Assembly (NCBI GenBank): GCA_028293125.1
Contig: JAQGPJ010000089.1
Location: 62,001 to 126,000 of the forward strand
Origin: Verrucomicrobiales bacterium
GTDB lineage: Bacteria; Verrucomicrobiota; Verrucomicrobiia; Verrucomicrobiales; V1-33
Direction: 5' to 3'
Length of the DNA: 64,000 nt
Below, piece by piece: positions 1 to 64,000 of the stretch (positions are counted from its first letter, which is position 1; the number at the start of each line of letters is the position of its first letter). A program made the position numbers and the translations under genes. Below the pieces are notes generated by a model. It did no database searches. It saw only the letters and a program-made list of their open reading frames with translations, and had not been told where the DNA came from.

Positions 1-199
1 CCTGCGAAAGAGCGCCGGGATCCGCAGGGCTGCGGAGCAGAAGCTGAAAGCTTTTCTGCACCGTGTCGGCGCGCAGCGCGTCCCAGTCAGGACCGGCCAC
101 CGGTTTGGCGGGCGCAGAGCTTTCACCGGCGGCGGCCACCGGTCCGGTCAGAAAAGCCGCAGGGAGGAGAAAGCAAAGAAGTCTGTGAAAGACCGGCAT
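1..199 (-). CDS. Secreted protein, 5' end only
   Basis: The reverse strand opens with an ATG at 199 and reads without a stop to the window edge (66 codons). The first residues, MPVFHRLLCFLLPAAFLTGP, have a short basic start and a hydrophobic stretch followed by small residues, as in a Sec signal peptide. The next part is Ala/Pro-rich (ESSAPAKPVAGPDW) and then looks helical. The body lies outside the window, so no function can be assigned. It shares its strand with the FKBP gene 240 bases upstream and could be co-transcribed. A weak hairpin (about 379-402) lies between them. Confidence 0.6.
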   Translation of the reverse strand, partial: MPVFHRLLCFLLPAAFLTGPVAAAGESSAPAKPVAGPDWDALRADTVQKSFQLLLRSPADPGALSQ

Positions 200-438
200 A
201 AATTGGAAATGACCCGCCGGATGCGGAAAGGAAAACGGGAAGACCGGGAGTTCGGCTCTTTCCCGTCAAATTCGTCCGCTTTTCGCGGCGGCATTCGTAA
301 AAATGACCCGGCGGCAGGCCGGACCGGGCAATGAAGGCTCCGGGCCGGGCACCGCTGCCGGGTGGCTTGAGTGATATGACAGGCTTTTCAAAACCGGCCT
401 GTTTTCCTCAAAGGAATGTCAAAGCCGGAATGGCGGCC

Positions 439-1617
439 TTACTTCGCGGGAGTCGGGGCCGGGGCGGGCGGGGGCACCGGGGCCGCAGGAGGCGCGGGCG
501 GAGGAGGAAGAGACGCGCCGGGTTTCAAAGGCGTGACCGGCGGTGGGGGAACCTGAACGGGAGCGGACACCGCCTTGCCCGGAGCAGGGGGGATGTCCAC
601 TGCGACCGGAGGGGTCACCGCGCTGACCGGACGCTGGCCGGAGACTGAGGGAGCAGCGGATGGCGGCGGGGTCTCGCTGGAGATGAGCTCGACCTCATAA
701 TGCAGCACGGAGTTGCCCTTGAGCACCGCGCCGCGGGGATTTTCGCCGTATCCGAGCACCGGAGGGACCCAGAAGCTGCCTTTGCCGCCGGCTTTGAGCA
801 TCAGGATACCCTCCTGAAGCCCCTTGGGCATGGCGGCCAGGGAGCGGCGGGCCGGGGCACCGGCAGGGGATTTGTCAAATTCAGCGCCCTCGGTGTTGGT
901 GCCGGAGATGTTGACGGTCACGAGGTCCTTGGGGGCGGGAGCTTTGCCCGCGCCGGGATTCTCAATTTTGTACTGGAGGCCGGAGGGGGAAGTCTTCACA
1001 CCCTCTTTTTTGGCGTTCTCCGCCAGCCATGCATTGGAGAGTTCAAGGTTTTTGGTTGCCTCCTCCTTCTGTTTGGCGGCTTGGCGCTGCTGGATGGAGG
1101 TCTGGATCTCCTGCATGATGGTCTGGACATCGGGAGCCGGGATTTTGGCCTCCTTGTTCTCCAGAGCGGTGCGGACCGCCTCGACAAGCACCGCTTGGTC
1201 GATATCCACACCGGAACGCTTGATCTGGCCCGCCATGGCGAGGCCGTTGGTGTAGTCCAGGGATTTCGCGCCGGCGAGTCCGTCCTGCAGGCCGGCGAGG
1301 ATCTCGGCGGCGTTCAGCCCCGGTTTGTCCGGGTTGGCGGCGGCATTGGTCTTCTCGCGGTTGCCGAGGAAAGTCCCCAAGCCGTAGCTGTGGCGCTCCT
1401 TGATATCCTTGAAAGGGCCGAGCGGCGCGGGAGCCGGGGTGGCCGGGGGCGGCAGCAGCGGAGCGCCGGCGGGCGCTCCCGGAGCCGGGGCGGGAGGAGG
1501 AGCAGGCGCGGCGGCGGGCGCTGGAACCGGAGCCGGAGCGGCGGGAGGAGCGGCAGGCTGCTGGGCGAACGCCGGCAGGGCGAAGGAAAGGATCAGCAGA
1601 GGACGAAGGATTTGCAT
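439..1617 (-). CDS. Secreted FKBP-type peptidyl-prolyl cis-trans isomerase
   Basis: Predicted periplasmic proline isomerase and folding helper of 392 residues. The start chosen is the ATG at 1617, which puts a signal peptide (MQILRPLLILSFALPAFAQQ) at the N-terminus; an ATG 51 bases upstream adds only a non-signal extension. A long Pro/Ala linker follows. Next come an FKBP_N-type helical segment (KERHSYGLGTFLGNREKTN onward) and an FKBP_C domain with SGLQYKI, FDKSPAG, LKAGGKGSFWVPPVLGYGE and LHYEVELIS, which match the MIP/FkpA pattern. A second Pro-rich tail of about 70 residues ends the protein. The two Pro-rich flanks are longer than in FkpA and may span the cell wall. Family assignment is firm; the substrate is unknown. 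Confidence 0.9.
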   Translation of the reverse strand: MQILRPLLILSFALPAFAQQPAAPPAAPAPVPAPAAAPAPPPAPAPGAPAGAPLLPPPATPAPAPLGPFKDIKERHSYGLGTFLGNREKTNAAANPDKPGLNAAEILAGLQDGLAGAKSLDYTNGLAMAGQIKRSGVDIDQAVLVEAVRTALENKEAKIPAPDVQTIMQEIQTSIQQRQAAKQKEEATKNLELSNAWLAENAKKEGVKTSPSGLQYKIENPGAGKAPAPKDLVTVNISGTNTEGAEFDKSPAGAPARRSLAAMPKGLQEGILMLKAGGKGSFWVPPVLGYGENPRGAVLKGNSVLHYEVELISSETPPPSAAPSVSGQRPVSAVTPPVAVDIPPAPGKAVSAPVQVPPPPVTPLKPGASLPPPPAPPAAPVPPPAPAPTPAK

Positions 1618-1896
1618 GATATTTCGGATTGGACGGATAAAACGGGAAACAAAACAAACTTCAAACAACCGGACCGGATCCTGATCCGGCGCGGGACGCC
1701 AGATTAACGGGTCGCGTGGAAAGCGTCAACACTTCCGGCCTGTGTGCTTTTTTCTGACCGCCGGCGGCTGGTAATGTGAAAATTTTAATCACGCGGTCTC
1801 CGCCGGATGCGGCACCTCCAACCGGAAAACCATCGGCAACGATTTGTCCGCAGCGCCTTGCCGCGGGGCCGGCATGTGCTACGGCTGGGGCCATTC

Positions 1897-3039
1897 ATGT
1901 TTCATCTCGCGCTCAAAATGCTGATCGGCGACAAGGCGAAGTTCCTGATGCTGTTGGGCGGACTGTTTTTTGCGGCGCTGCTGATGACCCAGCAATGCGC
2001 GGTGTTCATCGGCCTCCTGGGCTGGACCACCAGCCATCTCAGCAACATCCGGTCCAAGCTTTGGGTGGTGGAGGCCAGGGTGGAGCAGGTCAACGAGTTG
2101 AAGCCCCTCCGCGACACGGATGTGAGCCGGGTGCGCTCCGTGGCCGGGGTGGCCTGGGCGGTGCCGCTGTATGCCTCGGTGCTGCAGGCGCGCCTGAATG
2201 ACGGGAATTTCAAGCCTATCCTCTGCATCGGTCTGGACTCCACCAGCTTGGTGGGCCGTCCGGCCACGATTCTGAAGGGCCGTATTGAGGACATCCGGCT
2301 GCCCAACAGCGTCATCATCGACGATCTGGCATTGGAGCGGCTTAAACCCCCGGATGGCGAATCACTGGATGTGGGCGACTCCTTCGAGATCAACGACCGC
2401 GAGGCCCGCATCGTGGCCATCTGCAAAAGCGACCGCGCGTTCTTCGGCTATCCGTATGTGTTCACGACCTATGATCAGGCTCTGCAGTTCGCCCCGCGCC
2501 AGCGCAAGATGCTCAGCGCCGTGCTGGCGGAGCCCGCGCCCGGCATGACGGCGGAAGCGACGGCGGCCCGCATCAATGCCTCCGTGCCCGGCATGAAGGC
2601 CTGGACGGAGGATGAATTGTATTGGGCCACCATCGTCTGGTATTTCAAAAACACCGGCATTCCTTTCAGCTTCGGGACCACGATCATTCTGGGTTTCATC
2701 GTGGGGGTGGCCATCAGCGGACAGACTTTTTACAGCTTCGTGCTGGAGAACCTGAAAAACCTGGGGGCGCTGAAGGCCATGGGGGCCAGCGATCTGAAGC
2801 TGGCGGGGATGCTGCTGCTGCAGGTGATGTCAGTGGGTCTGCTGGGCTACGGCCTGGGAATGGGGGCGGCGGCCTCCTTCGGCGCCGTGGCGGCCAAAAA
2901 AGGCCAGCCGCCTTTTATGCTCCCATGGGAACTGATGGGGGCGGTGCTGGTGTTGATCCTGCTGATCTGCATGGGTGCGGCCCTGCTCGCAATCCTCAAA
3001 GTGCGCCGTCTGGAGGCGGCGGTGGTGTTCCGCGGCTGA
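1897..3039 (+). CDS. ABC exporter permease, FtsX/DevC-like
   Basis: Membrane permease of 380 residues, first gene of a three-gene exporter. The start at 1897 (MFHLALKMLIGDKAKFLMLL) is preferred over an in-frame ATG at 1807, because the extra residues are Arg-rich and unlike the family. The layout is typical of FtsX/MacB permeases: one membrane segment near residues 16-45, a large soluble extracytoplasmic domain (about 46-255), then three membrane segments. Its order with an ATPase and an HlyD adaptor resembles the cyanobacterial DevBCA glycolipid exporter and MacAB. The stop overlaps the ATPase start (TGATG), so the two are translationally coupled. The substrate cannot be read from sequence. 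Confidence 0.85.
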   Translation: MFHLALKMLIGDKAKFLMLLGGLFFAALLMTQQCAVFIGLLGWTTSHLSNIRSKLWVVEARVEQVNELKPLRDTDVSRVRSVAGVAWAVPLYASVLQARLNDGNFKPILCIGLDSTSLVGRPATILKGRIEDIRLPNSVIIDDLALERLKPPDGESLDVGDSFEINDREARIVAICKSDRAFFGYPYVFTTYDQALQFAPRQRKMLSAVLAEPAPGMTAEATAARINASVPGMKAWTEDELYWATIVWYFKNTGIPFSFGTTIILGFIVGVAISGQTFYSFVLENLKNLGALKAMGASDLKLAGMLLLQVMSVGLLGYGLGMGAAASFGAVAAKKGQPPFMLPWELMGAVLVLILLICMGAALLAILKVRRLEAAVVFRG

Positions 3040-3809
3040 TGCCGGTGCCGATGCCGATGAAAAATTCCCAACTCCCTTCCCTGAATGCCGGCGAGCTGGC
3101 GGTGCATGTGACGGGCATCACCAAAGCCTTTGGCAAAGGAAATGCCAGCACCCTCGCCCTGAAGGGGGCGGATTTCGAGGCGCAGCTGGGCGAGCTTCAG
3201 CTCATCATCGGGCCGTCCGGCTGCGGGAAAACGACGCTGCTCTCCGTCATTGCCGGCACCCTGGTGCCGGACGCCGGGGACGTGCGGGTGCTGGGGGAAA
3301 TGCTGACGGAGCTGGGAAAAGGGGAGGTCACGGATTTCCGGCGGCGGTTCATCGGGTTCATCTTCCAACAGTTCAATCTGATCCCGACCCTGAATCTGAC
3401 CGAGAACGCCAGTGTCCCCCTGCTGCTCAACGGAGCCGGCCGGCGGAAGGCGGAAAAGGCCGCGGATGAAATGCTGGAGCGCGTGGGCCTGGCCGGACGC
3501 GGGAAGCATTACCCCCGGCAGCTGTCCGGCGGGCAGCAGCAGCGTGTCGCCATCGCGCGGGCGCTGGTGCACGATCCCCGGCTGATCATCTGCGATGAGC
3601 CGACCTCGGCCTTGGACAGGGAGACGGGCCATCAGGTCATGGAACTGCTCCAGGGCGTGGCCCGGCAGGCCGACCGTTCGGTGATCGTGGTGACCCATGA
3701 TCCCCGCGTTTATGAATTTGCGGACCGCATTGCGGCCATGGAGGACGGCAGGGTGCTGGGCAACCGGCCCGCCGCCGAAGCCTTGCCGGAAATGGCGGCC
3801 CACCACTGA
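3039..3809 (+). CDS. ABC exporter ATPase, DevA/MacB type
   Basis: Nucleotide-binding subunit of 256 residues that powers the exporter. With the start at 3039, Walker A is GPSGCGKT (58-65), the Q-loop Gln is at 110, the signature LSGGQ is at 162-166, Walker B is LIICDE (182-187), and a switch His lies in VVTHDP. The pattern [17 protein letters not shown] is typical of the MacB/LolD/DevA branch. The ATG at 3039 overlaps the permease stop; in-frame ATGs at 3051 and 3057 are possible alternative starts. The HlyD adaptor gene follows after 23 bases, so all three are probably one operon. Confidence 0.92.
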
Positions 3810-3832
3810 TTTTCTCATCTCCCCTCTACTTC

Positions 3833-4843
3833 ATGGCTTACCGGATTGTGATATTTGGCATCATTCTGCTCGCCGGTCTCGGCGTCTGGAAAGGGGTGAT
3901 GCTGGCCAAGCAGCAAAGTGAAAAACCGGGGGCCCCGCCTCCCCTGGAGGAGCCCGCGCGGTCACCGTTCACCCGTTCCCTGGCGGCGACCGGCATCATT
4001 GAGGCGGCGCGGGAAAATGTGAACGTGGCCACCAGCAAGGCCGGGCTGGTCACCAAAGTGTTTCCCGCCGTGGGCTCGGCGGTGAAGGCGGGCGATCCGT
4101 TGTTTCAGCTGGACGACCGCGAGGCCAAAGCCCATGTGGCCGCCATGAAAGCCCAGGTGGAGGTGGACACTGCCACGCTGGCCGCCCAGCGTGTGCTTCG
4201 GGAGGAGGCGGTGGACCAGTTCCGCCGCGTGAGCCGCCAGTCCGGCAACTCCCGGATTCTGAGTGAGGACGAGATGAACCGCCGGAAGTTCGCCGTCGAG
4301 TCGATGGAGAGTGTCCTGAACCAGCGCCAGGCGGCCTTGGAAGCCTCGCAGGCGCAGCTGATCCGGGCGGAGACAGAGTTGGAGGTGCTGACCGTGCGCG
4401 CCAGCCGGGACGGGGTCATGCTTCAGATCAATCTGCGCGGGGGCGAGTACGCCAATGTGAACCCGCCGTCCCCTCTGATGATCCTTGGGGATGTGGACAC
4501 CCTGCAGATACGGGCGGATGTCGATGAGCAGAATGCGCCGCTGGTGGAGCCGGGCAGAGCCGCCGCCGCCTATCTGAAAGGGGACAGCCGCAACCGCCTT
4601 CCGCTGAAGTTTGTGCGCATCGATCCCTTCGTGGTTCCCAAAAAATCGCTGACCGGCGACAGCACGGAGCGGGTGGACACCCGTGTGCTGCAGGTGATCT
4701 TCAGCCTCGACCAGCGCGAAGGCAAACGGCTGTATGTGGGGCAGCAGGTGGATGTGTATATAGAAACCGCTGGCTTAGCATCAGCGCCAGCAGGACGGGC
4801 AGCGGTGCCGCCGGACGGGAAATCAGCAGACCAAAAGGATTAA
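3833..4843 (+). CDS. HlyD-family periplasmic adaptor of the ABC exporter
   Basis: Membrane fusion protein of 336 residues linking the inner-membrane exporter to an outer-membrane exit. A single N-terminal membrane helix (about 4-24) is followed by a biotinyl-lipoyl-like half (VTKVFPAVGSAVKAGDPLFQ) and a helical hairpin (about 100-185). The second lipoyl half (LTVRASRDGVMLQINLRGGE) and a beta-barrel region come next. These are the HlyD/MacA/DevB hallmarks. No outer-membrane TolC-like gene lies nearby. The C-terminal tail (AGRAAVPPDGKSADQKD) is polar and probably disordered. Confidence 0.88.
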   Translation: MAYRIVIFGIILLAGLGVWKGVMLAKQQSEKPGAPPPLEEPARSPFTRSLAATGIIEAARENVNVATSKAGLVTKVFPAVGSAVKAGDPLFQLDDREAKAHVAAMKAQVEVDTATLAAQRVLREEAVDQFRRVSRQSGNSRILSEDEMNRRKFAVESMESVLNQRQAALEASQAQLIRAETELEVLTVRASRDGVMLQINLRGGEYANVNPPSPLMILGDVDTLQIRADVDEQNAPLVEPGRAAAAYLKGDSRNRLPLKFVRIDPFVVPKKSLTGDSTERVDTRVLQVIFSLDQREGKRLYVGQQVDVYIETAGLASAPAGRAAVPPDGKSADQKD

Positions 4844-4882
4844 ACTCTTGCGGTTTGATCCGGATTTGCGAAGGGTCCGGCC

Positions 4883-5347
4883 ATGTCCGAGATCCTCGAA
4901 ACTTCCGCAATTCTGCCGCCCTTGGGAATCCTGAGTCAGGTCTCGCCGGGCAGCCGGGCCGCCCTCACCGACGGTGGCGAGTTTATCTCCTACGTCAAAG
5001 GCGAGGCCGTGGTGGTGCAGGGGGAGCCGACCAGCCACCTCTTCATCGTGGTGGACGGCGAACTGGCCGTGGCTTTGCATCAGCCGGACCAGATCGTGCC
5101 GCTCGGCTACATTCATGAGGGCGAAACTGTGGGCGAGATGAGCTTTCTGGAAGGCTTTGAGGCCAGCGCCTATGTCACCGCCGCCGTGGCCTCCAAGGTC
5201 TGGCGCATTTCCAAGGACGCTTTCGAGCTTTTTCTGAATAGAAGCCCGGAGGCCGGCACTGAGCTCCTGAAGGCCATCGTGATTCTTCTCAGCCACCGCA
5301 ACCGCAAGGGGCAGGAGCGTCTGGTTCAGGAGCTGGAGGAGCAGTAA
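4883..5347 (+). CDS. Stand-alone cyclic-nucleotide-binding-like protein
   Basis: A 154-residue protein consisting of one CRP/PKA-type cNMP-binding beta-roll. Visible signatures are FISYVKGEAVVVQGEPTSHL, FIVVDGELAV and the phosphate-cassette region GETVGEMSFLEG. The usual GE..L..AxR motif is altered here (FEASAYVTAA, no Arg), so cyclic nucleotide binding is doubtful. There is no DNA-binding helix-turn-helix, so it is not a CRP/FNR transcription factor. The last 30 residues form a charged helix. It starts 39 bases after the HlyD gene and may belong to that operon. Its 3' side converges on the DUF58 gene, with a short CGGCC/GGCCG hairpin and a T-rich stretch at about 5367-5392 between them. Confidence 0.75.
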   Translation: MSEILETSAILPPLGILSQVSPGSRAALTDGGEFISYVKGEAVVVQGEPTSHLFIVVDGELAVALHQPDQIVPLGYIHEGETVGEMSFLEGFEASAYVTAAVASKVWRISKDAFELFLNRSPEAGTELLKAIVILLSHRNRKGQERLVQELEEQ

Positions 5348-5428
5348 AATCGATTCCGGTCACCGCGGCCAAGGCCGTAAAATAGGGTTTTATCAAAGCG
5401 CGGACTCTGTCCGATGGCGTGAACGCCA

Positions 5429-6739
5429 TCAAAGCAGGCCGCGTTTTTTGATGCTGACATAAAGGTTTCCCAGCGCGATGGGAAGATCGGCCGCGTGGGC
5501 GTCCACAGTATGGATGCCGGCCCGGCGCAGGCGCTCCAGCACCTGCGCCCGCTCCTCGAAATAACGGTGCGCGGAGGCGAAGCCGACCGCCTCGTGAAGC
5601 TGGGTGACGGGCTCCTCAATCCGGGCAGTGACCCCCCGCTCCCGCAGGCTGGCGAGAACCACAAGGTGCTTCTTCCTCAGATTGAGCAACGGGGGCAGCA
5701 GATGGGTTTCATCCTCGCTGCGGAGATTGGTGGCAATGACCACCAAAGCCCGGCGCGGCCAGCGGATGAGGATGGTTTCCGCGGCCTCGCTGAAGTCGCC
5801 GGGGCCATTGCCGGGCTGGTAATCGTAAAGGTGGTTCAGGATGGTGGTCATGGAGTGCGGGCCCTTGACCGGCGGCAGCCAGCGTGCGGGCTCGCAGCCG
5901 AAGCTCATGACGCCCACGTGGTCACCCTGCCGCAGGGCGATGAAGCTGAGCAGCAGCAGGGAGTTCAGGCAGTGATCAAACTGCGTCAGTCCGCCGTCCA
6001 TGGCCCGCAGCCGGCGGCCGCAGTCCACGGCCAGAATGATGGTCTGGTTCCGCTGCTCCTCGTATTCCCGGCTGATGAGGCGCGTCTGGCGGGAGGTGGC
6101 CTTCCAGTCGATGCGTGACAGCGGATCGCCATCCTGGTATTCCCTGAGCTGGCGGAATTCCCGGCTCAGCCCGGGCCGGTTCAGATGGCGGATGCCCATC
6201 TGCGCCTGGTTGTCCAGCAGGGAAAGCAGGGCGAACCGCACCACCGGCTCGTAATTGGGGTAAATGCGGGTCTGCGAGGTCTCCCCCGTGCGGCTACGCC
6301 GCGCCCACAGGCTGAGGGGTGACCCATGCGACACATGGATCAGCCCAAAATCCGCCGCTCCCCGCTCCGAAGGCTGGAGCCGCATCTCCAAGCGGGTGAA
6401 TCCATGGGCGGGCACCGTGCCGGTCCATGGGAAATCCTGACTTTGCACACCAAAGGGCAGGGTGTCCATCACCGTGACCCTGGCCGGGAGTTTCCCGGGG
6501 TTTTTCAGGACATACAGCACCTCCTCCTCCACCCCCAGCGCCATGCGGCCCGGAGTGGTGCGGGCTCCGGTGATCCGGGGCTGGCCCAGCGAAAGCAGCC
6601 AGTCCGTCACCGCTGCCGCCAGCAGCAGCCCTCCAGAAACCTGCCAGACCGGCAGCATCAGGGGCCACAGGCAGGCGGCCACACCCAGGAGAAACCACAG
6701 GAGGAGCAGCCGGATAAACCGGGGGGAGGGGACAGTCAC
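5429..6739 (-). CDS. DUF58 domain protein
   Basis: A 436-residue membrane-associated protein with two hydrophobic segments near residues 8-50, a beta-rich middle, and the DUF58 core at about 195-300. The diagnostic motif is DPLSRIDWKATSRQ, followed by a VWA-like strand IILAVDCGRRL. DUF58 proteins almost always accompany MoxR ATPases and are thought to act with them in assembling or maturing periplasmic or membrane complexes. Here it is the last gene of the RDD-SpoIIM-fusion-MoxR-DUF58 cluster, 71 bases after moxR. The exact client is unknown. Confidence 0.88.
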   Translation of the reverse strand: MTVPSPRFIRLLLLWFLLGVAACLWPLMLPVWQVSGGLLLAAAVTDWLLSLGQPRITGARTTPGRMALGVEEEVLYVLKNPGKLPARVTVMDTLPFGVQSQDFPWTGTVPAHGFTRLEMRLQPSERGAADFGLIHVSHGSPLSLWARRSRTGETSQTRIYPNYEPVVRFALLSLLDNQAQMGIRHLNRPGLSREFRQLREYQDGDPLSRIDWKATSRQTRLISREYEEQRNQTIILAVDCGRRLRAMDGGLTQFDHCLNSLLLLSFIALRQGDHVGVMSFGCEPARWLPPVKGPHSMTTILNHLYDYQPGNGPGDFSEAAETILIRWPRRALVVIATNLRSEDETHLLPPLLNLRKKHLVVLASLRERGVTARIEEPVTQLHEAVGFASAHRYFEERAQVLERLRRAGIHTVDAHAADLPIALGNLYVSIKKRGLL

Positions 6740-6810
6740 GGCGGCGGCAGGATGTCGGACAGGGCAGGTTCCGCGGAGAAGAGGATTTGCTGAAAGCGGC
6801 TTTTCCCCCG

Positions 6811-7860
6811 TCAGCGGGGAGCCTCGACACCGCGCAGCAGGCTGGTCAGGATTTCATCCACCCCCTGGCCGCTGATGGCCAGTTCCGGTGCCAGGGAGAC
6901 GCGGTGGCGCAGCGTGGGCAGAGCGGCATCCTTGATATCGTCCGGGATGACATAACTCCGGCCCGCCAGCAGGGCGAAGGCTTTGGCCACCCGCACGAGG
7001 GCGATGGCTCCGCGCGTGCCGGCCCCCAGCGCGATGCCCTGGGTTTCACGGGTGGCGCGGACGAGGCGGACCGCGTAGGAGACGACCTCCGGCACGCATT
7101 TGATGGTCAGGGCGGTCTCCTGCAACCGCAGGATGTCCCCCGGTGTGGCGAAGGCCCCGATGCGGGCCACCGACAGCGGTCCGCCGCCACTGGTCACGCC
7201 GGTGACGATGCTCTCCTCATCCGGCGCCGACGGATAGTCGATCAGCACCTTCATCAGAAATCGGTCCAGCTGGGCCTCCGGCAGGGCATAGGTGCCCTCC
7301 TGCTCGATGGGGTTCTGGGTGGCCAGCGTCATGAAGGGCAGCGAGAGGGGCAGAGTCTGGCCGTCGATGGTGACCTGGTTCTCCTGCATGACCTCCAGCA
7401 GGGCGGCCTGCGTTTTGGCGGGCGCGCGGTTGATCTCGTCGGCGAGCAACAGGTTGGTGAACACCGGCCCGGTTTTGATGCGGAACTCCTGCCGCCCCAT
7501 GTCATAGAGGGAATGACCGGTGACATCGCCCGGCATGAGGTCCGGAGTGAACTGAATGCGCCGGAACTGCCCGCCGAAGGTACGCGCCAGCGCCAGCACG
7601 AGATGCGTTTTGCCGAGACCGGGTTTGCCTTCCAGCAGGACATGGCCGCCGGCGATGAAGGCCACCAGCACCTGATCCACCACCAGCGGTTGACCCAGCA
7701 TCACCTGGCCGACCGCCTCCCTCATCCGCTGCAGCAGGAAGGCGGCTTCAGCCAGGGGCGGAACCGCGGCGTGGGCAGGGGGTGCCTCCGGCGGATATCC
7801 GGAGGCGGGGGAAGGAGCGTGGGCAGTGAAGGGATCGTAATCGGGGGCGGGAGCGTCCAT
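6811..7860 (-). CDS. MoxR-family AAA+ ATPase
   Basis: A 349-residue AAA+ chaperone-like ATPase. Walker A is GKPGLGKT (78-85), Walker B is LLLADEINRA (about 137-146), and the sensor/arginine region includes LATQNPIEQEGTYALPEAQL, a MoxR-specific block. A Pro-rich N-terminal extension of about 35 residues precedes the ATPase. MoxR proteins help activate or insert cofactors into partner complexes, working with DUF58/VWA proteins encoded next door. The upstream fusion gene ends 53 bases before it on the same strand, consistent with one operon. Confidence 0.93.
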   Translation of the reverse strand: MDAPAPDYDPFTAHAPSPASGYPPEAPPAHAAVPPLAEAAFLLQRMREAVGQVMLGQPLVVDQVLVAFIAGGHVLLEGKPGLGKTHLVLALARTFGGQFRRIQFTPDLMPGDVTGHSLYDMGRQEFRIKTGPVFTNLLLADEINRAPAKTQAALLEVMQENQVTIDGQTLPLSLPFMTLATQNPIEQEGTYALPEAQLDRFLMKVLIDYPSAPDEESIVTGVTSGGGPLSVARIGAFATPGDILRLQETALTIKCVPEVVSYAVRLVRATRETQGIALGAGTRGAIALVRVAKAFALLAGRSYVIPDDIKDAALPTLRHRVSLAPELAISGQGVDEILTSLLRGVEAPR

Positions 7861-7913
7861 GCGGTCAGGGAAAGGTCAGGCGGAAAATGTCAGGATGAGG
7901 GAGAGGAAGGGAT

Positions 7914-10778
7914 TCAGATGGAGTGCAGAATTTTCTGAAGATCGGCCATCTGCTGGGTGAATATCCGGGGATCGCGGATTTCCCCGCTTTCCATGGCCAG
8001 GCGGACGCGGTCCTCACTTAGGCCGGACCACGCGGCCAGCAGGGGGATAAATTGGCCTTCGGTTTCCCGGAGGGACCGGCGGCGGGCGGCGGTGATCACC
8101 GCCTGACGCGGAGCGTTCAGCAGGACCTCGGAGAGGCGGTGCTTCCAGAAAAACCAGCCTGCCTCCTCCAGATGGGTGGCGAACTGGCGGGGGCCGTGCC
8201 GGGAAAGCGCCTGCACCGGGCCGAACCGCGGCATGCAGTGCCACAGCCACGCCAGCAGCAGCACCGTCAGTCCGGTCAGGGCGGGCCAGGCCTCGGTGGT
8301 CAGCATTTCCCACAGACTGACACGGCCGGCTTTGACGAACTGCACGGCGCGCACATTTTCATCCATCCCGGCCAGGGCCAGAAGCAGCGCGGCATTGTCC
8401 TCCTCCCCGATGTGACGGTTGCGGAAGGGCCAGGCATCGGCCAGCACTGTTACCCGCCCCGCGCCGTAAGGCATGCTGATCAGGGCCGTATCCTTGGTGG
8501 AGCCGGCTTTGATGTCAATATGCGGTGTCTCCGCAGTGGTGTTCAGACTATTGCTGCTGCCATCGGTGATCCGATAGGCGGTGGAGTCGATATTGACGGT
8601 GACCGGTCCGGTGGAGGCCGCGGCAGTGGATTCGGAAAGATGAAGGGCCTCCAGCAGGGGCTGGCTTGGAGTGGCGTGCCGGCGGCTCCCCTCCCGCCAG
8701 TCGTCTTCGGCGGTGTTGCCGCCCTGCGCCAGATAAACCAGATGCCCGCCGTGGTCCTCCACCCACCGCAGGGCGTGACGGGCCAGCATGTCGGTGGTCA
8801 CCGCGTCGGCGGGCACAATCATGAGGGTATCGCTGTCCGGCAGCTGCAGAATGCCGCGCGCGGCGCTCACCTGATAGTGGTGCCGCTCCAGCAGGCGGGT
8901 GGCCGCCAGCCAGGGATCGCGGCGGGCCTCTCCCTGATGGCCAAGCTCGCGCTCCTTTTCCTCATAATGGCCGCAGCCGGGCAGAACGAGAACCGCGGCC
9001 AGCGCCAGCAAAGCGGTGACAGCGGGGCGTGGACGGGAGGAGGGTGCCGGCGGGGAGCTGTCTGCCCGCGGAATCGGGGCGGCATCCACTGTCAGGGCGA
9101 AAGGCCAGCGGGCGCACAGTTCCTGCATGGTGCCGCTGTCCGGCGGCATTCCGTCATAGGCGGTGCCCCGCCAGGCGGCGGTGAGGTTTTCAAAATATCC
9201 CATGCGGGTGCGGTCCGGCAGCGTGGCGGCGTGGCGCAGGCAGTCGCCTTCGGTGTCGCTTTCGCGGATGGGCAGGGAGCCGCGCTGCACCAGCCACGCC
9301 AGGGCGCCGCGGTAGAGCAGTCGCACCGCGGCCTCGGACTCCCCGCGCGACCAGCAGGCCCGGGCCTCGCGGGGAATGTCTTCCGGCAGGGATTCCGGCA
9401 GGATTTCAAGACCCATGATCGTGCGCGGGCCCTGGGGGCCGCGCGGTCCGCCCCGCAGTCCGGTGAATTTCCACCGGTTCTTATAAGCCAGAAACACCAG
9501 CCAGGAGACCAAGGCCAGGCAAATGGCGACCAAGAGCAGTCTCAACGCCACCGCCGGCAAGTCCCCGGAGAATAAACCCTTGAACCAGCCGGGAAGGGAG
9601 GGAAAGGACCAACTGGAGCCAGACCCGGATGACGACGGTGAGGAGGACTTGGATCCGGAGGAGGAGTCGAACTTCCACTCTTTGTACTTCTCCTTGTGAT
9701 TGATGAAATCAGGGTGCTTCAGCACCTCCTCAATATCATACTTAACTTCCTGCGGGTCCACAGTGGCGGCGGTGGACAGCCCTGCGGAGAAAAACCACAC
9801 CGAGGCGGCGGTCAGCAGAAGCATCATCCAGCGGCTGTGGGGATTTTGGCCGGTGCCGGCATCTCCGCCGGTGGCGGTTCCAGTGGGGGCTTCGGCCCTG
9901 GCATGGAGGCCGGGAAGGGGAAGGGGAGGGGCGGAGCCTGGCAATGAAACCGCCAAAGGCGGCGGTGGAGGCAGGGGAGAAGCGACCGGCGCGGGCGCGG
10001 ACGTCCTGTTGCCCGGACGGCTGCGCAGGCGCGCGCCCAGCCGGCGGAAGGCGACCTCCACGTCCCACCCCTCCAGATGGGCGCGGGCATTGAGGTACAG
10101 ACCGAAACCCGCGCCGGCGTAAAAAGGCTCCATCAGCGCCATGGCCATCAGATAACACCCTCCCACGGTCCACAGCAGGGCCGGAGGGACGATGCTGGCC
10201 CCGTAATCGGCCAGCAGCCGGCCCGACGTGATGGTCTCCACCATATCCTCCGGCACAAAAGGCCGCACAAAGGTGATGATGCCCGCCAGTACCGCCATTT
10301 CCAGCACCCCGCACATGGAGGTCAGCGAGGCCGCGGCGACCCCGCCGTGCCTTCTCAGCAGGGCCGCCCGCTGGCGGGCCGGCTTGCCCTGCATATCCTC
10401 CAGCACCAGCACCGGCAGGACGAAGCTGCGCACCGTGGAGAACCGCCCCCAGAGCAGGGCCGGCAGCAATTGACGGGTCAGCAGCCGGGGCCAGGCGCGG
10501 AGCTGGGTTCGCAGGGAGGGGGCGGCCCCGAACAGGGCGCGGCCCAGGTGGAACAGCACCACCCGGTCATAGAGCGGCTTCAGCCACCAGGCCATCAACA
10601 CCATCACGGAGGGATAATCATGCAGCAGGACAATGAGCAGGCCCCACAGGGGAACCAGCAGCGTCAGCCATGCCTTGAAGACCGCTCCGGCATGGCGCCG
10701 GACCAGGGAGAAACCGAGATCGGCGGCCTCCTGGCTGGAACGGGGCCGCAGCACGGCGGAGATCTGGTCAACCCTCAT
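7914..10778 (-). CDS. Apparent fusion: membrane protein + DUF4129 + DUF4350-like
   Basis: A single 954-codon frame that looks like three proteins joined. Residues 1-250 form a membrane region with four to five helices. After a Pro-rich linker, residues 316-338 (WMMLLLTAASVWFFSAGLST) resemble a signal peptide. They are followed by a Ser-rich spacer, a membrane helix (407-431) and a DUF4129-type domain (about 460-560, LLYRGALAWLVQRGSLPIRE). Residues 587-603 (ALLALAAVLVLPGCG) look like a lipoprotein signal with an LPGC lipobox buried mid-protein. A DUF4350-like domain (about 620-830) and another membrane helix follow. In related operons these are normally separate genes next to moxR. The start overlaps the SpoIIM stop by 11 bases. 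Domain names are by motif and context. Confidence 0.75.
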   Translation of the reverse strand: MRVDQISAVLRPRSSQEAADLGFSLVRRHAGAVFKAWLTLLVPLWGLLIVLLHDYPSVMVLMAWWLKPLYDRVVLFHLGRALFGAAPSLRTQLRAWPRLLTRQLLPALLWGRFSTVRSFVLPVLVLEDMQGKPARQRAALLRRHGGVAAASLTSMCGVLEMAVLAGIITFVRPFVPEDMVETITSGRLLADYGASIVPPALLWTVGGCYLMAMALMEPFYAGAGFGLYLNARAHLEGWDVEVAFRRLGARLRSRPGNRTSAPAPVASPLPPPPPLAVSLPGSAPPLPLPGLHARAEAPTGTATGGDAGTGQNPHSRWMMLLLTAASVWFFSAGLSTAATVDPQEVKYDIEEVLKHPDFINHKEKYKEWKFDSSSGSKSSSPSSSGSGSSWSFPSLPGWFKGLFSGDLPAVALRLLLVAICLALVSWLVFLAYKNRWKFTGLRGGPRGPQGPRTIMGLEILPESLPEDIPREARACWSRGESEAAVRLLYRGALAWLVQRGSLPIRESDTEGDCLRHAATLPDRTRMGYFENLTAAWRGTAYDGMPPDSGTMQELCARWPFALTVDAAPIPRADSSPPAPSSRPRPAVTALLALAAVLVLPGCGHYEEKERELGHQGEARRDPWLAATRLLERHHYQVSAARGILQLPDSDTLMIVPADAVTTDMLARHALRWVEDHGGHLVYLAQGGNTAEDDWREGSRRHATPSQPLLEALHLSESTAAASTGPVTVNIDSTAYRITDGSSNSLNTTAETPHIDIKAGSTKDTALISMPYGAGRVTVLADAWPFRNRHIGEEDNAALLLALAGMDENVRAVQFVKAGRVSLWEMLTTEAWPALTGLTVLLLAWLWHCMPRFGPVQALSRHGPRQFATHLEEAGWFFWKHRLSEVLLNAPRQAVITAARRRSLRETEGQFIPLLAAWSGLSEDRVRLAMESGEIRDPRIFTQQMADLQKILHSI

Positions 10779-11736
10779 GCTGTCCGCCCCTCCCCGCGAA
10801 TAACAGATAAGCCGCCAGCAGGATCCAGAGGACCGCCCCCACCGTGATCTTCATCTGCGCGGGAGCGGCGGACGCGGACCAGAACCCCTCCACGAAAGCG
10901 GCCAGCAGGATGAGAATCGGACCTCCGTAAATAATAGGCAGGGCGCGGTGGGCGGTCATCTTCAGCGCCTCCGTCCGGCTCAGCACCCCGGGATGGATCA
11001 CTGCCATGCCCAGCCGCGTGCCGGCCACTCCGCAGAGAACCAGCCCCATCAGCTCGAAGGACGAATGCCCGGCCACAAACGGATAAAACCGCTCGGTGTT
11101 GCCCGCGTAATGCACATACCCGAAGGACGCTCCCAGCAGAATGCCCTGAAAAGCCACGGAAAGCACCGCGCCCACCGTGGCCAGCACCCCGCCGGCGATG
11201 GTGCGCAGACCGATGCTGATATTGTTGTAGATATAAAACCCGAACATACCGAAATCCTGCCCGTGGGAATCCCTCACGAGCATCCCTCCGCTGCTCCGCC
11301 CATACATCTGGTCCAGACCGCTCATGGTGCCCTCGTCCAGCACCGCGAAGATCCAGCGCTCATTGTGGTGTGCCGCCGCGATGAAGGCGAAAAAGGGCAC
11401 CCAGAACAGCAGCATGTTGAGCAGCACCAGCCGCCACTCCCGCCGCACGGCACGGGGAAAGGATTTCCAGACATTGCCGGTGGACCGGTCGCCTCCCCTG
11501 GGAATGCTGCGGCTGAGCGCGTCCCGTGAGCGCAGAACCAGATCGTTCAGCCGGGCGCACAGCCGCGAGCCGTACATGCGGTGCTGCGCCAGGGAAAGAT
11601 CGGCGCAGAGCTGGCGGTGCAGGGTGGGCAGCCGCTCCATTTCGGAGCTCCACCGGCCTTTCTCCGCCAGTTCCACCAAAAGCCGGGTTTCCTGCCAGCG
11701 GGCTTCGTTCTCCTCTTCAAAACGGTTCTGTTTCAC
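10768..11736 (-). CDS. SpoIIM/DUF95-family membrane protein
   Basis: A 322-residue multi-pass membrane protein with a charged helical N-terminus (about 1-110) and five to six membrane segments. Motifs typical of the SpoIIM (stage II sporulation M) superfamily are FVAGHSSFELMGLVLCG and AAFVEGFWSAS near the C-terminus. In Bacillus SpoIIM works in engulfment, but homologues are common in non-sporulating bacteria, within RDD-MoxR-DUF58 clusters like this one. It lies 33 bases after the RDD gene and overlaps the next gene by 11 bases, so translation is probably coupled. Confidence 0.85.
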   Translation of the reverse strand: MKQNRFEEENEARWQETRLLVELAEKGRWSSEMERLPTLHRQLCADLSLAQHRMYGSRLCARLNDLVLRSRDALSRSIPRGGDRSTGNVWKSFPRAVRREWRLVLLNMLLFWVPFFAFIAAAHHNERWIFAVLDEGTMSGLDQMYGRSSGGMLVRDSHGQDFGMFGFYIYNNISIGLRTIAGGVLATVGAVLSVAFQGILLGASFGYVHYAGNTERFYPFVAGHSSFELMGLVLCGVAGTRLGMAVIHPGVLSRTEALKMTAHRALPIIYGGPILILLAAFVEGFWSASAAPAQMKITVGAVLWILLAAYLLFAGRGGQHEG

Positions 11737-11769
11737 AGGGGGTGACTGAGGGAATAAAGAGGAAAAGGT

Positions 11770-12492
11770 TCAGGATTCGCGGAGCCAGCGCCCCATGGCG
11801 TTCAGCCGGAGCACGCCTTCCCGGCCATCGGTGCCTGTGAGTTCCCGGGCGTGCGCCGCCAGCTCCTCCCGGCGGCTGGCCGACCACATGGGCAGCCGCT
11901 CGGAGTAGTGGACAATGGCGGCCCGCTCCTCCCGGCTGAGCGGCACCGGCGGCGGCAGGGCACCTTCCCACGAGCCATCGGGGATCAGGCTGCCGGGGGA
12001 CAGCGCCGGGGTGGCATAGACCACCATGGTGTCGGCCACCAGATCCCCCAGCCGCTGGAAGCGCCGGGTCATCAGACAGGAGATCAGCCCGGTGAGGTAG
12101 GCGAAGGGCAGCCAGTCCGCCACCCGCAGCACATTGCGCAGCAGGGAGGCCGGCCAGGTGATGGGAGCTCCCGAGGTCATGACCACCCGCAGACCCTTGG
12201 CTTTCTGGCCGGGCGTGGCCCCGCGACGCACCTCAAAAAACACCCGGTAAAACCAAGTCAGCAGAAACAGCACCACCAGATGCGCTCCGGCACCCGCCTC
12301 CGCGCCGATCGCAAGGGAGAGCAGCAGCCGCACCAGGAGCAGGATGACGGACAGCAGGATGATCCACAGCCCGTCGATGATCCAGGCCCCGGCCCGCACC
12401 AGCGGCCCGGCGGGGTGCAGCTCCACCTCCGCGCCGGATGCCAGCTCAATGCGCTGCATGGTGTCCAGCTTTTCGGCGGCGGTGTCGTTCAT
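11770..12492 (-). CDS. RDD-family membrane protein
   Basis: A 240-residue protein with an RDD domain: two to three hydrophobic helices spanning about residues 32-110. The conserved RxxA..D pattern (VRAGAWIIDGLW), FFEVRRGATPGQKAKGLRVV and a following NVLRVADWLPF are visible. The C-terminal 70 residues are cytoplasmic and charged. The role of RDD proteins is mostly unknown; some are ion or osmolyte transporters. It is the first gene of the five-gene minus-strand cluster ending with DUF58, so the promoter should lie in the divergent gap upstream of 12492. Confidence 0.87.
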   Translation of the reverse strand: MNDTAAEKLDTMQRIELASGAEVELHPAGPLVRAGAWIIDGLWIILLSVILLLVRLLLSLAIGAEAGAGAHLVVLFLLTWFYRVFFEVRRGATPGQKAKGLRVVMTSGAPITWPASLLRNVLRVADWLPFAYLTGLISCLMTRRFQRLGDLVADTMVVYATPALSPGSLIPDGSWEGALPPPVPLSREERAAIVHYSERLPMWSASRREELAAHARELTGTDGREGVLRLNAMGRWLRES

Positions 12493-12793
12493 GGTTAATA
12501 ATGGGGGCGCTTAATAACCGGGGCATCCTGACTTTTCAAGCTCTGTCCACGCCCCGTCCAGAAGGGGAAAGAAGCTTGAACGCAGCGGATGCCACCCCTC
12601 CGCGCCGGATGCGGTCCGGGCAGGCAGCTGGAATTGCACGCGGTGAATTTACGGGAAAGCGGGGCCGTTTTCAGACGTAGATTCAGGAGTCCGGTTCCTT
12701 GCCTTCCTCCGTGTCCCGTGCGGGGAGGGGTGGATTTTGCTGGTTTTGGTCCCTCCTTTGCGTTCAAGCTGCCAAGCTCAAGTTCAAGCTCCC
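12493..12793. other. Divergent intergenic region
   Basis: This 301-base gap separates the minus-strand RDD operon from the plus-strand DUF1553 gene and must hold both promoters. No convincing -35/-10 pair, operator or small gene was seen. Three copies of CAAGCT occur in the 35 bases before the plus-strand start, with no known meaning. Confidence 0.4.
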
Positions 12794-15700
12794 ATGTCCC
12801 GCGTTCTTATCCGCCTTTTTCTGCCAGTCGCCGCCGCCACCGGCTTGGTGCCGTTGACCCCGGCTTTTGCCTCCTCGGGCCCGGACGGCAAGCTTTCCTA
12901 CAACCGCGACATCCGGCCCATCATCTCGGAGAACTGCTTCAGCTGCCACGGCCCGGACTCCGCCTCCCGCAAGGCCGGCCTGCGTCTGGACTCCTTTGCT
13001 ACCGCCACCACCCCCAACAAGGATGGGATGGCTGCGATCCTGCCCGGCAAGCCGGATGAAAGTGAGTTTCTGAAGCGCATCCGCTCCACCGACCCGGATG
13101 AAATCATGCCGCCCCCGGAGATCCATAAGGTGATCAAGCCGGAACAGATAGCCACCCTGCGCCGCTGGGTGGAGCAGGGAGCGGAGTATGAGCCGCACTG
13201 GTCCTTCATCGCGCCCGTGAAGCCGCCCCTGCCGCAGGTCAGCCATCCCGAGTGGGTGCGGAATCCCGTAGACCGATTCATTCTCTCCACCCTGGACGCC
13301 AACGGGTTGACGCCCGCTTCCGAAGCCGACCGCCGCACCTTGGCCCGCCGCCTGAGCCTGGACCTGACGGGCCTGCCGCCTGAGCCCGCGGTGGTGGACG
13401 CTTTTGTCGCTGACTCTGATCCCCAAGCCTATGAAAAGCTGGTGGACCGCCTGATGGCCACGCCCGCCTGGGGGCAGCACCGCGCCCGCTACTGGATGGA
13501 CTATGCGCGGTATGCCGACACCCACGGCATCCACTTCGACAACTACCGGGAAATGTGGCCCTACCGCCAGTGGGTCGTTGAGGCCTTCAACGCCAACATG
13601 CCCTTCAACCAGTTCACGGTGGAGCAGCTGGCCGGCGATCTGCTGCCCAACCGCACCCTGGACCAGCAGGTGGCCTCCGGCTTCAACCGCTGCAACATCA
13701 CCACCAATGAGGGCGGGGCCATTCCCGAGGAGTATCTGGTGCTCTACACCCGCGACCGCACTGAGGCCACCAGCCAGGTGTGGATGGGCCTGACCACCGG
13801 CTGCGCGGTGTGCCACGACCACAAGTTCGACCCCATTTCGCAGAAGGATTTCTACGCCCTGTCCGCGTTTTTCAACAATAGCACCATGGCCGGCATGGAC
13901 GGCAATGTGGCCAACACCCCCCCGGCGGTCACCGTGCCCCGGATGGAGGACCGGCCCCGTGCGGAGGCGCTGCCCGGTGAAATTGCTGATGCGAAGCAGA
14001 AGGTGGAGGCCCGCCGCGAGGCCGCCAAACCGGAGTTCGCCGCCTGGCTGGCCACAGTGAAGCCGGACTATTTCCAGGAAACCGCCGTCTCCCAATTTTT
14101 CCGGCTGCGCCTGCCGTTGAATGAGGACGGGGGACTGCTGGTCAGTGCTCTCAGCCGGAACGCCGGGGACAACACGCTGCAGTCCGCAGGGGCGGCGGTG
14201 GAGAAAGGGGTGGGTGCCGAGGCCGGCCCTGTCTCCGGCAAAGCCTACCGCGTGACCGCCGGATCCACGGTGGAGCTGCCGTTCGAGGACGGGTTTGAGC
14301 ACAACAAGCCGTTCTCCTACGGGGCGTGGGTGAAAATCCCCAAAGGAGCTGCCAATGGCGCCGTGTTCTCCCGCATGGAGGAGGGGGACAAAAACTATCG
14401 CGGCTGGGACTTCTGGCTGGAAAACGGGAGCATCGGAGCCCACATCATCAGCAACTGGCCGGGCGACTGCCTGAAGGCGGTCACGCAGAAGCCTCTGAAG
14501 CAGGAGGAATGGCAGCACGTGTTCCTGACCTATGACGGCTCCGGCAAGGCCGCCGGCCTTTCCATCTATGTGAACGGGGAGAACAGGCCGCTGCGCATTG
14601 ACAACGATTCCCTGAAAAGCAGCATCGCCGGCACCACCCGCTTCAAGCTGGGGCAGCGGCGCGATGCCTCCCGCATCGACGGGCTGGCGCTCCAGGACGT
14701 GCGGCTCTACAACCGCCGGCTGAGCGCGGAGGATGTGGTCTCGCTCTGGCAGACGCCGAAATTCGCCGGCATTCTGGCCAAGCCCGTGGACCAGCGGTCG
14801 GCGGAGGAGACAGCCAGCCTTTACGGATGGTATCTGACCTCTTTGGACAAGTCCTACACCGGCCTCAACCAGGAGGTGGCCAAACTGGAGCAGGAGCAGA
14901 ACGGCATCCGTCAGCGCAGCAGTGTCTCGCTGGTCATGCAGGAAAAGGACGAGGCCGCCCACGCCTTTTTGCTGGCCCGCGGGGAGTATGACAAGCGCGG
15001 CGAGCGCCTGACCCCCGCCACGCCTCCGGCCCTGCCACCCATGCCCGATAATCTGCCGCGCAACCGCTTTGGTTTTGCCCAGTGGCTGCTGCAGACGGAC
15101 AATCCCCTGACCGCCCGCGTGACCGTGAACCGCTTCTGGCAGGAAATCTTCGGAGCCGGCCTTGTGCGCACCTCAGGGGATTTCGGCATCACCGGGGAAC
15201 AGCCCAGTCATCCGGAACTGCTGGACTGGCTGGCCGTGGAGTTCCGCGAAAGCGGCTGGGACATGAAGCACCTTTACAAGCTGCTGGTCACCTCCGCCAC
15301 CTACCGCCAGCAGGCAGTCATCTCCCCGGAAAAACTGGCCAAGGACCCTGCCAACCGCCTGCTGGCCCGCGGCCCGCGCTTCCGCATGGACGCCGAAATG
15401 GTGCGCGACAGCGCCCTCCAGGTGGCCGGCCTGCTGGTGGACAAAATCGGCGGCCCCAGCGTCCGTCCCTATCAGCCCGATGGGCTCTGGGAGGCCGTGG
15501 CCATGCCGGAGAGCAACACCCGGTACTACAAAGCCGACACCGGCGAGAACCTCTACCGCCGCAGCCTCTACACCTTCTGGAAGCGCGCCGCCCCGCCCGC
15601 CAGCATGGACAACTTCAACGCCCCCGCCCGCGAAGTCTGCACCGTCCGCCGCGAGCGCACCAACACCCCTCTCCAAGCGCTGAACACGCTCAACGACATC

Positions 15701-16009
15701 CAGTTCGTGGAGGCCGCCCGCGTGCTGGCGGAGCGCACCCTCAAACAGGGAGGGCCCACCGCCATCACCCGCCTCGACTTCATGGCCCAACGCGTCCTCA
15801 GCCGCCCCTTCCGCCCCCAGGAGCAGGCCATCCTCCTCGATTCCCTCATCAGTCTCACCAAGGACTACGAAACCGTCCCCGACGAGGCCAAAAAACTCAT
15901 CACCACCGGCCAGGCCCAGCCCGATCCGGCCCTGCCGCCGGCGGAGCTCGCGGCGTGGACGCTGATTGCCAATCAGGTGATGAATCTGGATGAGGCGCTG
16001 AATAAGTGA
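12794..16009 (+). CDS. PSCyt1-DUF1549-LamG-DUF1553 secreted protein
   Basis: A 1,071-residue exported protein. The start at 12794 gives a signal peptide (MSRVLIRLFLPVAAATGLVP) and is preferred over an upstream ATG. A PSCyt1 heme-like motif CFSCH sits at 48-52. A DUF1549 (PSCyt2) domain follows, with a second motif, CAVCH, near 336-340. A LamG-like beta-sandwich occupies about 486-655 (FSYGAWVKIP, WQHVFLTYDGSG, VRLYNRRLS). A DUF1553 (PSD1) domain, starting at FGFAQWLLQTDNPLTARVTV, fills the rest. Such proteins are abundant in Planctomycetes and Verrucomicrobia near sulfatases and polysaccharide genes; their reaction is unproven. A DUF1501 gene usually sits beside them, but none is here; the next gene is an unrelated nuclease relic. 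Confidence 0.9.
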   Translation: MSRVLIRLFLPVAAATGLVPLTPAFASSGPDGKLSYNRDIRPIISENCFSCHGPDSASRKAGLRLDSFATATTPNKDGMAAILPGKPDESEFLKRIRSTDPDEIMPPPEIHKVIKPEQIATLRRWVEQGAEYEPHWSFIAPVKPPLPQVSHPEWVRNPVDRFILSTLDANGLTPASEADRRTLARRLSLDLTGLPPEPAVVDAFVADSDPQAYEKLVDRLMATPAWGQHRARYWMDYARYADTHGIHFDNYREMWPYRQWVVEAFNANMPFNQFTVEQLAGDLLPNRTLDQQVASGFNRCNITTNEGGAIPEEYLVLYTRDRTEATSQVWMGLTTGCAVCHDHKFDPISQKDFYALSAFFNNSTMAGMDGNVANTPPAVTVPRMEDRPRAEALPGEIADAKQKVEARREAAKPEFAAWLATVKPDYFQETAVSQFFRLRLPLNEDGGLLVSALSRNAGDNTLQSAGAAVEKGVGAEAGPVSGKAYRVTAGSTVELPFEDGFEHNKPFSYGAWVKIPKGAANGAVFSRMEEGDKNYRGWDFWLENGSIGAHIISNWPGDCLKAVTQKPLKQEEWQHVFLTYDGSGKAAGLSIYVNGENRPLRIDNDSLKSSIAGTTRFKLGQRRDASRIDGLALQDVRLYNRRLSAEDVVSLWQTPKFAGILAKPVDQRSAEETASLYGWYLTSLDKSYTGLNQEVAKLEQEQNGIRQRSSVSLVMQEKDEAAHAFLLARGEYDKRGERLTPATPPALPPMPDNLPRNRFGFAQWLLQTDNPLTARVTVNRFWQEIFGAGLVRTSGDFGITGEQPSHPELLDWLAVEFRESGWDMKHLYKLLVTSATYRQQAVISPEKLAKDPANRLLARGPRFRMDAEMVRDSALQVAGLLVDKIGGPSVRPYQPDGLWEAVAMPESNTRYYKADTGENLYRRSLYTFWKRAAPPASMDNFNAPAREVCTVRRERTNTPLQALNTLNDIQFVEAARVLAERTLKQGGPTAITRLDFMAQRVLSRPFRPQEQAILLDSLISLTKDYETVPDEAKKLITTGQAQPDPALPPAELAAWTLIANQVMNLDEALNK

Positions 16010-16266
16010 GGCGGGGCAGGGATGGTGTGATTGCGGCTCAAAGCCGGTCCGCAAATCTGTTGCATGCAAAACGTCCCGTTGACCGGCTGGGTTGAGGGAA
16101 ACGTCAGTAGATTTCAGCAGCGATCCGGCAACAAGCCTCCTTTCAGCGCAGGCTGGGCACTGATGTGTTCAAGTGAAATACCCTACCCAGTTCCCTGCAA
16201 GCCTGCTTTATGAAGCAGTGCAGAATGCTTGAAACATCGTCTGCGCCTAGACTGGTCTTCGGATGG

Positions 16267-17308
16267 TTATCCATCTCCGGCCTCCAATTCGCGTTCGATG
16301 TGCTCGATGCTCGGAAGGCTGATTTGCAGCTCGATCGGGAGGGAGTCCACCAGTTGGTATTCGGCTACGCCGAGCGGCTGCGGGTTGCCTCGCAGGGCGT
16401 ATTCCGCCACCACCTTGTTTTTGCTTTTGCAGAGCAGGAGGCCGATGGTCGGGCCGTCCTGGGGATGTTTCATTTGGGCATCCACCGCAGTGAGGTAAAA
16501 GCTGAGCTGGCCCAGGTGCTCCGGTTTGAATTTTCCTGCTTTGAGCTCGATCACCACATAGCAGCGCAGCTTGAGGTGATAGAAGAGCAGGTCGATGAAG
16601 AACTCGTCCCCTCCCACGTCCAGCAGGACCTGCCGGCCAACGAAGGCGAAGCCGGCTCCCAGCTCCAGCAGGAAGTCGGTGACGTGTCTGACCAGCGCGT
16701 TTTCGATCTCGCGCTCCTGCGCCTCCTCGGTCAGGCCGAGGAAATCGAAACGGTAGGGATCCTTGAGGGATTCCCTCGCCAAGTCTGATTGAGGTTTGGG
16801 CAGGCTGAGTTCGAAATTGGTCACCGCCTTGCCACTGCGCTCCAGCTGGCGGGTTTCGATCTGCATCACCAGGATGTTGCGGGACCAGTTGTGCGCGATG
16901 GCTTGATGCAGATACCAGTCGCGCTCCGCGCGGGTTTTGAGCTTGTCGATCAGGGTGCAGAGGTGGAACCACGGCAATTGTGCAGCAGCCTGCTGCACAA
17001 ATTCCCCATCGGGCCAAGCCTCGGCGAATGCCTGCATGTATTTCAGATTGCGCGGGGAAAACCCCTTCATCTCCGGAAGGGCGGTGCGGAGGTCGTGGGC
17101 GAGGCGTTCGATTACCTTAGCACCCCAGCCCTGGGCCGCCTGTCGGGCCAGAATGTCGCGGCCGATCCGCCAGTAGAGCTGGACCAGCTCCCGGTTGACC
17201 CGCCAGTGAGGCGCGTTGCTGGGCGTGGTGAATGCGCTCCTTCAGTTCGGCCAGCCAAGGAGTGTAGCCGTCCGGTGGTTCCACAAGGCGGGGGTGTGTG
17301 TCACTCAT
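16267..17308 (-). pseudogene. DUF1016 (YhcG-like) PDDEXK nuclease, frameshifted
   Basis: Two overlapping frames encode one DUF1016 family protein. The N-terminus (MSDTHPRLVEPPDGY, then LKERIHHAQQRA) starts at 17308. After the CCC run at 17199-17201 the frame must shift by one base to continue with VNRELVQLYWRIGRDILARQ and, from an internal ATG at 17070, MKGFSPRNLKYMQAFAEAWP. The C-terminal nuclease half is intact, with DEFFIDLLFYHLKLRCYVVI and the ELK of the PDDEXK core. Family members act in DNA repair or defence. One extra base explains the break, so this is either a recent pseudogene, a sequencing error, or a gene now expressed only from 17070 (267 residues). Confidence 0.85.
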
Positions 17309-17406
17309 GCGCCATATCCTTTCAATCAGACTGAGCAAGAAACCAGACGGTTTTTCAAGCGTGGACAGCATTGCGGAGGCCATCGCCCTGTCCCATGCTG
17401 CCGGCC

Positions 17407-17772
17407 ATGAATGTGTCCTTCTTCACGGTCGTGAAATTCCTGCTGAGCGCCCTGGTCATTACGCTGGTGACGGAGGCGGTGAAACGCAGTGACAAAATGG
17501 GCGCGCTGCTGGCCAGTCTGCCGTTTGTGACGGTGATCTCCATGCTGTGGATTTACCACGAGGCCCCGGCGGAAACGAGGATCGACAAGGTATCCACGCA
17601 CGCGCAGCTGGTCTTCTGGTATGTGCTGCCCACGCTGCCGATGTTTCTGGTCTTCCCGTGGATGGCGCGTCAATGGGGCTTTTACGGCGCGCTGATCGCC
17701 GGGGCGGTGCTCACGGTGGGGCTGTTCGTCCTTACGCGGACCATCGCTGGGAAATACGGGATTTCCTTGTAA
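17407..17772 (+). CDS. DUF3147 small membrane protein
   Basis: A 121-residue protein made almost entirely of four membrane helices. The start at 17407 (MNVSFFTVVKFLLSALVITL) places the first helix at the N-terminus; an upstream in-frame ATG at 17371 adds Pro/Cys-rich residues and is less likely. EAVKRSDKMGALLASLPFVT matches the DUF3147 pattern (SxRS..GALLASLP). Its function is unknown. It is transcribed away from the nuclease relic and converges on nadA. Confidence 0.75.
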   Translation: MNVSFFTVVKFLLSALVITLVTEAVKRSDKMGALLASLPFVTVISMLWIYHEAPAETRIDKVSTHAQLVFWYVLPTLPMFLVFPWMARQWGFYGALIAGAVLTVGLFVLTRTIAGKYGISL

Positions 17773-17790
17773 AGCCACAGCAAACTCCGC

Positions 17791-17846
17791 CGGACAGGCC
17801 TGTCCGCCCAGTCCACTTTGTCCATCCAGTCCATCCCCTTGTCCTC
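17791..17846. repeat. 16-bp palindrome and GTCC-rich direct repeats
   Basis: CGGACAGGCCTGTCCG is a perfect palindrome at 17791-17806. Immediately after it the motif GTCCA or GTCCR recurs about every 8-9 bases to 17846. Just beyond, at about 17850-17900, a GCCCGGCGC/GCGCCGGGC stem encloses three AGACC copies. The tract lies between convergent genes (DUF3147 and nadA) and may act as a transcription barrier or be an interspersed repeat. Confidence 0.5.
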
Positions 17847-17905
17847 AATGGCCCGGCGCTGACTCGAGCAGACCAGACCAGACCGCGCCGGGCAGGGGCT
17901 CTATT

Positions 17906-18853
17906 TTACTTGGAAATCTCCAGCATCCGCAGAATGGGAAGCTCGGCGCGCTGGCGGATCTCCTCAGGCATCTCCACGCGGGGCTCCAGATCGCGGAGGC
18001 AGTTCAGGAGCTTCTCCATGGTGTTGAGCTTCATGTAGCGGCAGTCCGCGCAGGCGCAGTGGCTGGTGGGAGCGGGGATGAACTTCTTGCCGGGGCACTC
18101 GCGGCGCAGGCGGTGCAGCATGCCGCTTTCGGTGGCGATGATGAACTGCGGGGAGGGATGGTCGCGGCAGAAATGCACCATCTTCTCCGTGCTGCAGACC
18201 TCGTCGGCCAGCAGGCGCACGGCGAAGGGGCACTCCGGATGCGCCACCACGGGGGCGTCCGGATACTCCTCCCGGATACGCTGGATGCTTTCGCGGGTGA
18301 ACTCGACGTGGACGTAGCAGGCACCCTGCCACAGCTCCATGGGGCGGCCCGTCTGCTCTATGACCCACGATCCGAGATTGGCGTCGGGGACGAAGAGGAT
18401 GTTCCGGTCCGGCGGGGTGGCGTTGACGATTTTGACGGCGTTGCCGCTGGTGCAGATGCAGTCGCTGAGGGCTTTCACCCCGCCGCTGCAGTTGATGTAG
18501 GCAATAACGTAATAGTTTTTGTCGGCGTGTTTTTTGAGGTAGGCCTCCAGCGCCGGGGCAGGGCAGCTCTGCTCCAGGGAGCAGCCGGCGTCCTTGTCGG
18601 GCAGCACCACGATTTTGGAGGGATTCACGATTTTCGCCGTCTCCGCCATGAAGTGGACGCCGCAGAACACGATCACATCGGCATCGGTCTCCTTGGCCTT
18701 GTAGGCCAGGCCGAGGGAGTCGCCCACGAAGTCGGCGATCTCCTGGATTTCCCGGTCCTGGTAGTTGTGGGCCAGGATGACGGCGTTCCGCAGCTTTTTC
18801 AGACGGAGAATTTCGGAATGCAAATCAAGGGCGGGAGGGGCGGCGGCGGTCAT
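17906..18853 (-). CDS. nadA: Quinolinate synthase A
   Basis: Condenses iminoaspartate with dihydroxyacetone phosphate to quinolinate in NAD biosynthesis, using a 4Fe-4S cluster. The 315 residues are usual for the family. Visible blocks are VILAHNYQDREIQEIADFVG, VIVFCGVHFMAETAKI, the first likely cluster ligand in AGCSLEQSC (C91), the second in AHPECPFAV (C208), and the third in the CACADCRYM group (C266-C271). The partner nadB is not in the window. It is transcribed alone, convergent with the DUF3147 gene. Confidence 0.96.
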   Translation of the reverse strand: MTAAAPPALDLHSEILRLKKLRNAVILAHNYQDREIQEIADFVGDSLGLAYKAKETDADVIVFCGVHFMAETAKIVNPSKIVVLPDKDAGCSLEQSCPAPALEAYLKKHADKNYYVIAYINCSGGVKALSDCICTSGNAVKIVNATPPDRNILFVPDANLGSWVIEQTGRPMELWQGACYVHVEFTRESIQRIREEYPDAPVVAHPECPFAVRLLADEVCSTEKMVHFCRDHPSPQFIIATESGMLHRLRRECPGKKFIPAPTSHCACADCRYMKLNTMEKLLNCLRDLEPRVEMPEEIRQRAELPILRMLEISK

Positions 18854-18950
18854 GATATCTGGAAAATACGGTGGCGGACGGTCAGTGGCGGCGGTCCGGC
18901 AAGGGGAAAATGAAAATCAGGGAAGGAAAAAAGCAGAGGGGGAATCCGAA

Positions 18951-19907
18951 CTACTCCTCCTTTTTCAGCCGGGCACTGGCCTGCCGCAGGGTTTCGCGCT
19001 CCTCCGGGGTCAGGCTTTCCATGCCATGGCGGCCTATCTTGTCCAGCAGGGCGTCCACATCGCGGACCGCTTTCTTTTCAGGAGGAAGATCCTCGCGGGG
19101 TCTGATTTTGGGTTTGTATTTGTCCTCCGGCGCGCCGCCTGCTTTGGACGGGCGGGTTTGCGCTTTGGAGGAGGAGGCGGCAGTGGCGGAGGCGGTCCTT
19201 GGGGACCTGGCCTTCGTCTTCGCTGGGCGGAGCCGGGGGAGAGCCTGGCGGAAGGCATCCGTGATGCTCTTAAAGCGGTCCGGAAGCCCCTGACGCCGCA
19301 GAAAAGCGTAGGTGAAGGCGCAATTGGCAATGAAAGCGGCCAGCAGGCCGAACTGGCGGCTCCCCAAGTAGCCCAGCACGCTGATGGCGAAAAAGACGGT
19401 TCCCACATACTTGGCCTGGAAGGCGGGATGCGGCACAAAAAACGGGGCCTTCGGCTCCATGAAACAGTAGGCCAGGAAGAGGCAGAAATGGTTGAGGCGC
19501 GGGCCGGCGAGCAGGGAGACCAAGCCCGTGGAGGAGAGCACAACCGTCAGCACCGGGGGAATGATCACCAGCCAGGCGTAGAGGGAGGCGAACACCTTCC
19601 GCCCGAAGGTCTGCTCCAGCCTCATGCCCCAGACATACAGAAACACCATGTCCAGGATGAACCAGATGTCGGGAACATTGACGAACAGGTAGGTCACCCA
19701 GCGCCAGACCTGCGCCCATCCACCCAGGGCGGAGGGCGGGGCCGCAAACGCCAGCGAGGTTCCCCACAGGCCCATGCCCACGATGGCGGACAGAAAAAGA
19801 GCGGCCACATGGCTGACGACCAGCACCGTGGAGAGATAGACAGGAAAGCCCCGGAACCGCCCCAGAGGCTGGCTGTCAGGATTGTAGGACGAAAGGGGAA
19901 CGATCAT
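18951..19907 (-). CDS. Rhomboid-like membrane protein, probably inactive
   Basis: A 318-residue protein starting at 19907 (MIVPLSSYNPDSQPLGRFRG), with about six membrane helices in a rhomboid-like layout (VTYLFVNVPDIWFILDMVFL, then GMRLEQTFGRKVF). The catalytic Ser (GxSG) and His (AHLGG-type) motifs are absent: the corresponding stretches read AGPRLNHFCLFLAY and AAFIANCAFTYAF. It therefore looks like a pseudoprotease or a derlin/TMEM115-like relative. A basic Ala/Lys-rich linker leads to a C-terminal helix, LLDKIGRHGMESLTPEERET, like the small DUF6576-type tail seen in some bacterial rhomboids. On the minus strand a TTGTGC, 17-base spacer, TAAACA promoter candidate lies about 30-60 bases upstream. 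Confidence 0.7.
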   Translation of the reverse strand: MIVPLSSYNPDSQPLGRFRGFPVYLSTVLVVSHVAALFLSAIVGMGLWGTSLAFAAPPSALGGWAQVWRWVTYLFVNVPDIWFILDMVFLYVWGMRLEQTFGRKVFASLYAWLVIIPPVLTVVLSSTGLVSLLAGPRLNHFCLFLAYCFMEPKAPFFVPHPAFQAKYVGTVFFAISVLGYLGSRQFGLLAAFIANCAFTYAFLRRQGLPDRFKSITDAFRQALPRLRPAKTKARSPRTASATAASSSKAQTRPSKAGGAPEDKYKPKIRPREDLPPEKKAVRDVDALLDKIGRHGMESLTPEERETLRQASARLKKEE

Positions 19908-20111
19908 GGGCTGATGCGTGAACGGCGGGGTGGTCTGTTTAACACGTCCTGCGCCCGCGCACAACTGGAGCGGTGACGGCGGGATTTTCCGCCTCTCCAT
20001 TCCCAAGCCCATCTCTGCAACCCTCTGGCCCCGGCAATGCCGGCAGCAGTGACGGCAGCCACCCTGGCATTCGGCTTGCGGGCCCGCCGGCATCGGGCTC
20101 ATTTCATTCCC

Positions 20112-20744
20112 ATGTCCCACGAACGCCTTGCCCGCCAGATGCAGTTCATCATTGAGGCTGACCGGCTGAAGGAGGTGTTCCGCCGGACGGTGCTCAGCCA
20201 GAGCCGGCGCGCGGAGAACAGCGCCGAGCACTCATGGCATTTCGCGCTGATGATCATCACTCTGGCGGAGCATTCGGATTACCAGCCGCTGGATGTGCTG
20301 CGGGTGCTGAAAATGGTGCTGCTGCATGATCTGGTGGAGATCGACGCCGGGGACACGTTTGTTTATGACACGGTGGGCGCGGTGGGCCAGCACGAGCGGG
20401 AAGCCTTGGCGGCAGAGCGTATTTTCGGCCTGCTGCCAGAGGATCAGGGACAGGATTTCCGCCGGCTTTGGGATGAGTTCGAGGAGCGGGCCACGCCGGA
20501 GGCCCGGTTCGCCGCCGCCTGTGACCGCGTGCAACCCCTGCTGCTGAACTGTCTCACCCAAGGGCACGCGTGGCAGCAGCACGGCATCACGCACAATCAG
20601 GTGCTGGCCCGCAATGCCCACATCGCCGCCGGTTCATCCGCGCTTTGGGAATATACTCTGGAGATGCTCAATCAGGCCGTGGCCAGCGGTCATCTGCCGG
20701 TGCTGAAAGAGCCGGAGGAAGCCCGGCAGGGCGGCTTGCTTTGA
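20112..20744 (+). CDS. HD-domain protein, YfbR/HDDC2-like nucleotidase
   Basis: A 210-residue HD_3-family phosphohydrolase. Metal-binding residues are seen in AENSAEHSWHFALM (H40), MVLLHDLVEIDAGD (H72, D73) and AACDRVQPLL. By family, members such as YfbR and HDDC2 dephosphorylate deoxynucleoside 5'-monophosphates. The start at 20112 (MSHERLARQMQFIIEADRLK) fits the family; an upstream ATG at 20037 adds a poor sequence. No Shine-Dalgarno is visible. A TTGCGG/TCATTT pair at 17-base spacing ends 7 bases before the ATG. Confidence 0.82.
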   Translation: MSHERLARQMQFIIEADRLKEVFRRTVLSQSRRAENSAEHSWHFALMIITLAEHSDYQPLDVLRVLKMVLLHDLVEIDAGDTFVYDTVGAVGQHEREALAAERIFGLLPEDQGQDFRRLWDEFEERATPEARFAAACDRVQPLLLNCLTQGHAWQQHGITHNQVLARNAHIAAGSSALWEYTLEMLNQAVASGHLPVLKEPEEARQGGLL

Positions 20745-20813
20745 AATGGCTCCAACGAAAGCCACCTGAAGATCCGTGAAAACTGGAAACGGACTATTGC
20801 CGAGGCAGTGGCA

Positions 20814-20851
20814 CCGGGCAGGATGCCCGGCGGGACAGCCAGGATGGCTGT
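20814..20851. repeat. Two tandem hairpins with GGAT loops
   Basis: CCGGGCA-GGA-TGCCCGG (20814-20830) is followed after four bases by ACAGCC-AGGAT-GGCTGT (20835-20851). Both stems are perfect and both loops present AGGAT. They sit between the HD gene and the convergent gamma-glutamyltranspeptidase gene. Neither has a T-run, so they are not classical terminators. They resemble small interspersed palindromes common in this phylum (recollection, unchecked). Confidence 0.6.
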
Positions 20852-20948
20852 TCTACCCGGGCCGCTGAAATCCATGCGGGAAATCCACCCGCAAATTCAA
20901 CGGAATATCTCTGGAATGATATGAGGCGGGTGGGCAGGGGATAACCAG

Positions 20949-22622
20949 TCAGGGCTGGGGAATGGCCGCTCCGTCGTGGCGGGGATCGCTGGCTCCGAAG
21001 CGGACTCCGGCGGAAGTGGTCATCACCGCCTGGCCATAACCAAACGTGCTGGTGCGCAGGGGAGCCGCCGTGGTCTGATGCCCCCGGGCATCAAGGGCGG
21101 CGCGGCTGGTTTCGGGGATGCCGGCCTCCAGGATCACATCGCGGCCCTCGAAGGTGGGCTTGGTGAAGCGCGCCGCCTCCAGCGCCTGCTGGATGCTGAG
21201 GTCGAAATCGGCGATGTTACTAACAAATTGAGCGTGGGCCTGGGCCTGATTCCACCCGCCCATGATGCCGAATCCGATGACCGTGCCCCCGCGCGACATC
21301 ATGCCGGGAATGATGGTGTGCAGAGGACGTTTGCGGGGAGCAAGGGTGTTGGGTTTGCCGGGATCCAGAATAAAAAGCGCCCCCCGGTTGTGCAGCATGA
21401 AGCCGCATCCCGCCGGCACCACACCGGAGCCGAATCCCATGTAGTTGCTCTGGATAAGGGACACCACATTGCCGTCCCGGTCAGCGGTGCAGAGGTAAAT
21501 GGTGTCGTGTCCTTTGGAATCGGTCAGGCCGGGAAACACGGAGGGCTCGGCCTTGGGCATGGCCTGCATCGGATGGATCAGGCGGGCACGCTCCGCAGCA
21601 TGCTTTTTATCCAGCATGGCCTGCACGGGCACACTGCCGGTGCGGGGATCGCCCACAAAGGCCAGCATGTCGGCATAGGCCAGCTTTTTGGCCTCGATGG
21701 CCACATGCAGGGCGTCGGGCGAGTGCAGGCCGTAGCCGCGCATGGGGAAGTTCTCCATGATGGCCAGCATGGAGAGGGCCGCGATGCCCTGGGTGTTGGG
21801 CGGAATCTCCGTGACCCGCCAGCCCCGGTAGTCGATGGAGATGGGATCCACCCATTCAGCCCGGAATTCGGACAGGTCCGCCGCGGTCATGGTGCCCCCC
21901 TCGGACTGGGAGACGGCCAGAACGGCGGCGGCGGTTTCCCCCTCGTAAAAGCCGGCGCGTCCCTGCTCCGCGATGCGCCGCAGCGATGCCGCCAAGGCCG
22001 GATTTTTGAAAACCTCCCCGGCGGCGGGCGCCTGACCGTTAACCAGCCAGGTTTTGGCCGCCTCCGGGAGGTCCGCCAGCCATTTTTCCGACCCCTTCCA
22101 GTGATGCGCCGTGATCTCCATGACCGGAAATCCCTCCTCCGCGGCGCGGATGGCGGGCTGCAGCAGTTCGCCGAGCGGTTTGGCGCCAAAGCGCTCATTC
22201 AGCGCCGCCCAACCGGCCACCACGCCCGGCACGGTCACCGCGTGGATACCCTTTTCCGGCATCCTGGTGAGGCCCTTGGCGGCGAGAACCTCCGGTGTCA
22301 GTCCCGCCGGAGACCAGCCACTGGCGTTCAGCCCGTGGATGCGCCCGGATTTGGCCTCATAAACCAGCACAAACATGTCCCCTCCAATGCCGTTGCTTGT
22401 GGGCTCCATCACCCCGACACAGGCATTCGCCGTGATGGCCGCATCCATGGCGTTGCCGCCAGCCTCCAGCACTCTTACTGCTGCCGCCGCCGCCAGCGGC
22501 TGGCTGGAGGCCACAATGCCTCCGCGCGTGGCGATGACCGAACGGCCGGGAACAACCTCCCCGGCGGAACTGAGGACCGGGGACAGAGCAAGGGCCATGC
22601 ACAGAAGGGAGAGTCGGTTCAT
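20949..22622 (-). CDS. ggt: Gamma-glutamyltranspeptidase
   Basis: Secreted self-processing enzyme of 557 residues that hydrolyses or transfers the gamma-glutamyl group of glutathione and related compounds. The start at 22622 gives a signal peptide (MNRLSLLCMALALSPVLSSA). Family blocks are ATRGGIVASSQPLAAAAAV, EPTSNGIGGDMFVLVY (oxyanion region) and the autoprocessing site KGHD-T374-IYLCTADRDGNVVSLIQS, where T374 becomes the new N-terminal nucleophile. The C-terminal half has GGWNQAQAHAQF. The gene stands alone and ends facing the HD gene. Confidence 0.94.
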   Translation of the reverse strand: MNRLSLLCMALALSPVLSSAGEVVPGRSVIATRGGIVASSQPLAAAAAVRVLEAGGNAMDAAITANACVGVMEPTSNGIGGDMFVLVYEAKSGRIHGLNASGWSPAGLTPEVLAAKGLTRMPEKGIHAVTVPGVVAGWAALNERFGAKPLGELLQPAIRAAEEGFPVMEITAHHWKGSEKWLADLPEAAKTWLVNGQAPAAGEVFKNPALAASLRRIAEQGRAGFYEGETAAAVLAVSQSEGGTMTAADLSEFRAEWVDPISIDYRGWRVTEIPPNTQGIAALSMLAIMENFPMRGYGLHSPDALHVAIEAKKLAYADMLAFVGDPRTGSVPVQAMLDKKHAAERARLIHPMQAMPKAEPSVFPGLTDSKGHDTIYLCTADRDGNVVSLIQSNYMGFGSGVVPAGCGFMLHNRGALFILDPGKPNTLAPRKRPLHTIIPGMMSRGGTVIGFGIMGGWNQAQAHAQFVSNIADFDLSIQQALEAARFTKPTFEGRDVILEAGIPETSRAALDARGHQTTAAPLRTSTFGYGQAVMTTSAGVRFGASDPRHDGAAIPQP

Positions 22623-22902
22623 AACAAAAGGTGAAAACGGGAGGGCCTGAAGCCCCCCGTCATCGGAGCTCCTGCTGTCCTGCCGGAGCCCGCAATAAAG
22701 CATGGTGGGTGAGGTAAAACAGACCGGCGCCTTCCGTTTTCACGGAAACCCAAGCAGGCTGACAGGGAATGGGTGCCAGTTCCAGTTCTGTGATGGAAGC
22801 CTGAAACCTGCAAAGCACTTCAGCTTTCAGCCTTGGAAACCCTCCGAGCAAAGGAGCGCCCTTTTCCAAATGGAGCGGGCATGTCTCACGATGGGCGGTC
22901 CT

Positions 22903-22942
22903 CAAACAAAAACTCCCAGCCCGGAGAACCGGACTGGGAGTG
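22903..22942 (-). terminator. Intrinsic terminator of the coiled-coil operon
   Basis: Read on the minus strand, ACTCCCAGTCCGG pairs with CCGGGCTGGGAGT across a TTCT loop (one mismatch or wobble) and is followed by TTTTGTTT. It lies 55 bases after the stop of the small lipoprotein gene at 22997 and ends the three-gene minus-strand operon. The rest of the 374-base gap from 22623 to 22996 holds no gene that I can support. Confidence 0.85.
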
Positions 22943-22996
22943 AATGGTGTGTGATACGGAACCCTGAGCCGCTGCGGAAATGAATTCCGGGCGCGG

Positions 22997-23194
22997 TTAG
23001 CGGGAGGCGGGCAGGCCGAACGGGTTGACCATATCCGTGGACCGGGTGGGCCGGGACCAGGGGAGGTCGCTTTCCGACTCCCCAGGAAGGGGCGGGCGTG
23101 ACTTTTTCTTTTTCCGTCCGCCGTCCGTGGACTCACAGGCCACCACAGTGGAGAGAATCAGTGCCACCACGCTGGCGAGCCGGAGAAACTTCAT
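22997..23194 (-). CDS. Small lipoprotein
   Basis: A 65-residue protein with a signal peptide and lipobox-like end (LSTVVAC), so Cys20 would be lipidated. The mature part is short, Lys-rich then Pro/Ser-rich (GGRKKKKSRPPLPGE), with no recognisable domain. It begins two bases after the stop of the upstream coiled-coil gene and is followed by a strong terminator, so it is the last gene of that operon. The function is unknown; the context suggests an envelope partner of the two coiled-coil proteins. Confidence 0.7.
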   Translation of the reverse strand: MKFLRLASVVALILSTVVACESTDGGRKKKKSRPPLPGESESDLPWSRPTRSTDMVNPFGLPASR

Positions 23195-23196
23195 GA

Positions 23197-23982
23197 TCAG
23201 TTGTTGTTTTCAAACACCACTTCATCCCCGGGCTGGATGGCGAACCCGCGGGTGACGGAGCCGGAGACGATGTCGGCGACCGTCTGGTTTGCGTTCACCT
23301 GGGCGACCCGCAGCTTGCCGATAAACTGGGTGCCACGCTTTACCAGAAGGCGGGAATCGGTGGTCACGCCTTGGTTTTTGCCGAAATTAACGACCGCAAA
23401 ACCCAATTCAGCATTCACAGCTCCCACGGTGCCGGTGCGGCTGGAGAGGCTGATGGCTTTGGTGCGGGCCTCCTGAACCTTCCGGAGAAGAGCAAGCTGC
23501 TGATCATTTTCATCAGCTGCTTTCTTGGCGATTTCCAGTTCCTTGCCCACCTGCTCGATTTCCTGAACCTTGGCGTCGTTCTCCTTCTTCAGCGTTTCGA
23601 TGTTGGTGGCAATTTCCTCGGGAGTGCCTTGGCCGCCAATAAGGCGGTTGATCTCCGCCTGAATCTGCTGCTTCTCCGCGAGAATATCGTCGGTCTTCTT
23701 CTTGACTTCCGCTGTCTGATCCTGTGCGGATTTGGCTTCCGCTTTTTCGGTTTTGGCGGAAATCTCCTCGTTTTTGGCGTTTTTGTGGGTTTCCGTGTGT
23801 TGGTCGTAAAGTGCGGTGATGGCCGGATTGTTGGTGTTGACGACCGTGTTGTGGATCACCAGCGTTTTGCGGTTCAGTTCATCCTTTTGGAGACGGGTCT
23901 CCTTCAGGCTGGTGCGGACCATAAAGGCCAGGCCGGCGGATCCGACGGCGGCAAGCAGGCCCAGGAAAAGAAGTGGCTTCAT
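23197..23982 (-). CDS. Membrane-anchored coiled-coil protein with C-terminal beta domain
   Basis: A 261-residue protein with one N-terminal membrane helix (MKPLLFLGLLAAVGSAGLAF). A long charged coiled coil follows (about 25-170, rich in Lys/Glu/Gln with heptads). The C-terminal domain of about 80 residues (GAVNAELGFAVVNFGKNQGV, GKLRVAQVNANQTVADIVSG, IQPGDEVVFENN) matches the end of the neighbouring gene at 24030, so the two are paralogues. No enzymatic motif is visible. The anchored coiled coil plus beta domain suggests an envelope scaffold; this is inference. Confidence 0.75.
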   Translation of the reverse strand: MKPLLFLGLLAAVGSAGLAFMVRTSLKETRLQKDELNRKTLVIHNTVVNTNNPAITALYDQHTETHKNAKNEEISAKTEKAEAKSAQDQTAEVKKKTDDILAEKQQIQAEINRLIGGQGTPEEIATNIETLKKENDAKVQEIEQVGKELEIAKKAADENDQQLALLRKVQEARTKAISLSSRTGTVGAVNAELGFAVVNFGKNQGVTTDSRLLVKRGTQFIGKLRVAQVNANQTVADIVSGSVTRGFAIQPGDEVVFENNN

Positions 23983-24029
23983 AAAAAAAAGCGAAAAGCG
24001 AAAAGGGAAAAAGAGGTGAAAAAGCAGGC

Positions 24030-25055
24030 TTAGTTGCCGGTGGCGGGAGTGTCGGCCGGAGGGGTGGGAGGCGTTTCCGGAGCGGGTTCGGTGGGACCCG
24101 CAGCGGGTGTTTCCGGGGCGGGCGTTTCGGGAGCCGGAGTTTGCGGGGTGGTGGCATCCGGCGGGGCCGCCGGAGTTTCACCCGGAGTGGCGAACGGATC
24201 GGAGGGAACAGCCGGTGTGCTGGGCTTTGGGGCAGCCGGCGCGCTGGGGGCCGGAGCCTCCACATTGCGGCGGGAGCCTCTGGAGGCGTCGCTCACCGAG
24301 ACGCGGTCGCCGGGAAGAATGGCATCGCCGGGAGCCACTGTGCCGGGCACGATTTCCGCCACGGAGTTTGTGGGATTGACATGGGTCACCACCACGCGGC
24401 CAATCACCGAGCCGCCGCGGGTCACGTCGAGCTTGGCCTGATTCACCACGGAGGAGCCATTGCCGGCGGCAAGGGTGACAAATCCCCATTCCTGGTTCAC
24501 CGCGGTCACGCGGCTGGTGAAATTGTCGGGCATGCTGCCGGACCGCTGCCACAGCTCAATGCGTTTGGCATTGGTGATGAGCTTGTCGGTGTTGGCTTTG
24601 CGGGCCAAGGAGCTGGCGATGGCGTTTTTCACACCTTCGATCTGGTTGGTGTATTCCGCACTCTTAGCCTTGAGGGAATTGAGCTCCGTCGTCATGGTCT
24701 CAAGGTTGCCGAAGCCCTTGATCTGCTCCTTCATGCCCGCCAGTTCCTTGTCGGCGGCGTCCTGCGCGGCTTTTGCCTCCTCCAATACTTTGAGGGCTGC
24801 CTCCTTCTCGGCGACGGCGGCGGCTTTGTCGGACTGGGCTTTGGTGAGGGTCGACTGGAGTCTTTTCAGCTCCTCCTCAGCTTTTTTCTCGGCAACTTTG
24901 GCATCCGCCTCCAGTTTCTGAGCGCTTTTAAGATTTTTTTCAGCGTATTGGGTCTGCAGGCGCTCAGAAACATAGACTGGGCGGACCATGACGTAACTGA
25001 TCCCGCCGGCGGCAAGGAGAGCGATGCCTGAGACAATCGATAAGGGCTTCCACAT
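24030..25055 (-). CDS. Membrane-anchored coiled-coil protein with beta domain and Pro-rich tail
   Basis: A 341-residue paralogue of the downstream gene. One membrane helix lies at about 5-25 (LSIVSGIALLAAGGISYVMV). An Ala/Lys/Glu-rich coiled coil follows (about 28-165). The beta domain (about 185-260) carries VNQEWGFVTLAAGNGSSVVN, GRVVVTHVNPTNSVAEIVPG and ILPGDRVSVSD, aligned with the paralogue. A tail of about 80 residues is built of Pro/Ala/Thr repeats (TPAPETPAPETPA). It is the first gene of the operon. The Pro-rich tail is absent from its paralogue and may reach across the periplasm. Confidence 0.75.
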   Translation of the reverse strand: MWKPLSIVSGIALLAAGGISYVMVRPVYVSERLQTQYAEKNLKSAQKLEADAKVAEKKAEEELKRLQSTLTKAQSDKAAAVAEKEAALKVLEEAKAAQDAADKELAGMKEQIKGFGNLETMTTELNSLKAKSAEYTNQIEGVKNAIASSLARKANTDKLITNAKRIELWQRSGSMPDNFTSRVTAVNQEWGFVTLAAGNGSSVVNQAKLDVTRGGSVIGRVVVTHVNPTNSVAEIVPGTVAPGDAILPGDRVSVSDASRGSRRNVEAPAPSAPAAPKPSTPAVPSDPFATPGETPAAPPDATTPQTPAPETPAPETPAAGPTEPAPETPPTPPADTPATGN

Positions 25056-25259
25056 AAAAATTCGTGTTCTGATTCCTGTGTTTGAGAACTTCGTGATGGT
25101 TTAGAGAAGATCGATGTTGAACACAACACGAATTTCCACAGGGGGTGCAAGAAATTTCGTCACCAAGCGCGCCAAAACGTGTTTTCCCCCGATAAACCTG
25201 TGAAAAAACGGGTGTGCGGCGATTTCGGTTGCCTGTTGCCCAGGCCGTGACAAAGGTGG

Positions 25260-25361
25260 GGCGCTGTCAGGGGCCATGGAGTGCCGGCAGGCGAACCCCG
25301 CCAGGTCCGGAAGGAAGCAACGGTAGTTTGTCCAGCACTGCCGTGGTTCTCTGACAGCGCC
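25260..25361 (+). ncRNA. ffs: Bacterial small SRP RNA (4.5S)
   Basis: The RNA component of the signal recognition particle, which with Ffh targets nascent membrane proteins. The core motif CAGGTCCGGAAGGAAGCA is at about 25302-25319 and includes the conserved GGAA tetraloop and the asymmetric Ffh-binding loop. The ends GGCGCTGTCAG-like (25260-25270) and CTGACAGCGCC (25351-25361) form a closing stem. About 102 nt is normal for the short type without an Alu domain. A short T-rich tail (TCTTTCAAT) follows. Ends are estimated from the stem. Confidence 0.93.
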
Positions 25362-25402
25362 TCTTTCAATCACCCGAATGCCTGTCAAATCCGGGCCTGC
25401 GG

Positions 25403-25430
25403 TTGACGTTCCCTGCGTGCTGACTACTTT
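25403..25430 (+). promoter_or_regulatory. Promoter of the Fur-family gene
   Basis: TTGACG (25403-25408), a 16-base spacer and TACTTT (25425-25430) form a sigma-70-like promoter. The ATG follows only six bases after the -10 box, so transcription would begin at or next to the start codon and the mRNA would be leaderless. No Shine-Dalgarno is present, which agrees. Confidence 0.6.
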
Positions 25431-25436
25431 CCACGC

Positions 25437-25910
25437 ATGACTTCGAGTCTCAGTCAGCAGATCCAGGACAGGCTGGAGGAATTCCTGGTCTCCAAGAGCC
25501 TGCGCCGCACCCGCCAGCGGGATGTGATCGTGGAGGCCGCCTTTTCCACCACCGATCACTTCACGGCCGACGAGCTGTGGGAAAAAGCACGGAAAATCGA
25601 TGCCACGGCCTCCCGTGCCACCCTGTACCGCACTCTGGGGCTGCTGGTGGAAAGCGGGCTGCTGAAGGAGATCGATCTGGGACGGGACCAGACTTATTAC
25701 GATCCCAATTTTGTGGATCACCCGCACCACAACCACCTGATCTGCACCGACTGCCAGAAGGTGGTGGAGTTTGAGGACACCCACATGAGTCTGCTGGAGG
25801 ACTGCATCACCCGCCGGCTGGGGTTCCGCCCGGAGACCAGTTCAGTGCGCATTGAGGCCAGCTGCGATGAATTCCGCCGTATGGGCGACTGCCAGCGGCG
25901 GAAAAAATAA
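25437..25910 (+). CDS. Fur-family metalloregulator
   Basis: A 157-residue winged-helix repressor of the Fur superfamily. The DNA-binding part is at about 25-80 (RRTRQRDVIVEAAF, then ATASRATLYRTLGLLVESGL). The metal-binding hinge HHNHLICTDCQKVVEFED holds C103 and C106 and follows the DHPHHNH histidines. The second cysteine set is unusual: C143 and C152 are nine apart (CDEFRRMGDC), rather than the close pair of typical Fur. Whether it senses iron, zinc or peroxide cannot be told. Expression probably starts from the promoter immediately before the ATG. Confidence 0.9.
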   Translation: MTSSLSQQIQDRLEEFLVSKSLRRTRQRDVIVEAAFSTTDHFTADELWEKARKIDATASRATLYRTLGLLVESGLLKEIDLGRDQTYYDPNFVDHPHHNHLICTDCQKVVEFEDTHMSLLEDCITRRLGFRPETSSVRIEASCDEFRRMGDCQRRKK

Positions 25911-26095
25911 ACGCCCGGAGCGGTCCACAGGGCAGGGAGGGCAAACGCCCCGCTACGGGGAGGACACGCCGGAAAACTGGGGCGGCAGTCATGACTTTGA
26001 CCTTGGCCCGCTGGCATTCCCTATTCCGCACTCCATTCTTCCGTTTGACACCGGGCCTGCGCTGAGTGAAAGCGCTGAGGGTATAAGGCCACGCC

Positions 26096-27574
26096 ATGAG
26101 GGCCTTCCATACCTTTATGACAGATGAGATACCCCTTGGACTCAGCTTTGACGACGTTCTGCTGGTCCCGCAATTGACGGAAATCCTGCCTTCGGAAGCC
26201 GATTTAAGGACCAGGCTGGCACCCGGCTTGGAATTGAATGTGCCGGTGATCTCCTCGGCCATGGACACGGTGACGGAGGCCGAGTTGGCGATCGCGCTGG
26301 CGCGTGAGGGCGGGCTGGGAGTGATTCACCGGAATATGCCCATCGCCCAGCAGGCGGCTCAGGTGCGCCGGGTGAAGCGTTCGGAGAACACCGTGATCGA
26401 TCAGCCTTTCACGGTCACGCCGGACCTGACCCTCCAGGAGCTGCAGCAGATCATGGATCAGCGGGGAGTGGCCGGTTTTCCGGTGGTGGACGGCGAGGGA
26501 AATCTGGCGGGCATGGTCACCAGCCGCGATGTTTGGTACATTCAGAATCCAGACGCCAAAGTCAGCGACGTCATGACGCCCCGCGAGCGTCTGATCACGG
26601 CTCCGGTGAGTACCTCCCTGGAGGAGGCCCGCGCCATTCTCTATGACCGCCGCATTGAGAAACTGCCGCTGGTGGACCACCAAGGCAAGCTGGCGGGCAT
26701 GATCACCACCCAGGATATTAAAAAGCGCGAAATGTTCACGGAGGCCGCCAAGGACCGACGGGGCCGCCTGCTGGTGGCCGCCGCCGTGGGAGTGGGGGGC
26801 GACTGTGCGGAGCGCGCCGCCGCTCTGGTGGAGGCGGGCACGGATGCCCTGTTCATCGACGCCGCCACCGGCCACACCACACGGGTGATCGAGGTGGTGA
26901 AAGCTCTGAAGCAGAAGTTCGGCGATCTCCCGGTCGTGGCGGGCAATGTCGTGACCGAGCAGGGGGCCAAGGATCTGATCGACGCCGGTGCCAGCGCCAT
27001 CAAAGTCGGCGTGGGCCCCGGCTCCATCTGCACCACCCGTGTCATCAGTGGTGTGGGCGTGCCCCAGTTCACCGCCATCCAGAATGTGGCGGCCTACGCC
27101 CGCAGCCGGGGAGTGGCGGTCATCGCCGATGGCGGCATCCGCTACTCGGGGGATATCGTCAAAGCCCTGGCCGGCGGCGCGGATCTGGTCATGCTGGGCT
27201 CCCTCCTGGCGGGCACCAGCGAAAGTCCGGGCAATATGGTAAACTACCAGGGCCGCACCTTTAAAGAGTACCGCGGCATGGGATCCCTCAAGGCCATGCG
27301 CGCCGGCAGCAGCGACCGCTACGGCCAGAACGCCAGCGGCAAGCTGGTGGCCGAGGGCGTCGAAGGCCGTGTTCCCTTCAAGGGCCGCCTGCGCGACGTC
27401 GTTTTCCAGCTCATGGGCGGCCTGCGGTCCGGCATGGGCTACCTGGGGGCCTCCAATCTGGAGAACCTCCGCGACCGCGCCCGGTTCGTCCGTATCACCG
27501 CCGGCGGCCTCCGCGAGAGCCACACCCACGACATCGTGGTCACGGAGGAGCCGGTGAACTACCAGAGCATGTGA
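26096..27574 (+). CDS. guaB: Inosine-5'-monophosphate dehydrogenase
   Basis: Oxidises IMP to XMP with NAD+, the committed step of GMP synthesis. The 492 residues carry [11 protein letters not shown] near the N-terminus and two CBS domains (about 105-215). The catalytic loop [18 protein letters not shown] has the nucleophile C312, and the flap region ends with [18 protein letters not shown]. Two ATGs (26096 and 26117) are possible starts. A TATAAG box eight bases before 26096 favours the first if this mRNA is leaderless, as at neighbouring genes. guaA follows one kilobase downstream, with a hypothetical gene between. Confidence 0.96.
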
Positions 27575-27696
27575 TTGGCAGACAGGATTTGGAGGCGCAT
27601 TCTTAAAAAGGCTGGTGGTGATACCATCTCCTTTATCCGGTTTGGCACCTTGGATCCCATCCACTTCGAAACTGGAATTTCGAGGCTTTCCGCGCA

Positions 27697-28386
27697 TTGC
27701 TGAGTTTCAATTCCCGTGCTCACGGCATTCCCAAGGCAGGAAATTCTGCCTTGGGAAGTCTCGCAAAATTCTGTTTCACCCTCATCCAAGTGAAGGAAGC
27801 GCGATTGGTCCGGCATCTTAAACACCTCCATGCCTGCGACGTCTACAGGGACGGGGGGTCGTTTGGAGTGGTCTTCACTCTTGAAAATGGCATGGGCTAT
27901 AGCCTTTGGCTTGCCCGGCATCCCCAACGTTTTCAACAGGATTATAATGGGCCAAGACATAAGTATTTGTACGAAAGCTGGAGCCATCAGTTGCCTGATC
28001 CGGGTTGCAGTTGTCCGATTGTAACTTCCAGCCCTGAGGAAACCGGCATTCTTGAGGCGCTGGATCAATTTCTTCAAAACCCAGACACGAAAGCGCGCTC
28101 TGGAGACAATGCAGCTTCCAGCCTCGGGAAGTTAAAAGAGATGGTTTGCGCCATCCGTGCCCGTGAGGAGTTTGAAGCGGCGGATACTCCATCCTACTGG
28201 GACACTCAAAGGCTCCTTGATGAGAAACGCTCAAAGCAAATTCACCAAGCCGAAATAAAGGTTTCTCACCGTGTGGCGGAACTCGATGACAGTTCGGCGA
28301 AAAGCGATGAGAAATGTATTTTTGCCAGGTGCCGGCATCCGGCGCTGAAAGGGAAACGTCTCTGCGCCACCCATCTGATGCAGTGA
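27697..28386 (+). CDS. Hypothetical protein with Cys/His-rich C-terminus
   Basis: A 229-codon frame from a TTG; the real start is uncertain because no ATG lies near the beginning. I do not recognise the family. The middle (YRDGGSFGVVFTLENGMGYS, then HKYLYESWSHQLPDPGC) looks like folded protein. The end, CIFARCRHPALKGKRLCATH, has a C-x4-C-x(9)-C-x2-H spacing that could bind a metal. Base composition is lower in GC than guaB and guaA on either side, which suggests later insertion between them. An overlapping minus-strand frame (27559-28077) is less protein-like and was left out. Confidence 0.5.
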   Translation: MLSFNSRAHGIPKAGNSALGSLAKFCFTLIQVKEARLVRHLKHLHACDVYRDGGSFGVVFTLENGMGYSLWLARHPQRFQQDYNGPRHKYLYESWSHQLPDPGCSCPIVTSSPEETGILEALDQFLQNPDTKARSGDNAASSLGKLKEMVCAIRAREEFEAADTPSYWDTQRLLDEKRSKQIHQAEIKVSHRVAELDDSSAKSDEKCIFARCRHPALKGKRLCATHLMQ

Positions 28387-28553
28387 CTTTCAGCCACCTG
28401 ACCAAGGGTCGGGAGAAATTTCCCCTGCTTGCTTTTGGCCCCGTTTAAAAAAGAAAACCCGCCCCCGTAAATTTCCTCAAAATCCCAATAAAACCGTTGC
28501 TCCAGCCGCATCAGTCCCGATTTTGCCCATTCCCCGCGCCGCCGCCCCGGATG

Positions 28554-28581
28554 CTGAAAACTGAAAACTGAAAACTGAAAA
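28554..28581. repeat. Four tandem CTGAAAA heptamers
   Basis: CTGAAAA is repeated four times without interruption, ending nine bases before the guaA ATG. The tract would be in the guaA leader or promoter spacer. A/T-rich heptamers can change copy number by slippage, so the distance to the ATG may vary between strains. Confidence 0.8.
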
Positions 28582-28590
28582 CTTTCCCGA

Positions 28591-30108
28591 ATGGATTCCC
28601 GCCACATCGCCGTCATCGACTTCGGCTCCCAATACACCCAGCTTATTGTCCGCCGCGTCCGGGAGCAGGGGTTTTTCTCCCGGCTTTATCAGCCGCATGA
28701 GCTGCGCGATACCGGCACCCCGGCGGCGGTGATTCTCAGCGGGGGGCCCCGCAGCGTGACGGAGGAGGGTTCGCCGGACATCGATCTCGATTACCTGCTG
28801 GCCATGGATGTGCCGGTGCTGGGCGTGTGCTACGGCATGCAGCTGCTCTCCAAGAAGCTGGGCGGATCGGTGGCCCCCGGCAACACGCGGGAGTACGGCC
28901 CGGCGCAATTGGTGCCCTGCGCGGTGAATTCCCTGTTTGCCGGCCTGAGCTCCTCCGCCCAGATCTGGATGAGCCACTCGGACACCGTCAAAACCCTGCC
29001 GCCCGATGCCGTGGTGCTGGGCAAAAACCAGCAAGGAGTGCCGGTGGCCCTGCAGTTCGGACCAAAGCTTTTCGGCATCCAGTTCCATCCGGAGGTCAGT
29101 CACTCGCACGAGGGCTCCAAAATCCTCTCCAACTTCCTGGCCATGGCTCCGGACGCCGCGCCGTTCCGGATCGAGGACTTTAAACAGGAGCTCATCGCCC
29201 AAATCAAGAAGCGCTGCCATGGCCGCGAAGTCGTCTGCGCCGTGTCCGGCGGGGTGGACAGCACCGTGCTGGCCGTGCTGCTGAAGGAGGCCAATGTGCC
29301 GCACCGCGCCATCTTTGTGGACAATGGCCTGCTGCGGCTGAATGAGGTGGAGGAGGTGCAGGCCCAGTTTGCGCGGCTGGGTGTAAACTTGGAGACCGCT
29401 CACGCGGCGGACCGTTTTCTGGGCGCTCTGGCCGGGGAGGCGGATCCTGAGAAAAAGCGCGGGATCATCGGCAATCTTTTCGTCGATGTCTTCTGGGAGG
29501 CCGCCGCCAATGTGGAGATGCTGGCCCAGGGCACGCTTTATCCGGATGTCATCGAGAGCGCCACCAGCGGCTCCATCGCCAGCAAAATCAAGACCCACCA
29601 CAACCGCGTGGAGCGCATTATGGAACTGCACCGGCAGGGCCGGGTCTTGGAGCCTCTGGCGGAGCTTTTCAAGGACGAGGTCCGGGCTCTGGGGGCCAAT
29701 CTGGGCATTCCCCACGAGATCCTGCACCGCCATCCCTTCCCAGGCCCCGGCTTGGCGGTGCGCTGTCCCGGCGAGGTCACGGAGGAGAAGCTGCGCATTA
29801 TCCGTGAGGGCGACGCCATTTTCATCCGCCTGCTGAAGGAGCACGGGCACTACGACAAAGTCTGGCAGGCCTACTGCGGCCTGATCCCCGTGAAAACCGT
29901 GGGCGTCAAAGGCGACGAGCGCAGCTATGAGTTCGCGGTCAATCTCCGGGCGGTGACCAGCGAGGACGCCATGACGGCGGACTTCGCCAAACTCCCTTGG
30001 GATTTCCTCGGACTGGTCTCCAACGCCATCCTCAACGGCGTCAAAGGCATCAACCGCGTCCTCTACGATATCTCCACCAAGCCGCCGTCGAGCATCGAAT
30101 GGGAGTGA
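28591..30108 (+). CDS. guaA: GMP synthase (glutamine-hydrolysing)
   Basis: Converts XMP to GMP using ATP and glutamine. The N-terminal class I amidotransferase has C80 in LGVCYGMQLL and the H166/E168 pair in IQFHPEVSHS. The ATP pyrophosphatase domain has SGGVDST (219-225), and the dimerisation domain ends with the family signature KPPSSIEWE. Its 505 residues are slightly shorter than E. coli GuaA. It lies downstream of guaB on the same strand but separated by a hypothetical gene, so the two are probably not a tight operon. Confidence 0.97.
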   Translation: MDSRHIAVIDFGSQYTQLIVRRVREQGFFSRLYQPHELRDTGTPAAVILSGGPRSVTEEGSPDIDLDYLLAMDVPVLGVCYGMQLLSKKLGGSVAPGNTREYGPAQLVPCAVNSLFAGLSSSAQIWMSHSDTVKTLPPDAVVLGKNQQGVPVALQFGPKLFGIQFHPEVSHSHEGSKILSNFLAMAPDAAPFRIEDFKQELIAQIKKRCHGREVVCAVSGGVDSTVLAVLLKEANVPHRAIFVDNGLLRLNEVEEVQAQFARLGVNLETAHAADRFLGALAGEADPEKKRGIIGNLFVDVFWEAAANVEMLAQGTLYPDVIESATSGSIASKIKTHHNRVERIMELHRQGRVLEPLAELFKDEVRALGANLGIPHEILHRHPFPGPGLAVRCPGEVTEEKLRIIREGDAIFIRLLKEHGHYDKVWQAYCGLIPVKTVGVKGDERSYEFAVNLRAVTSEDAMTADFAKLPWDFLGLVSNAILNGVKGINRVLYDISTKPPSSIEWE

Positions 30109-30325
30109 TCCCGGTCCCCCGGCCGCCGGCTTTCAAACCGGCCAGTGCCATGAAGAAGATCCAACGGCTGAATGGAATGGCCGGCACGCGGATTCCGGAA
30201 CTGACTCCGCGCGGCGTGGCCCCGTGCCAATACGGGGTCGGCGGAGACTGTTCCGCAGACTGTTGAAGGCAGCATTTTCCGCTTTGTGGCAGGATCCCAT
30301 TACTTCGGCTTTGGTAATTTATACG

Positions 30326-30715
30326 CACGGGAACAAGCAGGCTGCCGAGGGTCTCCAAGGCAATGCGGCACGGCCGGCCGGGGCGCGGTCCGGTGATGAG
30401 GGCGTCGATGCCGCCCCGGTTGAACATTTCAATCCACAGCCGCACCATGCGGCCGGTGCGGTGTAAAAGCTGGCATACAGCAGGGCGCAGGGTGCCCGGC
30501 AGCAGGGCGCGCAGCGCCGCCAGACGGATATAGCCGCGCTTGTTCGGCTCAGCCTCCAACGCCACCGTCAGTTCCTCCGGTGACACGTTCTCAGGATTGG
30601 GGATAGCTTCGAGGACTTCGCATCCCCAAATGAGCCGCCGCTCACCCCGGAAGCACAGCCTTTCCGGAAATGACTTCTGGCAATCAGTATATATGTTGTC
30701 ACCCATCAACCCCAT
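30326..30715 (-). pseudogene. IS630-like transposase N-terminal remnant
   Basis: The reverse strand encodes about 100 residues resembling the helix-turn-helix region of IS630-family transposases: KRGYIRLAALRALLPGTLRP, LLHRTGRMVRLWIEMFNRGG, ALITGPRPGRPCRIAL. Similarity stops after GSLLVPV (about 30326), with no DDE catalytic domain after it. The frame runs upstream into the antisense of the phosphodiesterase gene. No terminal inverted repeats were found. It is a decayed fragment filling most of the 605-base gap between guaA and the phosphodiesterase gene. The remaining 30109-30325 holds nothing I can support. Confidence 0.6.
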
Positions 30716-31517
30716 GAAATCCCTGCTGCGCACCTCCACCATTCTGCTGGCGATGGCTCCCGCTCTCGTGTCCGCCCTCGAGATCATCGCCCACCGGGGT
30801 GCCTCCGCCGATGCCCCGGAAAACACTTTGGAGGCCATGGAACTGGCCTGGGAACAGAAGTCCGATGCCGCCGAGCTCGATCTATGGCAGTCAAAGGACG
30901 GCCGTCTGATCGTGTTCCACGACAACGACACCAAGCGTTTTGAAACGGAGAAGCGCAAAATCAAGGACCTTACTCTTGAGGAGGTGCGGAAGCTGGATGT
31001 CGGGTCCTTCAAGGATCCCAAATTCGCCGGCACCCGTGTTCCCAGTCTGGAAAGCATCCTCGCCATCATTCCCGACAGCAAACGGGAGGTGCTGGAGATC
31101 AAGGATGGACCGGAGATCATTCCCGAATTGGTGCGGGTGCTGAAGAAGTCCGGCGTTCCCAAGGAGAAATACTGCGTCATCAGCTTCAATGAGGCCACGC
31201 TGAGGGCTTCGAAAAAGGCACTGCCGGACATCCCCCATTATTTTCTGATGGGATACAAAAAGGATGCCAAAACCGGTGAATTCCCCGAATTGGAGCCTTT
31301 GATCACCCTTGCCAAAGAGGCGGGATTCGAAGGGCTGAACCTTCACTCCGACTGGCCCATCACCCCGGAATTCACCGCCAAAGTCAAAGCCGCCGGTCTG
31401 AAGCTGATGGTGTGGACGGTGGATGATGCGGCGCTGGCCCAAAAGCTGGTGGACAGCGGAGTGGATGCCATCACCACCAACAAGCCCGCCTGGCTGCGGG
31501 AGCAGTTGAAAAAATAA
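30714..31517 (+). CDS. Secreted glycerophosphodiester phosphodiesterase
   Basis: Hydrolyses glycerophosphodiesters to glycerol-3-phosphate and an alcohol, probably in the periplasm. The start at 30714 gives a signal peptide (MKSLLRTSTILLAMAPALVS) and 267 residues. Catalytic and metal residues of the GDPD TIM barrel are visible: H27-R28 in IIAHRGASADAPENT with E36, E54/D56 in AAELDLWQ, and H69 in LIVFHDND. The C-terminus has LMVWTVDD. The ATG overlaps the antisense transposase relic by two bases, so its promoter may lie inside that relic. Confidence 0.9.
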   Translation: MKSLLRTSTILLAMAPALVSALEIIAHRGASADAPENTLEAMELAWEQKSDAAELDLWQSKDGRLIVFHDNDTKRFETEKRKIKDLTLEEVRKLDVGSFKDPKFAGTRVPSLESILAIIPDSKREVLEIKDGPEIIPELVRVLKKSGVPKEKYCVISFNEATLRASKKALPDIPHYFLMGYKKDAKTGEFPELEPLITLAKEAGFEGLNLHSDWPITPEFTAKVKAAGLKLMVWTVDDAALAQKLVDSGVDAITTNKPAWLREQLKK

Positions 31518-31548
31518 ACCGGCGGACTTTCCCTGTTTCAAGCTTTCC

Positions 31549-31588
31549 GCCGCCGGGATGTTTCGGGACACCCCGGCGGCTTTGTTGT
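31549..31588 (+). terminator. Intrinsic terminator after the phosphodiesterase gene
   Basis: GCCGCCGGG (31549-31557) pairs perfectly with CCCGGCGGC (31572-31580) and is followed by TTTGTTGT. It starts 32 bases after the phosphodiesterase stop. Confidence 0.7.
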
Positions 31589-31665
31589 GCGCAGGACTTG
31601 GCCGCAAGAATGTTTGGCCAGCCGGGAAGCGAGCGTTCCAAGCGGAGTGGCACGGCAGTGCAATA

Positions 31666-31693
31666 GGGCCGGGAAACTCAGGTTTCCCGGCCC
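31666..31693. repeat. Perfect 12-bp hairpin
   Basis: GGGCCGGGAAAC, loop TCAG, GTTTCCCGGCCC. It lies between the phosphodiesterase gene and the convergent L,D-transpeptidase gene (stop at 31969) and has no T-run. The remaining bases of the 451-base gap (31518-31968) hold the terminator above and no supported gene. A similar hairpin with GGTTTCCC arms occurs at 53401-53432. Confidence 0.7.
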
Positions 31694-31968
31694 TTGGGCT
31701 GTGTATTGAATCAATCCGGCCAGTCAGGGTTTTTGGCCCCGGTCCGGGAGCGGCCTGCTCCTACTGGCTGCGGCGCACGCGGTGGAAAAGCGCGGTGGGA
31801 GAATTCTCCGGCAGGGTGGGCGCCGACGGCGGCACTGCCGGAGCTCTGAAGTGTGAGATGACCACCCGCGCTGCGGGCCTCGGCGCGCCAAGCCGCCCCC
31901 TTTGCCGACGGCGGGTGCGGCGGACGGGGGCTGGGCGGATGGTCTGCCGGCTTTGCGTTCCGCCCGCG

Positions 31969-32538
31969 TCAGGATCCAGGAGCGGTTTCCTGAACCGGGG
32001 GCAGGACGCTGGCGGCGGGGCCGGGGACGATGTCCACCTTGGCTCCCTTGCCTACGGTGTCGAAAAGCCAGACCACGTCCGCGGACTTCATGCGCACGCA
32101 GCCGAAGCTGGCGGGACGGCCAATGTTCCGCTCCTCCGGCGTGCCGTGGATGTAGATGTAGCGGGAGTGGGCATTGCGGTTCTGCGGCTCCAGACCGCGC
32201 AGCCACAGGATGCGGGTGACGATGGGGTCGCGCCCCGGAGCATCAATGGGAACGATTTCGCCAGTGGGTTTGCGGCTCTTGAATTTCATGCCGATGGGGT
32301 GACCTCCGCCAATCTTTTTGGCAATCTTCATGCGGCCCAGCGGGGTGTAATTGGTTTTCGGGGAATCCCCCATGCCGAATTTGGAGGTGCTGACCGGAAA
32401 CTGCGCGATGGGCACTTCATCCCGCAGCACCACCATGCGCTGCTCCGCCACACTGACAATCATGCGGTGTTGAGTGTCCGCGCAGGCGCTCAGGAACAAG
32501 GCGGAAGCGGCGGGGATCAGGGGGAAAATCCGTTTCAT
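31969..32538 (-). CDS. L,D-transpeptidase (YkuD) lipoprotein
   Basis: Predicted peptidoglycan cross-linking or anchoring enzyme of 189 residues. The signal peptide ends in LSAC, so C19 is a likely lipidation site. The YkuD active site is complete: H131 in IYIHGTPEERNIG and C147 in PASFGCVRM. Upstream, FPVSTSKFGMGDSPKTNYTP and LGRMKIAKKIGGGHP match the family. It is encoded alone, divergent from hflX; both share the 166-base gap. Confidence 0.92.
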   Translation of the reverse strand: MKRIFPLIPAASALFLSACADTQHRMIVSVAEQRMVVLRDEVPIAQFPVSTSKFGMGDSPKTNYTPLGRMKIAKKIGGGHPIGMKFKSRKPTGEIVPIDAPGRDPIVTRILWLRGLEPQNRNAHSRYIYIHGTPEERNIGRPASFGCVRMKSADVVWLFDTVGKGAKVDIVPGPAASVLPPVQETAPGS

Positions 32539-32670
32539 GCGGGGTCAGGTAGCCGAATTCCCATGCCTTGTCCAGATACGCGGAAACCTGTGTTTTGCCA
32601 CCGCAAAGGCCGGCATCGGATGCAGGGAAAAAGCACGGGATCAGCGGAATTCGGGAGATTCGTTAAGTAT

Positions 32671-32699
32671 TTGCCAGGCTGCGCGGCCCAGGGCATAGT
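32671..32699 (+). promoter_or_regulatory. hflX promoter
   Basis: TTGCCA (32671-32676), a 17-base spacer and CATAGT (32694-32699). The ATG is five bases later and no Shine-Dalgarno is visible, so a leaderless transcript is likely, as for the Fur-family gene. Confidence 0.5.
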
Positions 32700-32704
32700 G
32701 TTCG

Positions 32705-34039
32705 ATGTTTGAAATCCGGGACAAGCCGAAGGTGGTGGAGAAGGCGCTGCTCATTGGGGCCTATTTTGACCGCAGGGAGAAGGACGAGGCCGCCAGTCTG
32801 CTGGAGGAGCTTCACGAACTGGTGGGCACACTGGGAATCCCCGTGGAGCACGCGGAACTGGTGATGGTCAAGGACAGCAACCGGAAATACCTGACCGGAA
32901 AGGGCAAGGCCCACGAACTGATCGCCATGGCCAAGGAGAAGGGCTGCGATGTCATCATTTTTGACAATTCTCTCGCTCCCATGCAGCAGCGGGCCTGGGA
33001 GAACGAGGGCGGGGTCACGGTGATCGACCGCGAGGAGGTGATTCTGGATATCTTCGCCATGCGCGCCCGGACGGCAGAGGCGCAGCTCCAAGTGGAACTG
33101 GCGCGCCAGCAGTATGCACTTCCCCGGCTGGCCCGCATGTGGGACCACTTGGACCGTCAGGGCGGCGGCGGAGGGTCAGGCGGCATGGGTGCCGCGCGCG
33201 GTGAGGGGGAAAGCCAGTTGGAAACGGACCGCCGGCTGGCACGCCGGAGGATTGACGCCCTGCGCCGGCAGCTGGTGGAGGTCCGGCAGCAGCGCCTGAC
33301 TCAACGCAAGGAGCGGCAGCGCGTGCCTGTGCCCGCTGCCGCCATCGTGGGCTACACTAACGCCGGCAAATCCACCCTGCTGAACACCATCACAGGGGCG
33401 TCGGTGGTGGCCGAGGACAAGCTTTTTGCCACCTTGGACCCCACGACGCGCAAGGTGCAGCTCCCCGACGGCCAGCAGCTGCTGCTGACCGACACCGTGG
33501 GCTTCATCCGCAACCTGCCGCACCGTTTGGTGGAATCCTTCAAGGCCACGCTGGAGGAGGCTGCACTGGCGGACTTTCTGGTTCATGTGCTGGACGCCAG
33601 CCAGGAGCGCGTTTTTGAATTTTACGAAACCACCATGGCCGTGCTCAAGGAACTCGGCGCGGATGATAAAAAAATGCTGGTGGTGCTGAACAAAATCGAC
33701 CTTCTGCCCGCTGATCGCAGAAACCAGGTGGCCGCCCATTTCAACCAGCCGGCCACCATGGTTTCCCTGAAAACCGGCGAAGGCCTGCCCTTGCTGCAGG
33801 AACGCCTCAGCGAGATGATGCTGGACCGTACGCGCCGGGTGAACCTGCGGCTCCCGCAGTCGGAATTCGGCCTTATCAGCCTGATCCACCAGCAGGGCAA
33901 AATCCTGAAGCAGGACTACGATGGCAACGACGTGCTTGTGGACGCCATCATCCCCCGCCGCTACGAGGCCCAGATTGAGCGCTATCTGGACCCCCCCGTC
34001 CCTGCGCGCGCATTGGAGGCGTGGGAGGCGGCCCCGTAG
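32705..34039 (+). CDS. hflX: GTPase HflX
   Basis: Ribosome-associated GTPase of 444 residues that can split stalled 70S ribosomes. The HflX N-terminal domain (ALLIGAYFDRREKDEAASLL, VKDSNRKYLTGKGKAHEL) is followed by a Gly-rich linker (GGGGGSGGMG). The GTPase domain has G1 GYTNAGKST (216-224), G3 DTVGFIRNLP and G4 NKID. The C-terminal domain ends at about residue 444. All motifs are intact. Confidence 0.96.
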   Translation: MFEIRDKPKVVEKALLIGAYFDRREKDEAASLLEELHELVGTLGIPVEHAELVMVKDSNRKYLTGKGKAHELIAMAKEKGCDVIIFDNSLAPMQQRAWENEGGVTVIDREEVILDIFAMRARTAEAQLQVELARQQYALPRLARMWDHLDRQGGGGGSGGMGAARGEGESQLETDRRLARRRIDALRRQLVEVRQQRLTQRKERQRVPVPAAAIVGYTNAGKSTLLNTITGASVVAEDKLFATLDPTTRKVQLPDGQQLLLTDTVGFIRNLPHRLVESFKATLEEAALADFLVHVLDASQERVFEFYETTMAVLKELGADDKKMLVVLNKIDLLPADRRNQVAAHFNQPATMVSLKTGEGLPLLQERLSEMMLDRTRRVNLRLPQSEFGLISLIHQQGKILKQDYDGNDVLVDAIIPRRYEAQIERYLDPPVPARALEAWEAAP

Positions 34040-34443
34040 CTTGTTTATCCGGATTCACCGCATGGCGGCCTTGGAAATGTTAAAAATATTTCCAAGGTTC
34101 CGACTGCTCCGGAAGCTATGCTTTGCAAGGCAAAGTATAGGATCCGCCGTAATTTTCCGGTAAATACTTCAAAGTTTCACTGAAAACATCCGGATCAGGA
34201 CCGGATTTTCCGGCGGGGTTGCCCTCAAAACCAAGGTTTTCGGGGGCTTTCTTCAAAATCAGTGCTGTTCAGAGGCAATCTAACGGTTTTTTGTGCTTGC
34301 GACCGCATCTTGCATTGCGCCTTATCACCACCGGGACAATTCCTCCTGAAACAAAATCGCTCTGTAATCCTTGGATGCCCTCTTCGTAAAAGAGGGGCAA
34401 ACTGCAGTTTGCATCCGGAATCTTTGATAAACTCCTGCGCCAA
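34040..34443. other. Intergenic region with two hairpins before the giant gene
   Basis: This 404-base gap is more AT-rich than its surroundings. CCTTGGAAAT (34069-34078) pairs with ATTTCCAAGG (34088-34097). CTATGCTTTGC (34116-34126) pairs with GCAAAGTATAG (34130-34140) with one G-T wobble. The first may end hflX transcription, although no T-run follows. The promoter of the giant gene should lie in the last 200 bases; no convincing box pair was seen. Confidence 0.5.
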
Positions 34444-37400
34444 ATGAGAATTTTAATACGGATCTTTTGTTTTGTATTTTTAAATTGTCTTTTTGTCGCG
34501 GCCAATGCCGGTGTGCCTTTTACGGCCCATATGCCAAGAGGAGATCATTCACTGCCTTACAGTTTCACGGGTAAAACGCCGTCCAATGGTGAAAATGATG
34601 CCGGAATTTCAAGAAATGGGAATTTCATAAGCAAATACTCCTTTGGAGTGCCCGATTGCGCGTCCGTTGGTTCCTTGACCAGTGATGATCAAATTTTAAT
34701 GCCGGACAACGGAGAGAGGCTGCTCCGTTCCAGTGACGCACATCCGGTTTTTTTCAAAGGTCTGCTTAAAGCGGCAAACTTGGAAAGCGCTGAAGTTACT
34801 GTTTTTTATAACAGTGATAGTGACATTCCGATAACATCGAACGGTTACACGGCGTCTGGAAACACCGTGAAGTTCACTCTTAACCAAGCCCCGGCAACCG
34901 GCGTGGAGCTGATGGTGGTGAACAACACCAGCCGCAATTTTATCAACGGGGCTTTCAGCAACCTGCCGCAGGGGCAGTTGGTGAAGCTGAGCCAAGGTGG
35001 TCTGGTGCACAGTTTTGTGGCCAATTATTATGGAGGCACCGGCAATGACCTTGTTTTGGTCTGGGCTCAAACCAGAGTCGTTTCATGGGGCGCGAACTCC
35101 AATGGAGAGCTTGGCGACGGCTCGGAGTCGGACCGCCGGGCGGCGGTCCTGGTGAGCGACGCCGCAAGCGCCTCCGCGCTTTTCGGTAAAACCGTTCTGT
35201 CCATCTCCTCCGGCGGCGGGCACAGTCTGGCGTTGTGCTCGGATGGGTCAATTGCCGCCTGGGGCAGCAACTCCAGTGGCCAGTTGGGTAACAATAATTC
35301 CAGTGGCCCCAGTTACCTGCCCATTACGGTAAGCACCGACCAGAGCAGTTCCTACCTTTCCGGTAAAAGAGTTGTGGCGGTCTCCGCCGGCCAAAGTCAC
35401 AGCCTTGCGTTGTGCTCGGACGGCACCGTTGCCGCTTGGGGCAGCAATTACAATGGAGCGGTGGGGGATGGCTCAGCCGAATCCCGGTCCTTCCCGGTGG
35501 CGGTGTATGCGGCCGACAATGACTCGGCGCTTTTCGGGAAAACCGTCGTCGCCATCTCCGCGGGGAACGGCCACAGTCTGGCGCTGTGCTCGGACGGCAC
35601 TGTCGCAGGGTGGGGGGAGTTTGGCGGCAATGAGGGACAGGGCCGTCTCATACCAATCGCCGTGAACGATTCCGAAGGTTCCGCCCTTTTCGGAAAGTCC
35701 GTCGTGGCCATCTCCGCCGGCGGCAGTCACAATCTGGCGCTGTGCTCGGACGGCACTGTCGCTGCGTGGGGCTATAACTTCAATGGCCAGTTGGGGGGCA
35801 CTCCGGGGAGAGACCTCTATAACCCGATCGCGGTCGACACTTCGAAGGGCTCCGCGCTTACTGGAAAAACCGTCGTGGCCATCTCCGCCGGCGACAGCCA
35901 CAGCCTGGCGCTGTGCTCGGATGGCACCCTTGCCGCCTGGGGCAGTAACTCGTTTGGCCAGCTTGGCAACAGCAGCATCAGTGTGGAGGGCAGTTTTTAT
36001 CCCATTGCTGTAAGCACGGAGCAGGGGAAGTCCGCTCTTTTCGGGAAAACTGTCGTGGCGGTCACGGCAGGAGGGAATCACACTCTGGCGCGGTGTTCGG
36101 ATGACACGGCCGCCGCCTGGGGCGGCAATGGACGCGGGCAGCTGGGTGACAACACCTTGGTGGAACACTACGATCCGGTGGCGGTTAACAGTGCCGAGGG
36201 TGTCTCCGCACTCTTTGGAAGGAGGGTGATGCATCTCTCCGCGGGGAATCAGCACAACCTGGCGCTGGCCGCCACGCCGTCCACAACGCCAGTCCCGACA
36301 GTAGCCTTTGAGCAGGCGGTCTCCACAGCGTCGGAAAGCGGCGGGACCGTGACGGTGGAAGTGGCCCTGTCCGGTCCTGCCCCCAATGACATCACGGTGC
36401 CCTTTACGGTGTCGGGCACGGCCACCAGCGCGGACGCCACGGTGGCTGCCTCCCCGCTGGTGATCCCCGCGGGAGCTTCCGGCGGCTTTATCTCCGTGGT
36501 CATCACGGACGACACTTTATACGAAAATGCCGAGACCGTGATTCTCACTCTGAACACACCCTCCGGAGCCGGACTGGGAAGCACCGTGCGGCACACGCTG
36601 ACCATCACCGAAAACGAGCAGATACCCACGGTGGCCTTCGCCCAAGTGGCCTCCACAGCGGTTGAGAACGCCGGGACCGCGACGGTGACGGTGGCTCTCT
36701 CCGGCCCCAGTTCCTCAAATATCACGGTGCCTTTCACCGTGTCCGGCACAGCCACCGGGGCGGACGCTACGGTGGCATCGTCACCGTTGGTGATCCCCGC
36801 CGGCGCCTCCGGCGGCACGATCGCGGTGACCATCACCAATGACACGCTTTATGAGAGTGCCGAAACCGTGATTCTCAATCTGGGCACCCCCTCCGGAGCC
36901 AGCCTGTCAACTTTGCCGCAGCACACGCTGACCATCACCGACAACGAGGCAATGCCCACGGTGGCCTTCGCCCAGGCTGCGTCCACAGCAGGCGAAAACG
37001 CCGGGACCGTGACCGTGGCTGTGGCTCTCTCCGGACCCAGTTCTTCAAATATCACGGTGCCTTTCACGGTGTCCGGCACAGCCACCGGGGCGGACGCCGC
37101 TGTGACATCATCACCGCTGGTGATTCCCGCCGGAGCCTCCAGCGGCACGATAGCGGTGACCGTTACGGATGACACCCTTCATGAGGGTGCCGAGACGGTG
37201 ATACTCACCCTTGGCACACCTTCCGGAGCCGGATTGGGGAGCGCCGCGCGGCATACCCTGACTATAACCGACAACGAGTCAGTGCCTGTGGTGGCCTTTA
37301 TCCAAGCGGCCTCCACTGCGGGGGAAAACGCAGGCACTGTGACCGTGGCAATGGCGCTGTCCGGTGCCAGCTCCACGGATATCACCGTGCCCTTCACGGT

Positions 37401-40400
37401 TTCGGGCACAGCCACCGGCGCGGATGCCACTCTGGCGTCCCCGCCGGTGGTGATCCCCGCCGGGGCCTTGGGCGGGACCATCTCCGTGGCTATCACCGAT
37501 GACACGCTTTATGAGAGCACCGAGACCGTGATCCTCACCTTGGGCACGCCCTCCGGAGCCGGACTGGGAAACACCGTGCGGCATACGCTGAGCATCACCG
37601 ACAACGAGACAGTGCCCACGGTAGCCTTTGCGCAGGCCGCGTCCACAGTGGGGGAAAACACCGGGACCGTGACGGTGGCGGTTGGCCTGTCCGGGCCCAG
37701 CTCTTCGGAGATCACAGTCCCCTTCACTGTGGCTGGCACCGCCTCTGGCGCGGATGCCACGGTGGCGGGTCCGCCGCTGGTGATTCCTGCCGGAGCCTCC
37801 GGCGGCACCATCTCCGTGGCTGTCACCGACGACGTCATTTACGAAAACACCGAGACGGTGATTCTCACTCTCGGCACGCCTTCAGGGGCCGGGTTGGGAA
37901 GCGTGGCGCAGCATACCCTGACCATCGCCGACAACGAGTCAGCGCCCACAGTGGCCTTTTCGGCGGCGGCCTTCACGGCTGAGGAAAGTGCCGGGACCGT
38001 GACGGTGGCGGTGGCGCTGTCCGGATCCAGCGCCTCGGACATCACCGTGCCGTTCACTGTATCAGGAACCGCTTCCGGGACGGATGCCGCCGTGGCGGCC
38101 TCCCCGCTGGTGATCCCCGCCGGAGCCTCCGGCGGCATTATTTCCGTGGCCGTCACCGATGACACCCTCTATGAGAGCGTTGAGACGGTGATTCTCACTC
38201 TCGGCACGCCCTCCGGGGCGGAGTTGGGACGCGTGGTGCGGCACACGCTGACCATCACCGACAACGAGGCGGCACCCACGGCGGCCTTTGCGGAGGCCGC
38301 CTCCACAGCGGGGGAAAGCGCGGGGATGGTGACTGTGGCGGTGACTCTTTCCGGCCCCAGCGCCTCGGAAATCACTGTGCCCTTCACGGTTTCGGGCACA
38401 GGCACCAGTGGCGACGCCACTGTGGCGTCCTCCCCACTGGTGATCTCCCCCGGCACCTCCGGTGGCACCATCTCCGTGGCCATCACGGATGATACCCTTT
38501 TTGAAAGCCCTGAGACGGTGGTTCTCACCTTGGGCACGCCTTCCGGAGCTGGACTGGGAAGTGTGGTGCGGCATACGCTGACCATTACAGACAACGAAGG
38601 AGTGCCCACAGTGGCTTTCGCGGAGGCAGCCTCCACCGCAGGAGAAAACGCTGGGACGGTAACCGTGGCGGTGGTGCTGTCCGGTTCCAGTTCCTCTGAT
38701 ATCACAGTGCCGTTCACGGTGTCCGGCACAGCCACCAGCGCGGATGTCACTGTGGCGACCTCTCCGCTGGTGATTCCTGCCGGAGCCTCCGGCGGGGCCA
38801 TCTCCGTGGCCATCGCCAATGACACGCTTTACGAGAATGCCGAGACGGTGGTTCTCACCCTGGGCACACCCTCCGGAGCGGGGGTGGGACGCGTGGCGCA
38901 GCACACCCTGACCATCACCGACAACGAGGGAGTGCCCACGGTGGTGTTCGCTCAGGCGTCCTCCACGGGGGGGGAAAACGCCGGGACAGTGACCGTGGAG
39001 GTGGCTCTTTCCGGGCCGAGCTCTTCGGATATCACCGTGCCGTTCACCGTGTCGGGCACGGCCAGCGGCGCGGACTTTACCGTGGCGTCCCAGCCGCTGC
39101 TGATCCCCGCCGGATCCTCCGGCGGCACCATTGCCGTGACGGTCACCGATGACACCCTTTATGAGAGCGCTGAGACCGTGATTCTCACTCTCGGCACGCC
39201 TTCAGGGGCGGGGCTGGGAATTACCGTGAGCCATACCCTGACCATCACGGACAATGAAGAAGCGCCTACAGTGACCTTTGCGCAGGCATCCTCCACGGTA
39301 GGGGAAGGCGCGGGAACTGTGACGGTGGCGGTGGCTCTTTCCGGTCCCAGCGCCTCGGAAATCACGGTGCCGTTCACAGTATCCGGCATGGCCACTGGTG
39401 GCGACGCCACAGTGGCATCCTCTCCGCTGGTGATTCCTGCTGGAGCTTCCGGTGGGACTATTGCGGCAACCATTACTGATGATAACCTTTATGAGGGCGC
39501 CGAGACGGTGGTTCTCACCCTGGGCACGCCCTCCGGCGCGGGGTTGGGAAGCGTGGCGCAGCACACCCTGACCATCACCGATAACGAGGGAGTGCCTACG
39601 GTGGCTTTCGCGGAGGAATCCTCCACGGCAGGGGAAAATGCCGGGACCGTGACTGTAGCGGTGGCTCTTTCCGGCCCCAGCTCTTCGGGAATCACCGTGC
39701 CGTTCACAGTGGCTGGCACCGCCTCCGGGACGGATGCCACGGTGGCGGTTTCTCCGCTGGTGATCCCTGCCGGAGCCTCCGGTGGCACCATCTCCGTGGC
39801 CATCACCGATGACACACTTTACGAGAGCGCCGAGACCTTGGCTCTCACTCTGGGCACACCCTCCGGGGCCGGTCTGGGAAGCGTGGTGCGGCACACCCTG
39901 ACCATCACCGACAACGAGGAAGCGCCCACGGTGGCCTTTGCCCAGGCGGCGTCCACAGTGGGGGAAAATGCCGGGTCCGTAACCGTAACGGTGGCCCTGT
40001 CCGGCCTCAGTTCCTCGGACATCAGCGTGCCGTTCACGGTGGGAGGCACGGCTGCCGGCACGGATGCCGCGGTGGCGTCCTCCCCGCTGGTGATTCCCGC
40101 CGGAGCTTCCGGCGGCACCATCTCCGTGACCATTACAGACGACACACTTTATGAGAGCGCCGAGACCTTGGCTCTCACTCTGGGCACACCCTCCGGAGCC
40201 GGTCTGGGAAGTGTGGTGAGACACACGCTGACCATCACCGACAACGAGGCGGTACCCTTGGTGGCCTTTGCGGAAGCGGTCTCCACGGCAGGGGAAAATG
40301 CCGGGACCGTGACCGTGGCGGTGGCTCTTTCCGGCCCCAGCGCTTCGGAAATCACGGTGCCGTTCACAGTGGCTGGCACCGCCACCGGCGCGGACGCCAC

Positions 40401-43400
40401 GGTGGCGGTTTCTCCGCTGGTGATCCCTGCCGGAGCCTCCGGCGGCACGATCACCGTGGCCGTCACCAACGACACTCTTTATGAAACTGCCGAGACCGTG
40501 GTGCTCACCCTTGGCACACCCTCCGGAGCCGGGTTGGGAAGCACCGTAAGGCACACGCTGACCATCACGGATAACGAAGGGGTGCCCACGGTGGCGTTCG
40601 CGGAGGCCGCCTCCACGGTTGGGGAAAGCGCCGGAACCGTAACTGTGGCGGTCGCCCTTTCCGGTCCCAGCGCCTCGGAAATCACCGTGCCCTTCACTGT
40701 GTCGGGCGCAGCCACCAGTGGCGACGCCACCGTGGCGTTGTCGCCACTGGTGATCCCTGCCGGAGCCTCCGGCGGCATCATTCCGGTGACCATCACGGAT
40801 GACACTGTTTATGAAACTGCCGAGATGGTGGTTCTCACCTTGGGCACACCCTCCGGAGCCGGGTTGGGAAGCACCGTAAGGCACACGCTGACCATCACGG
40901 ATAACGAAGGGGTGCCCACGGTGGCGTTCGCTCAGGCGGTCTCCACGGCGGGGGAAAATGCCGGGACTGTGACTGTGGAAGTGGCTTTGTCCGGTCGCAG
41001 CTCCACGGATGTCACGGTGCCGTTCGCCGTGTCGGGCACGGCCACCGGCGCGGATGTCACCATGGCATCCTCCCCGCTGGTGATTCCTGCCGGAGCTTCC
41101 AGTGGGACTATCTCTGTGGCTATCACGGACGACATTTTATACGAAAATGCCGAGACCGTGATTTTCACCTTTGGCACCCCCTCCGGAGCCGGATTGGGAA
41201 GCGTGGTGCGGCATACCCTGACTATAACCGACAACGAGACAGTGCCTGTGGTGGCCTTCACTCAGGCGGCCTCCACAGTGGCGGAAAATGCTGGAACAGT
41301 GGCTGTGGCGGTGGCCCTTTCCGGCCCCAGCTCCACGGACATCAGCGTGCCCTTCACACTATCAGGAACCGCCTCCGGGACGGATGCCAGCGTGGCGTCC
41401 CCGCCGCTGGTGATCCCCGCCGGAGGCTCCGGCGGCACCATCTCCGTGACCATCACGGACGACACCCTTTACGAAAATGCCGAGACCTTGATTCTCACCC
41501 TTGGCACCCCTTCCGGAGCCGGACTGGGAACCACCGTGCGGCACACGCTGAGCATCACTGACAACGAGGCGGCACCTACGGTGGCCTTTGCGGCGCCCAC
41601 CTCCACGGCAGGGGAAAGCGCCGGAACCGTAACCGTGGCGGTGGCCCTTTCCGGCCCCAGCGCCTCGGAAATCACCGTGCCCTTCACACTATCAGGAACT
41701 GCTTCCGGGACAGATGCCACCGTGGCGGCCTCACCGCTGGTGATTCCCGCCGGAGGCTCCGGCGGCACCATCTCCGTGACCGTCGCCGAGGACACCCTTT
41801 ATGAGGGTGCCGAGACCGTGATTCTTACCCTCGGCACGCCCTCCGGAGCCGGTCTGGGAAGCGTGCCGCAGCACACCCTGACCATCACCGACAACGAGGG
41901 AGTGCCTACAGTGGCCTTTGCCCAGGCGGCCTCCACAGTGGAGGAAAGCACTATAACAGTGAATGTGGAGGTGGCCTTATCCGGCCGCAGCTCCATAGAC
42001 ATCACGGTGCCTTTCACGGTGTCGGGCACGCCCACCATTCTGGGCACGACGGCGGTGGCGTCCTCCCCGCTGGTGATTCCCGCCGGAGCCTCCGGTGGCA
42101 CCATCTCCGTGGCCGTTACCGATGACACGCTTTACGAGAATGCCGAGACAGTGATTCTCACCTTGGGCGAACCCTCCGGAGCTGGTCTGGGAAGTGTGGT
42201 GCGGCACACGCTGACCATCACCGACAACGAGGCGCCTCCCACAGTAGCCTTCGCCCAGGCAGCCTCCTCAGCAGGGGAAAATGCCGGGACCGTGACCTTG
42301 GCGTTGACGCTGTCCGGATCCAGCGCTTCGGAAATCACAGTGCCCTTCACGGTGTCGGGCACGGCTACCGGGGCAGATGCCGCCGTGGCGTCCTCCCCAT
42401 TGGTGATCCCTGCAGGATCCCCCAGCAGGACTATCTCCGTGACCGTCGCGGATGACAGGCTTTATGAAAATGCCGAGACCGTGATTCTCACTCTGGGCAC
42501 GCCCGCCGGAGCCGGACTGGGAAGCGCCGTGCAGCACACGCTGACGATTACGGATAATGACCCGCAGCCGTCCGTCAGTCTGGCCGCGGGTGGAACGCTG
42601 GCTGAAAACGGCGGGCCGGCGACGGTTACGGTGAGTCTCAATACGCCAAGCGGGCTGCCCGTGACGGTGGATCTGAGTACGGGCGGTTCGGCGGTCAAAA
42701 ATGTGGATTATGAGGTTTCCGGCTCCACGGTGACTATTCCGGCGGGCGTGACCGATGCCACTTTCACAGTTTCACCCATCAATGACAAATTGCCGGAAGG
42801 GGACGAAACCATTGTTCTGACTCTGACAAATTCCGTTAATGCCCAGCTGGGAAATCCCTCTGCCCGCAACGTCGTTCTCACGGACGACAACGATGCGGCT
42901 CTCAATGTTCTGACCGTTACCAGTTCCGGACCGGTGACGGAAGGTGGAACGGCGGCCCTCACATTCACGGTGGCGCTGGCGAGGGCAGGGGATGGTCCTG
43001 TCTCCGTGCAATACTCCTTTTCAGGCACGGCCACTCCGGGTGTGGACTTCACGGGAGCTGGTGGAATGCTGACCTTCACCGGATCCCAGCTGGAGAAAAC
43101 CGTGAGTGTGAACGTGCTGGATGACTTTGTTTTTGAGCCTGCGGAAACCGTGGTCCTGACTCTATCCTCTCCCTCGGGAGGAGTGATCACCAATGGGACG
43201 GCAGTGGGAACCCTTCTTGAGAATGATCCAATGCCGGTCATCACCTTTTCCCATGCGGGGACGTTGTCCGACGCGGGACCGGATGCCGTGAGCGCGGTGT
43301 TCAATGTTCAATTAAGCGGTCCCAGTGCAACCGTTGTAACCTTGCCATGGAACCTGGTGGGCGGAAGTGCCAGGGCTGGAGAGGATTTTGTCGGCGGCTC

Positions 43401-44907
43401 CGGTGTTCTGACGGTTGATCCGGGAACAACATTCTCCCGGATCCAAGCGCCAGTCATTACGGACAACCTGATTGAGGGAGCGGAGGCGTTCACTCTGCAG
43501 CCGGGCAATCCCGAAGGAGCCATCCTGTCCGGTCCCGGGGAAGGATGGTTCCTCAGCCAGACGCTGCCGGCAGCCACGGAGGCGGGATCGGAGTACGGGC
43601 AGAGCAGTTCCATGCAGGAGGACGTGCTGGCGGTTGCGGCTCCGGAGGGCAATGGGCGAAAAGGGGAGGTCCTGGTGTTTTCCCGCACGTCCTCCGGATG
43701 GGAGGGGCCGCAGGCCCGGCTAAGTCACTCGGACGGGGTGCGGGGCGATGTGTTCGGACACAGCGTCGCCGTGTGGGGGGAGTGGCTTGTGGCCGGAGCG
43801 ATCGGCCGGGACGGAGCGGCCTCCGACAGTGGAGCCGCCTACATTTTCCGCCGAAGCCGCGATGGCTGGACCCAGTTTCAGCGGCTGGATGCTCCCGGCG
43901 CGCGGGAAAGTGATTATTTTGGATGGGCGGTCGCCATTCATAAAACCACCCTCGCCGTGTCCTCCCGCCTGCGTACGACGGGCAAAGGGCCGCGGGGCAA
44001 CGAGGGCGCAGTGTATGTTTATGATCTGGTGAACGGAGTGTGGAAGTTGAGCCGGGAAATCACAGCGGATGGAACCACCGCCCAGTCCCTGGGGGGAAGC
44101 CTGGCACTTTTCGGGGATACATTGGCGGCCGGAGCCCCTGATGATGACACCCTCAGGGAGGATGCCGGGGCGGTTTACCTCTTTGAGCGGAATGCCGGAG
44201 GCACCAAAGCCTGGGGACAGGTCGGGAAATTTCAGAACACCAGCGGTCCTGCTTTGTTGCAGCACTTTGGCGGAGCGGTGAGCCTGTGGGGGAAAACCCT
44301 CGCCGTGGGAAGCGCCGCGGGATCCGCTGTGAATATTTTTGATAAAACCCCGGCGGGCACTTGGGAAAACACCGCTGTCCTCAATTGGAATCAGGCCATC
44401 CCGGCCGGAAATTTCAGTTCCTCCCTGCACCTCTCGGGGGATACGCTGGCGGTGGGCGCTCCCTGGGCCGGCGGTGCGGCGGGGAAAGGAAATCTTTATT
44501 TCTACCAGCGGGGTGCCACCCGCGAATGGTCGCAGGTTCAATTGCTGGACGGTTCAGCGGTGGTTCCCGGCGGCGGATTCAGTGCGGGCCCGGCCGGCTG
44601 GGGCAGTGAATTCGCGGTGGGCAGCGTGGAGGGGAGCAATGGGAAAACCCATATTCTGCGCAGCACGTGGGCCACAGCCTTCATTGATGAGGGGCCTCCC
44701 GCCTCCCATGTCATCCTTCAGCCGGCCGCCGGTGGAATGGTTCTTGTCTGGGATCCCATTCCCGGCGCTCTCCGATATGAGGTTGAGGGCAGCGACGATC
44801 TGCTCAACTGGCAAAGCCTGGCCGACGTTTATCCGCCAGCGGTTTCATGGACCGTTCCCTCCGGCTTTGGAGAACGGATGTATTTCCGGATAAGGTCCCG
44901 TTTCTGA
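34444..44907 (+). CDS. Giant secreted RCC1 / Calx-beta / FG-GAP protein
   Basis: A 3,487-residue exported protein. A signal peptide (about 1-23, IFCFVFLNCLFVAANAG) precedes an N-terminal module that ends NYYGGTGNDLVLVW, a pattern familiar in verrucomicrobial surface proteins. Residues 208-612 hold seven RCC1-like blades (VVSWGANSNGELGD through AAAWGGNGRGQLGD), each with HSLALCSDG, so a full seven-bladed propeller. Residues 618-2708 are 19 Calx-beta repeats of 110 residues (ITVPFTVSGTATGADATV, TLYESAETVILTLGTPSGAG, HTLTITDNE). Three divergent Calx-beta domains follow, then FG-GAP-like repeats (about 3035-3400) and a short beta tail (YEVEGSDDLLNWQ...YFRIRSRF). The acidic DDTLYE motifs suggest calcium-dependent stiffening. 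No LPXTG, PEP-CTERM or transmembrane anchor is visible. Adhesion is inferred. The first 600 bases are AT-richer than the rest. Confidence 0.9.
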   Translation: MRILIRIFCFVFLNCLFVAANAGVPFTAHMPRGDHSLPYSFTGKTPSNGENDAGISRNGNFISKYSFGVPDCASVGSLTSDDQILMPDNGERLLRSSDAHPVFFKGLLKAANLESAEVTVFYNSDSDIPITSNGYTASGNTVKFTLNQAPATGVELMVVNNTSRNFINGAFSNLPQGQLVKLSQGGLVHSFVANYYGGTGNDLVLVWAQTRVVSWGANSNGELGDGSESDRRAAVLVSDAASASALFGKTVLSISSGGGHSLALCSDGSIAAWGSNSSGQLGNNNSSGPSYLPITVSTDQSSSYLSGKRVVAVSAGQSHSLALCSDGTVAAWGSNYNGAVGDGSAESRSFPVAVYAADNDSALFGKTVVAISAGNGHSLALCSDGTVAGWGEFGGNEGQGRLIPIAVNDSEGSALFGKSVVAISAGGSHNLALCSDGTVAAWGYNFNGQLGGTPGRDLYNPIAVDTSKGSALTGKTVVAISAGDSHSLALCSDGTLAAWGSNSFGQLGNSSISVEGSFYPIAVSTEQGKSALFGKTVVAVTAGGNHTLARCSDDTAAAWGGNGRGQLGDNTLVEHYDPVAVNSAEGVSALFGRRVMHLSAGNQHNLALAATPSTTPVPTVAFEQAVSTASESGGTVTVEVALSGPAPNDITVPFTVSGTATSADATVAASPLVIPAGASGGFISVVITDDTLYENAETVILTLNTPSGAGLGSTVRHTLTITENEQIPTVAFAQVASTAVENAGTATVTVALSGPSSSNITVPFTVSGTATGADATVASSPLVIPAGASGGTIAVTITNDTLYESAETVILNLGTPSGASLSTLPQHTLTITDNEAMPTVAFAQAASTAGENAGTVTVAVALSGPSSSNITVPFTVSGTATGADAAVTSSPLVIPAGASSGTIAVTVTDDTLHEGAETVILTLGTPSGAGLGSAARHTLTITDNESVPVVAFIQAASTAGENAGTVTVAMALSGASSTDITVPFTVSGTATGADATLASPPVVIPAGALGGTISVAITDDTLYESTETVILTLGTPSGAGLGNTVRHTLSITDNETVPTVAFAQAASTVGENTGTVTVAVGLSGPSSSEITVPFTVAGTASGADATVAGPPLVIPAGASGGTISVAVTDDVIYENTETVILTLGTPSGAGLGSVAQHTLTIADNESAPTVAFSAAAFTAEESAGTVTVAVALSGSSASDITVPFTVSGTASGTDAAVAASPLVIPAGASGGIISVAVTDDTLYESVETVILTLGTPSGAELGRVVRHTLTITDNEAAPTAAFAEAASTAGESAGMVTVAVTLSGPSASEITVPFTVSGTGTSGDATVASSPLVISPGTSGGTISVAITDDTLFESPETVVLTLGTPSGAGLGSVVRHTLTITDNEGVPTVAFAEAASTAGENAGTVTVAVVLSGSSSSDITVPFTVSGTATSADVTVATSPLVIPAGASGGAISVAIANDTLYENAETVVLTLGTPSGAGVGRVAQHTLTITDNEGVPTVVFAQASSTGGENAGTVTVEVALSGPSSSDITVPFTVSGTASGADFTVASQPLLIPAGSSGGTIAVTVTDDTLYESAETVILTLGTPSGAGLGITVSHTLTITDNEEAPTVTFAQASSTVGEGAGTVTVAVALSGPSASEITVPFTVSGMATGGDATVASSPLVIPAGASGGTIAATITDDNLYEGAETVVLTLGTPSGAGLGSVAQHTLTITDNEGVPTVAFAEESSTAGENAGTVTVAVALSGPSSSGITVPFTVAGTASGTDATVAVSPLVIPAGASGGTISVAITDDTLYESAETLALTLGTPSGAGLGSVVRHTLTITDNEEAPTVAFAQAASTVGENAGSVTVTVALSGLSSSDISVPFTVGGTAAGTDAAVASSPLVIPAGASGGTISVTITDDTLYESAETLALTLGTPSGAGLGSVVRHTLTITDNEAVPLVAFAEAVSTAGENAGTVTVAVALSGPSASEITVPFTVAGTATGADATVAVSPLVIPAGASGGTITVAVTNDTLYETAETVVLTLGTPSGAGLGSTVRHTLTITDNEGVPTVAFAEAASTVGESAGTVTVAVALSGPSASEITVPFTVSGAATSGDATVALSPLVIPAGASGGIIPVTITDDTVYETAEMVVLTLGTPSGAGLGSTVRHTLTITDNEGVPTVAFAQAVSTAGENAGTVTVEVALSGRSSTDVTVPFAVSGTATGADVTMASSPLVIPAGASSGTISVAITDDILYENAETVIFTFGTPSGAGLGSVVRHTLTITDNETVPVVAFTQAASTVAENAGTVAVAVALSGPSSTDISVPFTLSGTASGTDASVASPPLVIPAGGSGGTISVTITDDTLYENAETLILTLGTPSGAGLGTTVRHTLSITDNEAAPTVAFAAPTSTAGESAGTVTVAVALSGPSASEITVPFTLSGTASGTDATVAASPLVIPAGGSGGTISVTVAEDTLYEGAETVILTLGTPSGAGLGSVPQHTLTITDNEGVPTVAFAQAASTVEESTITVNVEVALSGRSSIDITVPFTVSGTPTILGTTAVASSPLVIPAGASGGTISVAVTDDTLYENAETVILTLGEPSGAGLGSVVRHTLTITDNEAPPTVAFAQAASSAGENAGTVTLALTLSGSSASEITVPFTVSGTATGADAAVASSPLVIPAGSPSRTISVTVADDRLYENAETVILTLGTPAGAGLGSAVQHTLTITDNDPQPSVSLAAGGTLAENGGPATVTVSLNTPSGLPVTVDLSTGGSAVKNVDYEVSGSTVTIPAGVTDATFTVSPINDKLPEGDETIVLTLTNSVNAQLGNPSARNVVLTDDNDAALNVLTVTSSGPVTEGGTAALTFTVALARAGDGPVSVQYSFSGTATPGVDFTGAGGMLTFTGSQLEKTVSVNVLDDFVFEPAETVVLTLSSPSGGVITNGTAVGTLLENDPMPVITFSHAGTLSDAGPDAVSAVFNVQLSGPSATVVTLPWNLVGGSARAGEDFVGGSGVLTVDPGTTFSRIQAPVITDNLIEGAEAFTLQPGNPEGAILSGPGEGWFLSQTLPAATEAGSEYGQSSSMQEDVLAVAAPEGNGRKGEVLVFSRTSSGWEGPQARLSHSDGVRGDVFGHSVAVWGEWLVAGAIGRDGAASDSGAAYIFRRSRDGWTQFQRLDAPGARESDYFGWAVAIHKTTLAVSSRLRTTGKGPRGNEGAVYVYDLVNGVWKLSREITADGTTAQSLGGSLALFGDTLAAGAPDDDTLREDAGAVYLFERNAGGTKAWGQVGKFQNTSGPALLQHFGGAVSLWGKTLAVGSAAGSAVNIFDKTPAGTWENTAVLNWNQAIPAGNFSSSLHLSGDTLAVGAPWAGGAAGKGNLYFYQRGATREWSQVQLLDGSAVVPGGGFSAGPAGWGSEFAVGSVEGSNGKTHILRSTWATAFIDEGPPASHVILQPAAGGMVLVWDPIPGALRYEVEGSDDLLNWQSLADVYPPAVSWTVPSGFGERMYFRIRSRF
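36295..42567 (+). repeat. Nineteen tandem 330-bp coding repeats
   Basis: Each unit encodes one 110-residue Calx-beta domain beginning PTVAFAQAAST. Eighteen are exactly 330 bp; the eighteenth has one extra codon (TPTILGTTAVASS), giving 6,273 bp. Similarity between neighbours is very high. For example, 40513-40601 and 40843-40931 are identical over 89 bases, one period apart. This points to recent unit duplication or gene conversion. The array ends sharply at 42568, where a divergent domain (QPSVSLAAGGTLAENGG) begins. Confidence 0.92.
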
Positions 44908-44994
44908 TTCCGCGGAACCAAGAGCCAGCCTCAGCCAGTCCTGCGTCACCCTGCTTGGGAGGGCAGGGTTTTGCGTGGGCAACCGCTCCCTGCG

Positions 44995-45056
44995 TTCGAC
45001 TTTGGTAAATTAAGTAATAACTGATTGATAATCAACTAGTTAAATCCAAAGTCGAA
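44995..45056. repeat. 62-bp element with 11-bp inverted ends and AT-rich core
   Basis: TTCGACTTTGG (44995-45005) and CCAAAGTCGAA (45046-45056) are perfect inverted repeats. The 40-base core is strongly AT-rich and contains the palindromes TGATT-GAT-AATCA and AACTAGTT. It lies 88 bases after the giant gene. It could be a terminator-like structure, a recombination site or a miniature element. The core has no coding potential. Confidence 0.65.
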
Positions 45057-45183
45057 TTGGGCTCCGGCTGCCGGGAAAGCTACGGCAGGCGCTTTTTTCA
45101 TGAAAACCCGGGGTTGATCCGTTTTGCGGATTCCGCCCGGCTTCCATTGCGGGAACGGCATCACTGCTGTTTAGGAAGGACGC

Positions 45184-45555
45184 ATGCCCCCTGAACCGGA
45201 CCCTATCCCCGCCGATTCCGAGAACAACACCCCGGATACCCGTGCCACCCGGCCCGCTCCCTTGCAGGATTCCCGGGACAAGCCGGATATCGGCTGCATT
45301 CTGATGCTGATGGCGCTTTTCCTGGCGGTCTTTCTGGCACCCGCCGCAGTCCTGCTGGGAGGCGCGCCGCTGGTGATCCCGCTACTGATGATCCTGATTT
45401 TCACCGTGCTCACGCCAGTGCTGAATCCCACGGAGCGCATGGCGGGCAAAGCGAAGTGGATTGGGCGGCTGCTTATCTTCACTCTGCTGGCCGCCCTAGT
45501 GGCCATAGCCTGGTGGTATCTCATGAGGCAGGTTCCGGAGCCTCTCAGGGAATAA
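45184..45555 (+). CDS. Small membrane protein, unknown family
   Basis: A 123-residue protein not recognised as any named family. The first 37 residues are polar and Pro-rich (PPEPDPIPADSENNTPDTRA). Three hydrophobic helices follow: about 38-58 (CILMLMALFLAVFLAPAAVL), 62-78 and 92-112. AGGAAGGA ends three bases before the ATG and supports this start. It stands alone on the plus strand between the giant gene and the ATP-grasp gene. Confidence 0.65.
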   Translation: MPPEPDPIPADSENNTPDTRATRPAPLQDSRDKPDIGCILMLMALFLAVFLAPAAVLLGGAPLVIPLLMILIFTVLTPVLNPTERMAGKAKWIGRLLIFTLLAALVAIAWWYLMRQVPEPLRE

Positions 45556-45878
45556 CCCGGCCTGAACCGGGAAACTTCGGAAAGTGTTGAAGTCATCCCC
45601 TCCGGATCCCTTCAAAGCGGCTTTTAACCAGCAAAAACCGCTTTGGGAACAGGCCTGTCAGCCCCTGCCGGGAAGCCGGGCAGGGGAGTTTGGGAGGGTA
45701 TGGAGGCAGCGGTTCGAAATCTGACGGGATTCCGGTGTTAAAAGCGGAATTAATATCGGCTTCAGAGGGTGTGCTGCTTCTCACTGAAAATCAGAGCACA
45801 TTTTCCCTCTGGGAAATGCGCTATTCATGCTTTGATGGAAATTTCCCTTCTTTAAGTCCCCCAGCTTTTTCCGCCTAA
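45556..45878. other. Intergenic region before the ATP-grasp gene
   Basis: These 323 bases hold a hairpin CCCCTGCC/GGCAGGGG (45662-45686) and a looser AAAGCGG/CCGCTTT pair (about 45615-45642). No T-run follows either. The last 150 bases are AT-richer and probably contain the promoter of the gene at 45879. A 63-codon minus-strand frame here is not convincing. Confidence 0.4.
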
Positions 45879-48359
45879 GTGCCCTCCGTTCTCCCGTCCC
45901 TGCTTACTGATTACCCCACCCCGGCCGGGGTGTGGGATGAGATGGTCTCCACCGGGGGCACCCTGCGCCCGCACTGGGAGCGGCTGGCGGGCTCGCTGAA
46001 CCGGCTGGGGGTTTCCGGTCTCACCGCCTGCGCCGGGCAGGCCCGGCAGTCGATCGCGGAGAACGGGGTGACCTACAATGTGTATGGGGATCCGCGCGGC
46101 ATGGACCGCCCGTGGGAGTTCGACCCGGTGCCGTTTGTCATTCCCCGGCATGAGTGGGAAGTGCTGGAGAAGGGTCTGATCCAGCGCGCCCGGCTGGTGA
46201 ACGCCGTGCTGAGTGATCTTTACGGCCCGCAGACGCTGCTGCGCTCCGCCGCGCTGCCTCCGGGCGTCATTCTGGGGAATCCGGCGTATCAGGTGGCCTG
46301 CCACGGCCTGCACCCTCCGGAGGACACTTGGCTGCACCTGTATGCCGTCGATTTGGCGCGTGGGCCTGACGGCGGGTGGTGGTGCTTTGCCGACCGCACG
46401 CAGTCCCCGTCCGGATCCGGCTACGTGCTGGAGAACCGCATCGTGCTGTCCCGCAGCCTGCCGGATGAGATCCGCGATCTCCATGTGCAGCGGCTGTCGG
46501 GATTTTACCGCGTCTTCCGGGAAAATCTGCTGCGCCAAGCCCCGCGCCGTGCCGGCACCGACGAACCGCCCCGCGTGGTCCTGCTGACCCCGGGCCCTTT
46601 GAATGAGACGTATTTCGAGCACGCCTACCTGAGCCGTTACCTGGGTTTCCCGCTGGTGGAGGGCGGCGACCTGACCGTCAGGGACCGGCGGGTGTTTCTC
46701 AAAACCCTGGAGGGCCTGCAGCCGGTGGATGTGATCCTGCGCCGCGTGGACGACAGCTTCTGCGATCCGCTGGAGCTGCGGCAGGATTCCTTCCTGGGCG
46801 TGCCGGGACTGCTGGAGGCCATGCGCGAAGGGAATGTCAGTGTGGCCAATCCCATCGGATCCGGCCTTGCGGAATCCCCGGCGCTCATGGCCTTCATGCC
46901 CGCCCTGTGCCGCCGCCTGCTCGGGGAGGACCTGCTGCTGCCCAACACCGCCACCTGGTGGTGCGGCCAGCGGCGGGAGCGGGAGCATGTGATCTCGAAT
47001 CTGGACCATTTTGTGATCAAAGCCGCGTTCTCCGAAAGGTCGGCACCGCCCATCTTTCCCTCCGAACTCACCCGGGTGGAGAAGGCCAAATTGATCGAGC
47101 GCATCCGGCGGAGCCCGCATCATTTCGTGGGGCAGGAGAAAATCACTCTCTCCGAGGCTCCGGTGTGGACGGGCTCGGGCCTGAAACCGCGCCCCATCGC
47201 CCTGCGGGTCTATCTGGCGGCGGCAGGCGACAGTTTTGTGGTCATGCCGGGCGGGCTCACGCGGGTTTCCGTCTCCCCCGCCATTCCCATCGTCTCCATG
47301 CAGAGCGGCGGCGGCAGCAAGGACACGTGGGTGCTGTCCGACGGCCCTGTCTCCCATCAGTCCCTGCTGGCGCCTGACCCCGGGAGGCGGCCAGCGGCTC
47401 CAGCGGTGACCGATCTTTCCAGCCGCGTGGCGGACAATCTCTTCTGGCTGGGCCGGTATGCCGAGCGCGTGGAGGTGCTGGTGCGGATGATGCGCGTGCT
47501 GATCACCCGGCTGACGGATGACAATGTGGCCGAAGGTCCGGAGACCACCGGCCTGCTGATGCGCCTGCTGGTGCCACTGGAGATTCTGCCCAAGGCCCCG
47601 GCCAAACCGCTGCTCATGGAGAAGTATGAGCGGGAGGCGCTGAATATTCTCTTTAAAAAGGACCGCCCGGGCGGTCTGCACCATGGACTTTCCCGCCTGC
47701 GCCACGGTGCCTGGCTGGTGCGCGACCGGCTGTCGCTCGACACTTGGCGCATCCTGACGGAACTCCAGCAGGAACTGCCCCCGGAGGGCACGGTCATGGC
47801 GCTGGATGACTCCCTTGGGCTGCTGAACCGGCTGGTCCGCACCCTTTCCGCCTTCTCCGGCATGGTGATGGAGAATATGACGCGCGGCCACGGCTGGCGG
47901 TTTCTGGACCTTGGCCGCCGGCTGGAGCGGGCGGCGGCGCTGCTTCTGATCGTGCGTGGCTCCCTTCAGATCGACCCCGCCGGACAGTATCTGCTGATGC
48001 CTCTGCTGGATATCGCCGACAGCGCCATGACCTACCGCCGCCGTTACTACTCCCACGCCCAGCGCGATGGGGTGCTGGACCTGCTGCTGACAGATGAGAC
48101 CAATCCCCGGTCCGCCCACTTCCAAATCCAGACCATCCGCGAGCACCTGGCGCACCTCCCCCCCATGCCCGGCCGCTCCAATCCCGGCCTCAAGCACCGC
48201 ATGACCGAGGAGCTCGGCAGCCGCCTCCGCGGGATGGACACTGAGGCTCCCCCCGAAACCCTGACCCCGGTGCTGACGGAGCTCGTGTCCTCCGTGTGGC
48301 AGCTGTCGGACCGCCTGGCACATGTTTACTTCAGCCACGCGGGGGCCCGGATCATCTGA
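45879..48359 (+). CDS. Circularly permuted ATP-grasp / alpha-E fusion protein
   Basis: An 826-residue protein from a GTG start; a stop codon lies directly before it. The N-terminal half is a circularly permuted ATP-grasp (DUF404/DUF407 type). Its signatures are VWDEMVSTGGTLRPHWERLA, GVTYNVYGDPRGMDRPWEFD, VVLLTPGPLNETYFEHAYLS, VSVANPIGSGLAESPALMAF and LPNTATWWCG. The C-terminal half, from about residue 510 (DLSSRVADNLFWLGRYAERV), is an alpha-E helical domain. By family, such fusions occur with a transglutaminase-like protein in a predicted peptide-ligation/tagging system. No transglutaminase gene is adjacent here. The substrate is unknown. Confidence 0.9.
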   Translation: MPSVLPSLLTDYPTPAGVWDEMVSTGGTLRPHWERLAGSLNRLGVSGLTACAGQARQSIAENGVTYNVYGDPRGMDRPWEFDPVPFVIPRHEWEVLEKGLIQRARLVNAVLSDLYGPQTLLRSAALPPGVILGNPAYQVACHGLHPPEDTWLHLYAVDLARGPDGGWWCFADRTQSPSGSGYVLENRIVLSRSLPDEIRDLHVQRLSGFYRVFRENLLRQAPRRAGTDEPPRVVLLTPGPLNETYFEHAYLSRYLGFPLVEGGDLTVRDRRVFLKTLEGLQPVDVILRRVDDSFCDPLELRQDSFLGVPGLLEAMREGNVSVANPIGSGLAESPALMAFMPALCRRLLGEDLLLPNTATWWCGQRREREHVISNLDHFVIKAAFSERSAPPIFPSELTRVEKAKLIERIRRSPHHFVGQEKITLSEAPVWTGSGLKPRPIALRVYLAAAGDSFVVMPGGLTRVSVSPAIPIVSMQSGGGSKDTWVLSDGPVSHQSLLAPDPGRRPAAPAVTDLSSRVADNLFWLGRYAERVEVLVRMMRVLITRLTDDNVAEGPETTGLLMRLLVPLEILPKAPAKPLLMEKYEREALNILFKKDRPGGLHHGLSRLRHGAWLVRDRLSLDTWRILTELQQELPPEGTVMALDDSLGLLNRLVRTLSAFSGMVMENMTRGHGWRFLDLGRRLERAAALLLIVRGSLQIDPAGQYLLMPLLDIADSAMTYRRRYYSHAQRDGVLDLLLTDETNPRSAHFQIQTIREHLAHLPPMPGRSNPGLKHRMTEELGSRLRGMDTEAPPETLTPVLTELVSSVWQLSDRLAHVYFSHAGARII

Positions 48360-48492
48360 ATCTCCGGCCGTGACTCCGGTGCTCCCTCCGCAGGGCTTGA
48401 ATTCCTCACCCGGCTGAATCAATCTTTCACCTTGTCACAGACACAGGAAAATCCGATCCAGTGCGGCAGCTGCTGATTTTCAACCCTCCGCC

Positions 48493-49638
48493 ATGTCCAT
48501 TCCGCTTTCAGCACTCTCCGCCTTCGGCGCCGCCGCACTGCTTGCCACCACCTCCTCCGCCATGGAACCCTCCATTCAGAAATCCCCGTTCGGCAAACTC
48601 CAGTCCGGTGCTCCGGTTGATCTTTACACGCTGACCAATGCCGGCGGAATGGAGGCCCGCATCACCAACTACGGCGGCATCATCGTCAGTCTGAAGGTGC
48701 CGGATGCCGACGAAAAGATGGAGGATGTGGTGCTGGGCTTTGACACTTTGGCCTCCTATGAGGCCCCGCACCCCTATTTCGGAGCCATCATCGGCCGTTA
48801 TGGCAACCGCATCGCCAACGGGAAATTCACCCTCGGCGGCACGGAGGTGAGCTTGGGTGTCAACAATGGTGCGCACAGCCTGCACGGCGGCAAAACCGGC
48901 TTTGATAAAAAAGTCTGGAAAGTGGTCCGGGCGGATCTGAAGGACGGGATTTCAGTGCTGGAGCTTAATTATGTGAGCCCGGACGGTGAGGAGGGCTATC
49001 CCGGCACTCTCAACTGCACGGTGACCTATACACTGACTCCGGCCAACGAGCTGCGCATCGACTACGCGGCCACCACGGACAAAACCACTGTGGTGAACCT
49101 GACCAACCACACGTATTTCAACCTCGCCGGGGCCGGCAGCGGGCCCATCGCGGACCATGAGCTGCAACTGCACTGCGAATCCTACACGGACACGGACAAG
49201 GACCTGATCCCCACCGGCATCATCGTCTCCGTGAAGGGCACGCCTTTTGATTTTCTGACACCCCACGCCATCGGGGAGCGCATCGGGACACCGGGCGTGC
49301 CGGCGCTGGAGCACGGCGCGGGATATGATCACAACTTCGTGATCCAAGGCGACTCCGGCAAGCTGCGGCCCGCCGCGAAAGTCACCGATCCCAAAAGCGG
49401 CCGCGTGATGGAGTGTCTGACCACCGAACCCGCCGTGCAGCTCTATACCGCCAACCAGATGGACAAACCGATCAAGGGCAAGGGTGGCAAAATGTATGAG
49501 AGGCGCGGATCATTCTGCTTGGAGACCCAGCATTATCCTGACAGCCCGAACCACAGATCCTTTCCCTCCACTGAACTGACGCCCGGCGGGAAATACCAAT
49601 CCACAACTGTTTACCGGTTCAGCGTGGTTGAGCCTTGA
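48493..49638 (+). CDS. Secreted aldose 1-epimerase
   Basis: Mutarotase of the GalM family, interconverting alpha and beta anomers of aldoses. It has 381 residues with an N-terminal signal peptide (LSALSAFGAAALLATTSSAM), so it acts in the periplasm rather than on the cytosolic Leloir pathway. Active-site blocks are NNGAHSLHGGKTGFDKKVW, VVNLTNHTYFNLAG (catalytic His), GYDHNFVI and TTEPAVQLYTANQMD (catalytic Glu). It follows the ATP-grasp gene by 133 bases, with no evident operon link. Confidence 0.93.
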   Translation: MSIPLSALSAFGAAALLATTSSAMEPSIQKSPFGKLQSGAPVDLYTLTNAGGMEARITNYGGIIVSLKVPDADEKMEDVVLGFDTLASYEAPHPYFGAIIGRYGNRIANGKFTLGGTEVSLGVNNGAHSLHGGKTGFDKKVWKVVRADLKDGISVLELNYVSPDGEEGYPGTLNCTVTYTLTPANELRIDYAATTDKTTVVNLTNHTYFNLAGAGSGPIADHELQLHCESYTDTDKDLIPTGIIVSVKGTPFDFLTPHAIGERIGTPGVPALEHGAGYDHNFVIQGDSGKLRPAAKVTDPKSGRVMECLTTEPAVQLYTANQMDKPIKGKGGKMYERRGSFCLETQHYPDSPNHRSFPSTELTPGGKYQSTTVYRFSVVEP

Positions 49639-50018
49639 CGGCACAATTCCTTTAAAATGCCGGGTTGGAGTGACGAGTGACGGACTGCATGGGGAATGCG
49701 GCGATGTCCCGTCATGACAGGAAATATCCGCATCCACCTGCTGTCCCGGGAGAGCTTGGAATTGGAAAGCATTGCGGCTGCTGAAAAATGGCCGGAGCTT
49801 GCGCTCCGCAGGGAGGCACGGCACCGCGTGGATTGTAAAGAATTCAGGAGCAAAATATTACGCAATCCTTACAGCTCAGGGTTTGGCATGAAACGGATTT
49901 GCCCCAATAAGTGAGGCAAGCCAGCCGGGAGGGAACGAAGTCTGTTTATGCGGCTTCAGCCTTCGCCTCCTCTCCCGGTCGGCTTGCTTAATTTATTCTT
50001 AATACCATCATTCCCGCC
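49639..50018. other. Intergenic region with a structured leader or terminator
   Basis: The 380-base gap contains GCAAGCCAGCCGGGAG (49917-49932), which pairs with CTCCCGGTCGGCTTGC (49972-49987) apart from two central mismatches. The enclosed 39 bases can fold further, and TTAATTTATTCTTAAT follows. The next ATG is 32 bases downstream. It may be an attenuator for the gene at 50019 or a terminator of a transcript from further up. Short frames in 49696-49914 are not convincing genes. Confidence 0.45.
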
Positions 50019-50942
50019 ATGAACAGGAACAAGCTTCTCACCGCATTCGCGTTTACCGCGCTGGCCGCATTCGCCATCTGGGAGGCGGTGCAGATCCATG
50101 AGCTGCGCGAAGCCAATGCCACGCTGGCCGGAAAGGCTGGAACGCTGACCATGGCGGAGCGCAGTGCGGCCTCCCCGCCCGGAGGGGGCGGAATGAGGCA
50201 GCCCAAAGAAGGTGCTGGCACGGAGCCCGGCGCAGGGGACAATGTTGACGCCAAAGCGAGGCCGGAGGATGCGGAGCGGTTGGCGCGCGACGCCCGGTTC
50301 CGCGAAATGCGGAAAATGGATCGCACCCAGCGGATTGATGCACGCATTCTGGCGCTGAAAACCAAGCTGAATCTGACTCCTGAGCAGGAGGCCGCCGTAC
50401 GCACCGCTATGGAGAAGGGCAGCGCCGACCGTGATGCCCTGCGGGAGGCCGGTGATGCCCGCCGCCGGGCCGGGGGAGAAGAGACGGATAAGACCCGCCA
50501 GGCCGACATGGCCAAATTCGCCGCCTCCGATGCCGCCCAGGAGAAGGCCATCACGGATCAGATGACGCCGGAGCAGCTGACCGCCTATGAGGCTTATAAA
50601 ACCGAGCAGAAGGCCACCCAAGTGGAGAATCGGGCCAACCAGCAGCTCAGCGAGCTGCAGAACAAGCTGTCACTCACTGATGATCAGAAGGATGCCGCCT
50701 TCCAGTTTTATGCGGATCAGGAACAGAACGGATTCGATCCGGGAAAAATCATCGCCGAGGGAGGCGATGTCCGGAAGTACTTTGAGGAGCGTCAAAAGCT
50801 GGCACTGGAAGCCATGCAGCAGATCCTCACGCCGGAACAGTATGAGCTTTACTCCAAACAGGAGGAGGAGCGTTCCGCCATGTTCAGAAACGGTGGCGGT
50901 TTTGGGGGTCCCGGTGGATTCGGCGGACCGCCCGGTCGCTGA
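50019..50942 (+). CDS. Exported helical protein with two LTxxQ-like motifs
   Basis: A 307-residue protein with one N-terminal hydrophobic helix (KLLTAFAFTALAAFAIWEAV), a Gly/Pro-rich stretch, then a mostly helical body. Two motifs resemble the LTxxQ repeat of Spy/CpxP-like periplasmic chaperones: LNLTPEQEAAVRTAM (about 118-132) and LSLTDDQKDAAFQFY (about 220-234), and a third partial ILTPEQYELYSK. It ends with a Gly-rich tail (GGGFGGPGGFGGPPGR). The relation to Spy is inference from motif only. A strong terminator follows. Confidence 0.65.
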   Translation: MNRNKLLTAFAFTALAAFAIWEAVQIHELREANATLAGKAGTLTMAERSAASPPGGGGMRQPKEGAGTEPGAGDNVDAKARPEDAERLARDARFREMRKMDRTQRIDARILALKTKLNLTPEQEAAVRTAMEKGSADRDALREAGDARRRAGGEETDKTRQADMAKFAASDAAQEKAITDQMTPEQLTAYEAYKTEQKATQVENRANQQLSELQNKLSLTDDQKDAAFQFYADQEQNGFDPGKIIAEGGDVRKYFEERQKLALEAMQQILTPEQYELYSKQEEERSAMFRNGGGFGGPGGFGGPPGR

Positions 50943-50982
50943 GGCATGTCGGCACCCATTCCGGGATCCTATCCGGAACTCC

Positions 50983-51032
50983 AATTCCCGGTGCCGGACT
51001 GGACAGTCCGGCGCCGGGAATTTGTTTTTTTA
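50983..51032 (+). terminator. Strong intrinsic terminator
   Basis: An 18-bp stem, with arms at 50983-51000 and 51005-51022 and one G-U wobble, a GGAC loop and a TGTTTTTTT tail. It ends transcription of the gene at 50019 and protects the convergent lepA. Confidence 0.92.
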
Positions 51033-51090
51033 AAGAATGGTGCGCTGCCGCCGTTGTCTGTCTGTCCGGGGCTGATTTTCCGGAGGAGTC

Positions 51091-52893
51091 TCAATCCCCG
51101 GTTTTCAGCACCTGCACAAAAGCCTCCTGCGGGATGTTCACCTTGCCGATCATCTTCATGCGCTTTTTGCCCTCCTTCTGCTTGTCGAGCAGCTTGCGTT
51201 TGCGGCTGATGTCACCGCCATAGCACTTGGCGGTCACGTCCTTGCGGCTGGCGCTGCGGGATTCACGGGCGATGATCTTGCCGCCGATGGCTGCCTGGAT
51301 AGCGACGGTGAAGAGCTGCTGGGGAATCACCTCCACCAGCTTTTTGGCGAGAATGCGGCCCCGGCCCTCCGCCTTGTCACGGTGGACGATGGTGGCGAAG
51401 GCATCCACCGGGTCTCCATTGATGAGCATCTCCATCTTCACCAGCTTCTCGGCGCGGTAGCCGGCGTTTTCGTAATCCATGCTGCCGTAGCCACGGGTGA
51501 TGGATTTCAGCTTGTCGTTGAAATCGACCAGAATCTCGTTCAGCGGCAGCGTGCAGGACAGCATCACGCGGCGGTCGTCCAAGGTCTCCGTGTTCTCCAG
51601 CTGGCCGCGCTTCTCAGCCACCAGCTGCATGATATCGCCAATGCATTCGTTGGGAATCAGGATAAAGGCCCGCACGATCGGCTCGCGGATTTCGGCGATG
51701 GTGCCGGCGTCGGGCAGGTAGGTGGGATTGTCCACCTTCAGCTCCGTGCCGTCGGACAGGGTAACCTCGTACACCACGCTGGGGTAGGTGGAGATAATGT
51801 CCATGTTGTACTCCCGGCGCAGGCGCTCGGTCACGATCTCCATGTGCAGCAGACCCAGGAAGCCGCAGCGGAAGCCGAAACCCAGGGCGGCGCTGCTTTC
51901 CTGCTGGAAGCGGAAGGCGCTGTCGTTGATCTGGAGCTTGCCCATGCCCGCCTTGAGCTGCTCGAAGTCGTCGGAATCGATCGGATAAATGCCGCTGAAA
52001 ACCATGGGCTGAATTTCCTTGAAGCCGGGCAGGGGATCCGGGCACATGCGGGTGGTCTCGGTGATGGTGTCGCCGATTTTCACCTCGCCGGTGGATTTCA
52101 TGTTGGCCACCACAAAACCCACATCCCCCGGGCCGAGCATATCGATGCGGCACTGCTTGGGGGTGAAGATTCCGACCTCCTTGACTTCGTAGGATTTGTT
52201 CGTGGACCACATGGTCACATTCTGGCCCTTGCGGATGGTGCCGCTGACCACACGCACATACATGATCACGCCGCGGTAGGAGTCGAACAGGGAGTCGAAC
52301 ACGCTGGCCCGGAGATAACGGTCGTCCGGCACCTGCGGCGGCGGCACGCGCTCGATGACGGCCTCCAGAATCTCCTCAATGCCGATGCCCATTTTGGCGC
52401 TGGCCTTGATGGCCTCCTCATGGGGAATGGACAGGATGTCCTCCAACTGCTTGTAAACCGCCGGCAGATTGGTGCTTGGCAGGTCGATCTTGTTGATGAC
52501 CGGAATGATGGTCAGCTTCTGCTGGTTTGCCAGGTGCAGGTTGGCCACCGTCTGGGCCTCCACCCCCTGGGCGGCGTCCACCAGCAGCACCGCGCCCTCA
52601 CAGGCGGCGAGGGAACGGCTGACCTCATAGGAGAAATCGACGTGGCCGGGGGTGTCGATCAGATTCAGCTTGTAGTCCTGCCCGTTTTTGGCACGGTAGA
52701 TCATCGTCACTGGATGGCACTTGATGGTGATGCCGCGCTCGCGCTCCAGATCCATGGAATCCAGCAACTGGTCCTGCATTTCGCGTTTGGTGACCGTTAG
52801 GGTGGTCTCGAGCAGGCGGTCCGACAGGGTGGTCTTCCCGTGGTCAATGTGGGCGATGATCGAAAAGTTGCGGGTGTTCGGGACGACAGTCAT
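51091..52893 (-). CDS. lepA: Elongation factor 4
   Basis: Ribosomal GTPase that promotes back-translocation or initiation-linked remodelling. The start at 52893 ([20 protein letters not shown]) gives 600 residues, the family length; the frame open further upstream is not coding. Motifs: G1 AHIDHGKTT (14-22), [13 protein letters not shown]3 [12 protein letters not shown]4 NKID. The LepA-specific C-terminal domain carries [20 protein letters not shown] and [18 protein letters not shown] promoter candidate TTTACA, 16-base spacer, TAGGTT lies about 30-60 bases upstream. Confidence 0.96.
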
Positions 52894-53486
52894 TCGGAAA
52901 AGGCGGGGAGGAGGGGACACGTAACCTAATGCCGCCAGCGTCCTTGTAAAGGAAAAGACAAGGACGGGGCGGGCGGAGTGAACCGTATCCGGGGGGGCAG
53001 CCTGCCAGTGCTGCCATTGCGTCGAACAGCCATTGGGTGGTGCGGTGCCTTTGATCGATTTCTGTGCAGCTTCTCTTTCCGCTCCTGATGGATCCAAGGC
53101 TTCACAGACTCCATGAGTGGAACGGAGCCAATCCACCGCCCTTCCTCCGATGACGCAAAGGCGGGTGCAGGAGCTGACTGTCCCGCCATGTGCGGGAGCG
53201 GAGCAAAATTCCACAAGTGTCTCTCCAGGCTGCATCACAAAGCATGGTTGGCGGAGAGCGGGCTGAATCCGGATCTGCCGCTGGAGTCCGTGCTGGGTTG
53301 AAATATTGGCATACACCGCAGTGGGTTAGAGACCGCTCCCGGCAACCACCAGCCGCAAACGGTGCCCGCCGCCCGCATGTCCGCTGAGAGACAAGCCGTC
53401 GGTTTCCCGCAGGTTTGTCCCTGCGGGAAACCAGTGCGGGTTGACTGGAAATCACCTTGGATGCCGCACCCCGGCGGTGGAAACCG
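52894..53486. other. Intergenic region between lepA and the sulfatase gene
   Basis: This 593-base stretch holds the lepA promoter near its left end. A perfect 13-bp hairpin lies at 53401-53432 (GGTTTCCCGCAGG / CCTGCGGGAAACC, six-base loop), 55 bases after the sulfatase stop on that gene's downstream side; no T-run follows. Frames of 60-117 codons exist on both strands but have Arg/Cys-rich, low-quality translations, so no gene is called. Confidence 0.5.
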
Positions 53487-55427
53487 TCAGCGCAGTTCGA
53501 CCGTCACATTTTCCACTGTGCCCTTGAAGGTGTTCGGAGCCTCATAATCCCCCACGGCACCCCTGCCATCCCCGCCCACGGTCAGGCCTTCGCCGGGTTG
53601 GTGGGCAATGAGGTCCGGCAGTTTGCCCGCGCCGGTTTTTTTGCCATCCACGATGAGGGTCACCACGCCGTCGGCGGCCAGCTCGGCCGCGACTTTGCGT
53701 TTGCCGGAGGGCAGGGCCTCCGTGGAAACCACGGTGCTCAGCCGGGAGGCGGCGCGCACCGCCAGCGCCAGTCTGCCGCCGTGCAGATACAGGGCATAAC
53801 CGTTTCCTTTGGCGCCCTGGGCCACGATCACGCCGTCCGGCGCGTTGGCTTCGATGTCGGCGGAAAGCCGCAGCGCGCGGCCGGCCACCTGCGGAGCGGC
53901 TTTTCCGTCCAGGGCATCACCGGCTTTCCAAGGGCCTGCGGACCCGGCTGTCGTGGGGGCAGCGGCATCAGGGTCCGTGCGGTCCTGATTTTTGTTGTTC
54001 CTTCCGGCGCCGGGACGCCACTTCGGGGAAACAAGACCGCTGTTCCACTGGTTCCAGAGCGCACTCAGCTCCTTCACCTTTTCCGGTTCCCTGACAGCGA
54101 GGTTGTTTTTCTCCCCGATGTCCTCCGTCAGGTTGTAAAGCTGGGCACCCTCCACGGTGGCGGTTCCGGCAGCGTTGTTCTGACCATCCAGACCGCCGCC
54201 CTCCGGAGCCTTCACCAGCTTCCAGTCGCCTTTGCGCACCGCCAGCTGGCGGCCGAAGCGCCAGTAAAGGGCCTCGTGCGGGGCCTCCGTTTTCTCCCCA
54301 GTCAGAAAGGGCAGGAGATTGACGCCATCGGCCTTCTCCGGTTTCTCCAATCCTGCGGCGGCCAGCGCGGTGGGCAGGATATCCAACTGGATCACCGGAC
54401 GCGGATCGGTTTTGCCGGCGGGGATATGCCCCTTCCACTGCACCGCGAAGGGCACGCGCACGCCGCCTTCCCAAGTCTGTGCCTTGAAGCCGCGCAGCGG
54501 ACCGTTGCCGGAGGTGATCTGGGCGGTGGGGCCGCCGTTGTCGCTGATGAAAAAGACGAGGGTGTTCTCCTCCTGGCCCAGTTCCCGCACTTTTGTCAGC
54601 ACGGAGCCGGCGGCGTCATCCAGCGCGGAAAGCAGGGCCGCGAATTTCCGGCGCTTCCCGTCCTTGATATGGGCGAACCGGCTTTCGTATTTCTCCGTGG
54701 TTTCCAGAGGGGAATGCACGGCATTGAAGGCCAGATACACAAACCATGGCTGATCCTTCCGGGTTCCGATGAAATCCACCGTCTCCCGCGCGAAGGTTTC
54801 CGTCAGATATCCGCTTTCCTTCACCGGTTCCGTGCCCCGCAGCACGGCATTCGGTCCCCCGCCGGTTTTCAGATAGGAATGCGCCCCGCCCAGAAAACCG
54901 TAGAAAGTGTCGAACCCGCGCTTCAGTGGATGATACTCCGGGGTGTTCCCGAGATGGGACTTGCCAAACCAGCCCGTGGTGTAACCGGCGGCCCTGAGGC
55001 GGTCGCCAATGGTTTTCTCCTCCAGAGGCAGCCCCACACTCTGCCCGGCGGTTTCGGGCGGGCCCGGATTGAACTCGTGGCCGAAACGCTGCTGATACCG
55101 CCCGGTGAGCAGCGCGGCGCGGGTGGGGCTGCAGTAGGGACCGCTGACATAGCCGCTGGTGAAGCGCGTGCCATTCCGCGCGATGCTGTCCAGATGAGGA
55201 GTCGGGATATCCTTGGTGAAACCTTGGAAACCAGTTTCGCCATACCCCAGGTCATCGGCGACGATCAGCAGGATATTGGGCTTTTTGGCGGGCTGGCCGG
55301 GCTCGGCGGCTCCGGCGTGAAACGGCGCGTAGAAGGCCAGCAAAAGGACCGCCGGAGCCCTGCGGAGTGATCGCGCGGGATGGCGGAGAGCATTCTTCAG
55401 CATCATGGAGGTTGAGGGAATTTTCAT
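53487..55427 (-). CDS. Formylglycine-dependent sulfatase
   Basis: Secreted type I sulfatase of 646 residues. The start at 55427 gives a long signal sequence with a hydrophobic core (VLLLAFYAPFHAGAA). The N-terminal metal site is NILLIVADDLGYG. The sulfatase signature YCSPTRAALLTGRY contains C99, which a formylglycine-generating enzyme would oxidise. Further marks are GKSHLGN, FISDNGGPT and the region FKAQTWEGGVRVPFA. After the catalytic domain (about 490 residues), an extra beta-rich C-terminal domain ends in FKGTVENVTVEL. The substrate (probably a sulfated polysaccharide) is inferred from phylum habits. No maturase is in the window. Confidence 0.93.
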   Translation of the reverse strand: MKIPSTSMMLKNALRHPARSLRRAPAVLLLAFYAPFHAGAAEPGQPAKKPNILLIVADDLGYGETGFQGFTKDIPTPHLDSIARNGTRFTSGYVSGPYCSPTRAALLTGRYQQRFGHEFNPGPPETAGQSVGLPLEEKTIGDRLRAAGYTTGWFGKSHLGNTPEYHPLKRGFDTFYGFLGGAHSYLKTGGGPNAVLRGTEPVKESGYLTETFARETVDFIGTRKDQPWFVYLAFNAVHSPLETTEKYESRFAHIKDGKRRKFAALLSALDDAAGSVLTKVRELGQEENTLVFFISDNGGPTAQITSGNGPLRGFKAQTWEGGVRVPFAVQWKGHIPAGKTDPRPVIQLDILPTALAAAGLEKPEKADGVNLLPFLTGEKTEAPHEALYWRFGRQLAVRKGDWKLVKAPEGGGLDGQNNAAGTATVEGAQLYNLTEDIGEKNNLAVREPEKVKELSALWNQWNSGLVSPKWRPGAGRNNKNQDRTDPDAAAPTTAGSAGPWKAGDALDGKAAPQVAGRALRLSADIEANAPDGVIVAQGAKGNGYALYLHGGRLALAVRAASRLSTVVSTEALPSGKRKVAAELAADGVVTLIVDGKKTGAGKLPDLIAHQPGEGLTVGGDGRGAVGDYEAPNTFKGTVENVTVELR

Positions 55428-55848
55428 GGGAAACGCCCCTGTCAGGGGCAGGGATACCGCTGATGGTCCGGTTGTTCCGGTGCCTCCGCGAATGGTCATT
55501 AAAACGCCTCCACCCGTGCGGGGTCAGCCCTTGGACAGTCACTTTTCAGACAGAAACCGGCAGGGTCAACAAAAATCATACGTTTTCAGTAGGATATTGC
55601 TTGCGTTCTGAAAAAGCGCCTTTACCTTGGCTCTGGAAACACCCCGGATACGACCGCTGACAGGCGGAGTGGCAGGAATCACCGCACATGCGGAACTCCA
55701 TCCGGTAAAGCATCACCACCCTTGGGCGGGATGCGGCCCTCCCCCGCGGGAGTCTCACCTTCAACGGTATCCTGTCATGATTTTTATTACAGTTTCATAT
55801 TTCCCCCTGTCATTGCCGCATGGCGGTTTTAAGGGTTGTCATTTTCAG

Positions 55849-55923
55849 GTGTCCGGCCGTTTCCGGACACCGGTCCGCCATCTCCCTGTCGGTGGGGACT
55901 GAGGAGGTGGCGGCTTTTTTTTT
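55849..55923 (+). terminator. Orphan intrinsic terminator with preceding hairpin
   Basis: GTGTCCGG/CCGGACAC (55849-55870) is followed by an 11-bp stem CCGCCATCTCC/GGAGGTGGCGG (55875-55913, one wobble) and then C plus nine T's. This is a textbook plus-strand terminator. No plus-strand gene lies upstream; the nearest gene, the sulfatase, is on the minus strand and starts at 55427. An unannotated RNA or decayed gene in 55428-55850 is therefore implied. The remainder of the 55428-56090 gap shows no convincing coding frame. Confidence 0.8.
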
Positions 55924-56010
55924 GAAAAGACTCCCCGGCTCTAAAGGGCTCGAGAGCAGGGTGCAGGCCCCGCAGGGCGGGCCTGAAGAATTGGGGGCTG
56001 CAAAGAAAAG

Positions 56011-56038
56011 GGGGCACATGCCGGGGGGCATGTGCCCC
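56011..56038. repeat. Perfect 12-bp hairpin with GGGG loop
   Basis: GGGGCACATGCC-GGGG-GGCATGTGCCCC. It sits 50 bases before a small open frame and after the orphan terminator. There is no T-run. It belongs to the set of perfect intergenic hairpins seen at several places in this window. Confidence 0.7.
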
Positions 56039-56090
56039 TGCGCATCCCTGTCAGGATCGTGATATCCATTTGCCATTATAACCGAAATTC

Positions 56091-56261
56091 ATGAACCGTA
56101 TTATTCTGTCCGCCGTGGCCGCTACTCTTGTTATTCAGCCTTCCGCCGGAACCCTGCGGGCGCAAGGTGGACCTCAGCGCTTTTCGGGACACCGTGCAGT
56201 TCAGGATAAAGCGGCGCGCTTCCTGCGTTTGCGCCTTTCTGTCAATCAGCCGGAGAACTAA
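56091..56261 (+). CDS. Possible small secreted peptide or truncated gene
   Basis: A 56-codon frame whose start, MNRIILSAVAATLVIQPSAG, looks like a Sec signal peptide. The rest (TLRAQGGPQRFSGHRAVQDK onward) is basic and short. No clear Shine-Dalgarno precedes it, and the frame ends in TAA. It may be the 5' stump of a longer exported protein gene, or a real small protein. It lies in an otherwise gene-free stretch. Confidence 0.35.
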   Translation: MNRIILSAVAATLVIQPSAGTLRAQGGPQRFSGHRAVQDKAARFLRLRLSVNQPEN

Positions 56262-56415
56262 GAGGGTGCAGCGGCATTGCGGCATTCGCCCCGGCCAGCT
56301 TGACGTGACGGTGACAAAAGGGCTAAGGCTGGTTTTATAACCTCCGAAGAAACGGCGGACATCGACGGACCCGCCTGCCTTCCCTTTCCTGCCACAGCCT
56401 TCAGTTCCTGAGACC

Positions 56416-58908
56416 ATGGATGATGACGATGACGATGACGTTGAGGATATCGATGATGACCGTGTTCTGATCAGCTACAACACTTCATTGGCGGCATTGC
56501 AGGAGGTGCTTGAGGAAGTGGACCGTCCGGGGGACTACTTCTGCGCCGGAATCCATGAAACACCGATGCCCTCCCTTGAAGTGGAGGGGGCCGGTATGAT
56601 TTCCTTCCCGGTTCCTCCGGCGCAGGCGCAGGCGATGATCGCCCAGGCCGCGCAGCGGGCTCCCTATGGGCGTGGCGACCGCACGCTGGTGGATGAAAAA
56701 GTCCGCCGGGTCTGGCAGATCCCGCCGGAAAAGATGAGCCTGCGCGGAAAAGGCTGGGAGCGTCATTTCAGTGAGCTCCTCGTCAAGGTGGCGGAGGGTT
56801 TGGGCTGCGAACCGGACAACGTCGCGGCGGAGTTCTACAAGCTGCTGATCTACGATGCGGGAGGGCATTTCGCGGCCCACCGTGACACGGAAAAGACCGC
56901 AGGCATGTTCGGCACGCTGGTGGTGACCCTCCCCTCCGCTCACGCAGGAGGTGATCTGGTCATCCGTCACAGCGGCCGGGAGACGGTTGTCAGCCAGACG
57001 GGTGACGAGCCGGGGGAGGTGCAGTACACCGCCTTTTACGCCGACTGCGAGCATGAGGTGCGTCCCGTCACCGGGGGCCACCGCGTTTGCCTCGTTTACA
57101 ATCTGGTCCACAAACCCCGGACCGGCCGCCCCAAAGCACCGGACAATCTCCTGGCGGTCAGGGCGGCGGCGGAGGTTCTGGGCGAATGGGCGGACACCGA
57201 CCTCGAGCCCCTGAAACTGGTTTACCTGCTTGACCATCATTACACCCAGGCCGCGCTTTCCTTCGCCGGTCTGAAAAGGGTTGACGCCGCCCGCGCCTGG
57301 GTGCTGCGGGAGGCCGCGGCGCAGACCGGATGCGCCCTGCACCTGGGGATTGTGCATATCGAGGAATCCGGCTGGGCCAACCACCACGGAGGTTACGGTT
57401 ACAGCGGGAGCTCCCGATGGGATGATGACGATGAGGAAGAGGAGAAAGAGGACGAATCGGAGTTCGAAATCGGTGAAGTCTGTGATGGCCAATACTACAT
57501 TGATGAATGGCGGGACACGGACGATCAGCCGGTGGCCTTTGGCCAAATTCCCTTGGGAGCCGGAGAGACGCTGCCTGACGGAGCCTTGGACGGGGAAAAA
57601 CCTGACCAAAGCCATTTCTCCGAGGCCACCGGCAACGAAGGGGCGTCGTTCGAGCGGACCTACCTGCGGGCGGCCTTTGTGCTCTGGCCGGTGAGCCGCT
57701 TTGATGAGGTGTGCCTCTCCGGAGGCTTGGACGCGGCCATCGCCCGACTGGGCCGGCTGGCGGCGGAGGCCAAACCGACGCCGGCGGGCAGCGGGGAGCG
57801 CGCGAGGGTGCGGCATTTCCTGAAACTGCTGCCACAGTCATGGCCTGACTATGACGGCCATAGCGGGCGTCTGTCCACTCTCTTCAGTGAATTGGCGGAT
57901 TTCGGGGACGCGGATCTCATCGTGGCCGGTGCCAAACAGGTTCCGCTGGGGAAACACTACGATTCCCGGCAGAACGGGGCGCTGCTTGCCTGTGCCGGGA
58001 TTTTGGGACCGAAAAGAGGCCAAGAGCTGCTCCGCACCCTGTTCAGCGCTGCCGCCGCACGCGAGCCGGCCTCATGTTTGGATCTTTGGAGACAGTGGGC
58101 GGAGGAACTTCCAGCCCGCTCCAAAGCCGCGGTCGCGGTTCTTGAAATCCTGACCGCCGAAGCACCCAAGGCAAAACCGCTGCCTAGCTATGCGCGCCTT
58201 CCACGTTATGGGCGGGAAAGTGATTCCAGTTTGCCCGAGGACAAGGAGGACAAGGACGATGGGGCGGCTCCCTTGAAACTCTCCCCGCCATTGCTGGCGG
58301 ACTTTCTGGCGACGGCATCCACAGTGGCGGGAGCCGGCCCCTGTCTGCGGTTTCTTGAGGCTCTGAGTGCCAATCCGGGCTTTTACAAACCTGAGACCCT
58401 CCTGCTCCCCTGCTTGGAGTATATGGCGCGTGATGAAGCCGGCAGCCCCGGCCCCGACCCCAAAGTGGGGATTCAACTCTGGAGCCAGTGCGCCAATCAC
58501 TATCTGGCCCGCAGCGCTGAACCGCCGGCAAAACCCACGGACTGGGCGCAATCCGCCTCTATTCCCGGAACCGCCAGGAAACCGCTTCTGAAGGAGCTGG
58601 AAACCTTCGTGCGGGATCCAAACGCCCAGCAGCACCGCTTCTGCGCAAATCAGGAACCGCGGAAGGAAATTCACCAGGCCATCGAAGCCGCCGGACTGGA
58701 TATGACCCACGTCACCGAGCGTCAGGGCAGGCCATATACTCTGGTCTGCACCAAAACCCGCGTCACCTACGAGCGCGCGCGCCGCCAGTATGAAAGCGAC
58801 CTCGCCGACATGCGCCGCCTGCTGGCTCTGCCCACAGCGAAGTCCCCGGAAATAAAAACGGAGGCGGACCTGCTCCGCAAAGCCCTGCGGAACGAAAAGC
58901 CCGCCTGA
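56416..58908 (+). CDS. Large 2OG-Fe(II) oxygenase
   Basis: An 830-residue protein. An acidic start (MDDDDDDDVEDIDDD) leads to a prolyl-4-hydroxylase-type oxygenase domain (about 80-230). The iron ligands are H155 and D157 (HFAAHRDTEK) and H213 (ADCEHEVRPV), and R223 (GGHRVCLVYNL) would bind 2-oxoglutarate. About 600 further residues, mainly helical, contain two acidic tracts (DDDDEEEEKEDESEFE and SLPEDKEDKDDG). They end with a conserved-looking block (LDMTHVTERQGRPYTLVCTK). Large fungal 2OG-oxygenase-domain proteins have a similar C-terminal block as I recall, but this is unchecked. No signal peptide, so it acts in the cytoplasm. The substrate is unknown. Confidence 0.8.
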   Translation: MDDDDDDDVEDIDDDRVLISYNTSLAALQEVLEEVDRPGDYFCAGIHETPMPSLEVEGAGMISFPVPPAQAQAMIAQAAQRAPYGRGDRTLVDEKVRRVWQIPPEKMSLRGKGWERHFSELLVKVAEGLGCEPDNVAAEFYKLLIYDAGGHFAAHRDTEKTAGMFGTLVVTLPSAHAGGDLVIRHSGRETVVSQTGDEPGEVQYTAFYADCEHEVRPVTGGHRVCLVYNLVHKPRTGRPKAPDNLLAVRAAAEVLGEWADTDLEPLKLVYLLDHHYTQAALSFAGLKRVDAARAWVLREAAAQTGCALHLGIVHIEESGWANHHGGYGYSGSSRWDDDDEEEEKEDESEFEIGEVCDGQYYIDEWRDTDDQPVAFGQIPLGAGETLPDGALDGEKPDQSHFSEATGNEGASFERTYLRAAFVLWPVSRFDEVCLSGGLDAAIARLGRLAAEAKPTPAGSGERARVRHFLKLLPQSWPDYDGHSGRLSTLFSELADFGDADLIVAGAKQVPLGKHYDSRQNGALLACAGILGPKRGQELLRTLFSAAAAREPASCLDLWRQWAEELPARSKAAVAVLEILTAEAPKAKPLPSYARLPRYGRESDSSLPEDKEDKDDGAAPLKLSPPLLADFLATASTVAGAGPCLRFLEALSANPGFYKPETLLLPCLEYMARDEAGSPGPDPKVGIQLWSQCANHYLARSAEPPAKPTDWAQSASIPGTARKPLLKELETFVRDPNAQQHRFCANQEPRKEIHQAIEAAGLDMTHVTERQGRPYTLVCTKTRVTYERARRQYESDLADMRRLLALPTAKSPEIKTEADLLRKALRNEKPA

Positions 58909-59038
58909 CCGGTGGCTGGGAGCATTCCATGGGATGCAACTCCGGTGACGGCTGGCGGAAAAGGGCAGGCATGGATCGGGATCACGACTGTGACTGCCGC
59001 GATTTCTCAGGCGGCGGCTTCAACTCTGTTCACTTTTT

Positions 59039-59066
59039 GCTTACGGGGAAAATTTTCCCGCTAAGC
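59039..59066. repeat. Near-perfect palindrome
   Basis: GCTTAC, then GGGGAAAATTTTCCCG, then CTAAGC. The inner GGGAAAATTTTCCC is a perfect 14-bp palindrome. It lies about 120 bases beyond the tRNA-Ser 3' end and could end its transcript or bind a dimeric regulator. The neighbourhood is otherwise empty. Confidence 0.5.
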
Positions 59067-59185
59067 TCCGGGCTCGTTGAATACCCACTCTCCAATCTTT
59101 CCAAACCGGTTCAATAATTCAATGGGTTTCCAACCTGGGAGCTGCAACAAATTGGATTTCACCAGCGGCTCCTGCTTGGGAACTG

Positions 59186-59273
59186 TGGCGGAGGGGGTGG
59201 GATTCGAACCCACGGATGCTTGCGCATCGGCAGTTTTCAAGACTGCAGCCATAAACCGCTCGACCACCCCTCC
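59186..59273 (-). tRNA. tRNA-Ser (UGA anticodon)
   Basis: On the minus strand GGAGGGG pairs with CCCCTCC, followed by the discriminator G and an encoded CCA. The anticodon arm GCAGT-CTTGAAA-ACTGC presents TGA. A long variable arm (CGATGCGCAAGCATCG) marks a class II serine tRNA. The T-arm has GTTCGAATC. The length of 88 nt is normal. Confidence 0.95.
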
Positions 59274-59413
59274 AGAGTGGCTGCATCAGGCAGGGCGGGA
59301 CAATGGACTGCCCCGGCTGGATTGCAAGGGGGCGTGAATTGGAAAAACGGATTCCGGTTCCGGTTCCGGTGCCGGCCCGGAGGGTCTCCAGTCGGCGGGC
59401 TTTTTGGAAACGG

Positions 59414-60247
59414 TCAGAGTCCGCGCGCGTAGCTGGCGCAGCGGCTGAACCAGCCGGCGCGCCATTGGGATTCGTCCTTGGGGGCAAGTTTGATGCGGCG
59501 GTCGAGGGTGCGTCGGGCGGCGGCGGCGAATTCCCCGGGGGCCTCACGGGGACTCGGGGTTCCGGACATGTTTTCGAGCACTTGGAGGAGGCCCCAGCCG
59601 ACGCCTTTGTAGCGTTCGGCGGGGTTGGTGCCCTCGCCTTTGAAGTTCACGTAGTCCATGAGGCAGTAGAGGCCGGCGGGGGTGGCGCTGAGGGTGCGGA
59701 AGCGGCTTTCGATGACGGCGCGGCTGCCGCGGGGGGCGGCGGCGAGGATTTTGGGCAGGCTGCGGAGGCTGCGCTGGGCGGCGAATTCCCCCTGCAGGGC
59801 GATGGTGTTGGCCAGCAGTCCGCGCAGTTCCTTCATTTTCGGGGTGTTGGCCGAGGCGTTGAAAGAGGCGCGGTCCGGCCATGGGCAGTCCGGAGCCAGC
59901 ACCCACTTGGGCACGCGGGCACCGCGCTGGGCCAGAAAACGGGCCAGCGAGGGGAAGCTCTCCTCATAGGTCCGGCGGGTGCCTGCCGGATACCAGATGA
60001 AATGCCCGATGCCGAGGGAGGCGAAGCCCTCGCCCCGGTTCCAGCTGGTCAGTCCGGTCACGGTGCCCGCGCATTCGTTCTGCCAGATGCGGTACCCGAT
60101 TTTCTGGGCGGTGGCCGGGGGAATGCGGAATTCCTCCTGCCGGGCAGTGGCCGGGGGCAGGGCCGTCAAAAAAAGGGCGGCCACAGCGGCCAGGAGGGAG
60201 CCGGAGGGCAGGCGAAGACGGAGACGGGATCGGATTGGGGAGAACAT
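59414..60247 (-). CDS. Secreted lysozyme-like conserved protein
   Basis: A 277-residue protein starting at 60247 with a basic signal sequence (RLPSGSLLAAVAALFLTALP). The mature start carries IGYRIWQNECAGTVTGLTSW, then GEGFASLGIGHFIWYPAG, a pattern like the catalytic Glu and substrate-groove region of lysozyme-fold proteins. Near the end are NFKGEGTNPAERYKGVGWGL and MDYVNFKGEG. I know similar uncharacterised proteins but no proven enzyme. A cell-wall or glycan role is inferred. It diverges from the DUF1501 gene and is followed by the tRNA on the same strand. Confidence 0.6.
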   Translation of the reverse strand: MFSPIRSRLRLRLPSGSLLAAVAALFLTALPPATARQEEFRIPPATAQKIGYRIWQNECAGTVTGLTSWNRGEGFASLGIGHFIWYPAGTRRTYEESFPSLARFLAQRGARVPKWVLAPDCPWPDRASFNASANTPKMKELRGLLANTIALQGEFAAQRSLRSLPKILAAAPRGSRAVIESRFRTLSATPAGLYCLMDYVNFKGEGTNPAERYKGVGWGLLQVLENMSGTPSPREAPGEFAAAARRTLDRRIKLAPKDESQWRAGWFSRCASYARGL

Positions 60248-60459
60248 GGTGAGAATGGGTGGGTGGAGCCGGTGTGGGGCGTGGACCGGCATGCGGCAAA
60301 AGCATGCAGGGGAGAGGGCAGCATGAATCTGGAAAGGGTGCGGTGAAAGGCAAATCCAACCAAGTGCCGGGCACCTGTCCTCAACGGGCTGCCCGCAGCC
60401 ACGGGCTCATTTTATGGGTGAAATCCGGGACTCAACCGCGTTTTAATGACAGTCAAAAA

Positions 60460-61941
60460 ATGTCCCGCAACTTTCTGTTCTTTTCCCATGAGGCTGACCG
60501 CCGAAGGTTTTTGCTCCGTGCAGGCGGTGGATTCGGCGCGGTGGCGCTGTCGCACCTGTTGGCCGGGCTGGGACTGGCGGGCGAGCAGGGCGGAGAGGGA
60601 GGGCAGGGCAGGGAAGCGGGACCGGGTCAGGGACCGAAGCAGGGAGCCGTCCCGACACCGGGGCAGCCTCATTTCCAGCCCCGCGCCAAGCGGGTGATCT
60701 ATCTGTTCATGCACGGCGGGCCCAGCCATGTTGATCTGTGGGACCCCAAGCCGGACCTTGTCAAATATGCCGGTCAGCCGCTGCCAGAAAGTTTTGGGCC
60801 GGTGATGACCCGGCGGGCGGTGGGGGCCAATCCCTTGCTGCCTCCCGTCAAAGCCTTCCGCCGCCGGGGGCAGTGCGGCACGGAGATTTCCGACTTTCTG
60901 CCGCACCTGGGGGAGCTGGCGGACGATCTGTGCGTGCTGCGCGGCTGCCACGGGGACAGCGTGAACCATCCCCAGTCGGTCTATCAGATGAACACCGGCT
61001 CCATTCTGGCGGGCAAGCCCAGCCTGGGCAGCTGGGCCGCCTACGGACTGGGCTCGGAGAACGGGAACATGCCCGCCTTTGTGGTGCTGCCCGATTCCGG
61101 AGGTGGTCTCAAGGGAGGCCCGGCGGCGTGGGGCAACGGGTTCCTGCCCGCCGCTTTTCAAGGCACCGCCATGCGGCCGGGGGCGTCGCCTATTCTCAAT
61201 CTGCGACCCCCGTCCGGCATTTCCCCGGAAGCCCAGCGGGGCATTCTGGATCTGACCTCGGCTCTGAATGCGCGCCATCTGGCGGAGCGGGATTTTGATG
61301 ATGCACTGTCGGCCCGCATCCGGTCCTGCGAGCTGGCGTTCCGCATGCAGTCGGCGGCTCCGGAGGTAGTGGATATTTCCAAAGAATCCGCCGCCACGCT
61401 GAAGCTTTACGGCATTGACGAGGAGTCCACACGGGAATTCGGCACGCGCTGCCTGCTCGCCCGGCGGATGATCGAAAGCGGGGTGCGCTTTGTGCAGCTC
61501 TACAGCGGGGACACGAATGGCTGGGATGCGCATGACGATGTGCTGACCAACCACAGCCGCCTCTGTGCGGCGACGGACAAACCGGTGGCCGGCCTGCTGC
61601 GGGATCTGAAATCGCGGGGCCTGCTGGAGGACACCTTGGTCATCTGGGGCGGGGAGTTCGGCCGCATGCCCATGAGCGAGCGCGGCAAGGGCCGGGACCA
61701 CAATCCCTGGGGCTACAGTGTGGTGCTGGCCGGCGGCGGGGTGAAGGGCGGCATGACGTGGGGGGAAACGGACGCGGTGGGCCTGCGGGCGGTGCGGGAT
61801 GAGGTGCATATCCACGATCTGCACGCCACCATCCTGCACCTGCTGGGCATCGATCATGAAAAACTGACCTTCCGCCACCACGGGCGCGACGAGCGCCTGA
61901 CCGATGTGGCGGGCAGAGTGATCCACGGCATTCTGGCATGA
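60460..61941 (+). CDS. DUF1501 Tat-exported protein
   Basis: A 493-residue protein of the DUF1501 family (sulfatase-fold). The start at 60460 places a twin-arginine signal near the N-terminus (EADRRRFLLRAGGGFGAVAL), so it is exported folded. Marks include RVIYLFMHGGPSHVDLWDPK, FLPHLGELADDLCVLRGC, RMIESGVRFVQLYSGDTNGW and GGEFGRMPMSERGKGRDHNP. DUF1501 genes usually pair with DUF1549/DUF1553 genes; here the stop overlaps the partner start by four bases (ATGA). Function is unproven, and phosphatase/sulfatase-like chemistry is inferred. Confidence 0.93.
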   Translation: MSRNFLFFSHEADRRRFLLRAGGGFGAVALSHLLAGLGLAGEQGGEGGQGREAGPGQGPKQGAVPTPGQPHFQPRAKRVIYLFMHGGPSHVDLWDPKPDLVKYAGQPLPESFGPVMTRRAVGANPLLPPVKAFRRRGQCGTEISDFLPHLGELADDLCVLRGCHGDSVNHPQSVYQMNTGSILAGKPSLGSWAAYGLGSENGNMPAFVVLPDSGGGLKGGPAAWGNGFLPAAFQGTAMRPGASPILNLRPPSGISPEAQRGILDLTSALNARHLAERDFDDALSARIRSCELAFRMQSAAPEVVDISKESAATLKLYGIDEESTREFGTRCLLARRMIESGVRFVQLYSGDTNGWDAHDDVLTNHSRLCAATDKPVAGLLRDLKSRGLLEDTLVIWGGEFGRMPMSERGKGRDHNPWGYSVVLAGGGVKGGMTWGETDAVGLRAVRDEVHIHDLHATILHLLGIDHEKLTFRHHGRDERLTDVAGRVIHGILA

Positions 61942-63833
61942 AAGGCTCGTTTCCGGTTCTGCTGGCCGCCGCCCTTCTGTCCGCAGGCGGAAGTCCGGGT
62001 GTCCGGGCGGAGAAACCCCTCACGCCGGAGGACCGTTCTCATTGGGCTTTTGTGCCTCCCACGCGCCCGGCGCTGCCGGCATTGGAAGGGCATGAGCAAA
62101 CAGCCACGCACGCAGAAAGCGGTGGGGAGGGGATTCCGGTAGCCGCCCTCGGCGGGATCGACCGCTTCCTGCTTGCCAGACTGAGGCGGGAAGGGCTCGA
62201 TTTCGCACCGGAGGCGGACCGCCGCACGCTGATCCGCCGGCTGACCCTGGATCTCACCGGCCTGCCGCCGTCGCCGGAGGAGGTGGAGGCGTTTGTGAGG
62301 GACACATCCTCTGACGCCTATGAAAAACTGACCGACCGCCTGCTGGCCTCCCCGGCCTATGGGGAGCGGCAGGCCCAGCCATGGCTGGATGTGGCGCGGT
62401 TCGCTGAAAGCGACGGGTTTGAGCTGGATATCATCCGCCCGGAGGCCTGGCGTTACCGGGACTGGGTGATCGCGGCGCTGAATGCGGACATGCCCTATGA
62501 CCGGTTTCTCCAGCTCCAGCTGGCGGCGGACGAGCTGGCTCCGGAGGATCCCGCCGCCCAGGCAGCCACAGGTTTTCTTATGGCCGGTCCGGACATGCCG
62601 GACATCAATCTGCCGGAGGAGCGGAGGCATCAGTTTCTCAATGGCATGACCGCCGCCGTGGGGGAGGCCTGCCTGGGGCTGACCCTGGGCTGCGCGCAGT
62701 GCCATGACCACAAGACGGATCCGGTCAGTATTGACGACTTTTACCGGCTCCGCGCCGTCTTCGCCAACACCGTCACCGATCCCAGACGCGATGAGCAACT
62801 GGGCACTGTGGCACGTGAGCATGGGCCGTCCGCGCCCGTGGAGTTTGTGAGGATACGCGGCGACTTCCGCCGTCCCGGCGCGGAAACCCCACCCGGATTT
62901 CCCCGCGTGCTGAATGCGGTGGGTGCCGCCGTGCCCGCGCCGCCTGCGGACGCCCGGTCCTCGCAGCGCCGGGCCGCGTTCGCCCGCTGGCTCACCCGCC
63001 CGGAACATCCGCTGGCGGCGCGGGTGATGGTGAACCGGCTGTGGCAGCAGCATTTTGGCCGTGGTCTGGTGGTCACGCCGGGGGATTTTGGCCGCACGGG
63101 CTCCCGCCCGTCGCATCCGGAATTGCTGGATTGGCTGGCGGTGGAATTGCCCGCCCGGGGCTGGAGCCTGAAGGCCATGCACCGGCTGATGGTCACCTCC
63201 CGCGCCTGGCGGCAGGCCAGCCGGGGACAGGGGCCGGAATGGGCCTTGGCCCTGGCGTGCGATCCCGCCAATGAACTGATCTCCCGCATGCCGCCCCACC
63301 GGCTGGAGGGGGAGGCGGTGCGCGATTTTTTCCTCAGTGTGTCCGGACTGTTGAACCGGCAGGGCGGCGGCCCCGGCGTCCGCCCGCCGCTGCCGGCGGA
63401 AATCACGGACACCCTGCTGAAGCACCAATGGGATGTGACCCCGGACATCCCGGCCCACCACCGCCGCAGCATCTATCTTTTTGCCCGCCGGAACCTGCGG
63501 TTCCCCCTGTTCGAGGTCTTCGACCGCCCGGACAGCAACATGCCCTGTTCCCGCCGGGACCACTCCACGACGGCCATACAGTCCCTGACCCTGCTGAATT
63601 CCCAGTTCTCCCTGGAGACTGCCCAAGCGCTCGCGGCCCGTGTTACATCCGATAAGACCACCGGTCCGGTCCAATGGATTGACAACCTCCATGCCATCCT
63701 CTTCTCACGACCGCCTCAGGAGCCGGAACTCCGCCTCGGTCTTGATTTCCTCGCCGCCCATCCCGGCCCGGAAGGCCTGACCCACTACTGTCTGGCCCTG
63801 CTGAACACCAACGAGGCCATCACCGTGGACTGA
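61938..63833 (+). CDS. DUF1549/DUF1553 protein without PSCyt1
   Basis: A 631-residue exported protein (signal KGSFPVLLAAALLSAGG). DUF1549 covers about 75-270: FAPEADRRTLIRRLTLDLTG, LDVARFAESDGFELDIIRPE, and a CxxCH motif in GCAQCHDHKTDP (C252-H256). DUF1553 follows: RRAAFARWLTRPEHPLAARV and GDFGRTGSRPSHPELLDWLA. Unlike the large homologue at 12794 it lacks the N-terminal CFSCH domain and the LamG insert, and is about 440 residues shorter. It is translationally coupled to DUF1501. It probably acts in the periplasm; the reaction is unknown. The 167 bases after it hold nothing I can support. Confidence 0.93.
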   Translation: MKGSFPVLLAAALLSAGGSPGVRAEKPLTPEDRSHWAFVPPTRPALPALEGHEQTATHAESGGEGIPVAALGGIDRFLLARLRREGLDFAPEADRRTLIRRLTLDLTGLPPSPEEVEAFVRDTSSDAYEKLTDRLLASPAYGERQAQPWLDVARFAESDGFELDIIRPEAWRYRDWVIAALNADMPYDRFLQLQLAADELAPEDPAAQAATGFLMAGPDMPDINLPEERRHQFLNGMTAAVGEACLGLTLGCAQCHDHKTDPVSIDDFYRLRAVFANTVTDPRRDEQLGTVAREHGPSAPVEFVRIRGDFRRPGAETPPGFPRVLNAVGAAVPAPPADARSSQRRAAFARWLTRPEHPLAARVMVNRLWQQHFGRGLVVTPGDFGRTGSRPSHPELLDWLAVELPARGWSLKAMHRLMVTSRAWRQASRGQGPEWALALACDPANELISRMPPHRLEGEAVRDFFLSVSGLLNRQGGGPGVRPPLPAEITDTLLKHQWDVTPDIPAHHRRSIYLFARRNLRFPLFEVFDRPDSNMPCSRRDHSTTAIQSLTLLNSQFSLETAQALAARVTSDKTTGPVQWIDNLHAILFSRPPQEPELRLGLDFLAAHPGPEGLTHYCLALLNTNEAITVD

Positions 63834-64000
63834 CCCGGCAAGCGTCATCCCCGGAATTCCCTACGCATGGCACCCCCGCCCGCCCCCAATAACCAATAAC
63901 TATTAACCCCGCCCAGCCCCCCACCCCCTTGCATCCGCCGGAGGCACCGCCATGCTGTCCCTTCCCCGAATATTGCATTTCTCCAATGGCGACCCCCTCC

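Follow-up and report, generated by a model that had tools for sequence, protein, structure and literature searches.

A giant Verrucomicrobiota protein with two seven-bladed propellers, a Calx-beta array between them and a recurrent domain near each end

In the window (the whole stretch of 64,000 nucleotides that was analysed), a single open reading frame on the + strand, 34444-44907, encodes a product of 3487 amino acids in which an RCC1-like propeller and an integrin-type propeller stand on either side of a long array of Calx-beta domains. Our main reading, to which we give a probability of about 0.6, is that the protein is secreted and stays at the cell surface as an adhesive fibre, stiffened by Ca2+, held or exported by its C-terminus and tipped by the RCC1 propeller. 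We infer that the protein works as an adhesin or a contact fibre. Its modules are all already known or recurrent; what makes it a new variant is the order in which they follow, the RCC1 propeller first, then the Calx-beta rod and finally the integrin-type propeller.

From its N-terminus, the protein is composed of a signal peptide, an N-terminal β domain (NDOM), seven RCC1 blades, 19 plus three Calx-beta domains, seven FG-GAP_2 blades and a C-terminal domain of 74 amino acids. The boundaries of the RCC1, Calx-beta and FG-GAP-like parts were read by eye in the translation. The features are:

34444..34509, + strand: Sec-type signal peptide, residues 1-22, MRILIRIFCFVFLNCLFVAANA (sequence reading: Arg in the n-region, hydrophobic core, A-x-A-like end).
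34510..34797, + strand: residues 23-118, without recognised domain (low model confidence; G+C 0.47, below the rest of the gene).
34798..35064, + strand: N-terminal β domain NDOM, residues 119-207, ending YYGGTGNDLVLVW (model strands with pLDDT of about 77-98; homologues).
35065..36285, + strand: RCC1-like β-propeller with seven blades, residues 208-614 (Pfam; model; Foldseek and VIA-align; Cys positions).
36289..42561, + strand: 19 near-identical Calx-beta domains of 110-111 amino acids each, residues 616-2706 (repeat finder, Pfam, translation).
42562..43551, + strand: three divergent Calx-beta domains, residues 2707-3036 (Pfam; PDB match to the CBD domains of the Na/Ca exchanger).
43552..44682, + strand: integrin-type FG-GAP_2 β-propeller with seven blades, residues 3037-3413 (Pfam; model; matches to integrin alpha heads).
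44683..44904, + strand: C-terminal domain, residues 3414-3487, candidate sorting or anchoring tag (profile and homologue alignments).

An earlier note on this DNA had already described most of this layout, and its description holds. The signal peptide that it claimed is present by sequence reading; its seven RCC1 blades are exactly seven in the translation, with scores above the Pfam cut-offs (252.7 bits against 150 for the RCC1-like model PF25390, RLD, and 164 against 21.7 for PF00415). The count of 19+3 Calx-beta domains is exact in the translation, and 22 stretches are recognised with the Calx-beta model PF03160, which scores 654 bits (cut-off 27, E 1.7e-200). The integrin-like FG-GAP region is recovered as FG-GAP_2 (PF14312, 122.8 bits, E 6e-36), four stretches exceeding the Pfam cut-off individually. 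The note missed two recurrent domains, however: the β domain that precedes the RCC1 propeller (residues 119-207) and the C-terminal domain (3414-3487). NCBIfam matches to "sodium/calcium exchanger 1" and "PPK2" lie under the cut-offs and are due to the Calx repeats or to chance.

Structure prediction, proposed in the same note as a check, yields both propellers with good confidence. The first AlphaFold2 model covers residues 24-725 and is based on an alignment of 19 related cassettes; pLDDT values of about 77-98 across most of residues 118-610 make NDOM and the RCC1 propeller confident. The propeller superimposes on RLD2 of HERC2 (Z 52.1, rmsd 1.8 over 360 amino acids) and also matches RCC1 and UVR8. 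This likeness is one of fold only, in an exported bacterial protein, and need not extend to the Ran exchange function of RCC1.

In the second AlphaFold2 model (residues 2702-3487), the second propeller is mostly confident, while the Calx-beta and C-terminal parts are unreliable because few sequences align there. This propeller matches the heads of integrin alpha chains, starting from integrin residue 1, with Z of 34-38 and an rmsd of about 2.8 over about 345 amino acids (best match: Z 37.9, rmsd 2.7 over 340). Reading of the translation by eye shows that DxDxDG Ca2+ loops are absent from all seven FG-GAP blades, and the propeller is thus integrin-like in fold only. The lists of structural matches for both models are filled by propellers and therefore do not show how NDOM and the C-terminal domain fold. 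The picture of a rod with a propeller at each end is upheld by these models and by the matches to solved structures: two seven-bladed propellers flank an array of 22 Calx-beta domains.

NDOM, which is about 89 amino acids long and lies immediately N-terminal to the RCC1 blades, has no convincing match in a Pfam scan. The propeller that follows has one cysteine in each of blades 1-6 (C265, C324, C382, C434, C491 and C551). Species genomes of bacteria and archaea were scanned for the NDOM-RCC1 couplet with a profile made from a six-row alignment. The scan returned 213 relatives, the best 80 of which correspond to 67 loci, all of them from records assigned to Verrucomicrobiota lineages. When these 67 loci are taken together with an earlier set, the number of blades detected after NDOM is exactly seven in 190 of 222 cases. 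A cysteine occupies the same position of the blade motif in 94% of the 851 blade motifs of NDOM-associated RCC1 proteins, a figure that is biased upward, since the pattern used for recruitment includes the cysteine; it is 68% in a set recruited without the pattern. RCC1 proteins without NDOM have a lysine at this position in 78% of cases, and a cysteine in none of their six commonest classes. NDOM followed by a seven-blade RCC1 propeller is a widespread and recurrent cassette of Verrucomicrobiota, not a one-off.

The couplet also occurs in tandem, with up to eight copies per open reading frame (L209, L219 and L224). The proteins encoded at these loci and at L168 and L214 are giant "beads on a string" in which the couplets are spaced by about 670 amino acids. 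They share with the protein described here an NDOM followed by seven RCC1 blades with cysteine in most of them, but the couplet is repeated and the profile used here detects no Calx-beta domain in these proteins.

The earlier note saw no recognisable anchor. Indeed, neither a transmembrane anchor nor a known sorting motif is recognised in the open reading frame by sequence reading, Pfam or NCBIfam; what was overlooked is the recurrent domain formed by the last 74 amino acids, which is carried by exported proteins. Unrelated proteins encoded in the same genome have C-termini that can be aligned with these residues. An eight-row profile matches 50 times in this genome at E ≤ 0.01, and among the best 30 of the 50, 29 end at most 11 residues from the stop codon (22 of 23 once the seven that are rows of the profile are discounted). 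Similarly, 26 of 30 loci in eight genomes from other families, orders and classes end at most 12 residues from the stop. Within the phylum, 54 of the 145 genomes carry the domain. Pfam and NCBIfam hold no model for it and gave no relevant match, including to PEP-CTERM, LPXTG and T9SS tails, and comparison with PDB sequences returned partial matches at chance level only. Thus, neither component that the note missed has a model in the libraries searched (Pfam and NCBIfam for the C-terminal domain, Pfam for NDOM).

The proteins that carry the domain appear to be exported: by a simple hydrophobicity rule, 19 of 20 carriers have an N-terminus resembling a signal peptide, versus 2 of 155 internal control segments. 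The rest of these proteins varies in domain content (LRR, Ig, LamG, PA14, F5/8, lamin-tail with CotH, TSP3). In its position and its carriers, the C-terminal domain behaves like sorting tags such as PEP-CTERM and T9SS tails, and it may be such a tag, the alternative being a plain capping or binding role. A search for SprA_N, of type IX secretion, gave no match in this genome and none in the control genomes either. We regard as tentative, and on balance doubtful, the wider proposal that the last 74 amino acids belong to an as yet undescribed type of C-terminal domain, found throughout Verrucomicrobiota, which sorts proteins or anchors them at the surface and is served by a dedicated outer-membrane machinery, that the giant protein is one of some 50 clients in its genome, and that the NDOM-RCC1 cassette is among the main surface-exposed binding heads of the phylum.

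Across the loci L137-L166 and L234-L263, the consensus of the domain resembles GxxYxVQRSxDLxxWxx...RxFYRV, and 55 of these 60 loci have it within about 12 residues of the stop, for the most part in proteins with a signal peptide. Two proteins of the same genome, encoded on the - strand at L122:10244-11623 and L128:1138-2514, have C-termini that resemble PEP-CTERM, so that a sorting system of the exosortase type probably coexists there with the other C-terminal domain. At L121, in the same genome, the sequence reads N from about position 9100 to its end; this stretch adjoins the gene of a protein with Calx-beta and the C-terminal domain.

The behaviour of the C-terminal domain bears on the rival that survives best. 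According to this alternative, the protein is a released or loosely bound component of the matrix, or a scaffold, with propellers and a rod that attach to extracellular polysaccharide and a C-terminal domain that binds or caps instead of anchoring. The domain is indeed also found on proteins of the LamG, PA14, F5/8-type, Ig, LRR and CotH/lamin-tail kinds, which are possibly freely secreted, and the lack of a recognised transmembrane anchor or sorting motif would fit as well. However, a general binding module is expected at internal positions too, yet 48 of 53 matches end at most 12 residues from the stop once the profile's own rows are set aside. We therefore consider a matrix role unlikely, if still worth weighing.

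A surface-held fibre would be built as follows. Sec would export the protein first, and the C-terminal domain would then retain it at the outer membrane or pass it across. The integrin-type propeller would sit at the base, near the cell, and Ca2+ ions within the Calx-beta domains and at their junctions would stiffen the array; the resulting rod would measure very roughly 100 nm, the length estimated for 22 domains of this kind. At the tip, NDOM and the RCC1 propeller would form the head that binds the target, be it another cell, a polymer or a partner protein.

The stiffening by Ca2+ is suggested by the sequence of the array. When the repeat unit is aligned to the CBD1 and CBD2 domains of the Na/Ca exchanger, acidic residues are kept at the positions which we take to be the Ca2+ ligands of CBD1. 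Columns 16, 49, 75, 79, 82 and 108 of the 110-residue unit are E, D, D, E, E and D, respectively, in 18-19 of the 19 units; column 74 is D in 14 of the 19 and column 110 is E in 17. Eight columns are strictly invariant, and four of these eight are putative ligand columns (hypergeometric p about 7e-4). The array is also very acidic, with 181 D+E versus 18 K+R in 2090 amino acids and a pI of about 4.05. The conservation of the putative ligand columns and the acidity of the array make it likely that the Calx-beta domains bind Ca2+.

Tandem Repeats Finder (TRF) reports 18.9 copies of a 330-bp unit between 36304 and 42545, over about 6.2 kb. Pairwise identity among the 19 units is 68-86% at the protein level and 72-85% at the DNA level, and the mean identity at codon positions 1, 2 and 3 is 0.83, 0.89 and 0.60. 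Such a pattern indicates that purifying selection acts on the array as coding DNA. Identity hardly falls with the distance between units, from 0.78 for adjacent ones to about 0.755 for those farthest apart, and the most similar pairs are found among units 11-14, which indicates that the array has grown by more than simple duplication of neighbours.

The selection within the array argues against a second alternative, in which the gene is a drifting and recently assembled mosaic, made of shuffled modules in a lineage prone to repeat growth, with little selected function as a whole. In its favour, neither four congeners nor the other relatives searched gave a counterpart of the full architecture, so that conservation of the entire protein offers no argument for a set role, a point that also counts against the main reading; the congener genomes, on the other hand, are just 68-89% complete. 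The N-terminal cassette is apparently the only one among the many RCC1 proteins of this genome, the 5' end of the gene is lower in G+C, and tandem growth is common in the phylum. Against these points stand 3487 codons that remain open, and the codon-position pattern and the preserved ligand columns, which reflect purifying selection. A mosaic with little selected function seems improbable to us.

A wrong copy number of the array, or a gene that is a chimera of the assembly, joining separate genes, which the earlier note had named as a possible refutation, is the least credible alternative: the genome is a draft (6.48 Mb, 99% complete, 120 contigs) and the array is long and made of short units, but it contains no exact repeat of at least 100 bp, its units differ in DNA to the extent given above and diverge at third positions, the frame is intact and the gene lies deep inside a contig of 183 kb, so that an artefact is neither obvious nor supported.

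The note called the geometry of the protein unusual. Fusions of RCC1 and FG-GAP propellers in one protein recur in other giants (L097, L106, L107, L208 and L229); what is seen only here is the Calx-beta array between the two, and no other locus examined combines it with RCC1 and FG-GAP. Nor are Calx-beta, RCC1 and FG-GAP combined in any of the papers searched.

The adhesive-fibre reading has a parallel in BapP (EAR30327) from Pseudoalteromonas tunicata, a Ca2+-dependent biofilm adhesin of 1600 amino acids (PMC12153261). BapP also has a Sec signal peptide, an N-terminal β-propeller and tandem β-sandwich repeats of the Calx-beta type with predicted Ca2+ sites (PMC12153261). It differs in that its propeller has five blades and no match to other adhesins, that it contains seven Calx-beta-like repeats as well as Big_9 repeats, that a second propeller is not described (PMC12153261), and that it is a Pseudoalteromonas and not a Verrucomicrobiota protein. 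A seven-blade RCC1 propeller is carried by a pilin of a Saccharibacteria episymbiont (PMC12206443). Integrin-type β-propellers are known in bacteria (PMC3192720) and share with the second propeller, as do the integrin alpha heads, the seven-blade FG-GAP fold; the one described here is of the FG-GAP_2 variety and differs by its missing Ca2+ loops.

The repeats match the Pfam models of both LapA and Calx-beta, and the long, probably Ca2+-dependent extender recalls LapA-type RTX adhesins. Membership of this family was rejected: the LapA match covers only the Calx-beta-like repeats, the protein has a Sec signal, no RTX family matches the open reading frame in Pfam or NCBIfam, and neither a type I secretion signal nor an N-terminal retention module was recognised.

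Epitempin repeats probably form a propeller. Human ADGRV1/VLGR1 has an extracellular part with 35 Calx-beta motifs and seven epitempin repeats, and thus resembles the giant protein by its very long extracellular Calx-beta array (PMC9262510). It is a membrane-anchored GPCR with a propeller of another family, not a homologue over the whole protein, and the resemblance is one of convergent design.

The display of large proteins at the surface of Verrucomicrobiota is little known. The gene brings together a long-adhesin design (two different propellers and a Ca2+ rod), a cassette found across the phylum and an unnamed, almost strictly C-terminal domain. The latter two are the more general findings: NDOM with seven RCC1 blades, most of them with a cysteine, underlies many of the phylum's giant genes, and if the C-terminal domain serves as a tag for sorting in general, the proteins displayed at the surface could be predicted from sequence across the phylum.

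The gene stands alone among housekeeping genes. Upstream is a gene for a GTPase of the HflX type (32705-34039), and downstream are a circularly permuted ATP-grasp/Alpha-E protein (45879-48359), then an aldose epimerase and LepA. No linked secretion genes were seen around the gene, which is thus probably transcribed alone. A scan for promoters and terminators gave about as many sites as in shuffled sequences and no promoter stood out; among RNA elements, Rfam returned SRP RNA and tRNA only. The LepA-like open reading frame (51091-53316, - strand) has about 146 amino acids ahead of its GTPase domain, and its start codon is perhaps wrong. Just downstream of the giant gene, at 44995-45056, lies a perfect inverted repeat of 11 bp, TTCGACTTTGG...CCAAAGTCGAA, with an A+T-rich loop of 40 bp.
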